The position numbers and the translations under genes are program-made. Below, piece by piece: positions 1 to 47,803 of a stretch of DNA of 47,803 nucleotides. The notes under the pieces were generated by a model, which worked only from the letters and a program-made list of their open reading frames with translations, made no database searches and was not told the DNA's origin. Origin of the DNA: Bacteroidales bacterium (GTDB taxonomy: Bacteria > Bacteroidota > Bacteroidia > Bacteroidales > Prolixibacteraceae); NCBI GenBank assembly GCA_031285325.1, contig JAITWJ010000058.1:1-47803 (forward strand). Reading direction: 5' to 3'. Every line of letters starts with the position of its first letter. Position 1 is the first letter of the stretch.

Positions 1-1
1 C

Positions 2-2701
2 AAGAGTAATACTACCGGTTCTATAGCATCGGTAAGGGCAGCCGATATGGAGAACCGTACAGTAACCGATGCAGCACAGGCGCTTCAGGGGAAAGCTGCC
101 GGTGTTCAAATTTCAAATACGTCGGGCGCTCCGGGATCAACAGCTAACATTCAGATTCGCGGATACTCTTCTAATGCAAGAACTGAGCCTTTATTTATTG
201 TTGACGGATTAAAGGTTCAAAACCTCAATTATCTTGATCCGGACAACATTGAATCAATCGAAATCTTAAAGGATGGAGCTTCTGCAGCGATATATGGAAT
301 TGAGGCAGGTAACGGTGTAATTCTGGTAACTACCAAAACAGGAAAATCAACTGCCGGACAGGGCAGAATTTTTTACAACATGCAACACGCTTCCGAAAGC
401 CTTGCCAACATGCCTGCCTTACTTAATGCCGAGCAATATAAGGACTATATGTTGAGGACAAAAACAGTATTAAACGATGCAGATTTTTATTATGACGGGC
501 ATTCGGACACAAAATGGGTTGACCGCGTAACTGAAACGGGTATAATGGCTCGCCACACTGTTGGATATGAGGGCGGTAACGACCGAGGCAGCTTTTTTAC
601 ATCGCTCGCTTCAACAAACAACGACGGTATTATTATTGGAGATAAAGATACTTACAAACGCTTAACCGGACAAATAAACGCCGATTACAAAATAAAAGAC
701 TGGTTACAGGTTGGTATTACCACATCTATAGAACACACAGAAGTAAAAAGTGTTGGTCAAGGGGCAAACGGTATCTTGGGGTCGGCTATTAACATGGACC
801 CTCTTACCCCATGGACATACGCCCATGGAGAAGAACCCGCCAGCCTTCTGGCTTCAGTTGCTCAAGGGAAGAAGGTGCTTACGGACGAAAATGGCTTATA
901 TTATGGCGACAAATATATCACGGGAGGTTCCACAAACCCGGCTGTCTCACTTAGGAGGACTGATGCCAGTACAAAATCGTTCAATACAAGAGGAACGGCA
1001 TTTTTAAACTTTACTCCAATAAAGGGCCTTACCCTTACTTCGCGCTTTGGTTATCGGGCAGGTTATTCTCAAGAATCAACTTTCAACCACGAGTATTATG
1101 TTAACTCTTACATGAACGGCAATATGTCTATTAACGGCAGGTCAAGAAATAATCTTTATTACCAGTGGGAAAACTTTGGCTCTTATTTATTCGATATAGG
1201 GAATCACGAATTTAATGTAATGGCGGGTATGTCGTATCAGCGTTCCGAAAGCAATTCTGTTTATGCCAGCGCTGATGCACTTCCAAGTACCGAGCCTCTT
1301 TACCGGTATCTTGAATATGCAATTAATACAACTAACATGGATGTAGCTGGTATTTTGAATGAAAACAACAATATGTCGTATTTTGGGCGTTTAGGATGGA
1401 CATTAAACAGTAAATACGATATTCAGGCCAGTTTCAGAGCCGATGCCTACGATATGTCTAAATTAGACAAAGACCACCGCTGGGGCTACTTCCCTTCAAT
1501 ATCGGGAGGATGGACAATAAGTAACGAATCGTTTATGGATAATATTAAGTCTAAACTCGACATGTCGTCGTTAAGGCTTCGTGCTTCTTATGGCATACTT
1601 GGTAATGTAAATGCCTTGGGATCCTATCAGTATGCGTCAACTTTGAGCCAGGGACTTGGTCAGGGATACGACTTTGGTAATGGCAGCGGACATTTAGTTG
1701 GTGTATATCCCTCCAATCAACTACCAAATCCTGATGTAGTATGGGAAACTACACGCCAGCTAAGTATGGGTTTTGGTGCCCGTTTCCTGCGCGACCGGCT
1801 GACCCTTGGCTTAGATGTTTACAATAAAAACACCTACAACCTTATTACACGTGCGACGGCTCCTGCGAACACAGGCGCCTCAGAAATTTATATGAATGCA
1901 GGTGAGGTTAACAATAGGGGTATTGATATTGAACTTGGATGGAGAGATGAAATAGGCGATTTAAGCTACAGTGTTAACGGAAATATTTCGTACCTTAAAA
2001 ATAAAGTTACAAAGGGTGTTTCTGCAACAAGACTGGATGGAGCCCGCATGACTAACATGGACCCTGTTACCTATTTCGAAGAAGGTTATCCGATATGGTA
2101 CCTGCGTACTTATGTTCTTGAAAGCATAGACCCTGAGACGGGCAGAGCAATATACAAGGACTTTGATGGTAAGAAAGGAATTACTTCCGACGACCGAATT
2201 ATGACAGGTAAAGGTATTCCTGATTATACTTATGGTTTAACATTGAGCCTTGGTTACAAGAATTTTGATTTAACTGTTTACGGTACTGGTGTTCAAGGTA
2301 TAGAAAGGTTGTTCGCATTGAATCGTGGAGATTTTAAGCATAACAACACACTGTTGGAGTTTTACGAAGGTATGTGGACTCAGGGCAGCACAAATTCGAG
2401 ATTTCCTTTATTCTATGCCGATGACCCAAACTTTAAGGCTTCTGATGTAATGGTTTTCGATGCATCATTCTTCAAAATCAAACAAATACAATTGGGGTAT
2501 AATGTTCCTTCGAGCCTTCTGAGAAAGGTGCATATACAAAGACTTAGAGCTTTTGTATCATTGGAAGACTGGTTTACATTTACAAAATATCCGGGCTTGG
2601 ACCCTGAAACCAGTGGCTCCAATATAGAGCAAATTGCTTTGGATGCGGCGAGTTATCCTATGTCAAAAAAAGTTGTATTTGGTTTAAATGTATCATTCTA
2701 A
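2..2701 (+). CDS. susC: SusC/RagA-family TonB-dependent outer-membrane receptor (5' truncated by window edge)
   Basis: The frame is open from base 2, so the gene starts upstream of the window; the first internal Met at base 47 is not the real start. The visible part opens with the end of the plug domain (motifs ALQGKAAGVQ, IRGYSS, PLFIVDG, ESIEILKDGASAAIYG) and continues into a long beta-barrel rich in alternating aromatic and polar residues, ending in the C-terminal aromatic signature GLNVSF that barrel proteins use for BAM insertion. SusC proteins import oligosaccharides through the outer membrane using TonB energy, with the SusD partner acting as a lid. The partner starts 18 bp downstream, which confirms the pairing. 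The signal peptide, carboxypeptidase-like repeat domain and TonB box would lie upstream. The family is certain; the specific glycan is unknown. Confidence 0.97.
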   Translation, partial: KSNTTGSIASVRAADMENRTVTDAAQALQGKAAGVQISNTSGAPGSTANIQIRGYSSNARTEPLFIVDGLKVQNLNYLDPDNIESIEILKDGASAAIYGIEAGNGVILVTTKTGKSTAGQGRIFYNMQHASESLANMPALLNAEQYKDYMLRTKTVLNDADFYYDGHSDTKWVDRVTETGIMARHTVGYEGGNDRGSFFTSLASTNNDGIIIGDKDTYKRLTGQINADYKIKDWLQVGITTSIEHTEVKSVGQGANGILGSAINMDPLTPWTYAHGEEPASLLASVAQGKKVLTDENGLYYGDKYITGGSTNPAVSLRRTDASTKSFNTRGTAFLNFTPIKGLTLTSRFGYRAGYSQESTFNHEYYVNSYMNGNMSINGRSRNNLYYQWENFGSYLFDIGNHEFNVMAGMSYQRSESNSVYASADALPSTEPLYRYLEYAINTTNMDVAGILNENNNMSYFGRLGWTLNSKYDIQASFRADAYDMSKLDKDHRWGYFPSISGGWTISNESFMDNIKSKLDMSSLRLRASYGILGNVNALGSYQYASTLSQGLGQGYDFGNGSGHLVGVYPSNQLPNPDVVWETTRQLSMGFGARFLRDRLTLGLDVYNKNTYNLITRATAPANTGASEIYMNAGEVNNRGIDIELGWRDEIGDLSYSVNGNISYLKNKVTKGVSATRLDGARMTNMDPVTYFEEGYPIWYLRTYVLESIDPETGRAIYKDFDGKKGITSDDRIMTGKGIPDYTYGLTLSLGYKNFDLTVYGTGVQGIERLFALNRGDFKHNNTLLEFYEGMWTQGSTNSRFPLFYADDPNFKASDVMVFDASFFKIKQIQLGYNVPSSLLRKVHIQRLRAFVSLEDWFTFTKYPGLDPETSGSNIEQIALDAASYPMSKKVVFGLNVSF

Positions 2702-2719
2702 TTTTAAAAAGACATTACT

Positions 2720-4408
2720 ATGAAAAAATATTTAATAAAAATATCGGCGCTTGTTTTAGGACTAACCCTTACATTTGCCTGTAATGAAGACCTTCTCGAA
2801 ATTCCGCAAAAGGGTGTGGTAGATTTAGCAACTTACTACCAAAATGCGGGGCCCGACGAGGCCGAGGCATTGATGGTTGCAATATACAACAGGTATTATA
2901 GCAATATCGATGGTGTTGTACAAAAAATGTTTCTTGATATTTTAAGCGACGATCATCATGCCGGAGGCGGCTCGTTTAACGATGCTGCAAGTAATTTTAT
3001 GTTTGCAGGCAGACTCGAAGGTACTTCTTCGCACGATAATGTTAATGGTATGTACAATAATGCCTATAATATTATTTACCGTGCAAACTTAATTCTTGAA
3101 CGAATACCAGAAACTTCTGATGAGAGGGTAAATCGTGTTAAGGCCGAAGCTGATTTTTTCAGGGCTTTAATGATGTTTGAACTTGTACGTTGGTTTGGTA
3201 CTCCGCCTTTTGTTGACCATCTTCTTACACCTGAAGAGCACAATCTACCTAATGGCGACCATTATGAAATAATTACCTGGTGCCTTGAACGTATGCAGGC
3301 AGCAGCAGATGTCCTGCCTGCAATAGCGGGAATGGGACAACAGAGAGCCTATGGCGCCCGTATTTCTAAACATGCCGCTTTAGCATACAAGGGTAAAGTT
3401 GCCCTTTGGTACGGAACAAGATATAATAACAATGAAATTCTTGCTCAGGCTGTTGAACCGCTTAAAACAGTTATAAATTCGGGACTCTATGGCTTACTTG
3501 ATGATATGTTTCAGATTGACCGTGTAGCGGGTGATTTCAGTAAGGAGTATATTTTCGAACACAATTCGGAAGACGTTACTGGTTACGCCAGTAACCAAAT
3601 AGACTTGAGAAGACAGTATGTAGGCTGGCGTATAGAGCACATGAGTATACCAAAAGATGTTGGTCAGAGTGGATGGGGATGGGCTCCTCCTTCAGGTAAT
3701 TTTGGCGATTTCATGAAAGAATACCATGGTGGAGATATAGAAAACCAACGTTTTAAGTCAACGATTCATACTTGGGAGCAAGTGTTGGACAAGTCATACG
3801 ATGAATCTGTCACCCCCGGATTCTTCAGATTACCATTGGAACACGGCGAAGGTTATTTCCGTTACAGAGGATTAGGATTTACAGACGAGAAATATACCGA
3901 GCTTACCGGTACTAACGTACGCACAAAGGCAAACTCTTATTATATGCGTTATTCCGAAGTTTTATTGATGTATGCCGAGGCAAAATTCCTTACTGACGAT
4001 GCCGACGGTACAGGACTTGCAGCTTTGAACGAAGTGCGCAGAAGAGCAGGTATCGAGGAACTTCCCAGCATGGAATATCAGAATATAAAAGATGAGCGCC
4101 GCGCCGAACTGTGGGCAGAAGGTGAACGTTATTTCGACCTTGTGCGCTGGGGCGATGCTGCTACCGTACTAAAAGATAAAGGGACAAAATTGTACTCATT
4201 CAATGGATATCTGATTGATAATTATGATAAGGATGATCCGGTGCAGTTTGCGCAAAAAAGAGGCAATGTAAAGGGGGGTACACCTGGAAAATATGAGATA
4301 GAAATATTCTCCGGCGGATCCGGTTGGAGTAATAAATACGAACTCTTACCATTCCCATATACACAGTTGGGAGCAAATCCGAGTCTCGTTCAAAATCCAG
4401 GATGGTAA
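2720..4408 (+). CDS. susD: SusD/RagB-family glycan-binding lipoprotein
   Basis: The product has 562 residues. It has a lipoprotein signal peptide with the lipobox Cys at about residue 21 followed by acidic residues (CNEDLLEIPQ), the usual pattern for surface-exposed lipoproteins of this phylum. The helical TPR-like scaffold typical of SusD is visible (AEADFFRALMMFELVRWFG around residue 140-165) and so is the conserved C-terminal block (LNEVRRRAG, ERRAELWAEGERYFDLVRWG, LLPFPYTQLGANPSLVQNPGW). SusD binds the glycan at the cell surface and closes over SusC. It is translated from an ATG 18 bp after susC and is surely co-transcribed with it. A hairpin follows before the next gene of the locus. The substrate cannot be deduced from SusD alone; the GH43 and CBM9-like neighbours suggest a plant cell-wall glycan. 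Confidence 0.97.
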   Translation: MKKYLIKISALVLGLTLTFACNEDLLEIPQKGVVDLATYYQNAGPDEAEALMVAIYNRYYSNIDGVVQKMFLDILSDDHHAGGGSFNDAASNFMFAGRLEGTSSHDNVNGMYNNAYNIIYRANLILERIPETSDERVNRVKAEADFFRALMMFELVRWFGTPPFVDHLLTPEEHNLPNGDHYEIITWCLERMQAAADVLPAIAGMGQQRAYGARISKHAALAYKGKVALWYGTRYNNNEILAQAVEPLKTVINSGLYGLLDDMFQIDRVAGDFSKEYIFEHNSEDVTGYASNQIDLRRQYVGWRIEHMSIPKDVGQSGWGWAPPSGNFGDFMKEYHGGDIENQRFKSTIHTWEQVLDKSYDESVTPGFFRLPLEHGEGYFRYRGLGFTDEKYTELTGTNVRTKANSYYMRYSEVLLMYAEAKFLTDDADGTGLAALNEVRRRAGIEELPSMEYQNIKDERRAELWAEGERYFDLVRWGDAATVLKDKGTKLYSFNGYLIDNYDKDDPVQFAQKRGNVKGGTPGKYEIEIFSGGSGWSNKYELLPFPYTQLGANPSLVQNPGW

Positions 4409-4453
4409 ACTGTTTGGCTTTATGTAAAATTGTATTTAATAAATAAAAAAAGC

Positions 4454-4485
4454 AGTCTGCTTCGGGTTCATACCCGGAGCAGACT
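4454..4485 (+). other. Intergenic hairpin between susD and the GH43 gene
   Basis: A 13-bp stem (AGTCTGCTTCGGG paired with CCCGGAGCAGACT, one G-T pair) closes a 6-base loop. There is no T-tract on the + strand after it, so it is unlikely to be a full terminator. In this position it more likely stabilises the susCD transcript end or partly attenuates read-through, giving less mRNA for the enzyme genes than for susCD. Confidence 0.6.
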
Positions 4486-4523
4486 TGTGCATAGAAACGA
4501 TAAAATAAATAATAAGACTGATT

Positions 4524-6656
4524 ATGATTAAATTTTCCTTAATACCGGCAAAACTGTTAATAGCATTAAGTTTTACTGGCATAGTTTCGTGCAGGCAGGT
4601 TTCCGATAACACCTTAAATTCTACAGGGGCAGGTGGTTTTACAGTGCAAATAACCGATAAGCCGCTAACCTACGCCAACCCGCTTAATCTTGTTGTCGGC
4701 TCCGAACGTGCCCGCCGTGGAGGCGAGCCTGTAGTACTTATATACAACGATGAGTATTATCTTTTTGTTACCGGAAGCAGAGGGTACTGGTATTCTGGAA
4801 ACCTTAGAGACTGGACTTATGTTGATGCTCCGGGTTTTCCGGGCGGCGTAGTGTCGGTTATAGTTAAATACGGTAAACTGTATGCGTGTTCGATGAACTC
4901 GTTCGATGTTTATTCAAGCGCCGATCCTAAGCGGGGTGTTTGGGAAAAAGCCGGCGCTTTTGACAGTAATCGCTACGGCGATGCCAACATGTATTTAGAC
5001 GACGACGGCCGGCTATACATGTACTATGGTTGGTCTCAGCTTATGCCGTTTAAAGTTGTTGAGCTCGACCCGAATACTTTCAAGGAAAAAGGCGAACATG
5101 TTGTTTTATTCTTCGGTGACCACGAAAACCATGGTTTTGAAAATAAGAGGATAGAAGATGTAATATTCCCGTATTTCGATCACAGAGAATATTTCCCTGA
5201 AGAATACCCGTGGATAGAAGGTCCCTGGATAACCAAGCACAACGGTAAATATTATTTGCAGTATGCGGCAATAGGCCTGGAATTTTTGTCGTATTCACAT
5301 GGCGTTTATGTTTCCGACAGCCCAATGGGGCCGTTTGAATATTCGCAGCATAACCCGCTTACATATAAAACAACAGGTTTTGCGCCGGGAGCAGGACATG
5401 GCAGTACATTCCACGACAAGAACGGCCAATTATGGACAATTTGCATGATTCCGTCGTTTTACGGAGGCAGAGGTGGCGCCGAGATAGCATTGTTCCCTAC
5501 GGCAGTCGATTCAGAGGGAGTTATGCACTCAAATACGGCTTTTGGCGATTATCCGCAGTATTATCCGGGAGTAGTTGAAGATGCTGTTAATAACAATTTT
5601 ACGGGATGGATGCTGTTGTCAAATAAAAAGTATGTAGAAGTTTCATCTACATTCGAAGGATACAGGTCTGTAAATGCCGTTGACGAAAATTTAATGACCT
5701 TTTGGTGTGCCGAAACCGGTGATCCGGGTGAATACATGACAATAGATCTCGGGAAGGAGAGCGATATTTATGCCTTACAAGTTAATTTCGACAGATATGG
5801 AGCCAATGTACAGGTAGGCCGCGGAGCTGCCGCTGCTGCAGGTATCGACCGTTACCAGTCATATACCGTTGAAGTATCGAATGATAACAAAACTTGGCAG
5901 CTGCTTATCGACCGGAGTGATAATAAACAGGATTTGAGGCACGATTATTTTGAGCTTCCCGAACCTGTTAAGGTAAGGTATGTAAAACTAACCAATGTAT
6001 TTACGCACGACGAAGGAAAATTCGCAGTTAAGGACTTGCGTATTTTTGGTAATCCCGGTGCGGCTGTATTTACAAAAGTTAACGATGTAAAAGTAGTACG
6101 TAATGCTGAAGACCGCCGCGATGCATCTCTTTTGTGGCAACCTGTTGCAGGAGCCGACGGTTATGTGGTACGCTACGGTATTGAGCAGGGTAAGCTTTAT
6201 AATAACTACATGGTTTACAATACCAACAGCCTGACAATACATAGCCTGAACACCCAACCGGAATACTATTTCGAAGTTGAAGCATTTGACAGCGGAACAG
6301 ACTATTACGTTGAAAAAATTGGTGTAGCTATGGGTAGAGGCGCCGAGATTGAACTTTCGAAAGGACCCGGTAGAGGCGAAATGATTGAACGGAAAATGAC
6401 CATTGAAGGTGTAAACGAATATGTATTCGATAATATTACACCCGGCTTATATACATTCAGGCATACATTCGGTCCTGTGTTATGGAGTGGAGAATTAACC
6501 GACATCGAACTGAGAGGATCGGGAGTCGAACCGACAGTAACAGCTAAAAACCTTACGGAACTTGGAAAAGGAACAAATGTACTTGGCTCAATGGAATTAA
6601 AGGTTATTCCCGGAGCGAATAGTGGAAAAATTGTAGTGGTATTTAATTACAATTAA
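4524..6656 (+). CDS. GH43-type glycoside hydrolase with discoidin (F5/8C) and Fn3-like modules, probable lipoprotein
   Basis: The product has 710 residues. A lipoprotein-like signal (Cys near residue 23) precedes a five-bladed-propeller GH43-type domain at about residues 50-345: blade motifs EPVVLIYNDEYYLF, DANMYLDDDGRLYMYYG and EGPWITKHNGKYYL are present. Then come a discoidin/CBM32-like domain (about 370-510, YVEVSSTFEGYRSVNAVDENLMTFW with WKYT-like ending KVRYVKLTN), an Fn3-like domain (about 520-600) and a short C-terminal beta domain. GH43 enzymes are inverting, mostly arabinofuranosidases or xylosidases. The probable pKa-modulating Asp153 and general acid Glu232 are seen. The position of the general base, normally Asp in an (A/D)DP motif, is Glu68 (GGEP). 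The enzyme probably trims side chains in the periplasm or at the surface. Activity is inferred from family only and may be altered by the Glu. Confidence 0.85.
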   Translation: MIKFSLIPAKLLIALSFTGIVSCRQVSDNTLNSTGAGGFTVQITDKPLTYANPLNLVVGSERARRGGEPVVLIYNDEYYLFVTGSRGYWYSGNLRDWTYVDAPGFPGGVVSVIVKYGKLYACSMNSFDVYSSADPKRGVWEKAGAFDSNRYGDANMYLDDDGRLYMYYGWSQLMPFKVVELDPNTFKEKGEHVVLFFGDHENHGFENKRIEDVIFPYFDHREYFPEEYPWIEGPWITKHNGKYYLQYAAIGLEFLSYSHGVYVSDSPMGPFEYSQHNPLTYKTTGFAPGAGHGSTFHDKNGQLWTICMIPSFYGGRGGAEIALFPTAVDSEGVMHSNTAFGDYPQYYPGVVEDAVNNNFTGWMLLSNKKYVEVSSTFEGYRSVNAVDENLMTFWCAETGDPGEYMTIDLGKESDIYALQVNFDRYGANVQVGRGAAAAAGIDRYQSYTVEVSNDNKTWQLLIDRSDNKQDLRHDYFELPEPVKVRYVKLTNVFTHDEGKFAVKDLRIFGNPGAAVFTKVNDVKVVRNAEDRRDASLLWQPVAGADGYVVRYGIEQGKLYNNYMVYNTNSLTIHSLNTQPEYYFEVEAFDSGTDYYVEKIGVAMGRGAEIELSKGPGRGEMIERKMTIEGVNEYVFDNITPGLYTFRHTFGPVLWSGELTDIELRGSGVEPTVTAKNLTELGKGTNVLGSMELKVIPGANSGKIVVVFNYN

Positions 6657-6694
6657 TAGAATTAATTTACAATGTATAATTAACAGTTTTAAAA

Positions 6695-7459
6695 ATGAGA
6701 ACAATAATAATTGTTTTAGCATTAGTTTTTAACGGTATGGCGCTTTTTGCACAAACCGGAAAAGAACTTGTTATAGGGGAGCAGCCCGTTTATAAAGTGG
6801 CAAAGGCAAAAGGGCCTATTATTGCCGATGGGAAAATGGATGAAGAAACATGGAAAAATGCCGAAGTCAAGACATTCGATTATTTTTTCAGGCGTGATGA
6901 GCCTCTCGAAAAGCAAAGAACAGAATTCAGGATGCTTTGGGACGAACAGAACATTTATCTTTTTTATGCATGTGAAGACACATCGATAACCGCACGTGAA
7001 ACAGGTTACGACGGCCGTCCTTTTTTGGACGACTGTGCGGAATTTTTTGTACTGCCGGTTCCCGACAGCCTTTATATGCACTTCGGTTTTGAAGTAAATG
7101 TTATAAAAGCAAAGTATGATTATATTGTACTTTGGCAGTTTTACAATAACAGGAGCCCATTTATACCCGATTATAATCCTGATTACGAGGTAGGTGTAAC
7201 TCTTGATGGAACAATAAACAACGATACCGATACCGATAAAGGCTGGACAATGGAATACGTTATACCAATGAGTGTATTCAGAGGTTTTAACACACGTAAC
7301 CTGGCAGGGACACAATGGGCTTTTCAGGCAGTAAGACAGGACAGGAACATGGTTGACGATCGTTTTCGTTCAACTTCAACTCTTTTCCCTACTTATGATA
7401 TAAGATTGGATGTTCATCCGCCAAATCGGTTTGGTTTGATGGAATTTATGGATAATTGA
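6695..7459 (+). CDS. CBM9-like carbohydrate-binding domain protein (secreted)
   Basis: The product has 254 residues. A cleavable signal peptide (about residues 1-20, ending ALFAQ) is followed by one domain that matches the family-9-like carbohydrate-binding fold: IIADGKMDEETWKNAE near residue 40, EFRMLWDEQNIYLFYACEDT, a central DDCAEFFVLP stretch, and GWTMEYVIPMSVF near residue 190, all hallmark positions of this beta-sandwich. No catalytic domain is present. It starts 38 bp after the GH43 gene with no terminator between, so it belongs to the same operon, and a strong hairpin follows it. It probably binds sugar ends or released oligosaccharides for this utilization locus; the ligand is not known. 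Confidence 0.85.
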   Translation: MRTIIIVLALVFNGMALFAQTGKELVIGEQPVYKVAKAKGPIIADGKMDEETWKNAEVKTFDYFFRRDEPLEKQRTEFRMLWDEQNIYLFYACEDTSITARETGYDGRPFLDDCAEFFVLPVPDSLYMHFGFEVNVIKAKYDYIVLWQFYNNRSPFIPDYNPDYEVGVTLDGTINNDTDTDKGWTMEYVIPMSVFRGFNTRNLAGTQWAFQAVRQDRNMVDDRFRSTSTLFPTYDIRLDVHPPNRFGLMEFMDN

Positions 7460-7504
7460 TTCTTGAAATCCAAAGTTCAGTTTTTTTGAAAATTTAACTG
7501 TTTT

Positions 7505-7568
7505 AATAACCTTATGCGGTTTAATTGGTATTGTTTACAGAGTAAACTGTATTTAAGGTTATTTTTAT
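7505..7568 (+). terminator. Terminator-like nested hairpin after the SusCD/GH43/CBM9 operon
   Basis: An outer 10-bp stem (AATAACCTTA with TAAGGTTATT) encloses a second stem (GTTTAC, loop AGA, GTAAAC), and the outer 3' arm runs into TTTTTAT. Position and T-tract fit intrinsic termination of the upstream operon and separate it from the esterase gene. Confidence 0.6.
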
Positions 7569-7601
7569 AAGTTTTTGAGTCATGTTTTAGTATTTATTGT
7601 A

Positions 7602-7609
7602 TAAATTTG
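7602..7609 (+). promoter_or_regulatory. Candidate Bacteroidota -7 box (TAAATTTG) for the esterase gene
   Basis: TAAATTTG matches the phylum -7 consensus TAnnTTTG, 52 bp before the ATG and just after the upstream terminator. A TTTG at 7574-7577 could serve as -33 element, but the spacing (24 bp) is longer than the usual 19-21 bp, so this is only a candidate. Confidence 0.35.
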
Positions 7610-7660
7610 TATATCGAAATATTTTATGCATGAAGTTGCCTATTTAAAAACATTATCATT

Positions 7661-9082
7661 ATGAAAAATCTATCATTTATTTTTGTTACTTTATCTTTTG
7701 TGGCATTATTATTTGCCTCTTGTACCAAAACCGACCCAAATCCTGTTCTGACTGTTGAAGGTGGGCAGATTCAGGGGGTAGAAACACCAACCCCCGGAAT
7801 AGTTTCATATAAGGGTATTCCATTTGCAGCGCCACCTGTTGGCGATTTACGCTGGAGAGAACCACAGCCTGTTACCCCATGGGAGGGCGTGAAGACAGCC
7901 GACCAGTACGGAGCGGCTGCTATGCAGGTAACATGGGATCCGAATAGTTTTTATGGCCGCGAATGGCGTGCCAGCGGTTCAGTACCGTTTAACGAAGATT
8001 GTTTGTATTTAAACATTTGGACACCGGCAGCAGGAAAAATAGACAGTAAACTTCCTGTAGCTATGTGGATCCACGGAGGAGGATACCGCGAAGGGTTTGG
8101 CTTTGAGCCTGAGATGGACGGCGGCGAAGATTGGGCCTCGCGCGGAGTTATATTTGTATCGGTAACTTACCGTTTGGGAGTATTCGGATTTTTCACGCAT
8201 CCGCTTTTGTCGGCCGAAAGTCCTAACGGCGTATCCGGCAATTACGGACTAATGGATCAGGCTGCGGCATTGAAATGGCTGCGTAGCAACATTTCGCAGT
8301 TTGGCGGCGATCCGAACAATATTACCATTTTCGGGCAGAGTGCCGGAGCCGGCAGCGTACAGTCGCTGAGCGCTTCTCCACAGACACGTGGTCTTATTGC
8401 CAAAACAATAAGCATGAGCGGCGGCGGATTAAACCCCGCACCCGGTACACCGTTAGATACTGCTCAAGCGGTAACTAAGGCCATGATGGATTATTATGAA
8501 AAGACCACACTTGAACAAATGCGTGCTCTTAGTTTTGACGAATTGACCAAAATGACGAATGATTATGCCGCCACCGGACAGCGTGTTGGCTGGAGACCTG
8601 TAATTGATAATTACTTTTTGACCGGAGCATTCGGTGAAACAGCTTTAAAAGGAGAGATTGCCGACATACCTTATATGTTTGGTTTCACAGCTAATGACAT
8701 GTCGGACATAACTAAACCGGTTGGTGATTTTGGAGTTCTTCGCGAACAGCAGGGTACACCTATATATGCATATATGTTTACACGCCAGCTTCCGGGCGAT
8801 AGCAGCGGAGCGTTTCACTCGTCTGATTTGTGGTATATATTTCATTCGTTGAGGCACAGTTGGAGGCCTTTTACCGCGGGAGACGATAAGTTGAGTTTGC
8901 AAATGGTTGATTATTGGACCAATTTTGCAAAATACGGTAATCCTAACGGTCAAACTGCCGGTCAGTGGGTTCCATATACAGCATCTACACCTGGTTTTAT
9001 GGTATTTGATGCCAATGAAACGGATGCCGTACTTACAATGACAAACACCCCTAAATTTTTAGGGCCTTCTTCGCGTCAGTAA
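7661..9082 (+). CDS. Type B carboxylesterase family lipoprotein
   Basis: The product has 473 residues. A lipoprotein signal with Cys around residue 20 (FASCTKTDPN) precedes an alpha/beta-hydrolase domain of the carboxylesterase type B family: GIPFAAPPVGDLRWREP near the start, the block EDCLYLNIWTPA, oxyanion-hole motif HGGGY, the nucleophile elbow GQSAGAGS with Ser227, and catalytic His386 in the motif GAFHSSDLWYIF. The acid residue should lie in the segment FTANDMSD around residue 346. Members of this family cleave carboxylic esters; next to a GH43/SusCD locus, removal of acetyl or feruloyl groups from hemicellulose is plausible, but the sequence does not decide the substrate. It has its own promoter candidate and terminator, so it can be expressed apart from the susCD operon. 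Confidence 0.88.
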   Translation: MKNLSFIFVTLSFVALLFASCTKTDPNPVLTVEGGQIQGVETPTPGIVSYKGIPFAAPPVGDLRWREPQPVTPWEGVKTADQYGAAAMQVTWDPNSFYGREWRASGSVPFNEDCLYLNIWTPAAGKIDSKLPVAMWIHGGGYREGFGFEPEMDGGEDWASRGVIFVSVTYRLGVFGFFTHPLLSAESPNGVSGNYGLMDQAAALKWLRSNISQFGGDPNNITIFGQSAGAGSVQSLSASPQTRGLIAKTISMSGGGLNPAPGTPLDTAQAVTKAMMDYYEKTTLEQMRALSFDELTKMTNDYAATGQRVGWRPVIDNYFLTGAFGETALKGEIADIPYMFGFTANDMSDITKPVGDFGVLREQQGTPIYAYMFTRQLPGDSSGAFHSSDLWYIFHSLRHSWRPFTAGDDKLSLQMVDYWTNFAKYGNPNGQTAGQWVPYTASTPGFMVFDANETDAVLTMTNTPKFLGPSSRQ

Positions 9083-9110
9083 GGAAGATAAAAGTGAAAG
9101 TTTAAACTAA

Positions 9111-9147
9111 AAAAATGCCTGAAATTACTTTCAGGCATTTTTTTTTA
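9111..9147 (+). terminator. Strong intrinsic terminator after the esterase gene
   Basis: ATGCCTGAAA and TTTCAGGCAT pair around a TTAC loop, flanked by an A-tract on the left and nine T on the right. It can work on both strands and closes the carbohydrate locus. Confidence 0.9.
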
Positions 9148-9189
9148 TTCTTTCGGAAAATTGTTGGGGTATTTTAATATTTTAATTTC

Positions 9190-9500
9190 GTTGTTCCTAC
9201 CCCTAAATCCCCTGAAGGGTAATCTTCAAGGTTATTAATTATCCATTGTCCATTGTGGACTGTTTCGTACTTCACGGTGCGCCCGACTGTTGCTTTGAAC
9301 ATTCCCGCTGGCGGAATTTGGGTATATTTCGTCTGTTTCATGCCTGCAAAGGCAGTATTTTTGACAAACGTGCGCACGTTTGTGCTTTCGCGGACTTGCG
9401 AAACCCTCATGCAGCCCTACATAATACTTTCACAAGGTTGTGAAACCATCACGTTATTTGCGAACTCCGCAGGGGTGAAGCAATCCAGAATAATTGACAG
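9190..9500. repeat. Gene-free stretch with dispersed-repeat sequence and five consecutive hairpins
   Basis: No convincing gene lies in the roughly 435 bp between the esterase terminator and the ABC ATPase start. The left end carries a block (CCCCTAAATCNCCTGAAGGG type, about 9199-9219) that recurs inverted near 47167-47187, and a TTATTAATTATCCATTGT block similar to one at 47708-47724. Then follow small stem-loops: CCGC-TG-GCGG near 9305, TGCCT...AGGCA near 9342, a perfect 20-bp palindrome at 9364-9383 (ACAAACGTGC/GCACGTTTGT), TTTCGC...GCGAAA at 9386-9403 and TTTCACAA-GG-TTGTGAAA at 9428-9445. Short reading frames here are not supported by any protein signature. Confidence 0.65.
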
Positions 9501-9585
9501 TTATTAATTATTATTTATTAATTGTTTTAAACTATTGGAATATTTGAAAGTCAAAGGCGCTATCTGAACAAAATATGAAAAAACT

Positions 9586-10479
9586 GTGCATATAAAAATA
9601 GAAAATCTGAATAAGATATATCCAAATGGGAATTACGCCATCAAGGATCTTACCCTTGATATACCAAATGGAATGTTTGGCTTGCTTGGGCCAAACGGAG
9701 CAGGAAAATCGACCTTGATGCGTATATTGGTAACTTTAATGAGGCCGAGTAACGGCAAGGTAACATTTAATGAATACGATTTGGCTAAAAACAGAAAACA
9801 GATTCGTTCTATGTTGGGTTATTTGCCACAGGATTTCAGTTTCTTCTCGAAATTAAAAACTTATGAATTTCTGGATTACACTGCCCGCCTTGCAGGTTTG
9901 AAAAACGGTTCGGTGCGTAAAAATGCCGTAGAGCGCATGTTGGAAGAGGTTGGTTTGTACGAGGCTCGCGACCGTAATGCCAATAAACTGTCGGGGGGAA
10001 TGAAACGCAGGCTTGGAATTGCGCAGGCTTTAATTAATGATCCGCAGGTTATTATTGTTGATGAACCTACTACCGGATTAGATCCTGAAGAACGTATCCG
10101 TTTCAGAAATTTACTTTCAAACATAAGTACCCGCGATGTGGTTATTATTCTTTCTACACATATTGTTGGTGATATTTCGAGTACATGCGATAATATGGCT
10201 TTGCTTAACAGAGGAGAACTCGCATTTGCAGGTTCTCCGGAACAGTTTTTAAAAAAGGCTGAAGGCTGCGTTTGGCAAATTCAAGTGTCCGAATCTGAAT
10301 ATCTTGAAATTAATGAAAAATACCCGGTAATTTCGACCATACCCATTGAAAAAGGGTGGGAGGTACAGGTAGTTACAAATGATATTAACGGATACAGCGG
10401 GGTGCAGATTACACCAAACCTTGAACATGCCTATGTTTATTTTATGGAAAACAGTTTGAATCAATGGACAAATACTTAA
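9586..10479 (+). CDS. ABC transporter ATP-binding protein (ABC-2 exporter type)
   Basis: The product has 297 residues. All ABC ATPase motifs are present: Walker A GPNGAGKST (residues 35-43), Q-loop in YLPQDFSFF, signature LSGGMKRR, Walker B VIIVDEPTTGLDPEE, and the switch His in STHIV. A C-terminal extension of about 75 residues ends in ITPNLEHAYVYFM and resembles the tail of the ATPase fused to the second RND pump (VSPHLEDAYLCLL), so the two ATPases are paralogs. The start is GTG; an out-of-frame ATG at 9575 opens a six-codon frame (MKKLCI) that overlaps this GTG and may couple or limit initiation. The gene ends 6 bp before the large permease gene, which is its likely partner. It is the first gene of the ABC-RND operon. 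Confidence 0.95.
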   Translation: MHIKIENLNKIYPNGNYAIKDLTLDIPNGMFGLLGPNGAGKSTLMRILVTLMRPSNGKVTFNEYDLAKNRKQIRSMLGYLPQDFSFFSKLKTYEFLDYTARLAGLKNGSVRKNAVERMLEEVGLYEARDRNANKLSGGMKRRLGIAQALINDPQVIIVDEPTTGLDPEERIRFRNLLSNISTRDVVIILSTHIVGDISSTCDNMALLNRGELAFAGSPEQFLKKAEGCVWQIQVSESEYLEINEKYPVISTIPIEKGWEVQVVTNDINGYSGVQITPNLEHAYVYFMENSLNQWTNT

Positions 10480-10485
10480 CAAATT

Positions 10486-13400
10486 ATGATTTCATTTCAT
10501 AACATATTTTCAATAGCCAAATATGAAAGAAAAACACTTTTAAGAAGCTGGTTTTTCAGAATTTTCAGCGCTCTTTCGCTGTTTGTACTTTTTTTTGTAA
10601 ACTTTGCCATGGTTGTTCAAGGCATAGGGCCTCAAAGTTGGGCTATACGCAGTATTCCAAGTTCCATACCCTATTTCAACCTTCTTATTTTAAATGTTGT
10701 ACAGGCAATAATAGCTGTTTTTCTTGCTTCCGATTTTTTAAAACGCGATAAAAAACTCGACACCACTGAGGTTATTTATATGCGTTCGATGAGCAACAGT
10801 GAGTATGTTCTTGGTAAAACATGGGGTAACATGCAGGTATTTCTTCTGTTGAATATTTTAATAATTGCGTTGGCTCTTGTATTCAATATGCTTGCAAAAA
10901 ACACCGAAATAGCCTGGCAGTCGTATGTTTTTTATCTGTTTGCTATAAGTGTTCCGACCATTGTTTTTATTATGGGGCTTTCGTTTTTATTAATGAGTGT
11001 AATTCGTAACCAGGCAATTACTTTTGTGTTGATATTAGGGTATATTGGTATTACGCTGTTTCTGCTGCAATCTAAATTTTACTATATTTTCGACTATATG
11101 GCATTTAACATTCCCATGTTAAGTTCCGATATTGTAGGGCTTGGAAACCTTGACGTAATTTTAATTCACCGTGGTATTTATTTGTTTTTGGGATCAGGTT
11201 TTATTTTTCTTACAATTTTCCTTTTGAAAAGATTGCCGCAATCAGAATCCATGACTATTTTTTCTCTCATTATTGGTTTGATATTTATTGGAATCGGAAG
11301 CTATCTTGCTTACGACCATGTGAATAATTTCAGACAAGCAAATTCGCTCAGAGAAAGAGTGGTTGCTTTAAATAATGAGTATGTAAATGAAAATATACCT
11401 ACTTTGAAAAGCAATTCAATAACCTTGAACCATAAAGGAAAAACAATTGAAGTAAATTCAATTATTAAAATAAAAAACGAGAATGAAACGTCTTTAAATA
11501 AACTTATTTTCAATTTAAATAACGGATTGGAAATTTCAAGTATAAAGTATAACGGTTCCGAACAAACATTTGAACGTAAAGAACATTTAATACTGTTGTC
11601 GGAAAATATAAATATTAACCCTTCAGAAGAAGCCACTCTTGAATTTACTTATTCCGGTGTAATAAACGAAGCATTGTGCTACCTCGACGTTGATGAAGAA
11701 ACAATACAGGAGAAATACGGGAGTTTTGTTTTAAATGTGGATAAAAGATATGCATTTATAAATTCAGATTATGTTTTGCTTACACCTGAAACAAACTGGT
11801 ATGTAAAAGCCGGAGTATTGTATAGTTCCGATAATGTTAAATGGGTTCATAATGAATTTGTTGAATATGATTTAACTGTTAATACAGCTCCGGGGTTAAC
11901 CGCTGTTTCACAGGGTGAACCAACAGAAATTTCCAGTGGCCGGTTTTCATTTAAAAACGAAAATCCTCTGACGCAAATATCTCTTGCAATAGGCAATTAT
12001 AAGCAATTAAAAACGATTAACGGTAACATAGAATATGGAATCTGGTATATAGATGGGCACGACTTCTTTTCAGGTGTTTTTCCCGAAACCAAAGATACAA
12101 TTCCTTACTTGGCGAATGAATTTTTCAGCGATTTCCAGAGAAGATATAATCTTGATTATTCATTTGAGCGTTTATCGCTTGTTGAAGTGCCTGCACAGTT
12201 TAAAAGTTATGTGCGCACTTGGACATCGAGACAGGAGTATATTCAACCTGAACAGATTCTTATTCCTGAGAAGGCATTTATGCTGTCGCAGGCCGATTTT
12301 GAAAACTCCATAAAAATGATGCAACGCAGAGGAGGCGGTAGAGGGGGGGGTAATTTGTCGCCACAAGATCTACAGATAAGAGTTTTTGGAAATTTTGCCA
12401 ATCAATTTACAAGCGAATCATCTTTTTCATTTAATCGTTCAATAGGAGGAGCATCTACTGTTCAAAATCAATACTTCTTATTCCCCTTGATTTATAATTT
12501 GCAGAATAACATAAAATCGGATAAATGGCCTGTTGTTAATCAGGTTTTCGAGGCATATTTAAAAAGTAAGAGCGCAGATATGCAATCGTTTTTCATGCGT
12601 GGCATTTCAGATACAGGATTAAGCAACGATGAATTAGCCAATATTGAACTGCAGGATAATTCTTTTGAAGAAATTATATCCGATCCAGATAATAAGGATA
12701 TTATAGAAAATGTAATTAAACTTAAAGGCGATGCGTTGTTTTCGAAAATACAATACATTGCCGGCGAAGAAGAGTTTTCTGTATTTATTGATGAATTACT
12801 TGAAGAATACCGTTTTAAAGACATTTCGTTTGAAGAATTCGATAAAAAAATTGGTGAAAAATTCGGGATCAATCTAACGCCTGTAATGGATGAGTGGTTC
12901 AAGCAAAATAAACTGCCCGGTTTCTTATTTTCTCCTGTAACTGCCGTTCAGGTTAGAACAGGTGAAAGTATGCAAACCATGATAAAATTTAAGGCCACTA
13001 ATTTTACTGATATTGAAGGACTTGTAAAGTTAACATTCAGGCTTGGCGATGGTGGCGGAATGGGTGGTTTTGGCGGAAATGAAGAGGTTGTTAACAAGCT
13101 AATACATCTCGATCCTCATCAAACAAAAGACTTAAGTTATATGCTTGAAAGCGAGCCACGTTTACTTATGATTAATACATTAACATCGCAAAATGTCCCA
13201 CAACTTTTAAGTCATAATTTCAGGGAAATTCCTGAAGACATAAAGGTAAATCCTTTTGAAGGCGAAATATTGTCGGATGTTCCGGTAAACATGATTCAAT
13301 CCGGCGAAATTATTGTTGATAATGAAGACTCTTTATTATTTGAAATAACAAGCAACAAGAGAGTGAGTCTTTTAGAAAAATGGATAATTGACGATGAAAA

Positions 13401-13821
13401 AGATGAAGCAAAATATCAGTCGATAAACAACTTCCGTCCACCAACAAGTTGGACCGCCACAACTAATACTGAATTTTTTGGCAGTAACATACTTTCGGGC
13501 TATTACATAAAGAGTGGCGACGGTTCGCAAACTGCAAAATGGAATGTACCGGTTAAGGAAGAAGGATTTTACGAAGTTTATTACCATTTGTACAAAGCCA
13601 GCAGGCGAGGTAGAGATAACAGATCGAGAGGGAGCTATCTTTTTACTATCACAGGCGATGATGATACTGTTGAACAGGCACTTGATGTTGATGAAGCAGA
13701 ACCTGGCTGGGTATTGTTGGGAACTTACAGTTTCTCTCCCGGAAGAGCTTCGATTGAACTTTCTAATAAGTCGGAATTGAACATGGTGTTTGCCGATGCT
13801 GTAAAATTTATAAAGCAATAA
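10486..13821 (+). CDS. ABC-2 permease fused to an inactive M1-peptidase-like ectodomain and a golvesin-like C-terminal domain
   Basis: The product has 1111 residues. Residues about 20-275 hold seven hydrophobic segments of an ABC-2 type permease. Residues about 290-830 resemble the M1 aminopeptidase half known from the phylum's fused permease/M1 proteins: a beta-rich N-part, then LSLVEVPAQFKSYVRTWTS and QPEQILIPEKAF, and the helical C-part with FDKKIGEKFGINLTPVMDEWF. No HExxH zinc motif exists anywhere; the expected position reads FGNFANQF, so peptidase activity is not expected. Gly-rich stretches occur near 615 and 865. The last roughly 110 residues (SGYYIKSGDGSQTAKWNVPV to ADAVKFIKQ) look like a golvesin/XlyA-type beta-sandwich. 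The protein is probably an inner-membrane exporter subunit with a large periplasmic head. It is translated 6 bp after the ATPase gene. Confidence 0.82.
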   Translation: MISFHNIFSIAKYERKTLLRSWFFRIFSALSLFVLFFVNFAMVVQGIGPQSWAIRSIPSSIPYFNLLILNVVQAIIAVFLASDFLKRDKKLDTTEVIYMRSMSNSEYVLGKTWGNMQVFLLLNILIIALALVFNMLAKNTEIAWQSYVFYLFAISVPTIVFIMGLSFLLMSVIRNQAITFVLILGYIGITLFLLQSKFYYIFDYMAFNIPMLSSDIVGLGNLDVILIHRGIYLFLGSGFIFLTIFLLKRLPQSESMTIFSLIIGLIFIGIGSYLAYDHVNNFRQANSLRERVVALNNEYVNENIPTLKSNSITLNHKGKTIEVNSIIKIKNENETSLNKLIFNLNNGLEISSIKYNGSEQTFERKEHLILLSENININPSEEATLEFTYSGVINEALCYLDVDEETIQEKYGSFVLNVDKRYAFINSDYVLLTPETNWYVKAGVLYSSDNVKWVHNEFVEYDLTVNTAPGLTAVSQGEPTEISSGRFSFKNENPLTQISLAIGNYKQLKTINGNIEYGIWYIDGHDFFSGVFPETKDTIPYLANEFFSDFQRRYNLDYSFERLSLVEVPAQFKSYVRTWTSRQEYIQPEQILIPEKAFMLSQADFENSIKMMQRRGGGRGGGNLSPQDLQIRVFGNFANQFTSESSFSFNRSIGGASTVQNQYFLFPLIYNLQNNIKSDKWPVVNQVFEAYLKSKSADMQSFFMRGISDTGLSNDELANIELQDNSFEEIISDPDNKDIIENVIKLKGDALFSKIQYIAGEEEFSVFIDELLEEYRFKDISFEEFDKKIGEKFGINLTPVMDEWFKQNKLPGFLFSPVTAVQVRTGESMQTMIKFKATNFTDIEGLVKLTFRLGDGGGMGGFGGNEEVVNKLIHLDPHQTKDLSYMLESEPRLLMINTLTSQNVPQLLSHNFREIPEDIKVNPFEGEILSDVPVNMIQSGEIIVDNEDSLLFEITSNKRVSLLEKWIIDDEKDEAKYQSINNFRPPTSWTATTNTEFFGSNILSGYYIKSGDGSQTAKWNVPVKEEGFYEVYYHLYKASRRGRDNRSRGSYLFTITGDDDTVEQALDVDEAEPGWVLLGTYSFSPGRASIELSNKSELNMVFADAVKFIKQ

Positions 13822-13839
13822 ATAATTAAATCAATACAA

Positions 13840-15354
13840 ATGAGTCTTTTTAGAATTAAATCATTACAAAAAATTGCAATGTTGGGATTTGCCTTCTTTG
13901 CAGTAATTCAAGTAACTTATGCACAGGAATTACTGACTCTTGATAGGGCATTACAATATTCTGAAACAGAAAGTCCAATCATTATTCAATCGAAATTGAA
14001 TATTGAAAGAGTACAAAAAAATCTTGAAGCACAGAGAGCCGCTTTAAAATCGAGGTTCTCTCTCGAAGCCAATCCTTTATCTTTCAATAGAAACAGAAGT
14101 TTCGACGATGTGCGTAGTACCTGGTACACGAGTGAGAATCTATCGTCGAATACCAATTTAAGAATATCGCAACCTATTTTATTTACCGATGGAACAATCT
14201 CTTTGAATAACGAGTTTGGCTGGCAAAAAAGTAAATCAAGTGCAACTAATGCAATACCACAAAACGAAAGATTTTATAATAATCTTTATTTAAACTTAAA
14301 TCAGCCGCTTTTTACATATAACCGGTTAAAAATGCAGCTCAAGCAATTGGAACTGAACTACGAAAATGCCAAGATAAGTTATGCTTTGCAGCGTTTAAAT
14401 ATGGAACGAAACGTAACTCAGCAGTTTTATAATGTTTTTATGCTTCAGGAAAACCTTTCTATTGCTAAAGCCGAACTTGAAAATACACAGGTTAATTATG
14501 AACTTATTAAAAATAAAGCCGATGCAGGTTTAGTGGCTATGGAAGAACTGTATCAGGCTGAATTAAATCTGATGCAGTCGCAATCGACTGTTGAAGAAAG
14601 GACAGTAAGCTATGAAAACGCCAAAGACCAATTAAAGTTATTGTTAGGTATGGATATTTATTCTGATTTTGTTATTCTTAATATAGATATTTCAACACAG
14701 GAATCTGTTTCTGTTAATTTGGAACAAGCAATTGAAAATGGGTTAAAAAACAGGATGGAACTGCGACAGAGAGAAATTGATATCGAAAACAGCCAGTTTG
14801 CAATGATTCAAACTAAAGCGCAAAATGAATTTTCAGGTGATTTGAATTTAAGGCTCGGAATTACAGGAGATGATACAAATCTTGCACAAATATACAAAAA
14901 AGAAAATACGGTTAATAACCCTTCTGTATCAATATCGTTTAACTTGCCTATTTTTGATTGGGGTGAAAAAAAAGCAAGGATTGCCGCACAAGAGGCTGCA
15001 ATAGAGTCGGTACAAATTGATTATGAAGAAGAACAAAAAGATATTATCTTGTCAATCCGCGAGGTTTACCGTAGTATTCAAAGTCAATGGAATCAAATAC
15101 AGATTGCTAAGCAGAAGCAGAATAATGCACAGCTTACCTACGAAATTAATAATGAAAGATACCTTAATGGAGATTTAACAGGTATGGATCTTAACCTTCA
15201 GCAACAACAACTTTCAAATGCCAGAATTTCTTATACACAGGCACAGATCAATTATAAGATTGCATTGTTAAATCTCAAAATACAATCTTTATACGATTTC
15301 GAAATGAATTTACCGGTACTGCCGGATGAGTTATATTTAAGTACAGAAAATTAA
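13840..15354 (+). CDS. TolC-family outer-membrane channel protein
   Basis: The product has 504 residues. A signal peptide ends at VTYAQ (about residue 28). The rest shows the duplicated TolC architecture: a first half with LTLDRALQYSETESPIIIQSKLNIERVQKNLEAQRAALK-like helix (split here for brevity into its family hallmarks) and QPLFTYNRLKMQLKQLEL, and a second half with SVNLEQAIENGLKNRMELRQRE, FNLPIFDWGEKKARI and long helices containing many Gln and Asn. TolC proteins form trimeric channels through the outer membrane and periplasm for efflux pumps. It lies 18 bp after the ABC permease gene and 22 bp before the adaptor gene, so it most likely serves both the ABC and RND pumps of the operon. Confidence 0.93.
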   Translation: MSLFRIKSLQKIAMLGFAFFAVIQVTYAQELLTLDRALQYSETESPIIIQSKLNIERVQKNLEAQRAALKSRFSLEANPLSFNRNRSFDDVRSTWYTSENLSSNTNLRISQPILFTDGTISLNNEFGWQKSKSSATNAIPQNERFYNNLYLNLNQPLFTYNRLKMQLKQLELNYENAKISYALQRLNMERNVTQQFYNVFMLQENLSIAKAELENTQVNYELIKNKADAGLVAMEELYQAELNLMQSQSTVEERTVSYENAKDQLKLLLGMDIYSDFVILNIDISTQESVSVNLEQAIENGLKNRMELRQREIDIENSQFAMIQTKAQNEFSGDLNLRLGITGDDTNLAQIYKKENTVNNPSVSISFNLPIFDWGEKKARIAAQEAAIESVQIDYEEEQKDIILSIREVYRSIQSQWNQIQIAKQKQNNAQLTYEINNERYLNGDLTGMDLNLQQQQLSNARISYTQAQINYKIALLNLKIQSLYDFEMNLPVLPDELYLSTEN

Positions 15355-15376
15355 ACCGGATTAAAATAAATTAAAA

Positions 15377-16435
15377 ATGAAAAATATAGTATTATTTCTT
15401 TTATTAGGATTTGTTGCAGTTTTTGTATCATGCAACAACCAGCCTCAAAACGTGGGTACAGAATTGGCATCGCCGGTTTCTGTGGAAAGTGTCGTATTGC
15501 AGAGTATAAGTCAGTTTATAAATACTTCCGGAACAGCAAAGTCAGCTTCCGAAGTTGTTCTAAGTACCGAGATGGCCGGTAAATATCATATCGTTAATAA
15601 CCCGCAAACAGGCAGGCCGTTTAAAATTGGCGACAGAGTAAGCCAAGGACAGGTTATTGTTCGTTTGGAAGATGAAGAATATGTAAATAATATTGGTTTG
15701 GAATCGGTTAGACTGAACCTTGAGATTACTGAAGATGAATACAATAAACAACAATCACTTTTCGAAAAGGGAGGGGTAACCCAGTATCAGGTACGTAATG
15801 CTGAAATTTCAAAATTAAATGCTCAAAAAAATTATCATGCTGCTATTATCAATCTTGCAAAAATGGATGTTAAAGCGCCTTTCGATGGGGTTATCGCCGA
15901 TCTTCCATATTACACCGAAGGAACAATTACTCCTTCTAATACACAGGTGGTTACCCTTATGAATTATAGTAAAATATTTATGGAGATTAACCTTCCCGAA
16001 AAAAATATCGCCGATGTAAATATAGGGCAGCAGGCTTTAATTACAAGTTATACGCTTGTAAACGACACTTTAAGGGGCGTTATAACAGAACTTTCACCGA
16101 TGATTAGTACCGAAACCCGAACTTTTAAAGGTACGCTCGAAATAAATAACCCTGATTTAAAATTAAGGCCGGGAATGTTTGTCAAAGCTGATATTATTAA
16201 TGCTCAGAAAGACAGTACTATTGTTATTTCTAAAGACATTATAATGTCAAGTAATAGAGGTAAATATGTATTTGTTGTAGGTGGCAATAATACTGCCGAA
16301 CAACGCATGATAAGTATCGGCCTGCAAAACGAAGACAATGTTGAAGTTACCGAAGGACTTAACCGGAACGACCAGTTAATAATAAATGGCTACCAAACAT
16401 TACGTAACCGTTCAAAAGTTACAATCGTGCTTTAA
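15377..16435 (+). CDS. RND-type periplasmic adaptor (membrane-fusion) lipoprotein
   Basis: The product has 352 residues. A lipoprotein signal with Cys at about residue 19 (VSCNNQPQ) anchors it to the membrane. The order is that of AcrA/MdtA-type adaptors: a beta-barrel strand, first half of a lipoyl domain (GDRVSQGQVIVRLEDEEY), a short coiled-coil hairpin (about 105-155), second lipoyl half (VKAPFDGVIADLPYYTEG), beta-barrel (VNIGQQALITSY, LRPGMFVKADI) and a membrane-proximal domain ending LRNRSKVTIVL. The hairpin is short, as in many adaptors of this phylum. It bridges the inner-membrane RND pump to the TolC channel. It sits between tolC-like and RND genes in the operon. Confidence 0.93.
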   Translation: MKNIVLFLLLGFVAVFVSCNNQPQNVGTELASPVSVESVVLQSISQFINTSGTAKSASEVVLSTEMAGKYHIVNNPQTGRPFKIGDRVSQGQVIVRLEDEEYVNNIGLESVRLNLEITEDEYNKQQSLFEKGGVTQYQVRNAEISKLNAQKNYHAAIINLAKMDVKAPFDGVIADLPYYTEGTITPSNTQVVTLMNYSKIFMEINLPEKNIADVNIGQQALITSYTLVNDTLRGVITELSPMISTETRTFKGTLEINNPDLKLRPGMFVKADIINAQKDSTIVISKDIIMSSNRGKYVFVVGGNNTAEQRMISIGLQNEDNVEVTEGLNRNDQLIINGYQTLRNRSKVTIVL

Positions 16436-16471
16436 TATCCATTTTGGATTTTTACCAGAAAATTGATTAAT

Positions 16472-19400
16472 ATGAAGAAATTAACAGAATTTTCTATCAA
16501 TTTCCCGATAACAATTTTAATGATAATACTGGGAGTCATCCTTTTAGGTTGTATTTCGTTTGGTAAATTGGGAATTGATTTGTTTCCCGACCTAAATTCA
16601 CCAAGAATTTTTGTCGAGATAAGATCTGGCGAGCGTCCACCTGAAGAAATGGAGAAACAATTTGTTCAGCAGATTGAGGCTTTAGCAATTCGTCAGCGCG
16701 ATGTTGTTCAAGTTACATCAGTGTCGAAAGTTGGAACTGCGCAAATTACTGTAGAATATAATTGGAATAAAGATATGGACGAGGCTTTTCTCGATTTGCA
16801 GAAAGCGTTGAATTCAGTTGGTGGCCTCGACGAAATAAATATTACCCAGCATAATCCAAATAATTTGCCGGTAATGATCATAGGATTAACTCATACCGAA
16901 ATAAAAGATATGAACGAAATCCGTAAAATTGCTGAGAATTATATTCGAAACGACTTGGTCAGACTTGATGGAGTTGCAGAAGTTGAACTTTCAGGACAAG
17001 AGAAAAGCGAAATTATTATTAAAACCGATCCTTATCGCTTAGCAGCCCAGAATCTTACTCTCGATGAAATTAATTCACGTATTACAGCTTTTAATCGTAG
17101 TGTTTCAGGCGGCAGGATAAGCGAATTGGGAATGCAGTATATTGTTAAAGGGATAAGCCTTCTTCAAACAACTGAAGATTTTGAAAACCTGATTGTTGGG
17201 TATAAAGCTGTAAGGGCACAGACCGGTAACCAGCCAAGAGTAGAAATGGCCCCTGTATTTTTGAAAGATGTTGCAACAGTAACAAGAGAAAACAAAAGAC
17301 CCGATAATATTATTCATATAAATGGCGAGCGTTGTATAGGTTTGGCTGTTTACAAAGAAACACAATATAATACTGTAAATGCTGTTGGTCAGATCAATGA
17401 CGCCTTGGTAAACATTCAGAAGGCTTTGCCAGGATATAACCTTGAAGTGGTTTCAAACCAGGGGAAATTTATCAGTCAGGCTATCGGAGAGGTACAAAAT
17501 TCGGCTTTGTTCGGTATTTTACTTGCAGTATTCGTTTTGTTTGTTTTTTTGAGGCGTTTAGGTACTACACTAATAGTGAGTGTTGCTATTCCTATTTCAA
17601 TTATTGCCACATTTAACATGATGTATTTCACGAATCTTACGATTAACGTTATGACACTTGGAGGCCTTGCTCTTGGAGCAGGTATGCTGGTTGATAACGC
17701 CATTGTAGTTTTGGAAAATATTTTCCGTAATCATGAAAACGGTATGAGCGTGAAAGAAGCTGTGATTGTTGGCGCATCTCAAGTCGGAGGGGCTATAACA
17801 GCCTCAACTCTTACAACCATAGTAGTTTTTCTTCCGATTGTATATTTGCATGGTGCTTCAGGTGAACTTTTTAAAGATCAGGCATGGACAGTAGCTTTTT
17901 CATTAATTTCTTCAATTTTTGTAGCTATTTTTCTTATTCCAATGATGTATCATCGGTTTTATAGAAACAAGAAGTATGAAGTGAAACAAAAATCGATAGA
18001 ACTTGGTGGATTTGCCCGGTTACTTGAGAAAATATTAAATATTAAGTGGACGGTTATTATTGTATCAGTGATAATTGTTGTAGGAGCATATTTGCTCATT
18101 CCTTTTATTGGTGCCGAATTTATGCCAAAAACAGAAACAAATGAATTTTCAATTGATTTGAAATTACAGGAAGGTACAGAGTTGGAAAGAACAGAATCGA
18201 CAGTGCAGGTTATTGAAGCAATTGTTAATGAATATCTCGGCGATAACCTTAAAACATTGTATTCGCATGTAGGCCCAACAGCCAGTATTCAAGGAGATGA
18301 AAATTCAGTTTTTAGAGGTGAAAATACTGCACAGATTTCGATCGCTTTAAACGAAGGTTCCCAAATTACTTCAGAGATGGTTATTGAAACTATTGATATG
18401 ATGACATCAGGCGTAGAAGGTTTGGAAATAAATTTTTCGAAAAGTCAAAATGCTTTAAGTAATATTCTTGGCACTGATGAATCTCCTGTAGTAGTTGAAG
18501 TTCGTGGTGAAGAACTACCTGAAATAGAAAAAGTTGTGAACGAGGTTAAACTGCGTATGTTGGAAATGAATGAGTTATTTAATGTTCAAACTTCAATTGA
18601 AGGTGGTGCTCCTGAAGTAGAGATTCAAATAGACAGAATAAGGGCAGGTATTCATAATATAAATGTTCAAACAGTAATTACTCAACTACAATCGCAACTT
18701 GAAGGCCAAACTGCAGGTCAACTGGAGTATGGCGGAGAATTGGAAGATATTGTAATAAAAGTACCTGAAAAAGATTTGTCGGAAATTGATGGACTTACAA
18801 TTAATTCCGGAGGCCAGATTTTTCGACTCGAAGAAATTGCCGATATCTCGTATAGTATTTCCCCAAAAGAAATTATAAGGAGAAACCAGACAAGGATTGG
18901 AAAAATAACAGCTCAGATGGTGCAGGGGGTTGCTCTTGATCAGGTTTCTAAAGAAATTTTACAGGCAACTTCCGATATTGAACTTAAACCAAACTACAAT
19001 ATTATGGTAACCGGAGAAGAAGAAAAAAGACAGGAATCAATGAGGAATCTCGGTTTTGCACTTATTTTATCGATAGTGTTGGTTTATATGGTTATGGCAT
19101 CGCAATTCGAGTCATTAATCCACCCATTTACCATTTTATTTACTATCCCGTTGGCAGTTGCAGGAAGTATTTTTATCTTCTTTATTATGGGTAAAAATTT
19201 CAATATAATGGCTTTAATAGGAATAATCATGCTTGCCGGTATAGCTGTCAATAACTCTATTATTTTAGTTGACAGGATAAACCAGTTAATTCGTGATGGT
19301 ATGACGAGGAAAGACGCAATAATACAGGCAGGGCAGCAACGTATCAGGCCAATTATAATGACGAGTTTGACAACTATTATTGCATTATTACCTTTAACAA

Positions 19401-19558
19401 TCGGTTTTGGCGAAAGTGTGTCGTTACGTTCGCCAATGGCTCTTGCTGTTATCGGAGGTTTAACAACTTCCACCATCATGACACTAATAGTTATACCATG
19501 TGTTTTTGATGTTCTCGACAGGTTTAGTAAACTTTTTGTTAAGAAAAAGAATCAATAA
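16472..19558 (+). CDS. RND-family efflux permease (first of two)
   Basis: The ATG at 16472 is preferred over an in-frame TTG nine bases upstream, giving 1028 residues, the usual length for this family. The fold is complete: TM1 (FPITILMIILGVILLGCISFG), porter domain with ERPPEEMEKQFVQQIE, TM2-6 with the conserved AGMLVDNAIVVLENIFR motif that holds the proton-relay Asp, TM7 and the second porter half, then TM8-12 (LVYMVMASQFESLIHPFTI, GIAVNNSIILVDRINQL, RPIIMTSLTTIIALLPL). It is a proton-driven exporter of the hydrophobic/amphiphilic efflux (HAE-like) branch. A second, paralogous RND gene follows 33 bp downstream, so the two may form a heterotrimer as MdtB and MdtC do, which is inference. Confidence 0.95.
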   Translation: MKKLTEFSINFPITILMIILGVILLGCISFGKLGIDLFPDLNSPRIFVEIRSGERPPEEMEKQFVQQIEALAIRQRDVVQVTSVSKVGTAQITVEYNWNKDMDEAFLDLQKALNSVGGLDEINITQHNPNNLPVMIIGLTHTEIKDMNEIRKIAENYIRNDLVRLDGVAEVELSGQEKSEIIIKTDPYRLAAQNLTLDEINSRITAFNRSVSGGRISELGMQYIVKGISLLQTTEDFENLIVGYKAVRAQTGNQPRVEMAPVFLKDVATVTRENKRPDNIIHINGERCIGLAVYKETQYNTVNAVGQINDALVNIQKALPGYNLEVVSNQGKFISQAIGEVQNSALFGILLAVFVLFVFLRRLGTTLIVSVAIPISIIATFNMMYFTNLTINVMTLGGLALGAGMLVDNAIVVLENIFRNHENGMSVKEAVIVGASQVGGAITASTLTTIVVFLPIVYLHGASGELFKDQAWTVAFSLISSIFVAIFLIPMMYHRFYRNKKYEVKQKSIELGGFARLLEKILNIKWTVIIVSVIIVVGAYLLIPFIGAEFMPKTETNEFSIDLKLQEGTELERTESTVQVIEAIVNEYLGDNLKTLYSHVGPTASIQGDENSVFRGENTAQISIALNEGSQITSEMVIETIDMMTSGVEGLEINFSKSQNALSNILGTDESPVVVEVRGEELPEIEKVVNEVKLRMLEMNELFNVQTSIEGGAPEVEIQIDRIRAGIHNINVQTVITQLQSQLEGQTAGQLEYGGELEDIVIKVPEKDLSEIDGLTINSGGQIFRLEEIADISYSISPKEIIRRNQTRIGKITAQMVQGVALDQVSKEILQATSDIELKPNYNIMVTGEEEKRQESMRNLGFALILSIVLVYMVMASQFESLIHPFTILFTIPLAVAGSIFIFFIMGKNFNIMALIGIIMLAGIAVNNSIILVDRINQLIRDGMTRKDAIIQAGQQRIRPIIMTSLTTIIALLPLTIGFGESVSLRSPMALAVIGGLTTSTIMTLIVIPCVFDVLDRFSKLFVKKKNQ

Positions 19559-19590
19559 CAAGACAATAATAATAAAAGAATTTTCAGAGG

Positions 19591-22500
19591 ATGAATTTCA
19601 TCATAAATAGAAAAGTACTTATTAGTATGTTGTTTGCCGGGCTTACACTGCTTGGATACATTTCGTACAAACAACTGCAAATTGAGTTAATGCCAAACGC
19701 AGAACTTCCTACTTTGAGTGTACAGATAAGTTCCAGAAATGAAGTCGATCCAAACTATATGGAAAAACAGGCAGTTATTCCTATCGAAGGTGCTATAGGG
19801 ACAATGGATGGAATTGAAAGCATGGAAACTTCTCTGAACAGCCGTTCGGCAACCATACAGGTTAATTTCAAGCAAAATGTTAATACAAAATATTTGTTTT
19901 TACGGCTTCAGGAAAAAATAGATCAGGCGGCCGAAACTCTTGACGATAATTTTACAGTTAACGTTAACCGAAATTCAGGAAATACATCGAACATGTTTAT
20001 GGAACTCCAGGTTAGGGGGACAGAAGGCGCGGACAGAGTAAGGAGTGTGGTCGATGAGGAAGTTACAGACCAAATAGAAAATATAGATGGAGTAGCAACA
20101 GTGGAGGTTTACGGCGGACAGGAAAAATCAGTAGAGGTTACTTATGATCCTGCCGCAATTAAGGCCTACAATATTACCCCTTCGCAAATCCAGAGTGCAA
20201 TTTCATCGGGGGCTACAGAACGTGTATTTACCGGGTATTTGCATGATTCACAGAAAAAACATTTTGTTTTGGTTACATCTGAATATAAAACCGTTTCCGA
20301 CATAGAAAATATTGTTGTGGCTGATGGACCAATTTATTTAAAAGATGTTGCCGATGTGTATTTTGGTGTAAAAGAAGTTGAAACTATTAGCAGGATTAAT
20401 GGAATGGAATCGGTTTCAATGGTGCTTTACAGCGAATCGCAAGCTAATTTGATAGAACTGTCTCACAGGGTACAGGACGAGATTGCTAAACTTAATGAAG
20501 AGCTTGCCCAAAAAGAAGTTGAAATAGTTGTGCAGGCTGATGTAGCCGAAACAATGGAGGAAAACATAAGCCAGATAATGAATTTGGCTTTGGTTGGAGG
20601 TTTGTTTGCAATTTTTGTACTCTGGATGTTTTTGAAAAATTTACGACTGGTATCTTTCATTGCACTGGCAATACCTATATCATTGTTTACCTCGTTCAAT
20701 CTTTTTTATGCATTTAATATTTCGCTGAACAGTTTAACATTGGTAGGCTTGGTACTTGCTATAGGTATGTTGCTTGATAATAGTGTGGTCGTTCTTGAGA
20801 ATATTTACCGGTTATCAGGGAAAAGGTATGATGCCGACACGGCAGTAACTCAAGGAACAAAAGAAGTATGGCGCTCAATTGTAGCTTCTACATTAACTAC
20901 AGTAACAGTGTTCTTCCCGTTTATATTTTCATCGGACAGCATGGTACGTTTGTTAGGGAATAATATTGGGGTTTCCATTGTGTCAACATTAATGGTTTCG
21001 CTTTTTGTAGCCTTATTGCTTATTCCAATGTTGGCTCATTTTTTGCTGAAGGGTAAGGTTTCGCACAGTATTTTTTATGAAAAGGTTACCACAAACAACA
21101 GGATTGTTCAAATTTATATACTGTTACTTAAAACAAGCCTCAGAAATCCCGCGGGAACAATTCTTGGTGCAATTGTTGTTTTTTTCATAACCATTTTTAT
21201 TACTCTCGCAGTTAGTGTTTCGTCGCTTCAGGAAATAGAAGAAGACCAGTTTCAAATTTCAGTTGACATGCCAACAGGTACTACACTTGAATCGACCGAT
21301 TTAATTGTAGCCGATGTAGAGAGCAGATTGAAGGATATTGAAGAAATTCAGGATATTGGTTCAAATATTCAGGCAGAACAGGCTTCTTTAACTGTTTCAT
21401 TAAAGGAAGATTTCAAAGCAATTAAAAATCGTACTGTCGCAGAAATAAAAACCGATGTTGAAAATAAATTACGAGGTATCCAGCAAGCTGATATAGATAT
21501 TGTTTCCGCATCATCTGTTGGAGGTGCCGGACAACAGGGCGGCAGTCAGGATTTTAGCAGTTTCCTTGGAATTGGTTCAAATCAGGAACGTGTTATTGTA
21601 AAAGGGGAAAATTTTGAGGTAATGCGTGGGGTTGCTGAAGATTTGCAGTATTACATTGAAAATCTTGAATCAATTCGTAGAGCGAGAGCAAATATATCGA
21701 GAAACCAGCCTGAAATACACATGTATTTCGACCAGTTGCTTCTCATAGAATACGGCTTTTCATTAAATAATGTATCATCAGAACTTGGTTCGTTTACAAG
21801 AGAGTTTACTTCAGGAGCGAGTTTCATACAGGATGATGAGAATTACGACATTATTATAAAAGAAAAAAAGATTGACGACATACAGGAAGAAGTCGAACAA
21901 AGGAATATGGATGATTTGCGCCGGCTTCAGGTTAGTAATACTTCCGGTGCGACTTACGACTTACAGGATTTTACCGATTTGGTTTATGCTGAAGGTATGT
22001 CGAGGTTTAATCGAGTTAACCAGGAGAAACAAATAGAAGTAACTTACAGTTTTATCGATGATGCCCAACAGTCAAACGAATTACTCGAAGCCTACCGTTT
22101 AGAAATTGACGATATTGTTGCCGGCTATAAATTACCAACAGGAGTGGCGGTAGAAGTAGTTCACGAAGAAAATCAGTTTAATGAATTTTATTTTCTGATT
22201 GGAGCTGCTTTTATATTGATTATAATGATTCTGGCTTCGGTATTCGAATCGCTTGTAATTCCATTTGTTTTATTGTTTTCAGTGCCACTGGCAGCAATAG
22301 GTTCGTTGCTCGCAATCCTTTTTACAGGAAACAGTTTATTTAATGCGAACACTTTGATGGGGTTTTTAATTTTACTTGGCGTAGTAGTTAACAATGGTAT
22401 TATTTTAATTGACTATACCAATATACTTCGTAAAAATGGATACCGTAAATCCAGAGCATTAATGACAGCCGGCCTTTCGAGGGTTAGGCCTATTTTGATA

Positions 22501-24294
22501 ACATCAATTACCACAATTGTAGCTATGGTTCCTTTGGCTATGGGTAAAGCTGAATATGTTGGGGCAATTGGTGCACCGTTTGCAATTACTGTTATCGGTG
22601 GACTTGTATTCAGTACACTGCTCACTTTAGTTTTTATACCTACCTTGTATGTAGGTCTGGAAAATGCACTTAACTGGATAAAATCATTGCCATTGACTTT
22701 AAAACTTGCTCAAATTACGGTTTTTATTATCGGTACTTTGTTTATTTGTTTTAAAGTACAGGATTTTGTGTGGCAGATGCTTGACTTTATGTTTATTGTT
22801 GTTGCAATTCCAGGTATTACGGCTTTCGTAATGTCGAGCCTGCGTCAGGCAAGTGCTTCTATAATTGATGAAAATACGTCAATTAATATAAAAATCAGAA
22901 AACTTGTGAAAATATACGACCGCGACAACCAATTTGCACGCGAATGGAAATCTGGCATAAAAGTAAGGGCACGTGCTGGTTTACTCAAGAATTACAAGTC
23001 GGTTCGCGATTTTTACGATCTTTTATGGCAATTGCCATTATTTGTATTTTTGGTGTATTTTACATTTTTCTACATTGAAAAAAGCTTTTGGATGTGGATA
23101 TTTTCTCATGCAGTTTACTTCTTCCTGTTTCTTTTATACGTTCCTGTTAATCAGGTATTGATAAATAAATATGAATCAACCAAAAAACATAATTACTTGA
23201 AAATTAACCGTATAATCAGAAATATTATATACTGGATTTCTCCTTTGGTATTTCTTTTCTCATTTTTTAAACGTTGGGATAACATAGGTATGGTAATTTT
23301 TACAGGTGTTATATGGATGTTACTTTTGGTTATTTATGCTACCGGAGACTATATACACAGTAATAATTTGAATATAGCCCGTATTTCGGGAAAATTTGGT
23401 TCACTACGCAGAGGATATTTCAACATTGTAAGGCAAATTCCTATTATAGGGAAACGCAAAAAACCTTTCAGAGCCTTAAACGGTGTTTCACTCGAAATTA
23501 AAACAGGTATGTTCGGTTTACTTGGCCCCAATGGTGCCGGTAAGTCAACAATGATGCGTACCATTTGCGGTATTCTTGAACAGAGTTACGGAAAAATTTG
23601 GATAAACGGCATGGACACCCAAAAATACAGGGAAGAATTACAGGGATTAATAGGTTATCTGCCGCAGGCATTCGGTACTTACGAGAATATGTCGGCTTGG
23701 GAGTTTCTCGATTATCAGGCCATTTTGAAAGGAATTACCGATACAGAAGTAAGAAATGGACGTTTGGATTATGTTTTAAAAAGTGTACACATGTATGATC
23801 GCAGGAACGACAAAATTGGCTCGTTCTCCGGAGGTATGAAACAGCGTATAGGTATTGCACAGATTTTACTTAATCTGCCGCGCATACTCGTAGTTGACGA
23901 ACCTACAGCCGGTCTTGATCCACGCGAAAGAATACGGTTCCGTAACTTGCTTGTTGAACTTAGCCGCGAGAGAATTGTAATATTTTCAACTCATATTATA
24001 GAAGATATTTCGAGTTCCTGTAACCAGGTTGCAGTTATTAATAGAGGAAATCTTAAATATTTCGGTACACCTAACGATATGCAGAAAATAGGCGCCGATT
24101 TTGTATGGCATTTTACCATGCCGGTTTCCGAGTTCGAGAATTATACAAATAAACAATTTATTGTTCATCACGTGCGCGAAGGCGAGAATATAAGAATTAG
24201 GAGCCTTGCTAAGGAAAAACCGGCCGAAAACGCCGTTCAGGTTTCTCCGCATCTCGAAGATGCATATTTGTGTTTGCTTAAAGATTTTGTGTAA
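19591..24294 (+). CDS. RND efflux permease fused to an extra membrane domain and an ABC ATPase
   Basis: A single uninterrupted frame of 1567 residues. Residues 1 to about 1028 are a full RND pump: TM1, porter domains, VLAIGMLLDNSVVVLENIYR in TM4, SVFESLVIPFVLLFSVPLAAIGS and VVVNNGIILIDYTNIL in the second half. Residues about 1030-1270 form a linker with roughly six hydrophobic segments and a basic cytosolic loop; I do not recognise it. Residues about 1285-1567 are an ABC ATPase: Walker A GPNGAGKST (1312-1320), YLPQ Q-loop, signature SGGMKQR (from 1413), Walker B ILVVDEPTAGLDP (from 1432), switch His in STHII. Its tail resembles that of the first ATPase of the operon. The fused ATPase probably pairs with the ABC-2 permease encoded 12 bp downstream. 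No stop or frameshift marks the junctions, so the fusion looks genuine. Confidence 0.93.
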   Translation: MNFIINRKVLISMLFAGLTLLGYISYKQLQIELMPNAELPTLSVQISSRNEVDPNYMEKQAVIPIEGAIGTMDGIESMETSLNSRSATIQVNFKQNVNTKYLFLRLQEKIDQAAETLDDNFTVNVNRNSGNTSNMFMELQVRGTEGADRVRSVVDEEVTDQIENIDGVATVEVYGGQEKSVEVTYDPAAIKAYNITPSQIQSAISSGATERVFTGYLHDSQKKHFVLVTSEYKTVSDIENIVVADGPIYLKDVADVYFGVKEVETISRINGMESVSMVLYSESQANLIELSHRVQDEIAKLNEELAQKEVEIVVQADVAETMEENISQIMNLALVGGLFAIFVLWMFLKNLRLVSFIALAIPISLFTSFNLFYAFNISLNSLTLVGLVLAIGMLLDNSVVVLENIYRLSGKRYDADTAVTQGTKEVWRSIVASTLTTVTVFFPFIFSSDSMVRLLGNNIGVSIVSTLMVSLFVALLLIPMLAHFLLKGKVSHSIFYEKVTTNNRIVQIYILLLKTSLRNPAGTILGAIVVFFITIFITLAVSVSSLQEIEEDQFQISVDMPTGTTLESTDLIVADVESRLKDIEEIQDIGSNIQAEQASLTVSLKEDFKAIKNRTVAEIKTDVENKLRGIQQADIDIVSASSVGGAGQQGGSQDFSSFLGIGSNQERVIVKGENFEVMRGVAEDLQYYIENLESIRRARANISRNQPEIHMYFDQLLLIEYGFSLNNVSSELGSFTREFTSGASFIQDDENYDIIIKEKKIDDIQEEVEQRNMDDLRRLQVSNTSGATYDLQDFTDLVYAEGMSRFNRVNQEKQIEVTYSFIDDAQQSNELLEAYRLEIDDIVAGYKLPTGVAVEVVHEENQFNEFYFLIGAAFILIIMILASVFESLVIPFVLLFSVPLAAIGSLLAILFTGNSLFNANTLMGFLILLGVVVNNGIILIDYTNILRKNGYRKSRALMTAGLSRVRPILITSITTIVAMVPLAMGKAEYVGAIGAPFAITVIGGLVFSTLLTLVFIPTLYVGLENALNWIKSLPLTLKLAQITVFIIGTLFICFKVQDFVWQMLDFMFIVVAIPGITAFVMSSLRQASASIIDENTSINIKIRKLVKIYDRDNQFAREWKSGIKVRARAGLLKNYKSVRDFYDLLWQLPLFVFLVYFTFFYIEKSFWMWIFSHAVYFFLFLLYVPVNQVLINKYESTKKHNYLKINRIIRNIIYWISPLVFLFSFFKRWDNIGMVIFTGVIWMLLLVIYATGDYIHSNNLNIARISGKFGSLRRGYFNIVRQIPIIGKRKKPFRALNGVSLEIKTGMFGLLGPNGAGKSTMMRTICGILEQSYGKIWINGMDTQKYREELQGLIGYLPQAFGTYENMSAWEFLDYQAILKGITDTEVRNGRLDYVLKSVHMYDRRNDKIGSFSGGMKQRIGIAQILLNLPRILVVDEPTAGLDPRERIRFRNLLVELSRERIVIFSTHIIEDISSSCNQVAVINRGNLKYFGTPNDMQKIGADFVWHFTMPVSEFENYTNKQFIVHHVREGENIRIRSLAKEKPAENAVQVSPHLEDAYLCLLKDFV

Positions 24295-24305
24295 AAATAA
24301 AACAA

Positions 24306-25025
24306 ATGGAAAAAAAAATAAATCTGAAGAATAGAACATTTATTTTTCAGAAAATGATCAGGTATAATTTAAAAATAATTTTTGCAAACAAGTTTATATG
24401 GTTCTTGTTGGCCGCTTTGGGTATTTTCTTGTTTTTCGCAATACAGTCAGTTTTAGACCAGCAAGATATTGCCGAAGGAACAATTTACAACCTGTTGACA
24501 TTTCCGGGAATACTGCTTATTTTTTACCCTTCTGTTTTTGGAATCCAAAATGACGACGACGCAAGAATGCTCGAAATTCTGTTTGGAATACCGAATTACA
24601 GATATAAAATTTGGTTAGTTCGCCTTATAATGATTTATGCATTAGTTTTTGTTGTTGTTTTTGCGTTTGCGTGGCTTGCCTCAATTCTTCTGTACGACAT
24701 CGGAATTATCGAAATGTCGTATCAGCTTATGTATCCCATTTTATTTATGGGGTCGATGGCATTTATGTTTTCAACCCTCATAAAAAACGGGAATGGAACA
24801 GCGGTAGTTATGATACTTGTTGGTGTTGCATTAATTATTTTAGAGACTGAAATTGAGAGGACACAATGGAATGTATTCCTTAACCCTTTTGATGTTCCTG
24901 ATAATATGAATATTGTAATTTGGACCAATATCATATCCAAGAACAGGATTTTTCTTGGTGCAGGTATGGTCGTTTTTGTTTTATACGGGCTGTTTAATAT
25001 GCAAAAAAGAGAGCGGTTTGTATAA
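24306..25025 (+). CDS. ABC-2 type membrane permease, small
   Basis: The product has 239 residues, with about six hydrophobic segments: FIWFLLAALGIFLFFAIQ (near 35), a second around 65-80, then three long ones between about 100 and 180, and a last one at about 215-230. An N-terminal cytosolic segment and the motif ILFGIPNYRYKIWLVRL after TM2 fit the coupling region of ABC-2 permeases, like the ILE-GLP-SR type element in relatives. It has no ATPase domain. It starts 12 bp after the RND-ABC fusion, whose C-terminal ATPase is the nearest candidate to energise it. It is the last gene of the seven-gene operon; a hairpin terminator lies about 150 bp downstream. Confidence 0.83.
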   Translation: MEKKINLKNRTFIFQKMIRYNLKIIFANKFIWFLLAALGIFLFFAIQSVLDQQDIAEGTIYNLLTFPGILLIFYPSVFGIQNDDDARMLEILFGIPNYRYKIWLVRLIMIYALVFVVVFAFAWLASILLYDIGIIEMSYQLMYPILFMGSMAFMFSTLIKNGNGTAVVMILVGVALIILETEIERTQWNVFLNPFDVPDNMNIVIWTNIISKNRIFLGAGMVVFVLYGLFNMQKRERFV

Positions 25026-25177
25026 TGCTTTCAACATACCGTTACAATTAAGATTATAGAGAGAATAATTAAGATATTCTGATTTTTAAAAAATGTCTGC
25101 CAAGCCCAAAAGAATGCCGGCGGCTTGCAGTGCGTACCGGTTCCGCTGTCATTAAATCATAACAGTTGCACAAATCA

Positions 25178-25220
25178 CTGATAATTATTTGGGATGCTTT
25201 CCCAAGTAATTATCAGTTTT
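25178..25220 (+). terminator. Terminator-like hairpin after the ABC-RND operon
   Basis: A 17-bp stem (25178-25194 with 25200-25216, one T-G pair) with a TGCTT loop is followed by TTTT. The stem begins CTGATAATTA and ends TAATTATCAG. It overlaps the first unit of the 20-bp repeat described next. Confidence 0.65.
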
Positions 25221-25280
25221 CCCAATTAAATAAATTCTTTCCCAAATATTGGGGAAGTTCCCCAGTTAATTATTCATGAA
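25201..25280 (+). repeat. Four degenerate direct repeats of exactly 20 bp (TTTCCCAA-type)
   Basis: CCCA occurs at 25201, 25221, 25241 and 25261, each preceded by TT(T/C) and in three of four followed by A. After it each unit is AT-rich (for example CCCAAGTAATTATCAGTTTT and CCCAGTTAATTATTCATGAA). The 20-bp step is close to two helical turns, so a protein could bind all four on one face. The third unit also holds CCCAAATATTGGGG, a small palindrome. Function unknown. Confidence 0.6.
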
Positions 25281-25518
25281 ATAAATTAATTATAAGCCTT
25301 ATAAATAAAATATCTGTCAGATAAATTAATTATTTCACAAATAAATCAATTAGTTAGCTTTTAAATAATTTCTAAGACTAAAAAATCATTTTTTTCTGAA
25401 AAACATTCATTTTTTGATTAAAAATTAAATATTTAATTTTAAAATCGAAAATATATACAATAAATCAACCGATATACCAAATGCCATATCATAATTATTA
25501 TAATTCAAAAACAGATTC
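25281..25518. other. AT-rich non-coding stretch upstream of the U32 gene
   Basis: About 240 bp that is very rich in A and T, with recurring ATAAATTAATTA-like words and no reading frame of note. It probably forms the upstream region of the U32 promoter. I see no riboswitch or RNA gene signature in it. Confidence 0.4.
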
Positions 25519-25526
25519 TAACTTTG
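25519..25526 (+). promoter_or_regulatory. Candidate -7 box (TAACTTTG) for the U32 gene
   Basis: TAACTTTG is a perfect match to TAnnTTTG and lies 20 bp before the ATG at 25546, giving a short leader. A clear TTTG -33 element at the usual distance is not seen. Confidence 0.5.
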
Positions 25527-25545
25527 CACACAATTTAATAATTTG

Positions 25546-26793
25546 ATGGAAAACAGGCCTATAGAAATAATGGCGCCGGTTGGTTCTTACGAATCATTAA
25601 TGGCGGCAATACAGGGTGGGGCAGACTCGGTATATTTTGGCGTAGAACACCTCAACATGCGTTCTCGCTCTGCAAATAACTTCTCGTTAGAAGATTTACA
25701 GAAAATAACAAATATTGCCTCAAAAAGCGGAATTAAAACTTATCTTACATTAAATGTAGAGGTTTTCGATAACGAAATGAATCTCGTGCATAATGTGCTC
25801 GATACTGCAAAAGCATCAGGCGTTTCGGCCGTTATTGCAGCCGATATTGCAGTAATACAGTATGCCCGCTCTATAAATTTAGAAGTACATATTTCAACAC
25901 AGGTAAACATTACAAATATTGAAGCTGTAAAATTTTATTCCAATTTTGCCGATGTAATTGTTATGGCCCGCGAAATGAATTTAGGTAGAATTTACGAAAT
26001 AAACAGCCATATTAACGAACAGCAAATAAAAGGGCCATCCGGTAAACTTGTTCGTATTGAAATGTTTATACACGGCGCTTTGTGCATGGCTGTAAGCGGG
26101 AAATGTTATCTTAGCCTGCATGAAATGAAATCGTCGGCAAACAGAGGTTCGTGCCTTCAAACATGCAGAAGGGCTTATATTGTATCCGACAAAGAAACAG
26201 GCGCCGAACTGGAAATAGACAATGAATACATAATGTCGCCAAAGGATTTGAAAGCTATTAATTTTTTGAATAAAATACTCGATTCAGGTGTTTCTGTACT
26301 TAAAATTGAAGGCAGAGCCCGTTCGCCCGAATATGTTAAAACAACCGTACAATGTTACAGCGAAGCTGTTGACGCATATTTTGACGGTACTTTTTCTGAA
26401 GAAAAAATTAACGGATGGAACCAAAGATTGTCATCTGTTTTTAATCGCGGTTTTTGGGATGGTTATTATCTGGGGCAGCGGTTGGGCGAGTGGAGCGGTA
26501 CTTATGGCTCGAAAGCCGTGAAAAGAAAAATATACGCCGGAAAATGCACAAACTATTTTACAAAAATTCAGATAGCCGAATTTAAACTCGAAGCCATAGA
26601 TTTAAATGTTGGCGACGAAATTATAATTATCGGCCCTACCACTGGCGTAGAACAAACCATTATTCAGGAAATCAGGGTTGATTTGAACCCAGTTAAAACA
26701 GGAAAAAAAGGCGAAATGGTTTCAATACCAATAAAAATAAAACTGCGGCGTGCCGACAAGATTTTTAAAATTATTGATTCAAAAGCATGTTAG
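25546..26793 (+). CDS. Peptidase U32 family protein (RNA-hydroxylation type, TrhP/RlhA-like)
   Basis: The ATG at 25546 is preferred to the TTG just before it; the product is 415 residues (MENRPIEIMAPVGS). It is a TIM-barrel U32 protein: IMAPVGSYESLMAAIQGGADSVYFG opens the barrel, and the central signature EMFIHGALCMAVSGKC...NRGSCLQTCRRAY carries four cysteines at 180, 187, 203 and 207, the Cx6Cx15Cx3C spacing that binds an iron-sulfur cluster in the family. The C-terminal part (about 320-415) is a small beta-barrel. Despite the name, characterised relatives use prephenate in oxygen-independent hydroxylation of tRNA or rRNA pyrimidines; the exact RNA target here is not decided. It is monocistronic: an IS remnant begins 32 bp after the stop codon. 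Confidence 0.9.
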   Translation: MENRPIEIMAPVGSYESLMAAIQGGADSVYFGVEHLNMRSRSANNFSLEDLQKITNIASKSGIKTYLTLNVEVFDNEMNLVHNVLDTAKASGVSAVIAADIAVIQYARSINLEVHISTQVNITNIEAVKFYSNFADVIVMAREMNLGRIYEINSHINEQQIKGPSGKLVRIEMFIHGALCMAVSGKCYLSLHEMKSSANRGSCLQTCRRAYIVSDKETGAELEIDNEYIMSPKDLKAINFLNKILDSGVSVLKIEGRARSPEYVKTTVQCYSEAVDAYFDGTFSEEKINGWNQRLSSVFNRGFWDGYYLGQRLGEWSGTYGSKAVKRKIYAGKCTNYFTKIQIAEFKLEAIDLNVGDEIIIIGPTTGVEQTIIQEIRVDLNPVKTGKKGEMVSIPIKIKLRRADKIFKIIDSKAC

Positions 26794-27294
26794 AATTTGC
26801 CGGTGAACTAAAAATTCCTGAGCCTGAGGTCGTAAAAATTTTAATAGATTTATAATGATTAACAGCATAATAGTGCTAAGTAACAAAAAAATTAAAGCGA
26901 TATTTTTTTGCTGTTTCTCAGTTGCATTAGCGAGTACATATTCATTAGCCATAACTCCCATACTTGGACTTTCATTTCTACCGGCTTGTTTGCGGCAATG
27001 CTCTTGCAACGATTCATGTATTTCTTCAATTAAGCCTTCTGCCACCCATTTACGAAAATAATAATACACCAATTCCCACTTGGGATATTCCTTAGGCAAC
27101 ATACGCCATTGGATACCCGATTTTGCTATATAAAGCGTGGCGTTAACAATCACCCGCAAGCTGTGTTTGCGTTTTCGTATTTGGAAATAATTCTCTATCT
27201 TTGACCACTGTCTATCAGTTAAATCGCTTGGATAAACTTGCATCTCTTTCTGATTATTTGGTTGATAATCATAAAGATACAAAATATTATCCAT
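26779..27294 (-). pseudogene. Truncated IS5-family transposase (N-terminal part only)
   Basis: The frame begins MDNILYLYDY; a more family-like start is the Met at 27243 (MQVYPSDLTDRQW). The recognisable part is the N-terminal DUF4096-type domain: DLTDRQWSKIENYF, RVIVNATLYIAKSGIQWRMLP, YPKWELVYYYFRKW and GRNESPSMGVM. In intact elements this is followed by a DSQSVK motif and the DDE catalytic core; here the similarity stops directly after MGVM and the frame runs through about 45 low-complexity residues, then through the left inverted repeat into the end of the U32 gene. None of the DDE residues is present, so it cannot be an active transposase. The reading frame is therefore a relic left by an internal deletion. 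Confidence 0.8.
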
Positions 27295-27351
27295 CCAAAT
27301 AGCTGATAGCCAGTTATTTGTATTGTAATTATTCTATTTTTAAACAACCTC
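26826..27351 (-). mobile_element. Internally deleted IS5-type element with both terminal inverted repeats
   Basis: The left end reads GAGGTCGTAAAAATTTTAAT on the + strand from 26826, and the right end, read on the minus strand from 27351, starts GAGGTTGTTTAAAAATAG. They are imperfect inverted repeats. Between them lie 526 bp that encode only the N-terminal part of an IS5/IS427-type transposase, so the element is shorter than the roughly 850 bp or more usual for complete members. No clear target-site duplication is visible (flanks CCT and TAAG). Confidence 0.6.
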
Positions 27352-27492
27352 TAAGAAACTACTCTGAAATTTAAAATAGTTTCTTAAAATATTTTTGGGA
27401 TATTATTTAAAATCATTTATTAAAATCTAAAGTATAACTGTCAAGTTTCTGATTTATTTTTTGAATTTTAAATAATAAAAAAAATAAATTAT

Positions 27493-27500
27493 TATATTTG
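27493..27500 (+). promoter_or_regulatory. Candidate -7 box (TATATTTG) for tRNA-His
   Basis: TATATTTG fits TAnnTTTG and ends 17 bp before the first base of the tRNA, a sensible distance. No good -33 TTTG at standard spacing is seen. Confidence 0.5.
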
Positions 27501-27517
27501 CAGTCGAAAAATAATAT

Positions 27518-27592
27518 GGTGGTTGTAGCTCAGTAGGTTAGAGCATTGGATTGTGGTTCCAAGGGTCGTGGGTTCGAGTCCCATCTACCACC
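27518..27592 (+). tRNA. tRNA-His (anticodon GTG)
   Basis: The full cloverleaf can be folded: extra G at position -1 facing C73, the histidine identity pair (27518 with 27592); acceptor stem GTGGTTG with CTACCAC (one T-T mismatch); D-arm GCTCAGTAGGTTAGAGC; anticodon stem TTGGA/TCCAA with loop TTGTGGT, anticodon GTG at 27553-27555; T-arm GTGGG-TTCGAGT-CCCAT. CCA is not encoded. It stands alone and is followed by an intrinsic terminator. Confidence 0.96.
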
Positions 27593-27598
27593 CTTTTT

Positions 27599-27629
27599 AA
27601 AAATCCTGAAATTTCTCAGGATTTTTTTT
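27599..27629 (+). terminator. Intrinsic terminator after tRNA-His
   Basis: AAAATCCTGA pairs with TCAGGATTTT around AATTTC, followed by a run of T. It sits 7 bp after the tRNA 3' end. Confidence 0.85.
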
Positions 27630-27761
27630 GCTGTTTATACTGATAGTTAAAATTAGTGGCATATATTTTGTTAAAAGTTTTGACTGTAATTATTTTAAAA
27701 ACGGCCTTGTTTTAGATGCTAAAAAATAAGGTTCTTTATTTTCTAATATTAAAAAGGTTTT

Positions 27762-27769
27762 TATTTTTG
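27762..27769 (+). promoter_or_regulatory. Candidate -7 box (TATTTTTG) for the OmpA/TPR lipoprotein gene
   Basis: TATTTTTG matches TAnnTTTG and lies 46 bp before the ATG at 27816. The -33 side is AT-rich without a distinct TTTG, so confidence is limited. Confidence 0.4.
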
Positions 27770-27815
27770 TATTCGGTTACGAATTTTAATTACTTAAAAC
27801 TAAATATTGTCTGTT

Positions 27816-29567
27816 ATGAGAAAAATAAACTTAAAATCTATTGTTTACTTGTTAGTCTTGTCGATGTTTTTACCAGGATGTGCCGGTCTGAAAAAAATGA
27901 AGAAGAATGCAGATAAAATTCAATTCAAGACAACACCTGAAGTACTTGAAGCCCATGCCAATAAGGTGGATTTAGCCATTGATGGTATATTCCCTGCAAA
28001 TTATTTTAACAAGAAGGCAGTATTGGTTGTAACCCCTTCGTTAAAGTACGAAGGAGGAGAAACAAAATATGCACCTATAACCGTTCAGGGAGAAAAAGTC
28101 CAGGCAAACAATAGGGTAATCAGTTATGCTGCTGGCGGAAACTTCAGCTATAAAAATGCAACAGATTACATAAATGCTATGAGTAAATCAGGGTTGTATG
28201 TGAATATTACCGCCTCAAAAGGCAAAAAAAATCTTGACTTTAATCCGATTAAGATTGCCGATGGAGTTATCGCAACCAGTCAGATGGTAGAAAACATGCC
28301 AAAAGCGATTATTGGCGTACAACGCGAACCCAATACCACAGGCAAGTATGATCCAAATATTGACGCTTTCCAAAGAATTGTTCCCGATGAGATGGTTGCC
28401 GATATTCATTATCTCATTAACCGATCAAATATTCGTTCCGAAGAAACTACTGCTACCGATGTAAAAGATTTTGAAACATACACAAGGAAAGCTAATGAAG
28501 ATGAAAAAATAAATCTGAAACAGATTGAAGTTTCAGCTTATGCTTCGCCCGACGGGACAATCGATTTTAATACAGAACTGGCTGCTGAAAGAAAAAATAC
28601 TTCATCGGCATACCTTGCACAGAGATTAAAAGAGGCTGGTGTTAACATAGAATTGAAAACTAAATATACGCCTGAAGACTGGGAGGGATTCAAAGAAGTT
28701 ATGGAAAGCTCGAACATAAGAGATAAAGAATTAATTCTAAGAGTGCTTTCTATGTATAACGACCCTGAAGTTCGTGAACGTGAAATTCGCAACTTGGCTG
28801 AAACATTTACTGCTGTGGCCGAAGAAATACTTCCGCAACTACGAAGGGCAAAAATGGTAACCAGCGCCGATTTTATCGGAAAATCAGATGAAGAACTCAA
28901 GGCGCTTGCGAAATCAAATCCGGCATCGTTAAATCCGGCTGAGTTGTTGTATGCAGCTACTTTATTTGAAGATTTAAACGAACAGTTATCTATATATAAT
29001 TCTTTTATCAGAGTTTACCCAAATGACTGGAGAGGGCATAATAATGCCGGTTATGTAATGGTAAAACAGAAAAAATATGCTGATGCAAAACCATTGTTCG
29101 GACAGGCTGAAAGATTGAAAAACAATGAACCTATTGTTAAAAATAACCTTGGAGCAGTTAACCTTTATGAAGGAAATATAGCTGTATCAGAAACTTTATT
29201 TGGAGCGGCTTCGGGAGCTGGTAGCGAAGTAAACTATAACTTGGGTATGGTAAGTATTAAAAAAGCTGAATATGACCAGGCTGTAAGATATTTCGACAGG
29301 ACTGCTGATGTAAATTCTGCTCTCGCAAAAATTATGGCTGGTGATAATAACGGTGCATTAAGAGATTTGGAAACAAATACGGCTGAAAGTGCCACAAAGG
29401 AATATCTTAAAGCTATAATAGGTGCACGTACTGCAAGGGAAAGCCTTTTAATAGAAAGTTTGCAGAAAGCTGTAAATCTTGATTCAAACTTTAAAGCTAA
29501 GGCTAAAAACGACATTGAATTCATGCGATATTTCAATAACAGCAGATTTAGTGCAATTGTAAATTAA
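27816..29567 (+). CDS. OmpA-like / TPR lipoprotein
   Basis: The ATG at 27816 (MRKINLKSIVYLL) is preferred to an upstream in-frame TTG; the product is 583 residues. Signal peptide with lipobox Cys at about residue 22 (FLPGCAGLKK). After an N-terminal beta-rich region (about 40-190) comes an OmpA-like peptidoglycan-binding segment at about 200-280: IEVSAYASPDGTIDFNTELAAERKN matches the SPDG, N and R positions of that fold. Residues about 380-580 are helical repeats of TPR type (LYAATLFEDLNEQLSIYNSFI, YVMVKQKKYADAKPLFGQAERLK). The combination suggests an outer-membrane lipoprotein that contacts peptidoglycan and partner proteins. It is a single-gene unit ended by a strong bidirectional hairpin. 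The exact role is unknown. Confidence 0.82.
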   Translation: MRKINLKSIVYLLVLSMFLPGCAGLKKMKKNADKIQFKTTPEVLEAHANKVDLAIDGIFPANYFNKKAVLVVTPSLKYEGGETKYAPITVQGEKVQANNRVISYAAGGNFSYKNATDYINAMSKSGLYVNITASKGKKNLDFNPIKIADGVIATSQMVENMPKAIIGVQREPNTTGKYDPNIDAFQRIVPDEMVADIHYLINRSNIRSEETTATDVKDFETYTRKANEDEKINLKQIEVSAYASPDGTIDFNTELAAERKNTSSAYLAQRLKEAGVNIELKTKYTPEDWEGFKEVMESSNIRDKELILRVLSMYNDPEVREREIRNLAETFTAVAEEILPQLRRAKMVTSADFIGKSDEELKALAKSNPASLNPAELLYAATLFEDLNEQLSIYNSFIRVYPNDWRGHNNAGYVMVKQKKYADAKPLFGQAERLKNNEPIVKNNLGAVNLYEGNIAVSETLFGAASGAGSEVNYNLGMVSIKKAEYDQAVRYFDRTADVNSALAKIMAGDNNGALRDLETNTAESATKEYLKAIIGARTARESLLIESLQKAVNLDSNFKAKAKNDIEFMRYFNNSRFSAIVN

Positions 29568-29593
29568 TAAATTTACTGACATTGTATTATAAC

Positions 29594-29631
29594 AAACGGG
29601 GTGATTCGCGTAAAAACGAATCACCCCGTTT
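29594..29631. terminator. Bidirectional terminator between convergent genes
   Basis: AAACGGGGTGATTCG pairs perfectly with CGAATCACCCCGTTT (15 bp) around an 8-base loop. It lies between the stop codons of the OmpA/TPR gene (+) and the TPR gene (-), so it can serve both. Confidence 0.8.
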
Positions 29632-29668
29632 ACGTTTGCACAATATCCTCTTATTAGCTTTCTTATTT

Positions 29669-31882
29669 CTAAATGAAGTATCGTAGTTGGTCAAGCATTA
29701 TAGGTACATCATCTTTATCTACGCCTTGCTCAAGCAAGTAATGCAAATCTTCTTCAAAAATATTAAAAAATTCCTGTTCGGTTAAATCAAATTTCTCAAT
29801 TGCTTTTTTATAGCAGTCAATTGCTTCTTTACGAAGTCTTAAACTCCATTTCACGTGCCCCATATTCATTAAATCGTGTTTGTTTGGCCCGTCGTCAATA
29901 AGTTTTTGAAAATATTTTTCTGCTTGTTGTTTTTTACCTGTTACGAAAGAACACCAACCAACCGGACGCCACACTTTTTTGTTCCCGGGCGACAGGTATT
30001 CTACTTTAAAATAACATTTCAGAGCTTCTTCAAATTGTTCAAGCTCAAGTAAACAATGCCCTATGGAAAGCTGTATATTCATGTTTTTGAGGTCAATCTT
30101 TTCTGCCAGCCGGTAATATTCAAGCGCTTTTGCAGGTTGTTTAAGATTGCGGTAGCAAAGGGCAATTTTTTGAAAATTCCACAATTTATTTAATTCATAT
30201 AACTCGGCTTTCATATATGAATCTAATGCACTTTGATAATCACCTAACTTTTGGTAACAAAATGCAATTTTTTGATATATTTCGCCGTTTTTTTCATTAA
30301 AAACTAAATAATTATATATCTCAATTGCTTCATCGAAATAGTTTTTACTAAAATAGTATTCGGCAATATTTCGCAGTGTTCTTGGGTTTTCTTTTAAAAT
30401 TGAACCAACAGTAATTAAGTTATGAAAATCGAAACGCCATTTGAAAATATCATCGAACCCTGATTTACGCGGATGAAGTTTATAAAACCTGTATAAATCC
30501 TGGATATATTGATTCGAAATAAATTCAGCTTTCTTGCCCGGCGAAGTAAATTCTTCATCCTTTTCTATTTCGTTGAATTGATCCATTTCAATTTTCATGC
30601 CTTGTGATATAAATTCACGGTTCTCAACAAGTAAGTTATTAATACTTAAGCAAAATGAGTATTTATCGGAATTGCATAAAACAGGTGCGCTGTTAATGGT
30701 TTTAATAAGTTGTTTTGTTATTTCATCTGAAATATCTATTGCATTTGCAATTTCGGGATTCTCTGAAAAAAATGGAATAAACCAATTCGACAGTTCATTA
30801 AAAAATGGAAATACTTTCAACATTGAAAATGAACTTATAAAAACATCGGCACCTTCCATTTGTAATTCCGAGAATTCTTCCATTTTGTTCATAAGCCCTG
30901 GGAAATCCTTGAAAATTTCTTCCCATTCCGGATTTTTGTCTTCTGAAAAACATTCTTCCATTAAACTGTCGAGATTAATTTTATCTTTCAGGGTAGGACT
31001 TATTTTTATCATTTCAGGGATAATTTCATCTTGAATCTTTTTCTGTATCTTCTCGGTTTCCCTGCTTTTTATAAATTGAAAAATAATGTGTTCAAGATCT
31101 CTTTTGAAGTTGTGAGTTTCGCTTAGAATTTTTAACCTTCCGTTAATAACCGGATAAAAATTAATTCGTTTGTCGTACTTGAAAAGATTTATAAGCAAGG
31201 CAGCCATTGCTCTCTGACTGATTTGTTTTTCGTCAGAATCGTATAAATCGAAAAGTATGCTAAATTTTTCAGTATGGAAATAACGCTGTAAACTTAGCAT
31301 AAGTGCCGAAATCATGAGCGATTTATATGGAATCGCAATTAATGGGCTTGCAAAAAATTTAACTAAAAAATCGATTTCTTCCATATTAAGTTCATCACGA
31401 AACCAGATATGATAAAACAAATCAATCTGTTTTTTGTAGTTAAGCATTGACATGTTTTGCATAATGAGTCCGTCATTTTCACTTGATGGTTTTAATTCAC
31501 GATCTACGTAATAATCTTCAAGTTCTGAAAATAACTTTTCTAAACTTGTATGAAATTTGTTATTATATCCTCTCTTTTTTTCATATTCCATAGAGGAGGA
31601 AAATTTAATACGCAGTGTTTCATATATTTTATCTACCAGTTGAAAAACGGAAACAATGAGTTTCAAATAAATTTTCTGCCGTTCAGGATCATGAATTCCT
31701 TCTACCGTGTATTTCAGCATGTAACGATAAGTTTCTTCCTGTATTCGGTATTCGTCGTTAAAGGCATTTAAGCCATTCTCGTGTATAAGTTTTTCAATAC
31801 TGTCGAAAGCAGGCTTCAGTTTCCGTAACGCTAAGTTCGTACAAATTTCGCTGTACCTGTTTTTAATTTCAATTTCTGTCAT
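29669..31882 (-). CDS. Large TPR-repeat protein of unknown function
   Basis: The start at 31882 (MTEIEIKNRYSE) is more natural than the Met 12 codons earlier; the product is 737 residues. There is no signal peptide and no membrane segment, so it is probably cytoplasmic. The N-terminal about 480 residues are helical with many charged residues and no known family that I can name. Residues about 490-700 hold at least five TPR motifs, for example NYFDEAIEIYNYLVFNEKNG, GDYQSALDSYMKAEL, KQPAKALEYYRLAEKIDLKN, EQFEEALKCYFKVEYLSPGN and KQQAEKYFQKLIDDGPNK. TPR arrays bind proteins; no partner is suggested by the neighbours. Its start lies 109 bp downstream of the DUF4294 gene stop on the same strand, so co-transcription is possible. 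Confidence 0.75.
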   Translation of the reverse strand: MTEIEIKNRYSEICTNLALRKLKPAFDSIEKLIHENGLNAFNDEYRIQEETYRYMLKYTVEGIHDPERQKIYLKLIVSVFQLVDKIYETLRIKFSSSMEYEKKRGYNNKFHTSLEKLFSELEDYYVDRELKPSSENDGLIMQNMSMLNYKKQIDLFYHIWFRDELNMEEIDFLVKFFASPLIAIPYKSLMISALMLSLQRYFHTEKFSILFDLYDSDEKQISQRAMAALLINLFKYDKRINFYPVINGRLKILSETHNFKRDLEHIIFQFIKSRETEKIQKKIQDEIIPEMIKISPTLKDKINLDSLMEECFSEDKNPEWEEIFKDFPGLMNKMEEFSELQMEGADVFISSFSMLKVFPFFNELSNWFIPFFSENPEIANAIDISDEITKQLIKTINSAPVLCNSDKYSFCLSINNLLVENREFISQGMKIEMDQFNEIEKDEEFTSPGKKAEFISNQYIQDLYRFYKLHPRKSGFDDIFKWRFDFHNLITVGSILKENPRTLRNIAEYYFSKNYFDEAIEIYNYLVFNEKNGEIYQKIAFCYQKLGDYQSALDSYMKAELYELNKLWNFQKIALCYRNLKQPAKALEYYRLAEKIDLKNMNIQLSIGHCLLELEQFEEALKCYFKVEYLSPGNKKVWRPVGWCSFVTGKKQQAEKYFQKLIDDGPNKHDLMNMGHVKWSLRLRKEAIDCYKKAIEKFDLTEQEFFNIFEEDLHYLLEQGVDKDDVPIMLDQLRYFI

Positions 31883-31991
31883 TACTAAAACGTTGCTTTT
31901 AAAATAAATATCATACAAAAATTTAGCCAGCTATTCTTCATAGTTAAATTATTTTTGCCAATACTGAAAATACGATAAGATTTTTTTTAAT

Positions 31992-32573
31992 TTAGTAATA
32001 TCCTAACTCAATTAGAGTTACCACTTCTTCAAGGATTTGATCCTCACCCATAGGATCGTAACCGGCCTTGAGATTATTTTTAAAAAGCCTGGCAATTCCT
32101 TGCCATAAAACGGCGTTGAATTCTCCTCTGAAATTGGAAATAATACTGTATGGAGTACGTTCTGTTTCACGGTTTATAAGTTTTAACAGAATCCGCCCAT
32201 CAGAAATGTACCAATTTTTTAGTTCTTCCTTGTGCTTGTCAAACAATTCTTTTTCAAGGCCTTTCATTAGTTTTCGCCTGTCGCGCTGATCATTTAATGC
32301 ATAATACTGAGGCTCATATTTTTTGAGTAATTCACGCGCTTCAATAGCCAGTGGGTAAACTTTTTTTACTTTAGCCACATATTTTGAATATTTACGTTCT
32401 TCTCGTTTTGACCTGTTTTTTTGCACAATAGTTACCTCTTCAAGTTCCCGATAAACAATTGTGTCGCCATTTTCAATTATACCAATTGTATATTGTTCCG
32501 GTTTGTTTTCTTGCCCAATAGCCGTTAAAACAGGTAAAATCGAAAAAATAAGTATGTAAATTAACTGTTTCAC
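31992..32573 (-). CDS. DUF4294 family secreted protein
   Basis: A GTG start at 32573 gives 193 residues with a good signal peptide (hydrophobic IYILIFSILPVLTAIG, cleavage near GQE). Longer upstream frames have no Met that would leave a sensible signal. The mature part holds a charged coiled stretch (ELEEVTIVQKNRSKREERKYSKYVAKVKKVYPLA), then RKLMKGLEKELFDKHKEELKNW and the conserved RILLKLINRETERTPYSII and FNAVLWQGIARLF blocks that define the DUF4294 family, found almost only in Bacteroidota. It is presumably periplasmic. The biochemical function is unknown. It is divergent from the RNA methyltransferase gene, with 128 AT-rich bases between them that must hold both promoters. Confidence 0.8.
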   Translation of the reverse strand: MKQLIYILIFSILPVLTAIGQENKPEQYTIGIIENGDTIVYRELEEVTIVQKNRSKREERKYSKYVAKVKKVYPLAIEARELLKKYEPQYYALNDQRDRRKLMKGLEKELFDKHKEELKNWYISDGRILLKLINRETERTPYSIISNFRGEFNAVLWQGIARLFKNNLKAGYDPMGEDQILEEVVTLIELGYY

Positions 32574-32701
32574 TATTTTCTGTTTATTGTATAAATGTAA
32601 AACGAATATTTTTTCAATTATAGTAATAATAAATTTTATATTTAAATTTTTGACATTTCTATAAACAATGAATATCATAACAAATTCTGAAAATACCGTT
32701 T

Positions 32702-33229
32702 ATGCGAAAATTAAGAAATATTGAGTTAAACCGTTTAACGGTTGAAGAATATAAAAATACAAAAAAAAATCCAATAATAGTTGTATTGGATAATATTCGG
32801 AGTTGCAATAATATTGGTTCGGTTTTTCGGACTTCTGACGCTTTGCTGGTTGAGAAAATTTATCTTTGCGGAATTACGGCAACTCCGCCTAATGCTGAAA
32901 TTCACAAAACAGCACTCGATGCTGAAAAATCAGTGGAGTGGGGCTATTTTGAAAAAACCGAATATGCGGTAACTGAATTAAAAAATAACGGATACACGGT
33001 TTTTGCTGTTGAGCAGGTTGAAAATAGTATTTCTCTTCCTGATTTTGACCCTGCTAAATTCGAAAAAATAGCCATTGTTTTTGGCAACGAAGTAAAAGGC
33101 GTGCATCAAAAAATTATAAACATTTGTCATGGAAGTATTGAAATTCCACAATACGGCACCAAACATTCATTCAATGTTTCGGTTTGTGCAGGTATTGTTT
33201 TGTGGGATTTATTTTTGAAAATTAGATGA
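32702..33229 (+). CDS. SpoU/TrmH-family RNA 2'-O-methyltransferase
   Basis: The product has 175 residues, an ordinary size for the single-domain SPOUT methyltransferases. It shows the three SpoU motifs: NIRSCNNIGSVFRTSDA (motif 1, near residue 30), IAIVFGNEVKGV (motif 2, near 125) and IEIPQYGTKHSFNVSVCAGIVLWD (motif 3, near 147-170), which together build the knotted SAM-binding site. Members methylate ribose 2'-OH in tRNA or rRNA; the target base here cannot be assigned. There is no N-terminal RNA-binding extension. It is followed by a hairpin terminator and faces the metalloprotease gene convergently. Confidence 0.9.
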   Translation: MRKLRNIELNRLTVEEYKNTKKNPIIVVLDNIRSCNNIGSVFRTSDALLVEKIYLCGITATPPNAEIHKTALDAEKSVEWGYFEKTEYAVTELKNNGYTVFAVEQVENSISLPDFDPAKFEKIAIVFGNEVKGVHQKIINICHGSIEIPQYGTKHSFNVSVCAGIVLWDLFLKIR

Positions 33230-33314
33230 ATAAATTAATTTGTTATATCCAGAATTAATATATCTAACCAATTGTGCATTTAAAAACGTAATAACAGTGT
33301 TGTTTTTTATTAAC

Positions 33315-33346
33315 AAAGTCCTGCATATTTTAACCTGCAGGACTTT
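33315..33346. terminator. Terminator hairpin between convergent genes
   Basis: AAAGTCCTGCA pairs with TGCAGGACTTT around a 10-base loop. It lies between the stop codons of the methyltransferase (+) and the metalloprotease (-) and is probably used from both sides. Confidence 0.75.
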
Positions 33347-33375
33347 GCGCTATTCAGTAACACTAATTTACAGTA

Positions 33376-35163
33376 TCAATAAACGTACACAAATTTACTA
33401 TAAGTGCCTATATAATTACCGTTAACCGATACGGTGCACGAAACCATGTCGTAATCGAGATACGGGTCATTTGGAATATTAAATAACCCCTCGGACGAAG
33501 CAGTGTTGCTTGAAGCCGAAACAAGGCTTCCGGCGCTCCACTCGTATTTCAGGCCTGGGTATGTGCGAGGCATTAATTGAAACGAAACGTATGTACTACC
33601 TTTATATACTGCGTCGGGGCCTGTAACAGGCCCTAATGAAGGAGAAGCCACTCCTATAGATTGAGTTGCAACAACCTCGCCGTTTACTTTTGCGGTAAGC
33701 GTTCCTGAGCCCGAATTTGCCGTTGTAGTAACAATTGTCGCACTGCCGGTAGTAGATGAGAGCGATAACGGGCCGCTTACTGTCCATGTTACTGTTCCCG
33801 GAGGTGCATTATAAAGATAATAAGTTGCTTTATTTCCGTTATAGTATATTTCGGAAGTGCCGGAGATATATACCAAACTGGAACTGTTATTACTCAGGAA
33901 AGCATTTATCTCGTTTATTGAATGTTGGCAAAACCAAAGATCAGATTTTTTTGTTCCCTGACACATAAGGGAAGCTTCTGTTTGATTTCCACATTCACAT
34001 GCTGGCGGAGGACCAGAAGGCATTAAATTTAAATCAACCGCATTAAGATTATGACCTATCTCATGAGCTGTAGTTTGGTACATATCTGTACGTTCCATGC
34101 TCAATGAATATGCTTTATTATTAGGTGTGTTACCATTAATAGCACCACCCGAAAATGATGCTCCCCAAGTGCCTCCGGCAAGTGTTTTTCCGGTAAACAA
34201 ATGGGCAATATGACGGTTAACTCCTCTAAGGTTAGCATTCCAGTAGTTCCGAAAAGACTCAAGCAGAGTGCCTGGATTACTTGAAGTGTAGGGTTGGGAA
34301 CTTGTAGTATAGATATTACGAATAGTAACATAAAGGCTTATGCCAAATGTCGATTCGTAAACACCATCAGCACGATTCAGTGCCTGAAAAATACGACTTG
34401 AGCTGTTTGTTCCATTTTTCTGATAAAATTCATAGTCGGCATCGACTGCAATTTTAAGAGACCTTGTTGATACTGCCCTGGTTAAAGGCACACTTTGCAT
34501 TGTTACAGACTCACCCTGTGTAATTAAACTTTCAGCTACATCATCAGGAATTTCAAAAACATCGCTAACATAATCTGTATAACTGTCATCAGGAATAATG
34601 TCCCAATTTTTATACGCAATAAAACTGTTATCGCCTTTGTTTTGAGTATAATCGTTAGCAGGCCTTATTTCGTAATGATAATTTTCACCTAATATAATAC
34701 CTGATAAAATGTTTTCATCTATGGTAAAACGTACGGTTTTACCATCAGAAGTGAAACCTTTGTATGTGTTTACTACAAACGGTTCCGGATCTTCAAACAC
34801 ACCTTCGCCGGTAGTTATTGTTGCTTTAAAATCAGGCGCACGCAAATCGTTTAATTCCAAATCGATTATCCAATCCAACTCTTCATCAATTTGTAACCGC
34901 AAACTTCCCGCTCCACCTTTAAAATATCCTGCCAGTTCTTTTAAATCTAACGTAAAAGCAGCGTATTTGCTTAAGTGTTTGTCAAGAATTGCTTTATCGT
35001 TTTCTGTTAACGAAGCGCTTTTTATATCCGGAGTATAAACTGCTTCCTGTGAACGGGTAACAGCATTAACATCCTGTTCTGTGCTGTAGGGTTTAAGTTC
35101 CTGTTCTCTACAGCTAAAAGCTATAAAAAACAGAACAAAAAATACAGTTATTAATTTTTTCAT
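33376..35163 (-). CDS. Secreted metzincin-like zinc metalloprotease lipoprotein with Ig-like C-terminal domains
   Basis: The product has 595 residues. Lipoprotein signal with Cys at about residue 18 (FIAFSCREQELK). Residues about 40-215 look like a propeptide. A catalytic domain at about 225-420 carries TTAHEIGHNLNAVD: His367, Glu368, His371 and Asp377 match the metzincin pattern HExxHxxGxxH/D, but Asn stands at the usual Gly position. A Met-turn candidate, SLMCQG with Met400, follows, with Cys residues near it as in reprolysin-type (M12B) enzymes. The C-terminal about 170 residues form two beta-sandwich modules (TWTVSGPLSLSS and KYEWSAGSLVSASS) of PKD/Ig kind. It is preceded by two homologous small lipoprotein genes in the same direction, the nearer ending 3 bp before this ATG, so the three are co-expressed. 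Confidence 0.85.
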   Translation of the reverse strand: MKKLITVFFVLFFIAFSCREQELKPYSTEQDVNAVTRSQEAVYTPDIKSASLTENDKAILDKHLSKYAAFTLDLKELAGYFKGGAGSLRLQIDEELDWIIDLELNDLRAPDFKATITTGEGVFEDPEPFVVNTYKGFTSDGKTVRFTIDENILSGIILGENYHYEIRPANDYTQNKGDNSFIAYKNWDIIPDDSYTDYVSDVFEIPDDVAESLITQGESVTMQSVPLTRAVSTRSLKIAVDADYEFYQKNGTNSSSRIFQALNRADGVYESTFGISLYVTIRNIYTTSSQPYTSSNPGTLLESFRNYWNANLRGVNRHIAHLFTGKTLAGGTWGASFSGGAINGNTPNNKAYSLSMERTDMYQTTAHEIGHNLNAVDLNLMPSGPPPACECGNQTEASLMCQGTKKSDLWFCQHSINEINAFLSNNSSSLVYISGTSEIYYNGNKATYYLYNAPPGTVTWTVSGPLSLSSTTGSATIVTTTANSGSGTLTAKVNGEVVATQSIGVASPSLGPVTGPDAVYKGSTYVSFQLMPRTYPGLKYEWSAGSLVSASSNTASSEGLFNIPNDPYLDYDMVSCTVSVNGNYIGTYSKFVYVY

Positions 35164-35166
35164 GTT

Positions 35167-35781
35167 TTATTTATTTAATAATTCATTTAATTTATTCTCA
35201 AACTCATCAATCGGTAACTTTTTAATATACGATTTACCGACAGGTTCCGGTTCCATTGATATAATTCCGGTTGCATAACCATCCGATAATTTTACAACAG
35301 AAGGTGTACAAGAAATAGTACAGTAGTCTTCAGGTTTTTCTAACCATACACGATCCTCGTTAATTATTCCTGACGAGTATTCGGGCAAATGGATAACATG
35401 CATAATCAAGGTATCGCCTGTATTATAACTGACCATGTGATCTGATCTTTCTGATGACATAATCTGATTTTGACTGTATCCCCAAACGGTAAATATGTCA
35501 TCATTACTTGTTTTATCAAAATTTCCTTTAATGTCTTCAATAAGTTTTACACTAATACCGTACTCAATTTTATCTAAAACTACACCTTTAATAACGTAAG
35601 ATTCCTCAATGTTATAAAATTCAGGAGTGTTTTTAGCAATACGAATGCCATCCAAAAAAGGAACCACCATGCAGTCAGCTGCTATTGGAAGAATGTTTTC
35701 GGAATCTTTATGTTGCTTTTCACACCCCGTAATAAGGATACATAGCATAATTGTTGATAATATGATTTTTGTTTTTTTCAT
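35167..35781 (-). CDS. Small lipoprotein, copy proximal to the metalloprotease
   Basis: The product has 204 residues, with lipobox Cys at residue 20 (LITGCEKQHKDSEN). The mature part is mostly beta-strand: a conserved core SYVIKGVVLDKIEYGISVKL...DIKGNF...FTVWG, then GDTLIMHVIH, WLEKPEDYC and PSVVKLSDGYATG. The strand order and the spaced cysteines recall netrin-like (NTR/TIMP) OB folds, but the match is loose and I would not name the family. The gene is a tandem duplicate of the one at 35840-36448 and ends 3 bp before the metalloprotease start, so translation is coupled. The middle (about residues 98-125) differs sharply between copies while both ends are nearly identical. Role unknown; an inhibitor, chaperone or substrate of the protease is an inference from position. 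Confidence 0.75.
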   Translation of the reverse strand: MKKTKIILSTIMLCILITGCEKQHKDSENILPIAADCMVVPFLDGIRIAKNTPEFYNIEESYVIKGVVLDKIEYGISVKLIEDIKGNFDKTSNDDIFTVWGYSQNQIMSSERSDHMVSYNTGDTLIMHVIHLPEYSSGIINEDRVWLEKPEDYCTISCTPSVVKLSDGYATGIISMEPEPVGKSYIKKLPIDEFENKLNELLNK

Positions 35782-35809
35782 AATACGTAATATTAATTAT
35801 AAACTGTAT

Positions 35810-35850
35810 AAAAAATACAGTTATTAATTTTTTCATGTTTTATTTATTTA
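35810..35850 (-). pseudogene. Relic of the metalloprotease 5' end between the two lipoprotein genes
   Basis: Forty-one bases match exactly the region 35137-35177 around the metalloprotease start: the upstream TAAATAAATAAAAC, the ATG (35836 down) and the codons for MKKLITVFF. After the ninth codon the sequence departs into the leader of the downstream lipoprotein gene. It marks the breakpoint of a 673-bp tandem duplication. Confidence 0.85.
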
Positions 35851-36448
35851 ATATTTCGTTTAATTTATTTTCAAACTCATCAATTGGTAACTTTTCAACA
35901 AACACTTTATCGACAGGTTCCGGTTCCAGTAATATATGTCCGGTTGCATAACCATCCGATAATTTTACAACAGAAGGTGCACAGGTCATAGTATAGTAGT
36001 CTTCAGGTTTTTCTAACCATACATGACCAGGAGAAACTAAATACGACCAGTCGTGGTACAAATGGTCAATATGCATAATCAGGGTATCGCCTTTATCATA
36101 ATTACTCATGTTATCTAATTTGTTTGATTCTATACCTACAAATGCGCTACAATCTCCCCAAACGGTAAATACGCTATTGCCTGTTTTATCAAAATTACCT
36201 TTCAGGTCTTCAAGAAGTTTGACACTAACACCGTATTCAATTTTATCTAAAACTACACCTTTAATAAGGTATGATTTTTCATAAAACTCAGGATTGTTTT
36301 TAGCAATACGAATGGCATCCAAAAATGAATACACCTCACAGTCAGCTGCCGCCGGAGGAATGTTTTCGGAATCTTTATTTTGCTTTTCACACCCCATAAT
36401 AAGGATAATTAGCATAATTGTTGATAATATGATTTTTGTTTTTTTCAT
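35840..36448 (-). CDS. Small lipoprotein, distal copy
   Basis: The product has 202 residues. It has the same plan as the copy at 35167-35781: lipobox Cys at residue 20 (LIMGCEKQNKDSEN), YLIKGVVLDKIEYGVSVKLL, DLKGNFDKTG, FTVWG, GDTLIMHIDH, HVWLEKPEDYY, PSVVKLSDGYATG and the tail LPIDEFENKLNEILNK. It differs mainly in the patch about residues 98-135, which contains GDCSAFVGIESNK, an extra Cys against the other copy. It is the first gene of the lipoprotein-lipoprotein-metalloprotease run on the minus strand; no -7 box of consensus type could be placed upstream. The gap to the next copy is 58 bp and holds the relic of the protease start. Function unknown. Confidence 0.75.
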   Translation of the reverse strand: MKKTKIILSTIMLIILIMGCEKQNKDSENIPPAAADCEVYSFLDAIRIAKNNPEFYEKSYLIKGVVLDKIEYGVSVKLLEDLKGNFDKTGNSVFTVWGDCSAFVGIESNKLDNMSNYDKGDTLIMHIDHLYHDWSYLVSPGHVWLEKPEDYYTMTCAPSVVKLSDGYATGHILLEPEPVDKVFVEKLPIDEFENKLNEILNK

Positions 36449-36826
36449 AGTACTTAATATTCATTACAGATTGTACAAAAAATAATTTTAAATAAATCCA
36501 ATCTCTTGCTTTTTTCAAAATATTACACCCTATATGTGTTACTGAATAGTTATTTCCCAAAAAATAATGCGAAATGTTTTTGTATGAATATAGCTTATAT
36601 CTGTTAAAAATATGCAACGAATGTAAAAATATTATTTAATACTGCAATAGTATTTCAAATATTTTTTATGAAATATCTTTTATTTTTTTTAACAGACATG
36701 GTTTTTGCATTTTTTAATGCGTAATGGGTTGTATCCGAACTTTTGCAGATAGCAATATAGCCGGTTCTCCTTAAAAGGTTCCGGTATTGATTGTCCTGTA
36801 CTCAGGGTGGTTTTTAGTTTTTAAAT
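36449..36826. other. Gene-free stretch between lipoprotein operon and xylanase gene
   Basis: About 380 AT-rich bases upstream of the minus-strand lipoprotein operon. It should contain that operon's promoter, but I cannot place a convincing TAnnTTTG box. An imperfect palindrome lies near 36761-36784 (CCGG...CCTTAAAAGG...CCGG). No reading frame here has a protein signature. Confidence 0.4.
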
Positions 36827-36866
36827 ACTACCTGATTCCAATCATCAGTAGAGGGAATCAGGTAGT
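36827..36866 (-). terminator. Hairpin terminator after the xylanase gene
   Basis: A 13-bp perfect stem (ACTACCTGATTCC with GGAATCAGGTAGT) closes a 14-base loop, 27 bp beyond the xylanase stop codon on the minus strand, where it is followed by ATTTAAAAAC; the T-tract is weak. Confidence 0.6.
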
Positions 36867-36892
36867 TAAAATTATTTCATCCCAACGTTCTG

Positions 36893-37969
36893 TTAGAAGT
36901 TTATAACGCGGTAATAAGCCGCTTTGGGTTGCAGGTTATCGTCGAAAAGCAGCGGAAACGAACGTCCGCTACTGCCACTGCGGCCATCGAGCCAAGTATG
37001 GGCATCGTCAGTGTTCCAGAAGGTAACGTTGTCTATCACGTCCTTATGCTCACGCATCACCCTGAATAGCATGTCGTACTGGTCAACCTGACGGGATTCC
37101 AGTTCAGGAGTCAGTTCGTTGCGACCTTGCTCGCCCTCCATCTGTCCACCCATACCGGCGTTTACGCGCACATCCAGTTCGGTGATGTGGATATGGTCAA
37201 CCACCTCCGAGTAGCGTTCAAGCGCCGCACGGAAATCGGTTTCGCTCGGTGAATTAATGTTGTAGTGCCCCTGCATACCTATACCGTCAATAGGTACGCC
37301 GGCAGCTCTCATTTCGCGGACCATATTATATATGCGTTCACGTTTCATAGGGTTGGTGTCGTTATAGTCGTTGTAGAAGAGCAGGGCATCTGGGTCGGCC
37401 TCGCGGGCGAACTCAAAGGCTTTGCGGATAAACTCATCGCTGCCGCAAATCTGGTAGTATAGCGACTCACGATAAGGATGTTCGGCGTTGGGATCGTCCG
37501 AAATGGCTTCATTAACTACGTCCCATGCATAGGCCTGTCCTTTGTAACGGTTCATAACTGTGTTGATGTGAGTGCGCATACGCTCGAACAGCACCTCTTT
37601 TTTTACCAATTTGCCTTTATCGTCATAAAACATCCAGCGGCCTGTTTGTCCGTGCCAAATTAAAGTGTGTCCCCTTAGCGGAATGTTGTTGATTCGGGCA
37701 AAATTAGCGATGTTGTTGGCATTCGACCAATTCCACACGCCTTCCTCAGGCTGGGTGTTGATCGGTTTCATATCGTTCTCGGCGGTAATGCTGTTATACA
37801 TCTGTTTGATTTGTAGGGCATGTTCCGTAGAAATAATGTTACCCATGTTAATTGCTACACCGATTGAGAAATAATCCTTGTAGGCATCTTTCAACGTTTT
37901 GATTTGACTCTGAGAGCTGGCTGTCCACGCGGTCAGCGCGAGGGCGGCAATACAAAGTGTTTTTTTCAT
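36893..37969 (-). CDS. GH10 endo-1,4-beta-xylanase
   Basis: The product has 358 residues. Signal peptide about residues 1-19 (AALALTAWTASSQS). A single GH10 TIM barrel fills the rest: NSITAENDMKPI and RGHTLIWHGQTGRWMF near the N-terminus, general acid/base Glu154 in WDVVNEAISDD, nucleophile Glu264 in HITELDVRV, and VTFWNTDDAHTWLDG at the substrate-binding C-end. GH10 enzymes cut the beta-1,4-xylan backbone with retention. No carbohydrate-binding module is attached. It follows the GH67 gene by 51 bp on the same strand, so the pair is one operon: xylanase releases oligosaccharides and GH67 removes glucuronosyl caps. GC content is visibly higher than in the flanking genes (about 58 % in the line at 37081). 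Confidence 0.95.
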   Translation of the reverse strand: MKKTLCIAALALTAWTASSQSQIKTLKDAYKDYFSIGVAINMGNIISTEHALQIKQMYNSITAENDMKPINTQPEEGVWNWSNANNIANFARINNIPLRGHTLIWHGQTGRWMFYDDKGKLVKKEVLFERMRTHINTVMNRYKGQAYAWDVVNEAISDDPNAEHPYRESLYYQICGSDEFIRKAFEFAREADPDALLFYNDYNDTNPMKRERIYNMVREMRAAGVPIDGIGMQGHYNINSPSETDFRAALERYSEVVDHIHITELDVRVNAGMGGQMEGEQGRNELTPELESRQVDQYDMLFRVMREHKDVIDNVTFWNTDDAHTWLDGRSGSSGRSFPLLFDDNLQPKAAYYRVINF

Positions 37970-38020
37970 GATTATTTGTTTTAATTTATTTATTTAATGT
38001 GTTACTACATTATTTTGGTT

Positions 38021-40270
38021 TTATGGTATCGATGATGTTGACGGGATCTGATATGGTTGGACGATACCCATCGGCGAGGTTGGTTCTACCCGCGGGGCAC
38101 CAGGTACGCCGGAAACATGGCCCATTCGCGGACGGTGGTTCATCAGCACCTCCAGCGAGTTTACCGGCCGCTCCAACTCGTAGGGAATTGGCCGATGGTT
38201 GATCGATTGGAAATAAAGGAGTACGCCGTCGCGCCACCAGATGGCATCACGCGTCTGCTCGCGTAATTTATACTGCACATGACGGAAACGTTCTGTATCT
38301 ATTTTACCTTCCAAACTGTCCCATGTTTTTTGAAATTCACGGACAGTGTTGAGTCCTTCTGTATATTTATAGCAAAGTTCATCCCACAATGTACGCCCGC
38401 TGTTCATACGGTGATTCCATGGCACACGGTGAAAGAAAAGCAACATGTTTTCAGGCGTAGTTTTAACGTCATTGTAAGTTTCTTTCAATGGCGAAAAGTA
38501 CTGCGACACATAATCTGTTCCTTTCGTTGTGCGGTCAAAGCCGACGGCAAGCGAGTCGGCACGGTGGTAATATTCAGGTACCCAGTCGGGGCGTGTACCG
38601 GGTCTGATACGTTCCCATACGCCGGGGCCGTAATGACCTGCGCCGGCAAAAATGTGGTGCAGGCCCAGTGGCTGCATATAGTTAACTGCCGCCTCGTACG
38701 AGGCGAGCATCATATTTTCGACCGGTTCAACAAAGGTCAAATCGTTGGTAAAGGTCTGTTTTATCCAGTCGTTTGCTATATCGGCGCTTGTCAGTCCTGG
38801 ATTCCATGCCAGCCGACCGAAACCGTACCAATTTGACTGGGCGAATACATGCCCTGTCCAGTTGATGTCAGCGCCCGTGTTGGCCACGCCTGAAATGGCT
38901 GAGATATTTCCTGCAAATGGATAGACTTTGCCTTCGGTTACCCTGGCTACCGTAGAACCGGCGCCTTTGGCATACGTATCCTGATCGAGCACTTCTTTCC
39001 ACATGGGGGTGAGATATGCCAGTTGGATTGAGTGCCCAAGATACTCCTGCGTAATTTGAAACTCGACCATAAGCGGAGTTTTTTCCATTGCCCCAAAGAG
39101 CGAGGTGATCGGTTCGCGCGGTTGGAAATCGATAGGCCCGTTCTTTACCTGAATAATTACATTATCAGCGAACTGGCCGTCGAAAGGCATAAATTCGAGG
39201 TAAGCCTGCTTTGCTCGGTCATAGTTCGGGTCATCAGCATTGACTGTGTAAACAAAAGCACGCCACATGATAATGCCTCCATGTGGTTTCACGGCGGCGG
39301 CCAACATATTGGCTCCATCAACGTGTGAACGGCCGTAGTCTTGCGGGCCGGGTTGGCCTTCGGAATTGGCCTTTACCAAAAAACCGCCGAAATCGGGCAC
39401 ATAGCCGTAAATCTCTTTTACTTTATTTTTCCACCATTGCTGCACACCCTTATCAAGCGGGTCGGAGGTTTCGAGGCCGCCGATTGAACGCGGCGAATTG
39501 AAGTTTATCGACAGGTAAACCTTCATGCCGTACGGACGCAGGATATCAGCGATAATCTTCACTTTAGACAAGTATTCAGGTGTTATAAAGTTGGCGTTGG
39601 CGTTTACATTGTTCAGCACAGCTGCATTGATGCCTATGGCGGCGTTGGCGCGGGCATATTCCTTGTAGCGGGTAGAAACCGTATCTGGTAACTTGTCCCA
39701 CTCCCATATCGATGGGCCTGCATAGCCCCGCTCGACACTGCGATCCAGGTTGTCCCAATGGTTAAGGATACGCACATTGTAGGCAGGGCTTTCGCTTATG
39801 TTTAACGAGTCTAAGTTTTGCCGTGTTTGCATTAGGCGGATAAGGTGGAAAGTACCATAGAGCACGCCCTTATCTGTGTTCCCCAACACATATATTCTGC
39901 CGTTATCCGTACGAATCAGATAACCGTCATTGCCCAGTTCGGCTACATCGTGCGTTACAGCCCGGTCGCGACCGAAAGCCAGAACAATACTGCCTGCCGT
40001 GCCGTGAGTATTCTGTACCGTAGATGGGGTATGCAACAGCATTGAATGTGCGGCGAGTTTCAGTTCTTCTACGGCGGCATCAATGGCAGGCGTAGAAGTT
40101 TGGTAGAAAATGGCTTTCATCTGATTGGCGTACTTACTTCTGAGCGCATCATCCGCCGGAATTAGCCGGTAGCCTATCCATAATTTAGAGCCGTCGTTTG
40201 CCCGAACTACTGCCACTTCGATAACTATTAACAATAGTACAAACAAAGTTTTGATTATATTCTGTTTCAT
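38021..40270 (-). CDS. GH67 alpha-glucuronidase
   Basis: The product has 749 residues, near the family's usual length. Signal peptide about 1-24 (LFVLLLIVIEVAVVRA). GH67 features in order: N-terminal alpha/beta domain with LWIGYRLI and GNDGYLIRTDNGRIYVLGNTDKGVLYGTFHLIRL-like sequence, catalytic barrel with ILNHWDNLDRSVERGYAG, FGGFLVKANSEGQPGPQDYGR (Glu304 in the active-site loop), DGQFADNVIIQVKNGPIDFQPREP (the carboxylate pair of the family), and a helical C-domain with LLFFHRVPW and DGVLLYFQSINHRPIP. It cleaves 4-O-methyl-glucuronic acid from the non-reducing end of xylo-oligosaccharides. First gene of the GH67-GH10 operon; the promoter candidate lies 35 bp upstream. GC-rich compared with neighbours (40 of 60 bases G or C at 38581-38640). 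Confidence 0.96.
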   Translation of the reverse strand: MKQNIIKTLFVLLLIVIEVAVVRANDGSKLWIGYRLIPADDALRSKYANQMKAIFYQTSTPAIDAAVEELKLAAHSMLLHTPSTVQNTHGTAGSIVLAFGRDRAVTHDVAELGNDGYLIRTDNGRIYVLGNTDKGVLYGTFHLIRLMQTRQNLDSLNISESPAYNVRILNHWDNLDRSVERGYAGPSIWEWDKLPDTVSTRYKEYARANAAIGINAAVLNNVNANANFITPEYLSKVKIIADILRPYGMKVYLSINFNSPRSIGGLETSDPLDKGVQQWWKNKVKEIYGYVPDFGGFLVKANSEGQPGPQDYGRSHVDGANMLAAAVKPHGGIIMWRAFVYTVNADDPNYDRAKQAYLEFMPFDGQFADNVIIQVKNGPIDFQPREPITSLFGAMEKTPLMVEFQITQEYLGHSIQLAYLTPMWKEVLDQDTYAKGAGSTVARVTEGKVYPFAGNISAISGVANTGADINWTGHVFAQSNWYGFGRLAWNPGLTSADIANDWIKQTFTNDLTFVEPVENMMLASYEAAVNYMQPLGLHHIFAGAGHYGPGVWERIRPGTRPDWVPEYYHRADSLAVGFDRTTKGTDYVSQYFSPLKETYNDVKTTPENMLLFFHRVPWNHRMNSGRTLWDELCYKYTEGLNTVREFQKTWDSLEGKIDTERFRHVQYKLREQTRDAIWWRDGVLLYFQSINHRPIPYELERPVNSLEVLMNHRPRMGHVSGVPGAPRVEPTSPMGIVQPYQIPSTSSIP

Positions 40271-40304
40271 TTTTGTTTTTGTTTGTGAAAATTTACATCA
40301 CAAT

Positions 40305-40312
40305 CAAATATA
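40305..40312 (-). promoter_or_regulatory. Candidate -7 box for the GH67-GH10 operon
   Basis: On the minus strand this reads TATATTTG, a full match to TAnnTTTG, 35 bp before the GH67 start. No clear -33 TTTG at standard spacing is visible. Confidence 0.4.
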
Positions 40313-40670
40313 GAAAAAATTATGTTTTTTTGATATTTTCCGTTTAAAAAAAATAATTTTTATGCCATGAAAAATTCAAAATCACGGTTTGTTTTAAGAA
40401 AATACAATAAATTGCGATAATCTGATATTAATATGTGGGAATATGATATATTTTTTCTTGGATGTTACAAAACCAAATTTTATTTTTACTCGAAATTCAA
40501 TTTTATTGAACTTAAACCTTTATTATGGTTTTTATTTATTTTCCAAGAAGCGGCACTGAGGTTTGCTCCCGATAAAAAAGGCGGGAGCATATAAATAAAA
40601 TCAGTATTCAATGTATTGAAAATGTCCTTTTGAAATATTTTTTAGTTTTAAATCTTTAAACTTTTACCAA
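40313..40670. other. Divergent intergenic region with one GC-rich hairpin
   Basis: About 360 AT-rich bases between the divergent GH67 and C10 peptidase genes with no gene signature. A hairpin TGCTCCCG...CGGGAGCA lies at 40564-40589, about 80 bp before the peptidase ATG. It has an A-run in the loop but no T-tract, so it looks more like a leader structure than a terminator. Confidence 0.4.
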
Positions 40671-42125
40671 ATGAATAAAAGTAACTTTAAACTTATAATT
40701 TCATTACTTTTCATGGTTTTTCTGTTTTCGTGCAGTGAAAAAGATCTTCTTCCGGAAGATGTGAATATTGCTCCTTTGCAGGAAGAAATTCCTGTAAACG
40801 CTAACGGTGAAACCTTTGTTTCTTCGGAACAGGCATTGGAGATAGCCGGTAAGTTTTTAAGCGGTGAATCAGGTACAGAAACAAGGGCGCTGGCCAATGC
40901 AGCCGTTGCAACGGTAACAGATGAAAAGAACAACAACGCTCCTGCCATGTATGTTGTAAACTACCCCGAAGGCGGCTGGGTAATTGTTAGCGCCACACGT
41001 AATTATTTTCCTGTTCTGGCACATTCCGATAAAGGCTCTTTCAATTTGGAAAACGTTTCCCAGTCGGGTATTTCTGTATGGGTGGCCGAAACCAAAGATG
41101 CTGTAAGGCTGAGTGAAAGTTTGGCCGATTCTGTTAAAGTACAGATAAACACACAGTGGCTGGCTTACGAAGATGCCCAAAAGAAATCTCTTTCGGCGCC
41201 ACAAACAAGAAGCTATCAAGCCATGTATAACAGGATTTCGCAATTACAGCAAATGTACACAAGCTATAATTATTATTTTTCTTTGGCTGAATTGGAGAAC
41301 TCCAATGATTTTGATGCCGATATAATCTCTGAACTGTTAGGTTGGGCTCAGGATTACAGTTCTCCACCTGAATATACTATTGTTGCTTTTAGACGTAATA
41401 ATATCACTACTTTTCAAAAAGGCCCTTTACTTACAACAACATGGGGTCAGTGGTATCCTTTTAATTACTTCTGTCCTCCTGGTACTTCAGGTGCTTCAGG
41501 CAACTATCCGGCGGGATGTGTAGCAGTAGCCATGGGGCAGATAATGAATTATCATAGGAAACCTGCTCTTGTTAGTAATCCTTATAATCATAAATATAAT
41601 TGGAACAATATGAGTGAAACTTACTCAAGCAGTTTGCCTGTTCTTCTCAGGGCTATTGGGGTTGATGTAGATATGAGTTACGGGACAACCTCGCTTGCCG
41701 GTATTGATGATGCACAATACGCTTTTAAAAATATATACGGCTATACAACAGTAACTAGAGCAAATCATGATGCTGCCATCGTGAAAAGTCATCTCAATGC
41801 TACTCCTAAAGGTAGGCCTGTTTATATGAGAGGTGAAGATTCAATCAACGGAGGCGGTCATGCATGGGTTTGCGACGGAGTAAAAGATGAAATAATTCAG
41901 TATGAATTTTTTGTTGAATACTTTAACGGTTCTTCATACAGTACCGGTAATGATTACACTCCTTCCAATCCGGGAGTAACATTATCACCAGTTCCTCCTA
42001 TGACTTTTTATAACATGAATTGGGGTTGGAATGGTGAACATGATGGCTGGTTTTATAACAATTTTGTAAACCCGAATGGATATAATTTCCAATATAACAG
42101 ACGAAATTTATACATAATTCCTTAA
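40671..42125 (+). CDS. C10-family (streptopain-like) cysteine peptidase lipoprotein
   Basis: The product has 484 residues. Lipoprotein signal with Cys at residue 21 and acidic residues after it (FSCSEKDLLPEDV), which fits surface exposure. Residues about 40-160 form the Spi-like propeptide region (FVSSEQALEIAGKFL, APAMYVVNYPEGGWVIVSAT, PVLAHSDKGSF). The catalytic papain-like domain follows: GPLLTTTWGQWYPFN, nucleophile Cys283 in GNYPAGCVAVAMGQIMNYH, and His397 in INGGGHAWVCDGV, ending in FYNMNWGWNGEHDGWFYNN. Members of C10 include SpeB and the Bacteroides bfp and Prevotella interpain enzymes; they are made as zymogens. It is followed 10 bp later by a small lipoprotein gene in the same operon. 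Confidence 0.93.
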   Translation: MNKSNFKLIISLLFMVFLFSCSEKDLLPEDVNIAPLQEEIPVNANGETFVSSEQALEIAGKFLSGESGTETRALANAAVATVTDEKNNNAPAMYVVNYPEGGWVIVSATRNYFPVLAHSDKGSFNLENVSQSGISVWVAETKDAVRLSESLADSVKVQINTQWLAYEDAQKKSLSAPQTRSYQAMYNRISQLQQMYTSYNYYFSLAELENSNDFDADIISELLGWAQDYSSPPEYTIVAFRRNNITTFQKGPLLTTTWGQWYPFNYFCPPGTSGASGNYPAGCVAVAMGQIMNYHRKPALVSNPYNHKYNWNNMSETYSSSLPVLLRAIGVDVDMSYGTTSLAGIDDAQYAFKNIYGYTTVTRANHDAAIVKSHLNATPKGRPVYMRGEDSINGGGHAWVCDGVKDEIIQYEFFVEYFNGSSYSTGNDYTPSNPGVTLSPVPPMTFYNMNWGWNGEHDGWFYNNFVNPNGYNFQYNRRNLYIIP

Positions 42126-42135
42126 TTTTACAGAG

Positions 42136-42987
42136 ATGAGAACATTATTAAAATTTATGATTTTAGTTTTTGCCATATTCATAATAAATGGTTGTACCGA
42201 TGAAGATAAAATAGAACAACCTCCTGTGACAAAATCTGAGAATGAAGGCATTATTGATTCCGAGAATGAAGGTGCTATTGATTCCGAGAATGAAAGCAGT
42301 CTCGATGGCGGGGTTTATCCGTTTAATCATCATAGTGTATATTTAGCTGTAACTGACGCTTCAGGTAATGATTTGACAAAAGGAATTGGAATTGAAGTTG
42401 CAATGTATGATCCTAATTCCAGTTATATAAATGGTAGATATTGGATTTCAGGCAATGAAGAAGATTATGCCGAGGGGCGTATAAAGCCTGAATTATATAC
42501 GCTGGATATTATTTTTGAGGACGGTATTCCCAATCCGTTAAAACCTGAACCTGCTCCAATTGTTAATGGGCATCCACTGTATGTATTAGACAACCCAAAT
42601 CCTGTTCCTGAATTAGGTTTGCAGAAAGGGTCGTTTATAGAAAAAAAATATCAAAATGATTTCTTGCCGCCCGGAATAAACTCTGATTATAATTATTTGT
42701 ATTTTGATTTTAAGAGTTACAGGATATATGGCCTTCCAATGTCATTGTTGTACGGTATTCCGAGTAAGGAAGTTCCTTTTGCAGAAAAGGTTATTTTCAG
42801 GCTTACATGCCCTTATCTGTTTGGCGATAACGAGGCGCATGATATTGTTACCTGGTGGAAACCATATCTATATGAAAATGGAGAGGAAGGCATTTATGCT
42901 GTTTGCTACCGTATGGAATTTGAAGGAAAAGAACTTACGGTAGATGGTCAGCATAGTGAACCGCTTACTATAACATTAGACAGATAA
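42136..42987 (+). CDS. Small lipoprotein of unknown function co-transcribed with the C10 peptidase
   Basis: The product has 283 residues. Lipobox Cys at residue 20 (IINGCTDEDK); Asp-Glu-rich residues directly after it fit the surface lipoprotein export signal of the phylum. Residues 34-57 are three 8-residue repeats (SENEGIID, SENEGAID, SENESSLD) that form an acidic linker. The rest (about 60-283) is a beta-rich domain with SVYLAVTDASGNDLTKGIG and NSDYNYLYFDFKSYRIYG that I cannot assign to a family. It starts 10 bp after the C10 peptidase stop and is closed by a strong terminator, so the two are one transcript. It might act as an anchor, substrate-recognition partner or inhibitor of the peptidase; the sequence alone cannot tell. 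Confidence 0.75.
   Translation: MRTLLKFMILVFAIFIINGCTDEDKIEQPPVTKSENEGIIDSENEGAIDSENESSLDGGVYPFNHHSVYLAVTDASGNDLTKGIGIEVAMYDPNSSYINGRYWISGNEEDYAEGRIKPELYTLDIIFEDGIPNPLKPEPAPIVNGHPLYVLDNPNPVPELGLQKGSFIEKKYQNDFLPPGINSDYNYLYFDFKSYRIYGLPMSLLYGIPSKEVPFAEKVIFRLTCPYLFGDNEAHDIVTWWKPYLYENGEEGIYAVCYRMEFEGKELTVDGQHSEPLTITLDR
42235..42306 (+). repeat. Three in-frame 24-bp tandem repeats
   Basis: Units 42235-42258, 42259-42282 and 42283-42306 encode eight residues each (SENEG/S-type), the first two almost identical at base level. They could change copy number by slippage without breaking the frame. Confidence 0.85.
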
Positions 42988-43008
42988 CTTTATTGTAACT
43001 CTTTTTCT

Positions 43009-43046
43009 AAAAGCCCTGCAGGTTAAAATAGCTTGCGGGGCTTTTT
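43009..43046 (+). terminator. Intrinsic terminator after the C10/lipoprotein operon
   Basis: AAAAGCCCTGCA pairs with TGCGGGGCTTTT (one T-G pair) across a 13-base loop and is followed by T. It sits about 20 bp after the stop codon. Confidence 0.85.
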
Positions 43047-43071
43047 GTGTTAAAAAATAACGTTATTATTA

Positions 43072-43079
43072 TATTTTTG
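43072..43079 (+). promoter_or_regulatory. Candidate -7 box (TATTTTTG) for cinA
   Basis: TATTTTTG matches TAnnTTTG directly after the terminator, with TTTG at 43044-43047 upstream (24-bp spacing, longer than usual). It would give a leader of about 75 bases. Confidence 0.35.
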
Positions 43080-43161
43080 TGTAAAAACAGGTAAACAGGA
43101 GTTATGTTATAACATATAACATTGTGTTTTATATAATAAAATAATTTCGAACTTCGTAAAA

Positions 43162-44412
43162 ATGACAGCAGAGATAATAACCATTGGCGATGAAATATTG
43201 ATAGGGCAAATTGTAGATACCAACTCAGCCTGGATAGCAGAACAATTAAACCTTAACGGTATAGAAATTTACCAAATAACATCGGTACACGACAGCCGCG
43301 AACATATAACAGAGGCATTAAAAAATGCAGAAAGCAGGGTTGATTTTGTAATTATTACCGGAGGATTGGGGCCAACCCGGGATGATATTACCAAGGCGGC
43401 GCTATGCGATTTTTTTAATACTAAACTTGTTTTTCATGAGCCAACTTTTCAGCACATTAAACAAATGTTTACACTGCGTAACTTCGATTTTAACAAACTG
43501 AACCAAGGCCAGGCAATGTTGCCTGAAATTTGTGAGGTTTTACCAAACAAAATGGGAACAGCCCCGGGAATGTGGTTTGCGAAAAACGGAACAGTTTTTA
43601 TCTCTGTGCCGGGAGTTCCTTCTGAAATGAAATATCTTGTTGAAACTGAAATTATGCACAGGCTCCGTTTGTACGCGAAAAAAGAGGCAATTTTCCATAA
43701 AACGGTACTTACGCAGGGTTTACCGGAATCGACATTGGCGTTAAAGATTGAAGATTGGGAAAATATGCTTCCCAAAAATATTAAATTGGCTTATTTGCCC
43801 GATATAATGTCTGTTAAGCTGCGTTTGTCGGCTTACGGAACCGATGAGGCTATTCTAAGAAAAAACGTTGACGATGAAATAGGAAAACTAATTCAGCTTA
43901 TTCCTGATAATATTTATGGGTTCGACAATGACACACTGGCGAAAGTTATCGGGCGCCTGCTAAACGATAAATGTAAAACTCTGTCGATTGCCGAAAGCTG
44001 TACCGGCGGATATGTTTCACACCAAATTACTTCTGTTCAGGGATGTTCCGGTTATTTTAAAGGGTCGGTAATTGCTTATTCAAATTCTATAAAACAAAGT
44101 GTGTTGGGTGTAAATACAGAATTGCTTGAAAAATACGGCGCTGTGAGCGAGCAGGCAGCAAAAGAGATGGCAACAGGCGCAAGAAACGTTTTCAACACCG
44201 ATTTTGCTTTGGCTACCACCGGAATTGCAGGCCCCGGCGGCGGGTCGGAAGAGAAACCTGTAGGAATGGTTTGGATTGCAGTAGCCGATGAAAGTAACGT
44301 TTTTACTGCTAAATTTCAATTTGGAAACGGCAGCAGAGAAAAGAACATAATCCGTTCGGGGCAAACAGCTATGCAATTGCTTCGCAGGGTAATTCTAAAA
44401 GAGTTGCAGTAG
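43162..44412 (+). CDS. cinA: CinA-family protein (NMN deamidase-related)
   Basis: The product has 416 residues, full length for the two-domain form. The N-terminal MoCF-biosynthesis-like domain (about 1-170) shows AEIITIGDEILIGQIVDTNSAWIAEQLN and the nucleotide-binding FVIITGGLGPTRDDITK. A connecting segment (about 175-255) precedes the C-terminal CinA/PncC amidase domain with LSIAESCTGGYVSHQIT, a conserved Ser/Cys nucleophile motif, and ATTGIAGPGGGSEEKPVGMVWIA. The C-terminal domain deamidates nicotinamide mononucleotide in pyridine-nucleotide salvage, and the N-domain has ADP-ribose pyrophosphatase activity in studied relatives. Cytoplasmic. It is a single-gene unit convergent with thiL; no terminator hairpin is clear in the 79 bp between them. 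Confidence 0.95.
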   Translation: MTAEIITIGDEILIGQIVDTNSAWIAEQLNLNGIEIYQITSVHDSREHITEALKNAESRVDFVIITGGLGPTRDDITKAALCDFFNTKLVFHEPTFQHIKQMFTLRNFDFNKLNQGQAMLPEICEVLPNKMGTAPGMWFAKNGTVFISVPGVPSEMKYLVETEIMHRLRLYAKKEAIFHKTVLTQGLPESTLALKIEDWENMLPKNIKLAYLPDIMSVKLRLSAYGTDEAILRKNVDDEIGKLIQLIPDNIYGFDNDTLAKVIGRLLNDKCKTLSIAESCTGGYVSHQITSVQGCSGYFKGSVIAYSNSIKQSVLGVNTELLEKYGAVSEQAAKEMATGARNVFNTDFALATTGIAGPGGGSEEKPVGMVWIAVADESNVFTAKFQFGNGSREKNIIRSGQTAMQLLRRVILKELQ

Positions 44413-44491
44413 TTACTGTAAGCTGTAATAACCCGGAAAGCAATCTAATTAAAAATACATAATTCATGTTGTTTGGAGCCTCAAAAGAAAA

Positions 44492-45538
44492 TCACCAAAT
44501 TTTTCCATGATTCCAACCTTGCGCCTGCAGCGTAATTTTCGAACCTCCACCGGTAATAAGGTTAACCCCTTCGGTTATATCGGTAATGTGCCCTATTACA
44601 GTAAAGTCGGGGTCATTTTTAATTTTTTCGTAGTCAGACAATGCAATTGTGAAAAGCAGTTCATAATCTTCTCCTCCGTTTAATGCCGCAACAATTGGAT
44701 TTATATTCAGTTCTTCAGCCATCTTTTTTGTTTCGTAATCCATCGGAATTTTATCTTCATATAAATTGCATCCAACTCCGGAGTTTTTGCATATATGCAT
44801 AATTTCTGACGAAAGCCCGTCAGAAACATCAATCATAGAAGTGGGTTTAATGCCCAATTTCCTGAAAGTTTCGGTAATATCGTTACGTGCTTCCGGCTTT
44901 AACTGACGTTCGAGTATATAGTTATAACCTTCGAGTTGAGGCTGTATGCCGGGGTTCGCCTTAAAAACTTCATTTTCGCGTTCCAGCAGTTGTAATCCCA
45001 TGTAAGCTCCGCCCAAATCGCCCGAAACACAGAGTAAATCATTTGGTTTTGCTCCGTTACGGTAAATCAGGCCGTCTTTTTCAGCTTCGCCTAAAACAGT
45101 AATGCTTATTATAAGTCCGGTTAATGAACTGGTAGTGTCGCCGCCAATTAAATCAACGCCGTACCTTTCGCAGGCAAGATAAATACCGGAATACAATTCT
45201 TCAATCATTTCAGTCGAAAACTTACTTGAAAGGGCTATACTTACAGTAATTTGCCGAGGACTGGCGTTCATGGCAAAAATATCTGAAAGGTTAACAACTA
45301 CCGATTTATATCCCAAATGTTTCATTGGAACATACATCAGGTTAAAATGAATGCCTTCTGCAAGCATATCGGTTGAAACTACTACTAATTTGTTTTTGTA
45401 ATCGAGAACTGCCGCATCGTCGCCAACACCTTTTAATGTACTTTCGTTTTTCAACTTAATATTGCGGGTTAATTGCTCGATAAGGCCAAATTCGCCCAAT
45501 TCAGATATTGTGTTTTGTTTTATTTCTTTGTTCATCAT
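44492..45538 (-). CDS. thiL: Thiamine-monophosphate kinase
   Basis: The product has 348 residues. Start MMNK could also be the second Met. The PurM/ThiL-like fold shows its metal- and ATP-binding motifs in order: LKGVGDDAAVLDY (residue about 38), VVVSTDMLAEGIHF, SDIFAMNASPRQITVSIALS, DLIGGDTTSSLTGLIISITVLG, MIDVSDGLSSEIMHICKNSGVG and NGGEDYELLFTIAL. It phosphorylates thiamine monophosphate to thiamine diphosphate, the last step of cofactor synthesis. No TPP riboswitch is visible in the 128 bp shared with the divergent sufB gene. Housekeeping gene, cytoplasmic, no anomalies seen. Confidence 0.96.
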   Translation of the reverse strand: MMNKEIKQNTISELGEFGLIEQLTRNIKLKNESTLKGVGDDAAVLDYKNKLVVVSTDMLAEGIHFNLMYVPMKHLGYKSVVVNLSDIFAMNASPRQITVSIALSSKFSTEMIEELYSGIYLACERYGVDLIGGDTTSSLTGLIISITVLGEAEKDGLIYRNGAKPNDLLCVSGDLGGAYMGLQLLERENEVFKANPGIQPQLEGYNYILERQLKPEARNDITETFRKLGIKPTSMIDVSDGLSSEIMHICKNSGVGCNLYEDKIPMDYETKKMAEELNINPIVAALNGGEDYELLFTIALSDYEKIKNDPDFTVIGHITDITEGVNLITGGGSKITLQAQGWNHGKIW

Positions 45539-45578
45539 TAATTAAAACATTAAGGTAGTGTTAAAATGCCTGTCGCGG

Positions 45579-45586
45579 CAAAAATA
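45579..45586 (-). promoter_or_regulatory. Candidate -7 box for thiL
   Basis: On the minus strand the sequence reads TATTTTTG, fitting TAnnTTTG, 41 bp before the thiL start. It overlaps the upstream part of the sufB promoter, so the two genes may compete for polymerase. Confidence 0.45.
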
Positions 45587-45598
45587 CCCATAGTTTTA

Positions 45599-45606
45599 TA
45601 TCTTTG
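45599..45606 (+). promoter_or_regulatory. Candidate -7 box (TATCTTTG) for sufB
   Basis: TATCTTTG fully matches TAnnTTTG, 60 bp before the sufB ATG. The -33 region shows no distinct TTTG. Confidence 0.5.
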
Positions 45607-45666
45607 CAATTAATTTTAACAGGTCTGGCTGATCTGTTGTTGTATTTAGGCAGAAATCAGTGAAAT

Positions 45667-47112
45667 ATGGATGATCAGGGTAAAATATTAGACGACATTA
45701 CACAAGGCGAATATAAATACGGTTTTGTTACCGACATTGAAACCGATATAATTGCAAAAGGACTTAATGAAGACGTAATTCGTACAATTTCTGAAAAGAA
45801 AAACGAACCAGGGTTTATGCTCAAATTCAGGCTCGACGCTTATTCTAAATGGTTAAAAATGAAATGGCCCGGCTGGGCTTACCTTAAAATTCCAAATATC
45901 GACTTTCAGTCTATAAGCTATTATGCGGCGCCAAATAAAAAACCAAAGTATGAAAGTTTAGGCGAAGTTGATCCCGAATTGCTCGAAACCTTTAATAAAC
46001 TGGGCATTCCGCTCGAAGAACAAAAATATTTGGCCGGTGTGGCAGTAGATGCTGTGATAGACAGCGTGTCAGTGAAAACCACTTTTAAGGAAGTTTTAGC
46101 AGAACAGGGCATAATTTTTTGTTCTTTCAGCGAAGCAGTAAGAGAATATCCTGATATGGTTAAAAAATATCTCGGACAGGCTGTTCCTGCCAACGACAAT
46201 TATTTTGCTGCTTTAAACTCGGCAGTTTTCAGCGACGGGTCGTTTTGCTACATCCCAAAAGGAGTCAGGTGTCCGATGGAATTGTCAACCTATTTCAGAA
46301 TTAATGCAGCAAATACCGGACAATTTGAGCGAACGCTAATTGTTGCCGACAACGACAGTTACGTAAGTTACCTCGAAGGCTGCACGGCGCCCATGCGCGA
46401 CGAAAATCAACTTCATGCAGCTGTTGTTGAAATTATTGCTTTCGACCGTGCCGAAGTAAAATATTCAACAGTTCAGAACTGGTACCCGGGCGATAAAAAC
46501 GGTAAAGGCGGAATCTATAATTTTGTTACCAAGCGGGGTATTTGTAAAGGAGTTTCATCAAAAATAAGTTGGACACAAGTAGAAACCGGTTCTGCCATTA
46601 CATGGAAATATCCAAGCTGTATTCTTATGGGCGACAATTCTGTTGGCGAATTTAACTCGGTAGCAGTTACCAACAATTACCAACAGGCCGACACAGGGTC
46701 GAAAATGATACATATAGGCAAGAATACAAAAAGCACCATTATTTCAAAAGGAATATCGGCCGGAAAAAGCAGCAACTCGTACCGCGGGCTGGTGAAGATT
46801 TTGCCCGAAGCAAAAAATTCGCACAACTTTTCGCAGTGCGATTCACTTCTGCTCAGCAACACCTGCGGCGCCCACACATTCCCTTATATCGAAGCAGGAA
46901 ATAAGTCGTCTATTGTTGAGCACGAAGCCACAACCTCTAAAATTAGCGAAAATCAGATATTTTACTGTAACCAAAGAGGAATAAGCACCGAAACAGCCAT
47001 TGGCATAATAGTTAACGGATACGCAAAAGAAGTATTAAACAAACTGCCTATGGAATTTGCCGTTGAAGCGCAAAAACTTCTGCAAATAAGCCTCGAAGGA
47101 AGCGTGGGCTAA
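45667..47112 (+). CDS. sufB: Fe-S cluster assembly scaffold SufB
   Basis: The product has 481 residues, full length. Typical SufB blocks are seen: [20 protein letters not shown] near residue 50, [82 protein letters not shown] (conserved SufB Cys), [53 protein letters not shown] and [20 protein letters not shown] with the cluster-relevant Cys, then [20 protein letters not shown]. SufB forms the SufBC2D complex that builds Fe-S clusters in the cytoplasm. In related genomes sufC and sufD follow at once; here the next roughly 690 bp are non-coding repeats to the window end. Confidence 0.97.
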
Positions 47113-47729
47113 GCAGTTCAATAATTCACAGTTTACAGTTTACAATTACCCCCTGCGCGATAAAGTCCCCTTCAGGTGATTTAGGGGTCGAACAGTGGTG
47201 TGCAAAAAAGTTAGCGTCAGCGCCGGCAACTATGTACCAGACACTGACGCTCAACAACGTTTTAACAATAAAAAAATACTATACGCGAATATACGTATGT
47301 GTTTTTTAATTTCCAAATTATTTGCCGGTTATTTTAATTTACAACGATTGTCTGGGCAGGTAGCCGGGTCGGCAGTAGCGTCCGGCACAAAACCGGCGCT
47401 AAAGCTAACCGCAAAACATCATTAATCACTAAATTCTATAATAAAATGAATGCTTTCAAATTTCCTGTTGTTAGTGTGGCCGGCGGTAGCGCTGGCACAA
47501 AAGCCAGACACTAACGCTCAACCATGTCTAATAGTAGACGAAAATACAATATGCGAATATAGGTATCTGTGTTTTAATTTCCAAATTATTTGCCGGTTAT
47601 TTTAATTTACAGTCAACAATTATTCACCACAGAATCCACTGAATGGAACTTTGCCGCCCAACTGTTTCTCTTTCAGGGAGGGGTGGGGGGATAATTGTCC
47701 TCTTTCAATTAATAATTATCCACTGTGCA
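47113..47729. repeat. Non-coding stretch with a duplicated hairpin cassette and dispersed repeats
   Basis: Two related cassettes follow one another with a step of about 260-268 bp. Each has a hairpin element (47210-47255 with arms AGCGTCAG/CTGACGCT; 47470-47522 with arms GTTAGTGT/ACACTAAC), both ending in CGCTCAAC, and later a nearly identical 60-bp block (47284-47343 and 47551-47611) built around TTTGCCGGTTATTTTAATTT. A third, smaller hairpin (AGCG-CCGG...CCGGCGCT) is at 47378-47400. The start holds a CAGTTTACAGTTTACAATTA run and a TTCAGGTGATTTAGGGG block that recurs inverted at about 9199-9219. A short frame at 47195-47425 crosses these repeats and is not a gene. Confidence 0.75.
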
Positions 47730-47803
47730 GAACTTCGGGAACGAGGGATTGAACTTCGGGGACTGGGAGCGGAAGTTCGGGGACGGTGTGTGGAAGTTCG
47801 GGG
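47730..47803 (+). repeat. 21-bp tandem repeat array, cut by the window end
   Basis: Units 47730-47750, 47751-47771 and 47772-47792 plus 11 bases of a fourth share GAA(C/G)TTCGGGGAC followed by eight variable bases. The heptamer GAA(C/G)TTC is nearly self-complementary. The array continues beyond the window, so its total length is unknown. Confidence 0.85.

Follow-up and report, generated by a model that had tools for sequence, protein, structure and literature searches.

An RND permease fused to an apparently split ABC ATPase in a conserved operon of Bacteroidota

RND pumps and ABC transporters are usually treated as separate energy classes. A precedent for partnership between them is the export of PDIM in mycobacteria, for which, according to the passages of two papers that deal with it, an ABC exporter of the DrrA type (type V), DrrABC, and the RND protein MmpL7 are both needed, the latter lacking the usual proton relay and having Ala at the TM4 relay sites (PMC11539658, PMC8427324). 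The parts of this system are separate proteins, and the same passages mention neither TolC nor an adaptor. Two adjacent RND genes with a single adaptor are found in MdtABC-TolC, and MdtBC is named as a rare heterotrimer in a review (PMC8277102). In Bacteroidota, there are RND-TolC (OEP) fusions of 1449-1526 aa, in which RND and an extra C-terminal domain also form one chain, but what is added there is a channel of the outer membrane and not an ATPase (among relatives of the protein described here, the RND permeases L215, L216 and L217 are fused to such a TolC-type outer-membrane efflux domain). MacAB-TolC performs ATP-driven tripartite export with an adaptor and TolC, but without RND, and MacB, which is a type VII ABC protein, has its own porter domain. 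MdtABC-TolC, in turn, is not known to have an ATPase or an ABC-2 porter.

The locus analysed here puts both energy classes in one chain. In the window (the whole stretch of DNA that was analysed, 47,803 nucleotides), a frame on the forward strand starts with an ATG at 19591 and runs for 1567 codons to 24294 with zero internal stops, encoding a 1567-aa protein (19591..24294, +) in which an RND permease is followed by two predicted membrane helices and an apparently split ABC ATPase. The earlier note, made from the sequence and its reading frames, had described this single polypeptide and placed in it a full-length RND permease to about residue 1028, which Pfam bears out: ACR_tran spans residues 2-1022 (E 2.5e-167), covering the entire permease, and ABC_tran is found at residues 1296-1440 (E 2e-27). 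Hydropathy gives 12 hydrophobic segments within the RND part (residues 1-1025; 19591..22665, +) and six further ones at 1035-1250. By domain, this part clearly belongs to RND, and an AcrB-like mode of working remains putative. The fusion presents known modules in a new architecture, and the earlier note's remark that it knew of no described transporter with this layout agrees with our literature search, in which narrow queries covering titles and abstract openings, with few subscription papers or preprints, returned no description of such an RND-ABC fusion or operon.

Sequence searches found the fusion in many genomes. In the same genus, 22 of 24 carry it full length, without a stop and at 71-75% identity; in G023 two contigs carry one piece each, and G015, which is 70% complete, gave no match. 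Beyond the genus, this search also yielded a full-length copy in G031 and partial ones, at contig ends, in G035 and G038. At the level of the order, the middle segment of the fusion is present in 40 of 295 genomes (own genome included). In 32 of these it lies in an open frame no shorter than 1515 aa, while the eight others (G283, G046, G112, G301, G035, G161, G285 and G305) were taken to be truncated at contig ends, from the loci themselves in seven cases and from coordinates alone in G305. Matches were obtained in 8 of 395 genomes of the class and 7 of 395 of the phylum (own genome included in both). Three weak class matches (G534, G678 and G685; E between 1.7e-4 and 8.8e-4, frames 31-179 aa long, internal stops in two) were counted as chance, as was G534 in the phylum search, where it is one of the seven. 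These weak three set aside, no middle segment standing unfused as a separate protein was seen among the matches listed in the order, class and phylum searches, and a plasmid search with the linker gave no match. The fusion occurs in about one in seven of the sampled genomes of the order and is patchy in other Bacteroidota classes.

A collection of named genomes contains 288 stretches encoding a relative, the best 80 of which were kept; these come mostly from Prolixibacteraceae (Draconibacterium, Mariniphaga, Maribellus, Prolixibacter and Sunxiuqinia among them) and also from other Bacteroidota. Among these best 80, the fusion is full length in 70, begins at a contig end in six and begins 154 bases inside the contig in L122; three draft loci split it between two frames, the break lying near residues 1435-1469 in L086 (in the ATPase), near 128 in L089 and near 321-324 in L128 (both in the RND part). 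No stop or frameshift lies at the join between RND and ATPase, which is intact in independent genomes. It is scarcely conceivable that an assembly or annotation artefact joined two genes here, because the same stop-free join recurs in dozens of independent genomes, including the single-contig listings G006, G008 and G013. Furthermore, the chain is under constraint. Of 153 pairs compared, the 21 closest fall within seven related species (dS is saturated in several more distant pairs); in these 21, the RND part has a dN/dS of 0.012-0.042, the first two additional helices (TM13-14) with the first strand of the ATPase 0.043-0.116, the insert that follows 0.022-0.069 and the ATPase 0.004-0.019. Purifying selection acts on all four parts, and the ATPase is the most constrained.

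The fusion lies in a run of seven genes on the forward strand, with gaps of 6 to 32 bases between them. ABC1 (9586..10479) is a separate ABC ATPase, DrrA/GldA-like by Pfam and profiles and 41% identical to the fused ATPase. The following gene (10486..13821) encodes a 1111-aa protein that by Pfam and hydropathy combines an ABC-2-like membrane domain, an M1-peptidase-like domain without HEXXH and Golvesin_C. Next come, by Pfam and profiles, a TolC-type outer-membrane channel (13840..15354) and a periplasmic adaptor of the RND_mfp family (15377..16435). RND1 (16463..19558), assigned by Pfam and by a structure-sequence match, is a second, unfused RND permease whose best solved-structure match is MdtB. 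Directly downstream of the fusion, a 239-aa protein with six predicted TM by hydropathy (24306..25025) is a possible ABC-2-type permease half. Two adjacent RND genes with one adaptor is the layout of MdtABC-TolC; the operon here differs in having ATPases and ABC-2 porter candidates, and its mixed trimer is putative.

These neighbours travel with the fusion. In the named loci with room on the contig, drawn from the best 80 of the 288 relatives, RND1 is beside it in 64/64, the adaptor is present in 61/61, TolC in 60/60 and some part of the M1-like protein in 60/60. The gene for the 239-aa protein directly follows the fusion in 69 of 72 named loci under a distance rule, and in L064, L083 and L110 it is in the locus but beyond that distance. 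RND1 reads in two frames in L086, L103 and L123. ABC1 immediately precedes the M1-like gene in each of the 17 fetched loci where the contig leaves room for it; 11 of these had been retrieved through the ATPase match itself. As for the 25 ATPase-only matches listed in the search that covered the genus and genomes beyond it (36-45% identity), 23 are on the contig of the fusion at the place of ABC1 and two are on other contigs (G019 and G035), the one in G035 matching ABC1 (L028). Further afield, all seven genes are found in L163, from another order of the class, and L162 and L164, from another class, contain all operon genes within reach of the stretch that was fetched. The M1-like and 239-aa proteins have one match each per genome, in this locus, in the four genomes searched (4/4).

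Both ATPases match DrrA/GldA profiles, and the fused one is near ABCA-type solved structures, which places it close to the ABCA/DrrA/NosF type (type V). The assignment of porters is more tentative. The M1-like protein of the window scores 23.7 bits with ABC2_membrane_2, against a Pfam cut-off of 27.2 that a relative exceeds. For the 239-aa protein, the Pfam matches to ABC2_membrane_3 (best E 0.0027, 2 of 52 members) and ABC2_membrane_4 (4 of 52) are not significant, NCBIfam drrC gives E 0.016 in 1 of 52, and in profile comparison with ABC-2 permeases the probabilities stay under 3%, a level that reversed controls also reach. The HEXXH zinc site is absent from the M1-like domain in 11/11 sequences (10 distinct genomes, L024 and L179 being the same locus). 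This domain is therefore probably a binding or docking domain, apparently a pseudo-enzyme that has been kept with the operon.

The catalytic motifs of the fused ATPase are intact, as had been reported from the first reading: Walker A GPNGAGKS at residues 1312-1319 (23524..23547, +), the signature SGGM at 1413-1416 (23827..23838, +) and Walker B VVDEP at 1434-1438 (23890..23904, +), with an H-loop STH at residue 1466. The strings of the Q-loop, signature, D-loop and H-loop are found in 66/66 fusion sequences, those of Walker A and Walker B in 62/66 and 63/66; GPNGAGK, the core of Walker A, and the Asp-Glu of Walker B are invariant (alignment A2, 66 sequences). Where the earlier note saw a complete ABC ATPase preceded by an unrecognised linker with six hydrophobic stretches, the motifs and the six segments (1035-1250, no Pfam family) stand, but the contiguous part of the ATPase with its C-terminal domain (residues 1293-1567; 23467..24291, +), assigned by Pfam and profiles, lacks the first strand and A-loop, for which the best candidate lies about 180 residues upstream, inside the supposed linker.

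In ABC ATPases, the first strand with the A-loop tyrosine is normally directly before the second strand and Walker A, and this is the arrangement in ABC1 of the same operon. In the fusion, by contrast, the alignment to the GldA model begins at model position 16, which is residue 1294 (some NCBIfam models begin aligning earlier, at 1283-1287). A profile built from the N-terminal 25 residues in 19 ABC1 sequences, most of which come from one genus, matches the same site in 66/66 middle segments (the window and 65 relatives, which are related and not independent), aligning its own first strand and tyrosine; in the window this is residues 1098-1109, INIKIRKLVKIY (22882..22917, +). The score exceeds the best of 1320 shuffles (4.9) in 47/66 and zero in 64/66, with a median of 9.0; 19/66 fail to beat the best shuffle, 2 of 66 being below zero, and the window's own sequence scores 5.0 in the long segment, barely over the best shuffle, for a match of 12 residues. 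The same profile gives nothing above -3.1 in the RND part. The alternative placement, with the first strand right before Walker A (1255-1300), was rejected, since the profile there reaches at most 1.0 (median -0.8) and maps to the second strand or scraps. Moreover, when compared separately, two pieces of the fusion cover the ABC1 profile between them: residues 1093-1114 align with columns 18-39 (pairwise E 2.8e-5, probability 74%), and the part from residue 1292 onward aligns with columns 37-309. L1105, V1106, K1107 and Y1109 are invariant across the 66 sequences of alignment A2, and in the distant relative L162 Val replaces the strand Leu at the position of L1105.

Because the first strand maps to 1098-1109, some 180 residues with four predicted helices would lie inside the ATPase: an insert at residues 1110-1292 (22918..23466, +), delimited by hydropathy and profile, with helices at 1144-1162, 1168-1186, 1208-1226 and 1232-1250. 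The fused ABC domain is thus apparently split, and the linker is more aptly divided into two helices (TM13-TM14, residues 1035-1081, from hydropathy; 22693..22833, +), the first strand of the ATPase and then four helices within the ATPase. In G295 and G102, the distance from strand to Walker A is 135 residues versus about 200, with two and one predicted helices, respectively; these are the distant relatives L165 and L167, with an ATPase insert about 70 residues shorter. A simple hydropathy rule finds three helices in the insert of L162 and L164. Since an even number of helices keeps the sidedness, we suspect, judging by eye, that the insert of G295 and G102 is one hairpin and that helices have been overlooked elsewhere. 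In L161 and L166 (G129 and G246), with frames of 1640 and 1627 aa, there are extra polar residues between the detached strand and the following helix. The charge pattern of the loops gives modest backing to the proposed topology: the three long loops assigned to the cytosol carry 15.0, 5.1 and 10.2 Lys+Arg on average, compared with 0.2-1.4 for the short loops assigned to the periplasm, but the loop TM12-13, which is cytosolic by RND topology, averages 1.1, and the TM17-18 loop is per residue as charged as the cytosolic ones. The regulatory insertion in CFTR NBD1 likewise lies inside an ABC ATPase, near its first strands, but there it is a flexible cytosolic region, whereas the insert of the fusion carries predicted membrane helices. 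No similarly interrupted ABC ATPase was found described in the limited literature search mentioned above; one broken by membrane hairpins would widen the known tolerance of a very conserved fold.

The fusion, its conservation, the operon, the intact ATPase motifs and the detached A-loop strand are read from the sequences themselves. What we infer about the ATPase pair, the mixed trimer, the transport direction, the coupling and the part played by the M1-like domain can be set out as a scheme, to which we would give about an even chance, in which the seven genes make one export machine, a dual-engine tripartite exporter with an ABC half and a mixed RND1/RND2/adaptor/TolC half (RND2 being the fused permease). 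The ABC half, type V or ABC-2 like, would pair ABC1 with the ATPase that RND2 carries. Its two small porters would perhaps be the 239-aa protein and, from the M1-like protein, the N-terminal domain, and it would load substrate from the cytoplasm or the inner leaflet. The periplasmic M1-peptidase-like/golvesin domain, its zinc site lost, may then take over the substrate, and the mixed permease with adaptor and TolC would move it across the outer membrane. In function, such an exporter would most likely be comparable to DrrABC with MmpL7, the differences being the covalent tie, the single relay Asp kept in the fusion (see below) and the presence of TolC and an adaptor in the operon. ABC ATPases act in pairs. 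The earlier note held that the fusion forces one ATPase per RND protomer, three per trimer; this finds no support here, because the operon also holds genes for another RND permease, RND1, and another ABC ATPase, ABC1, which makes a mixed trimer, assumed from gene adjacency and with one fused chain whose ATPase would pair with ABC1, at least as likely. The fusion would thus tie one ATPase to one RND subunit, and the helices, two before and four within the ATPase, may hold it at the membrane beside that subunit and pass motion on. The physical coupling of two energy sources, also proposed in the earlier note, would follow from such a tie. We tentatively go one step further and consider, as a possibility we would not bet on, that ATP mechanically powers or gates the RND pump through an ABC ATPase threaded through the membrane: the A-loop strand and the Walker A core flank the membrane hairpins, and ATP binding might move the helices against the RND subunit. 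If true, ATP would here be coupled to a membrane machine in a novel manner. Be that as it may, the fusion offers a fixed handle on ABC-RND cooperation, a question still open for DrrABC and MmpL7, which are separate proteins.

How the permease is energized bears on the alternatives. When aligned with MexB, the fusion keeps the TM4 Asp396, which is followed by Asn397, and has Asn934 in TM10 where MexB has Lys, each of the three in 71/71 fusions; RND1 has the same TM4 Asp and Asn in 63/63 and the TM10 Asn in 62/63. The usual relay (TM4 Asp pair and TM10 Lys), which is a mark of mechanism, is thus incomplete in both RND subunits. An unlikely but coherent reading is that the ATPase drives the RND subunit directly, ATP replacing or supplementing proton flow without a separate ABC porter cycle. 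The covalent tie kept across the family would be consistent with this, as would the retention of only the first TM4 Asp in both subunits when L169 of the same genome keeps Asp-Asp-Lys, and the fact that MmpL7, in the passages cited, is an RND protein without the relay that works with DrrABC (PMC11539658, PMC8427324). However, the relay argument is weakened because three of the five other RND-superfamily sequences checked in the own genome (L172, L173 and L176) also lack the second Asp, the remaining one, L171, having Asp-Asp with Arg; the pattern is not special to an ABC-linked pump. L172 and L173, both on contig C18, have Asn at the TM10 Lys position too. We know of no ABC fusion for L172, L173 or L176. 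In addition, the invariance of the retained Asp (71/71 fusions, 63/63 RND1) means that the fusion could still use protons through it, and the operon offers separate porter candidates for the ATPases.

The helices themselves have prompted two other readings. Counted together, two and four, they would make a six-helix ABC membrane domain and turn the fusion into an RND protein plus a complete ABC half-transporter, with the number of predicted helices and the long loops between TM14-15 and TM16-17 in its favour; we find this distinctly improbable, since the helices match neither ABC-2 permeases nor Pfam families at a significant level, the first strand of the ATPase falls between the second and third helix, an arrangement we do not know from any ABC transporter, and in two distant relatives the insert is shorter and one or two helices are predicted in it. 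Profile comparisons run on the linker as an ABC-2 membrane domain or a known Pfam family gave no support to either. Alternatively, the long membrane insert could serve as an anchor for an ATPase that acts as a regulator or assembly clamp, opening or locking the pump on ATP binding without powering transport, but the conservation of the hydrolysis motifs and the strong constraint on the ATPase (omega 0.004-0.019 in 21 pairs) make this very unlikely. The preferred reading remains the seven-gene exporter in which the fused ATPase would pair with ABC1.

Around the operon, the window encodes, at 47-9082 and 36893-40270, a TonB plug and SusD-type pair, GH43, a CBM9-like protein, a carboxylesterase and GH10 with GH67, a set of flanking genes that looks like one for xylan use. 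On the reverse strand, at 33376-35163, lies a gene for a reprolysin-like M12 metallopeptidase.
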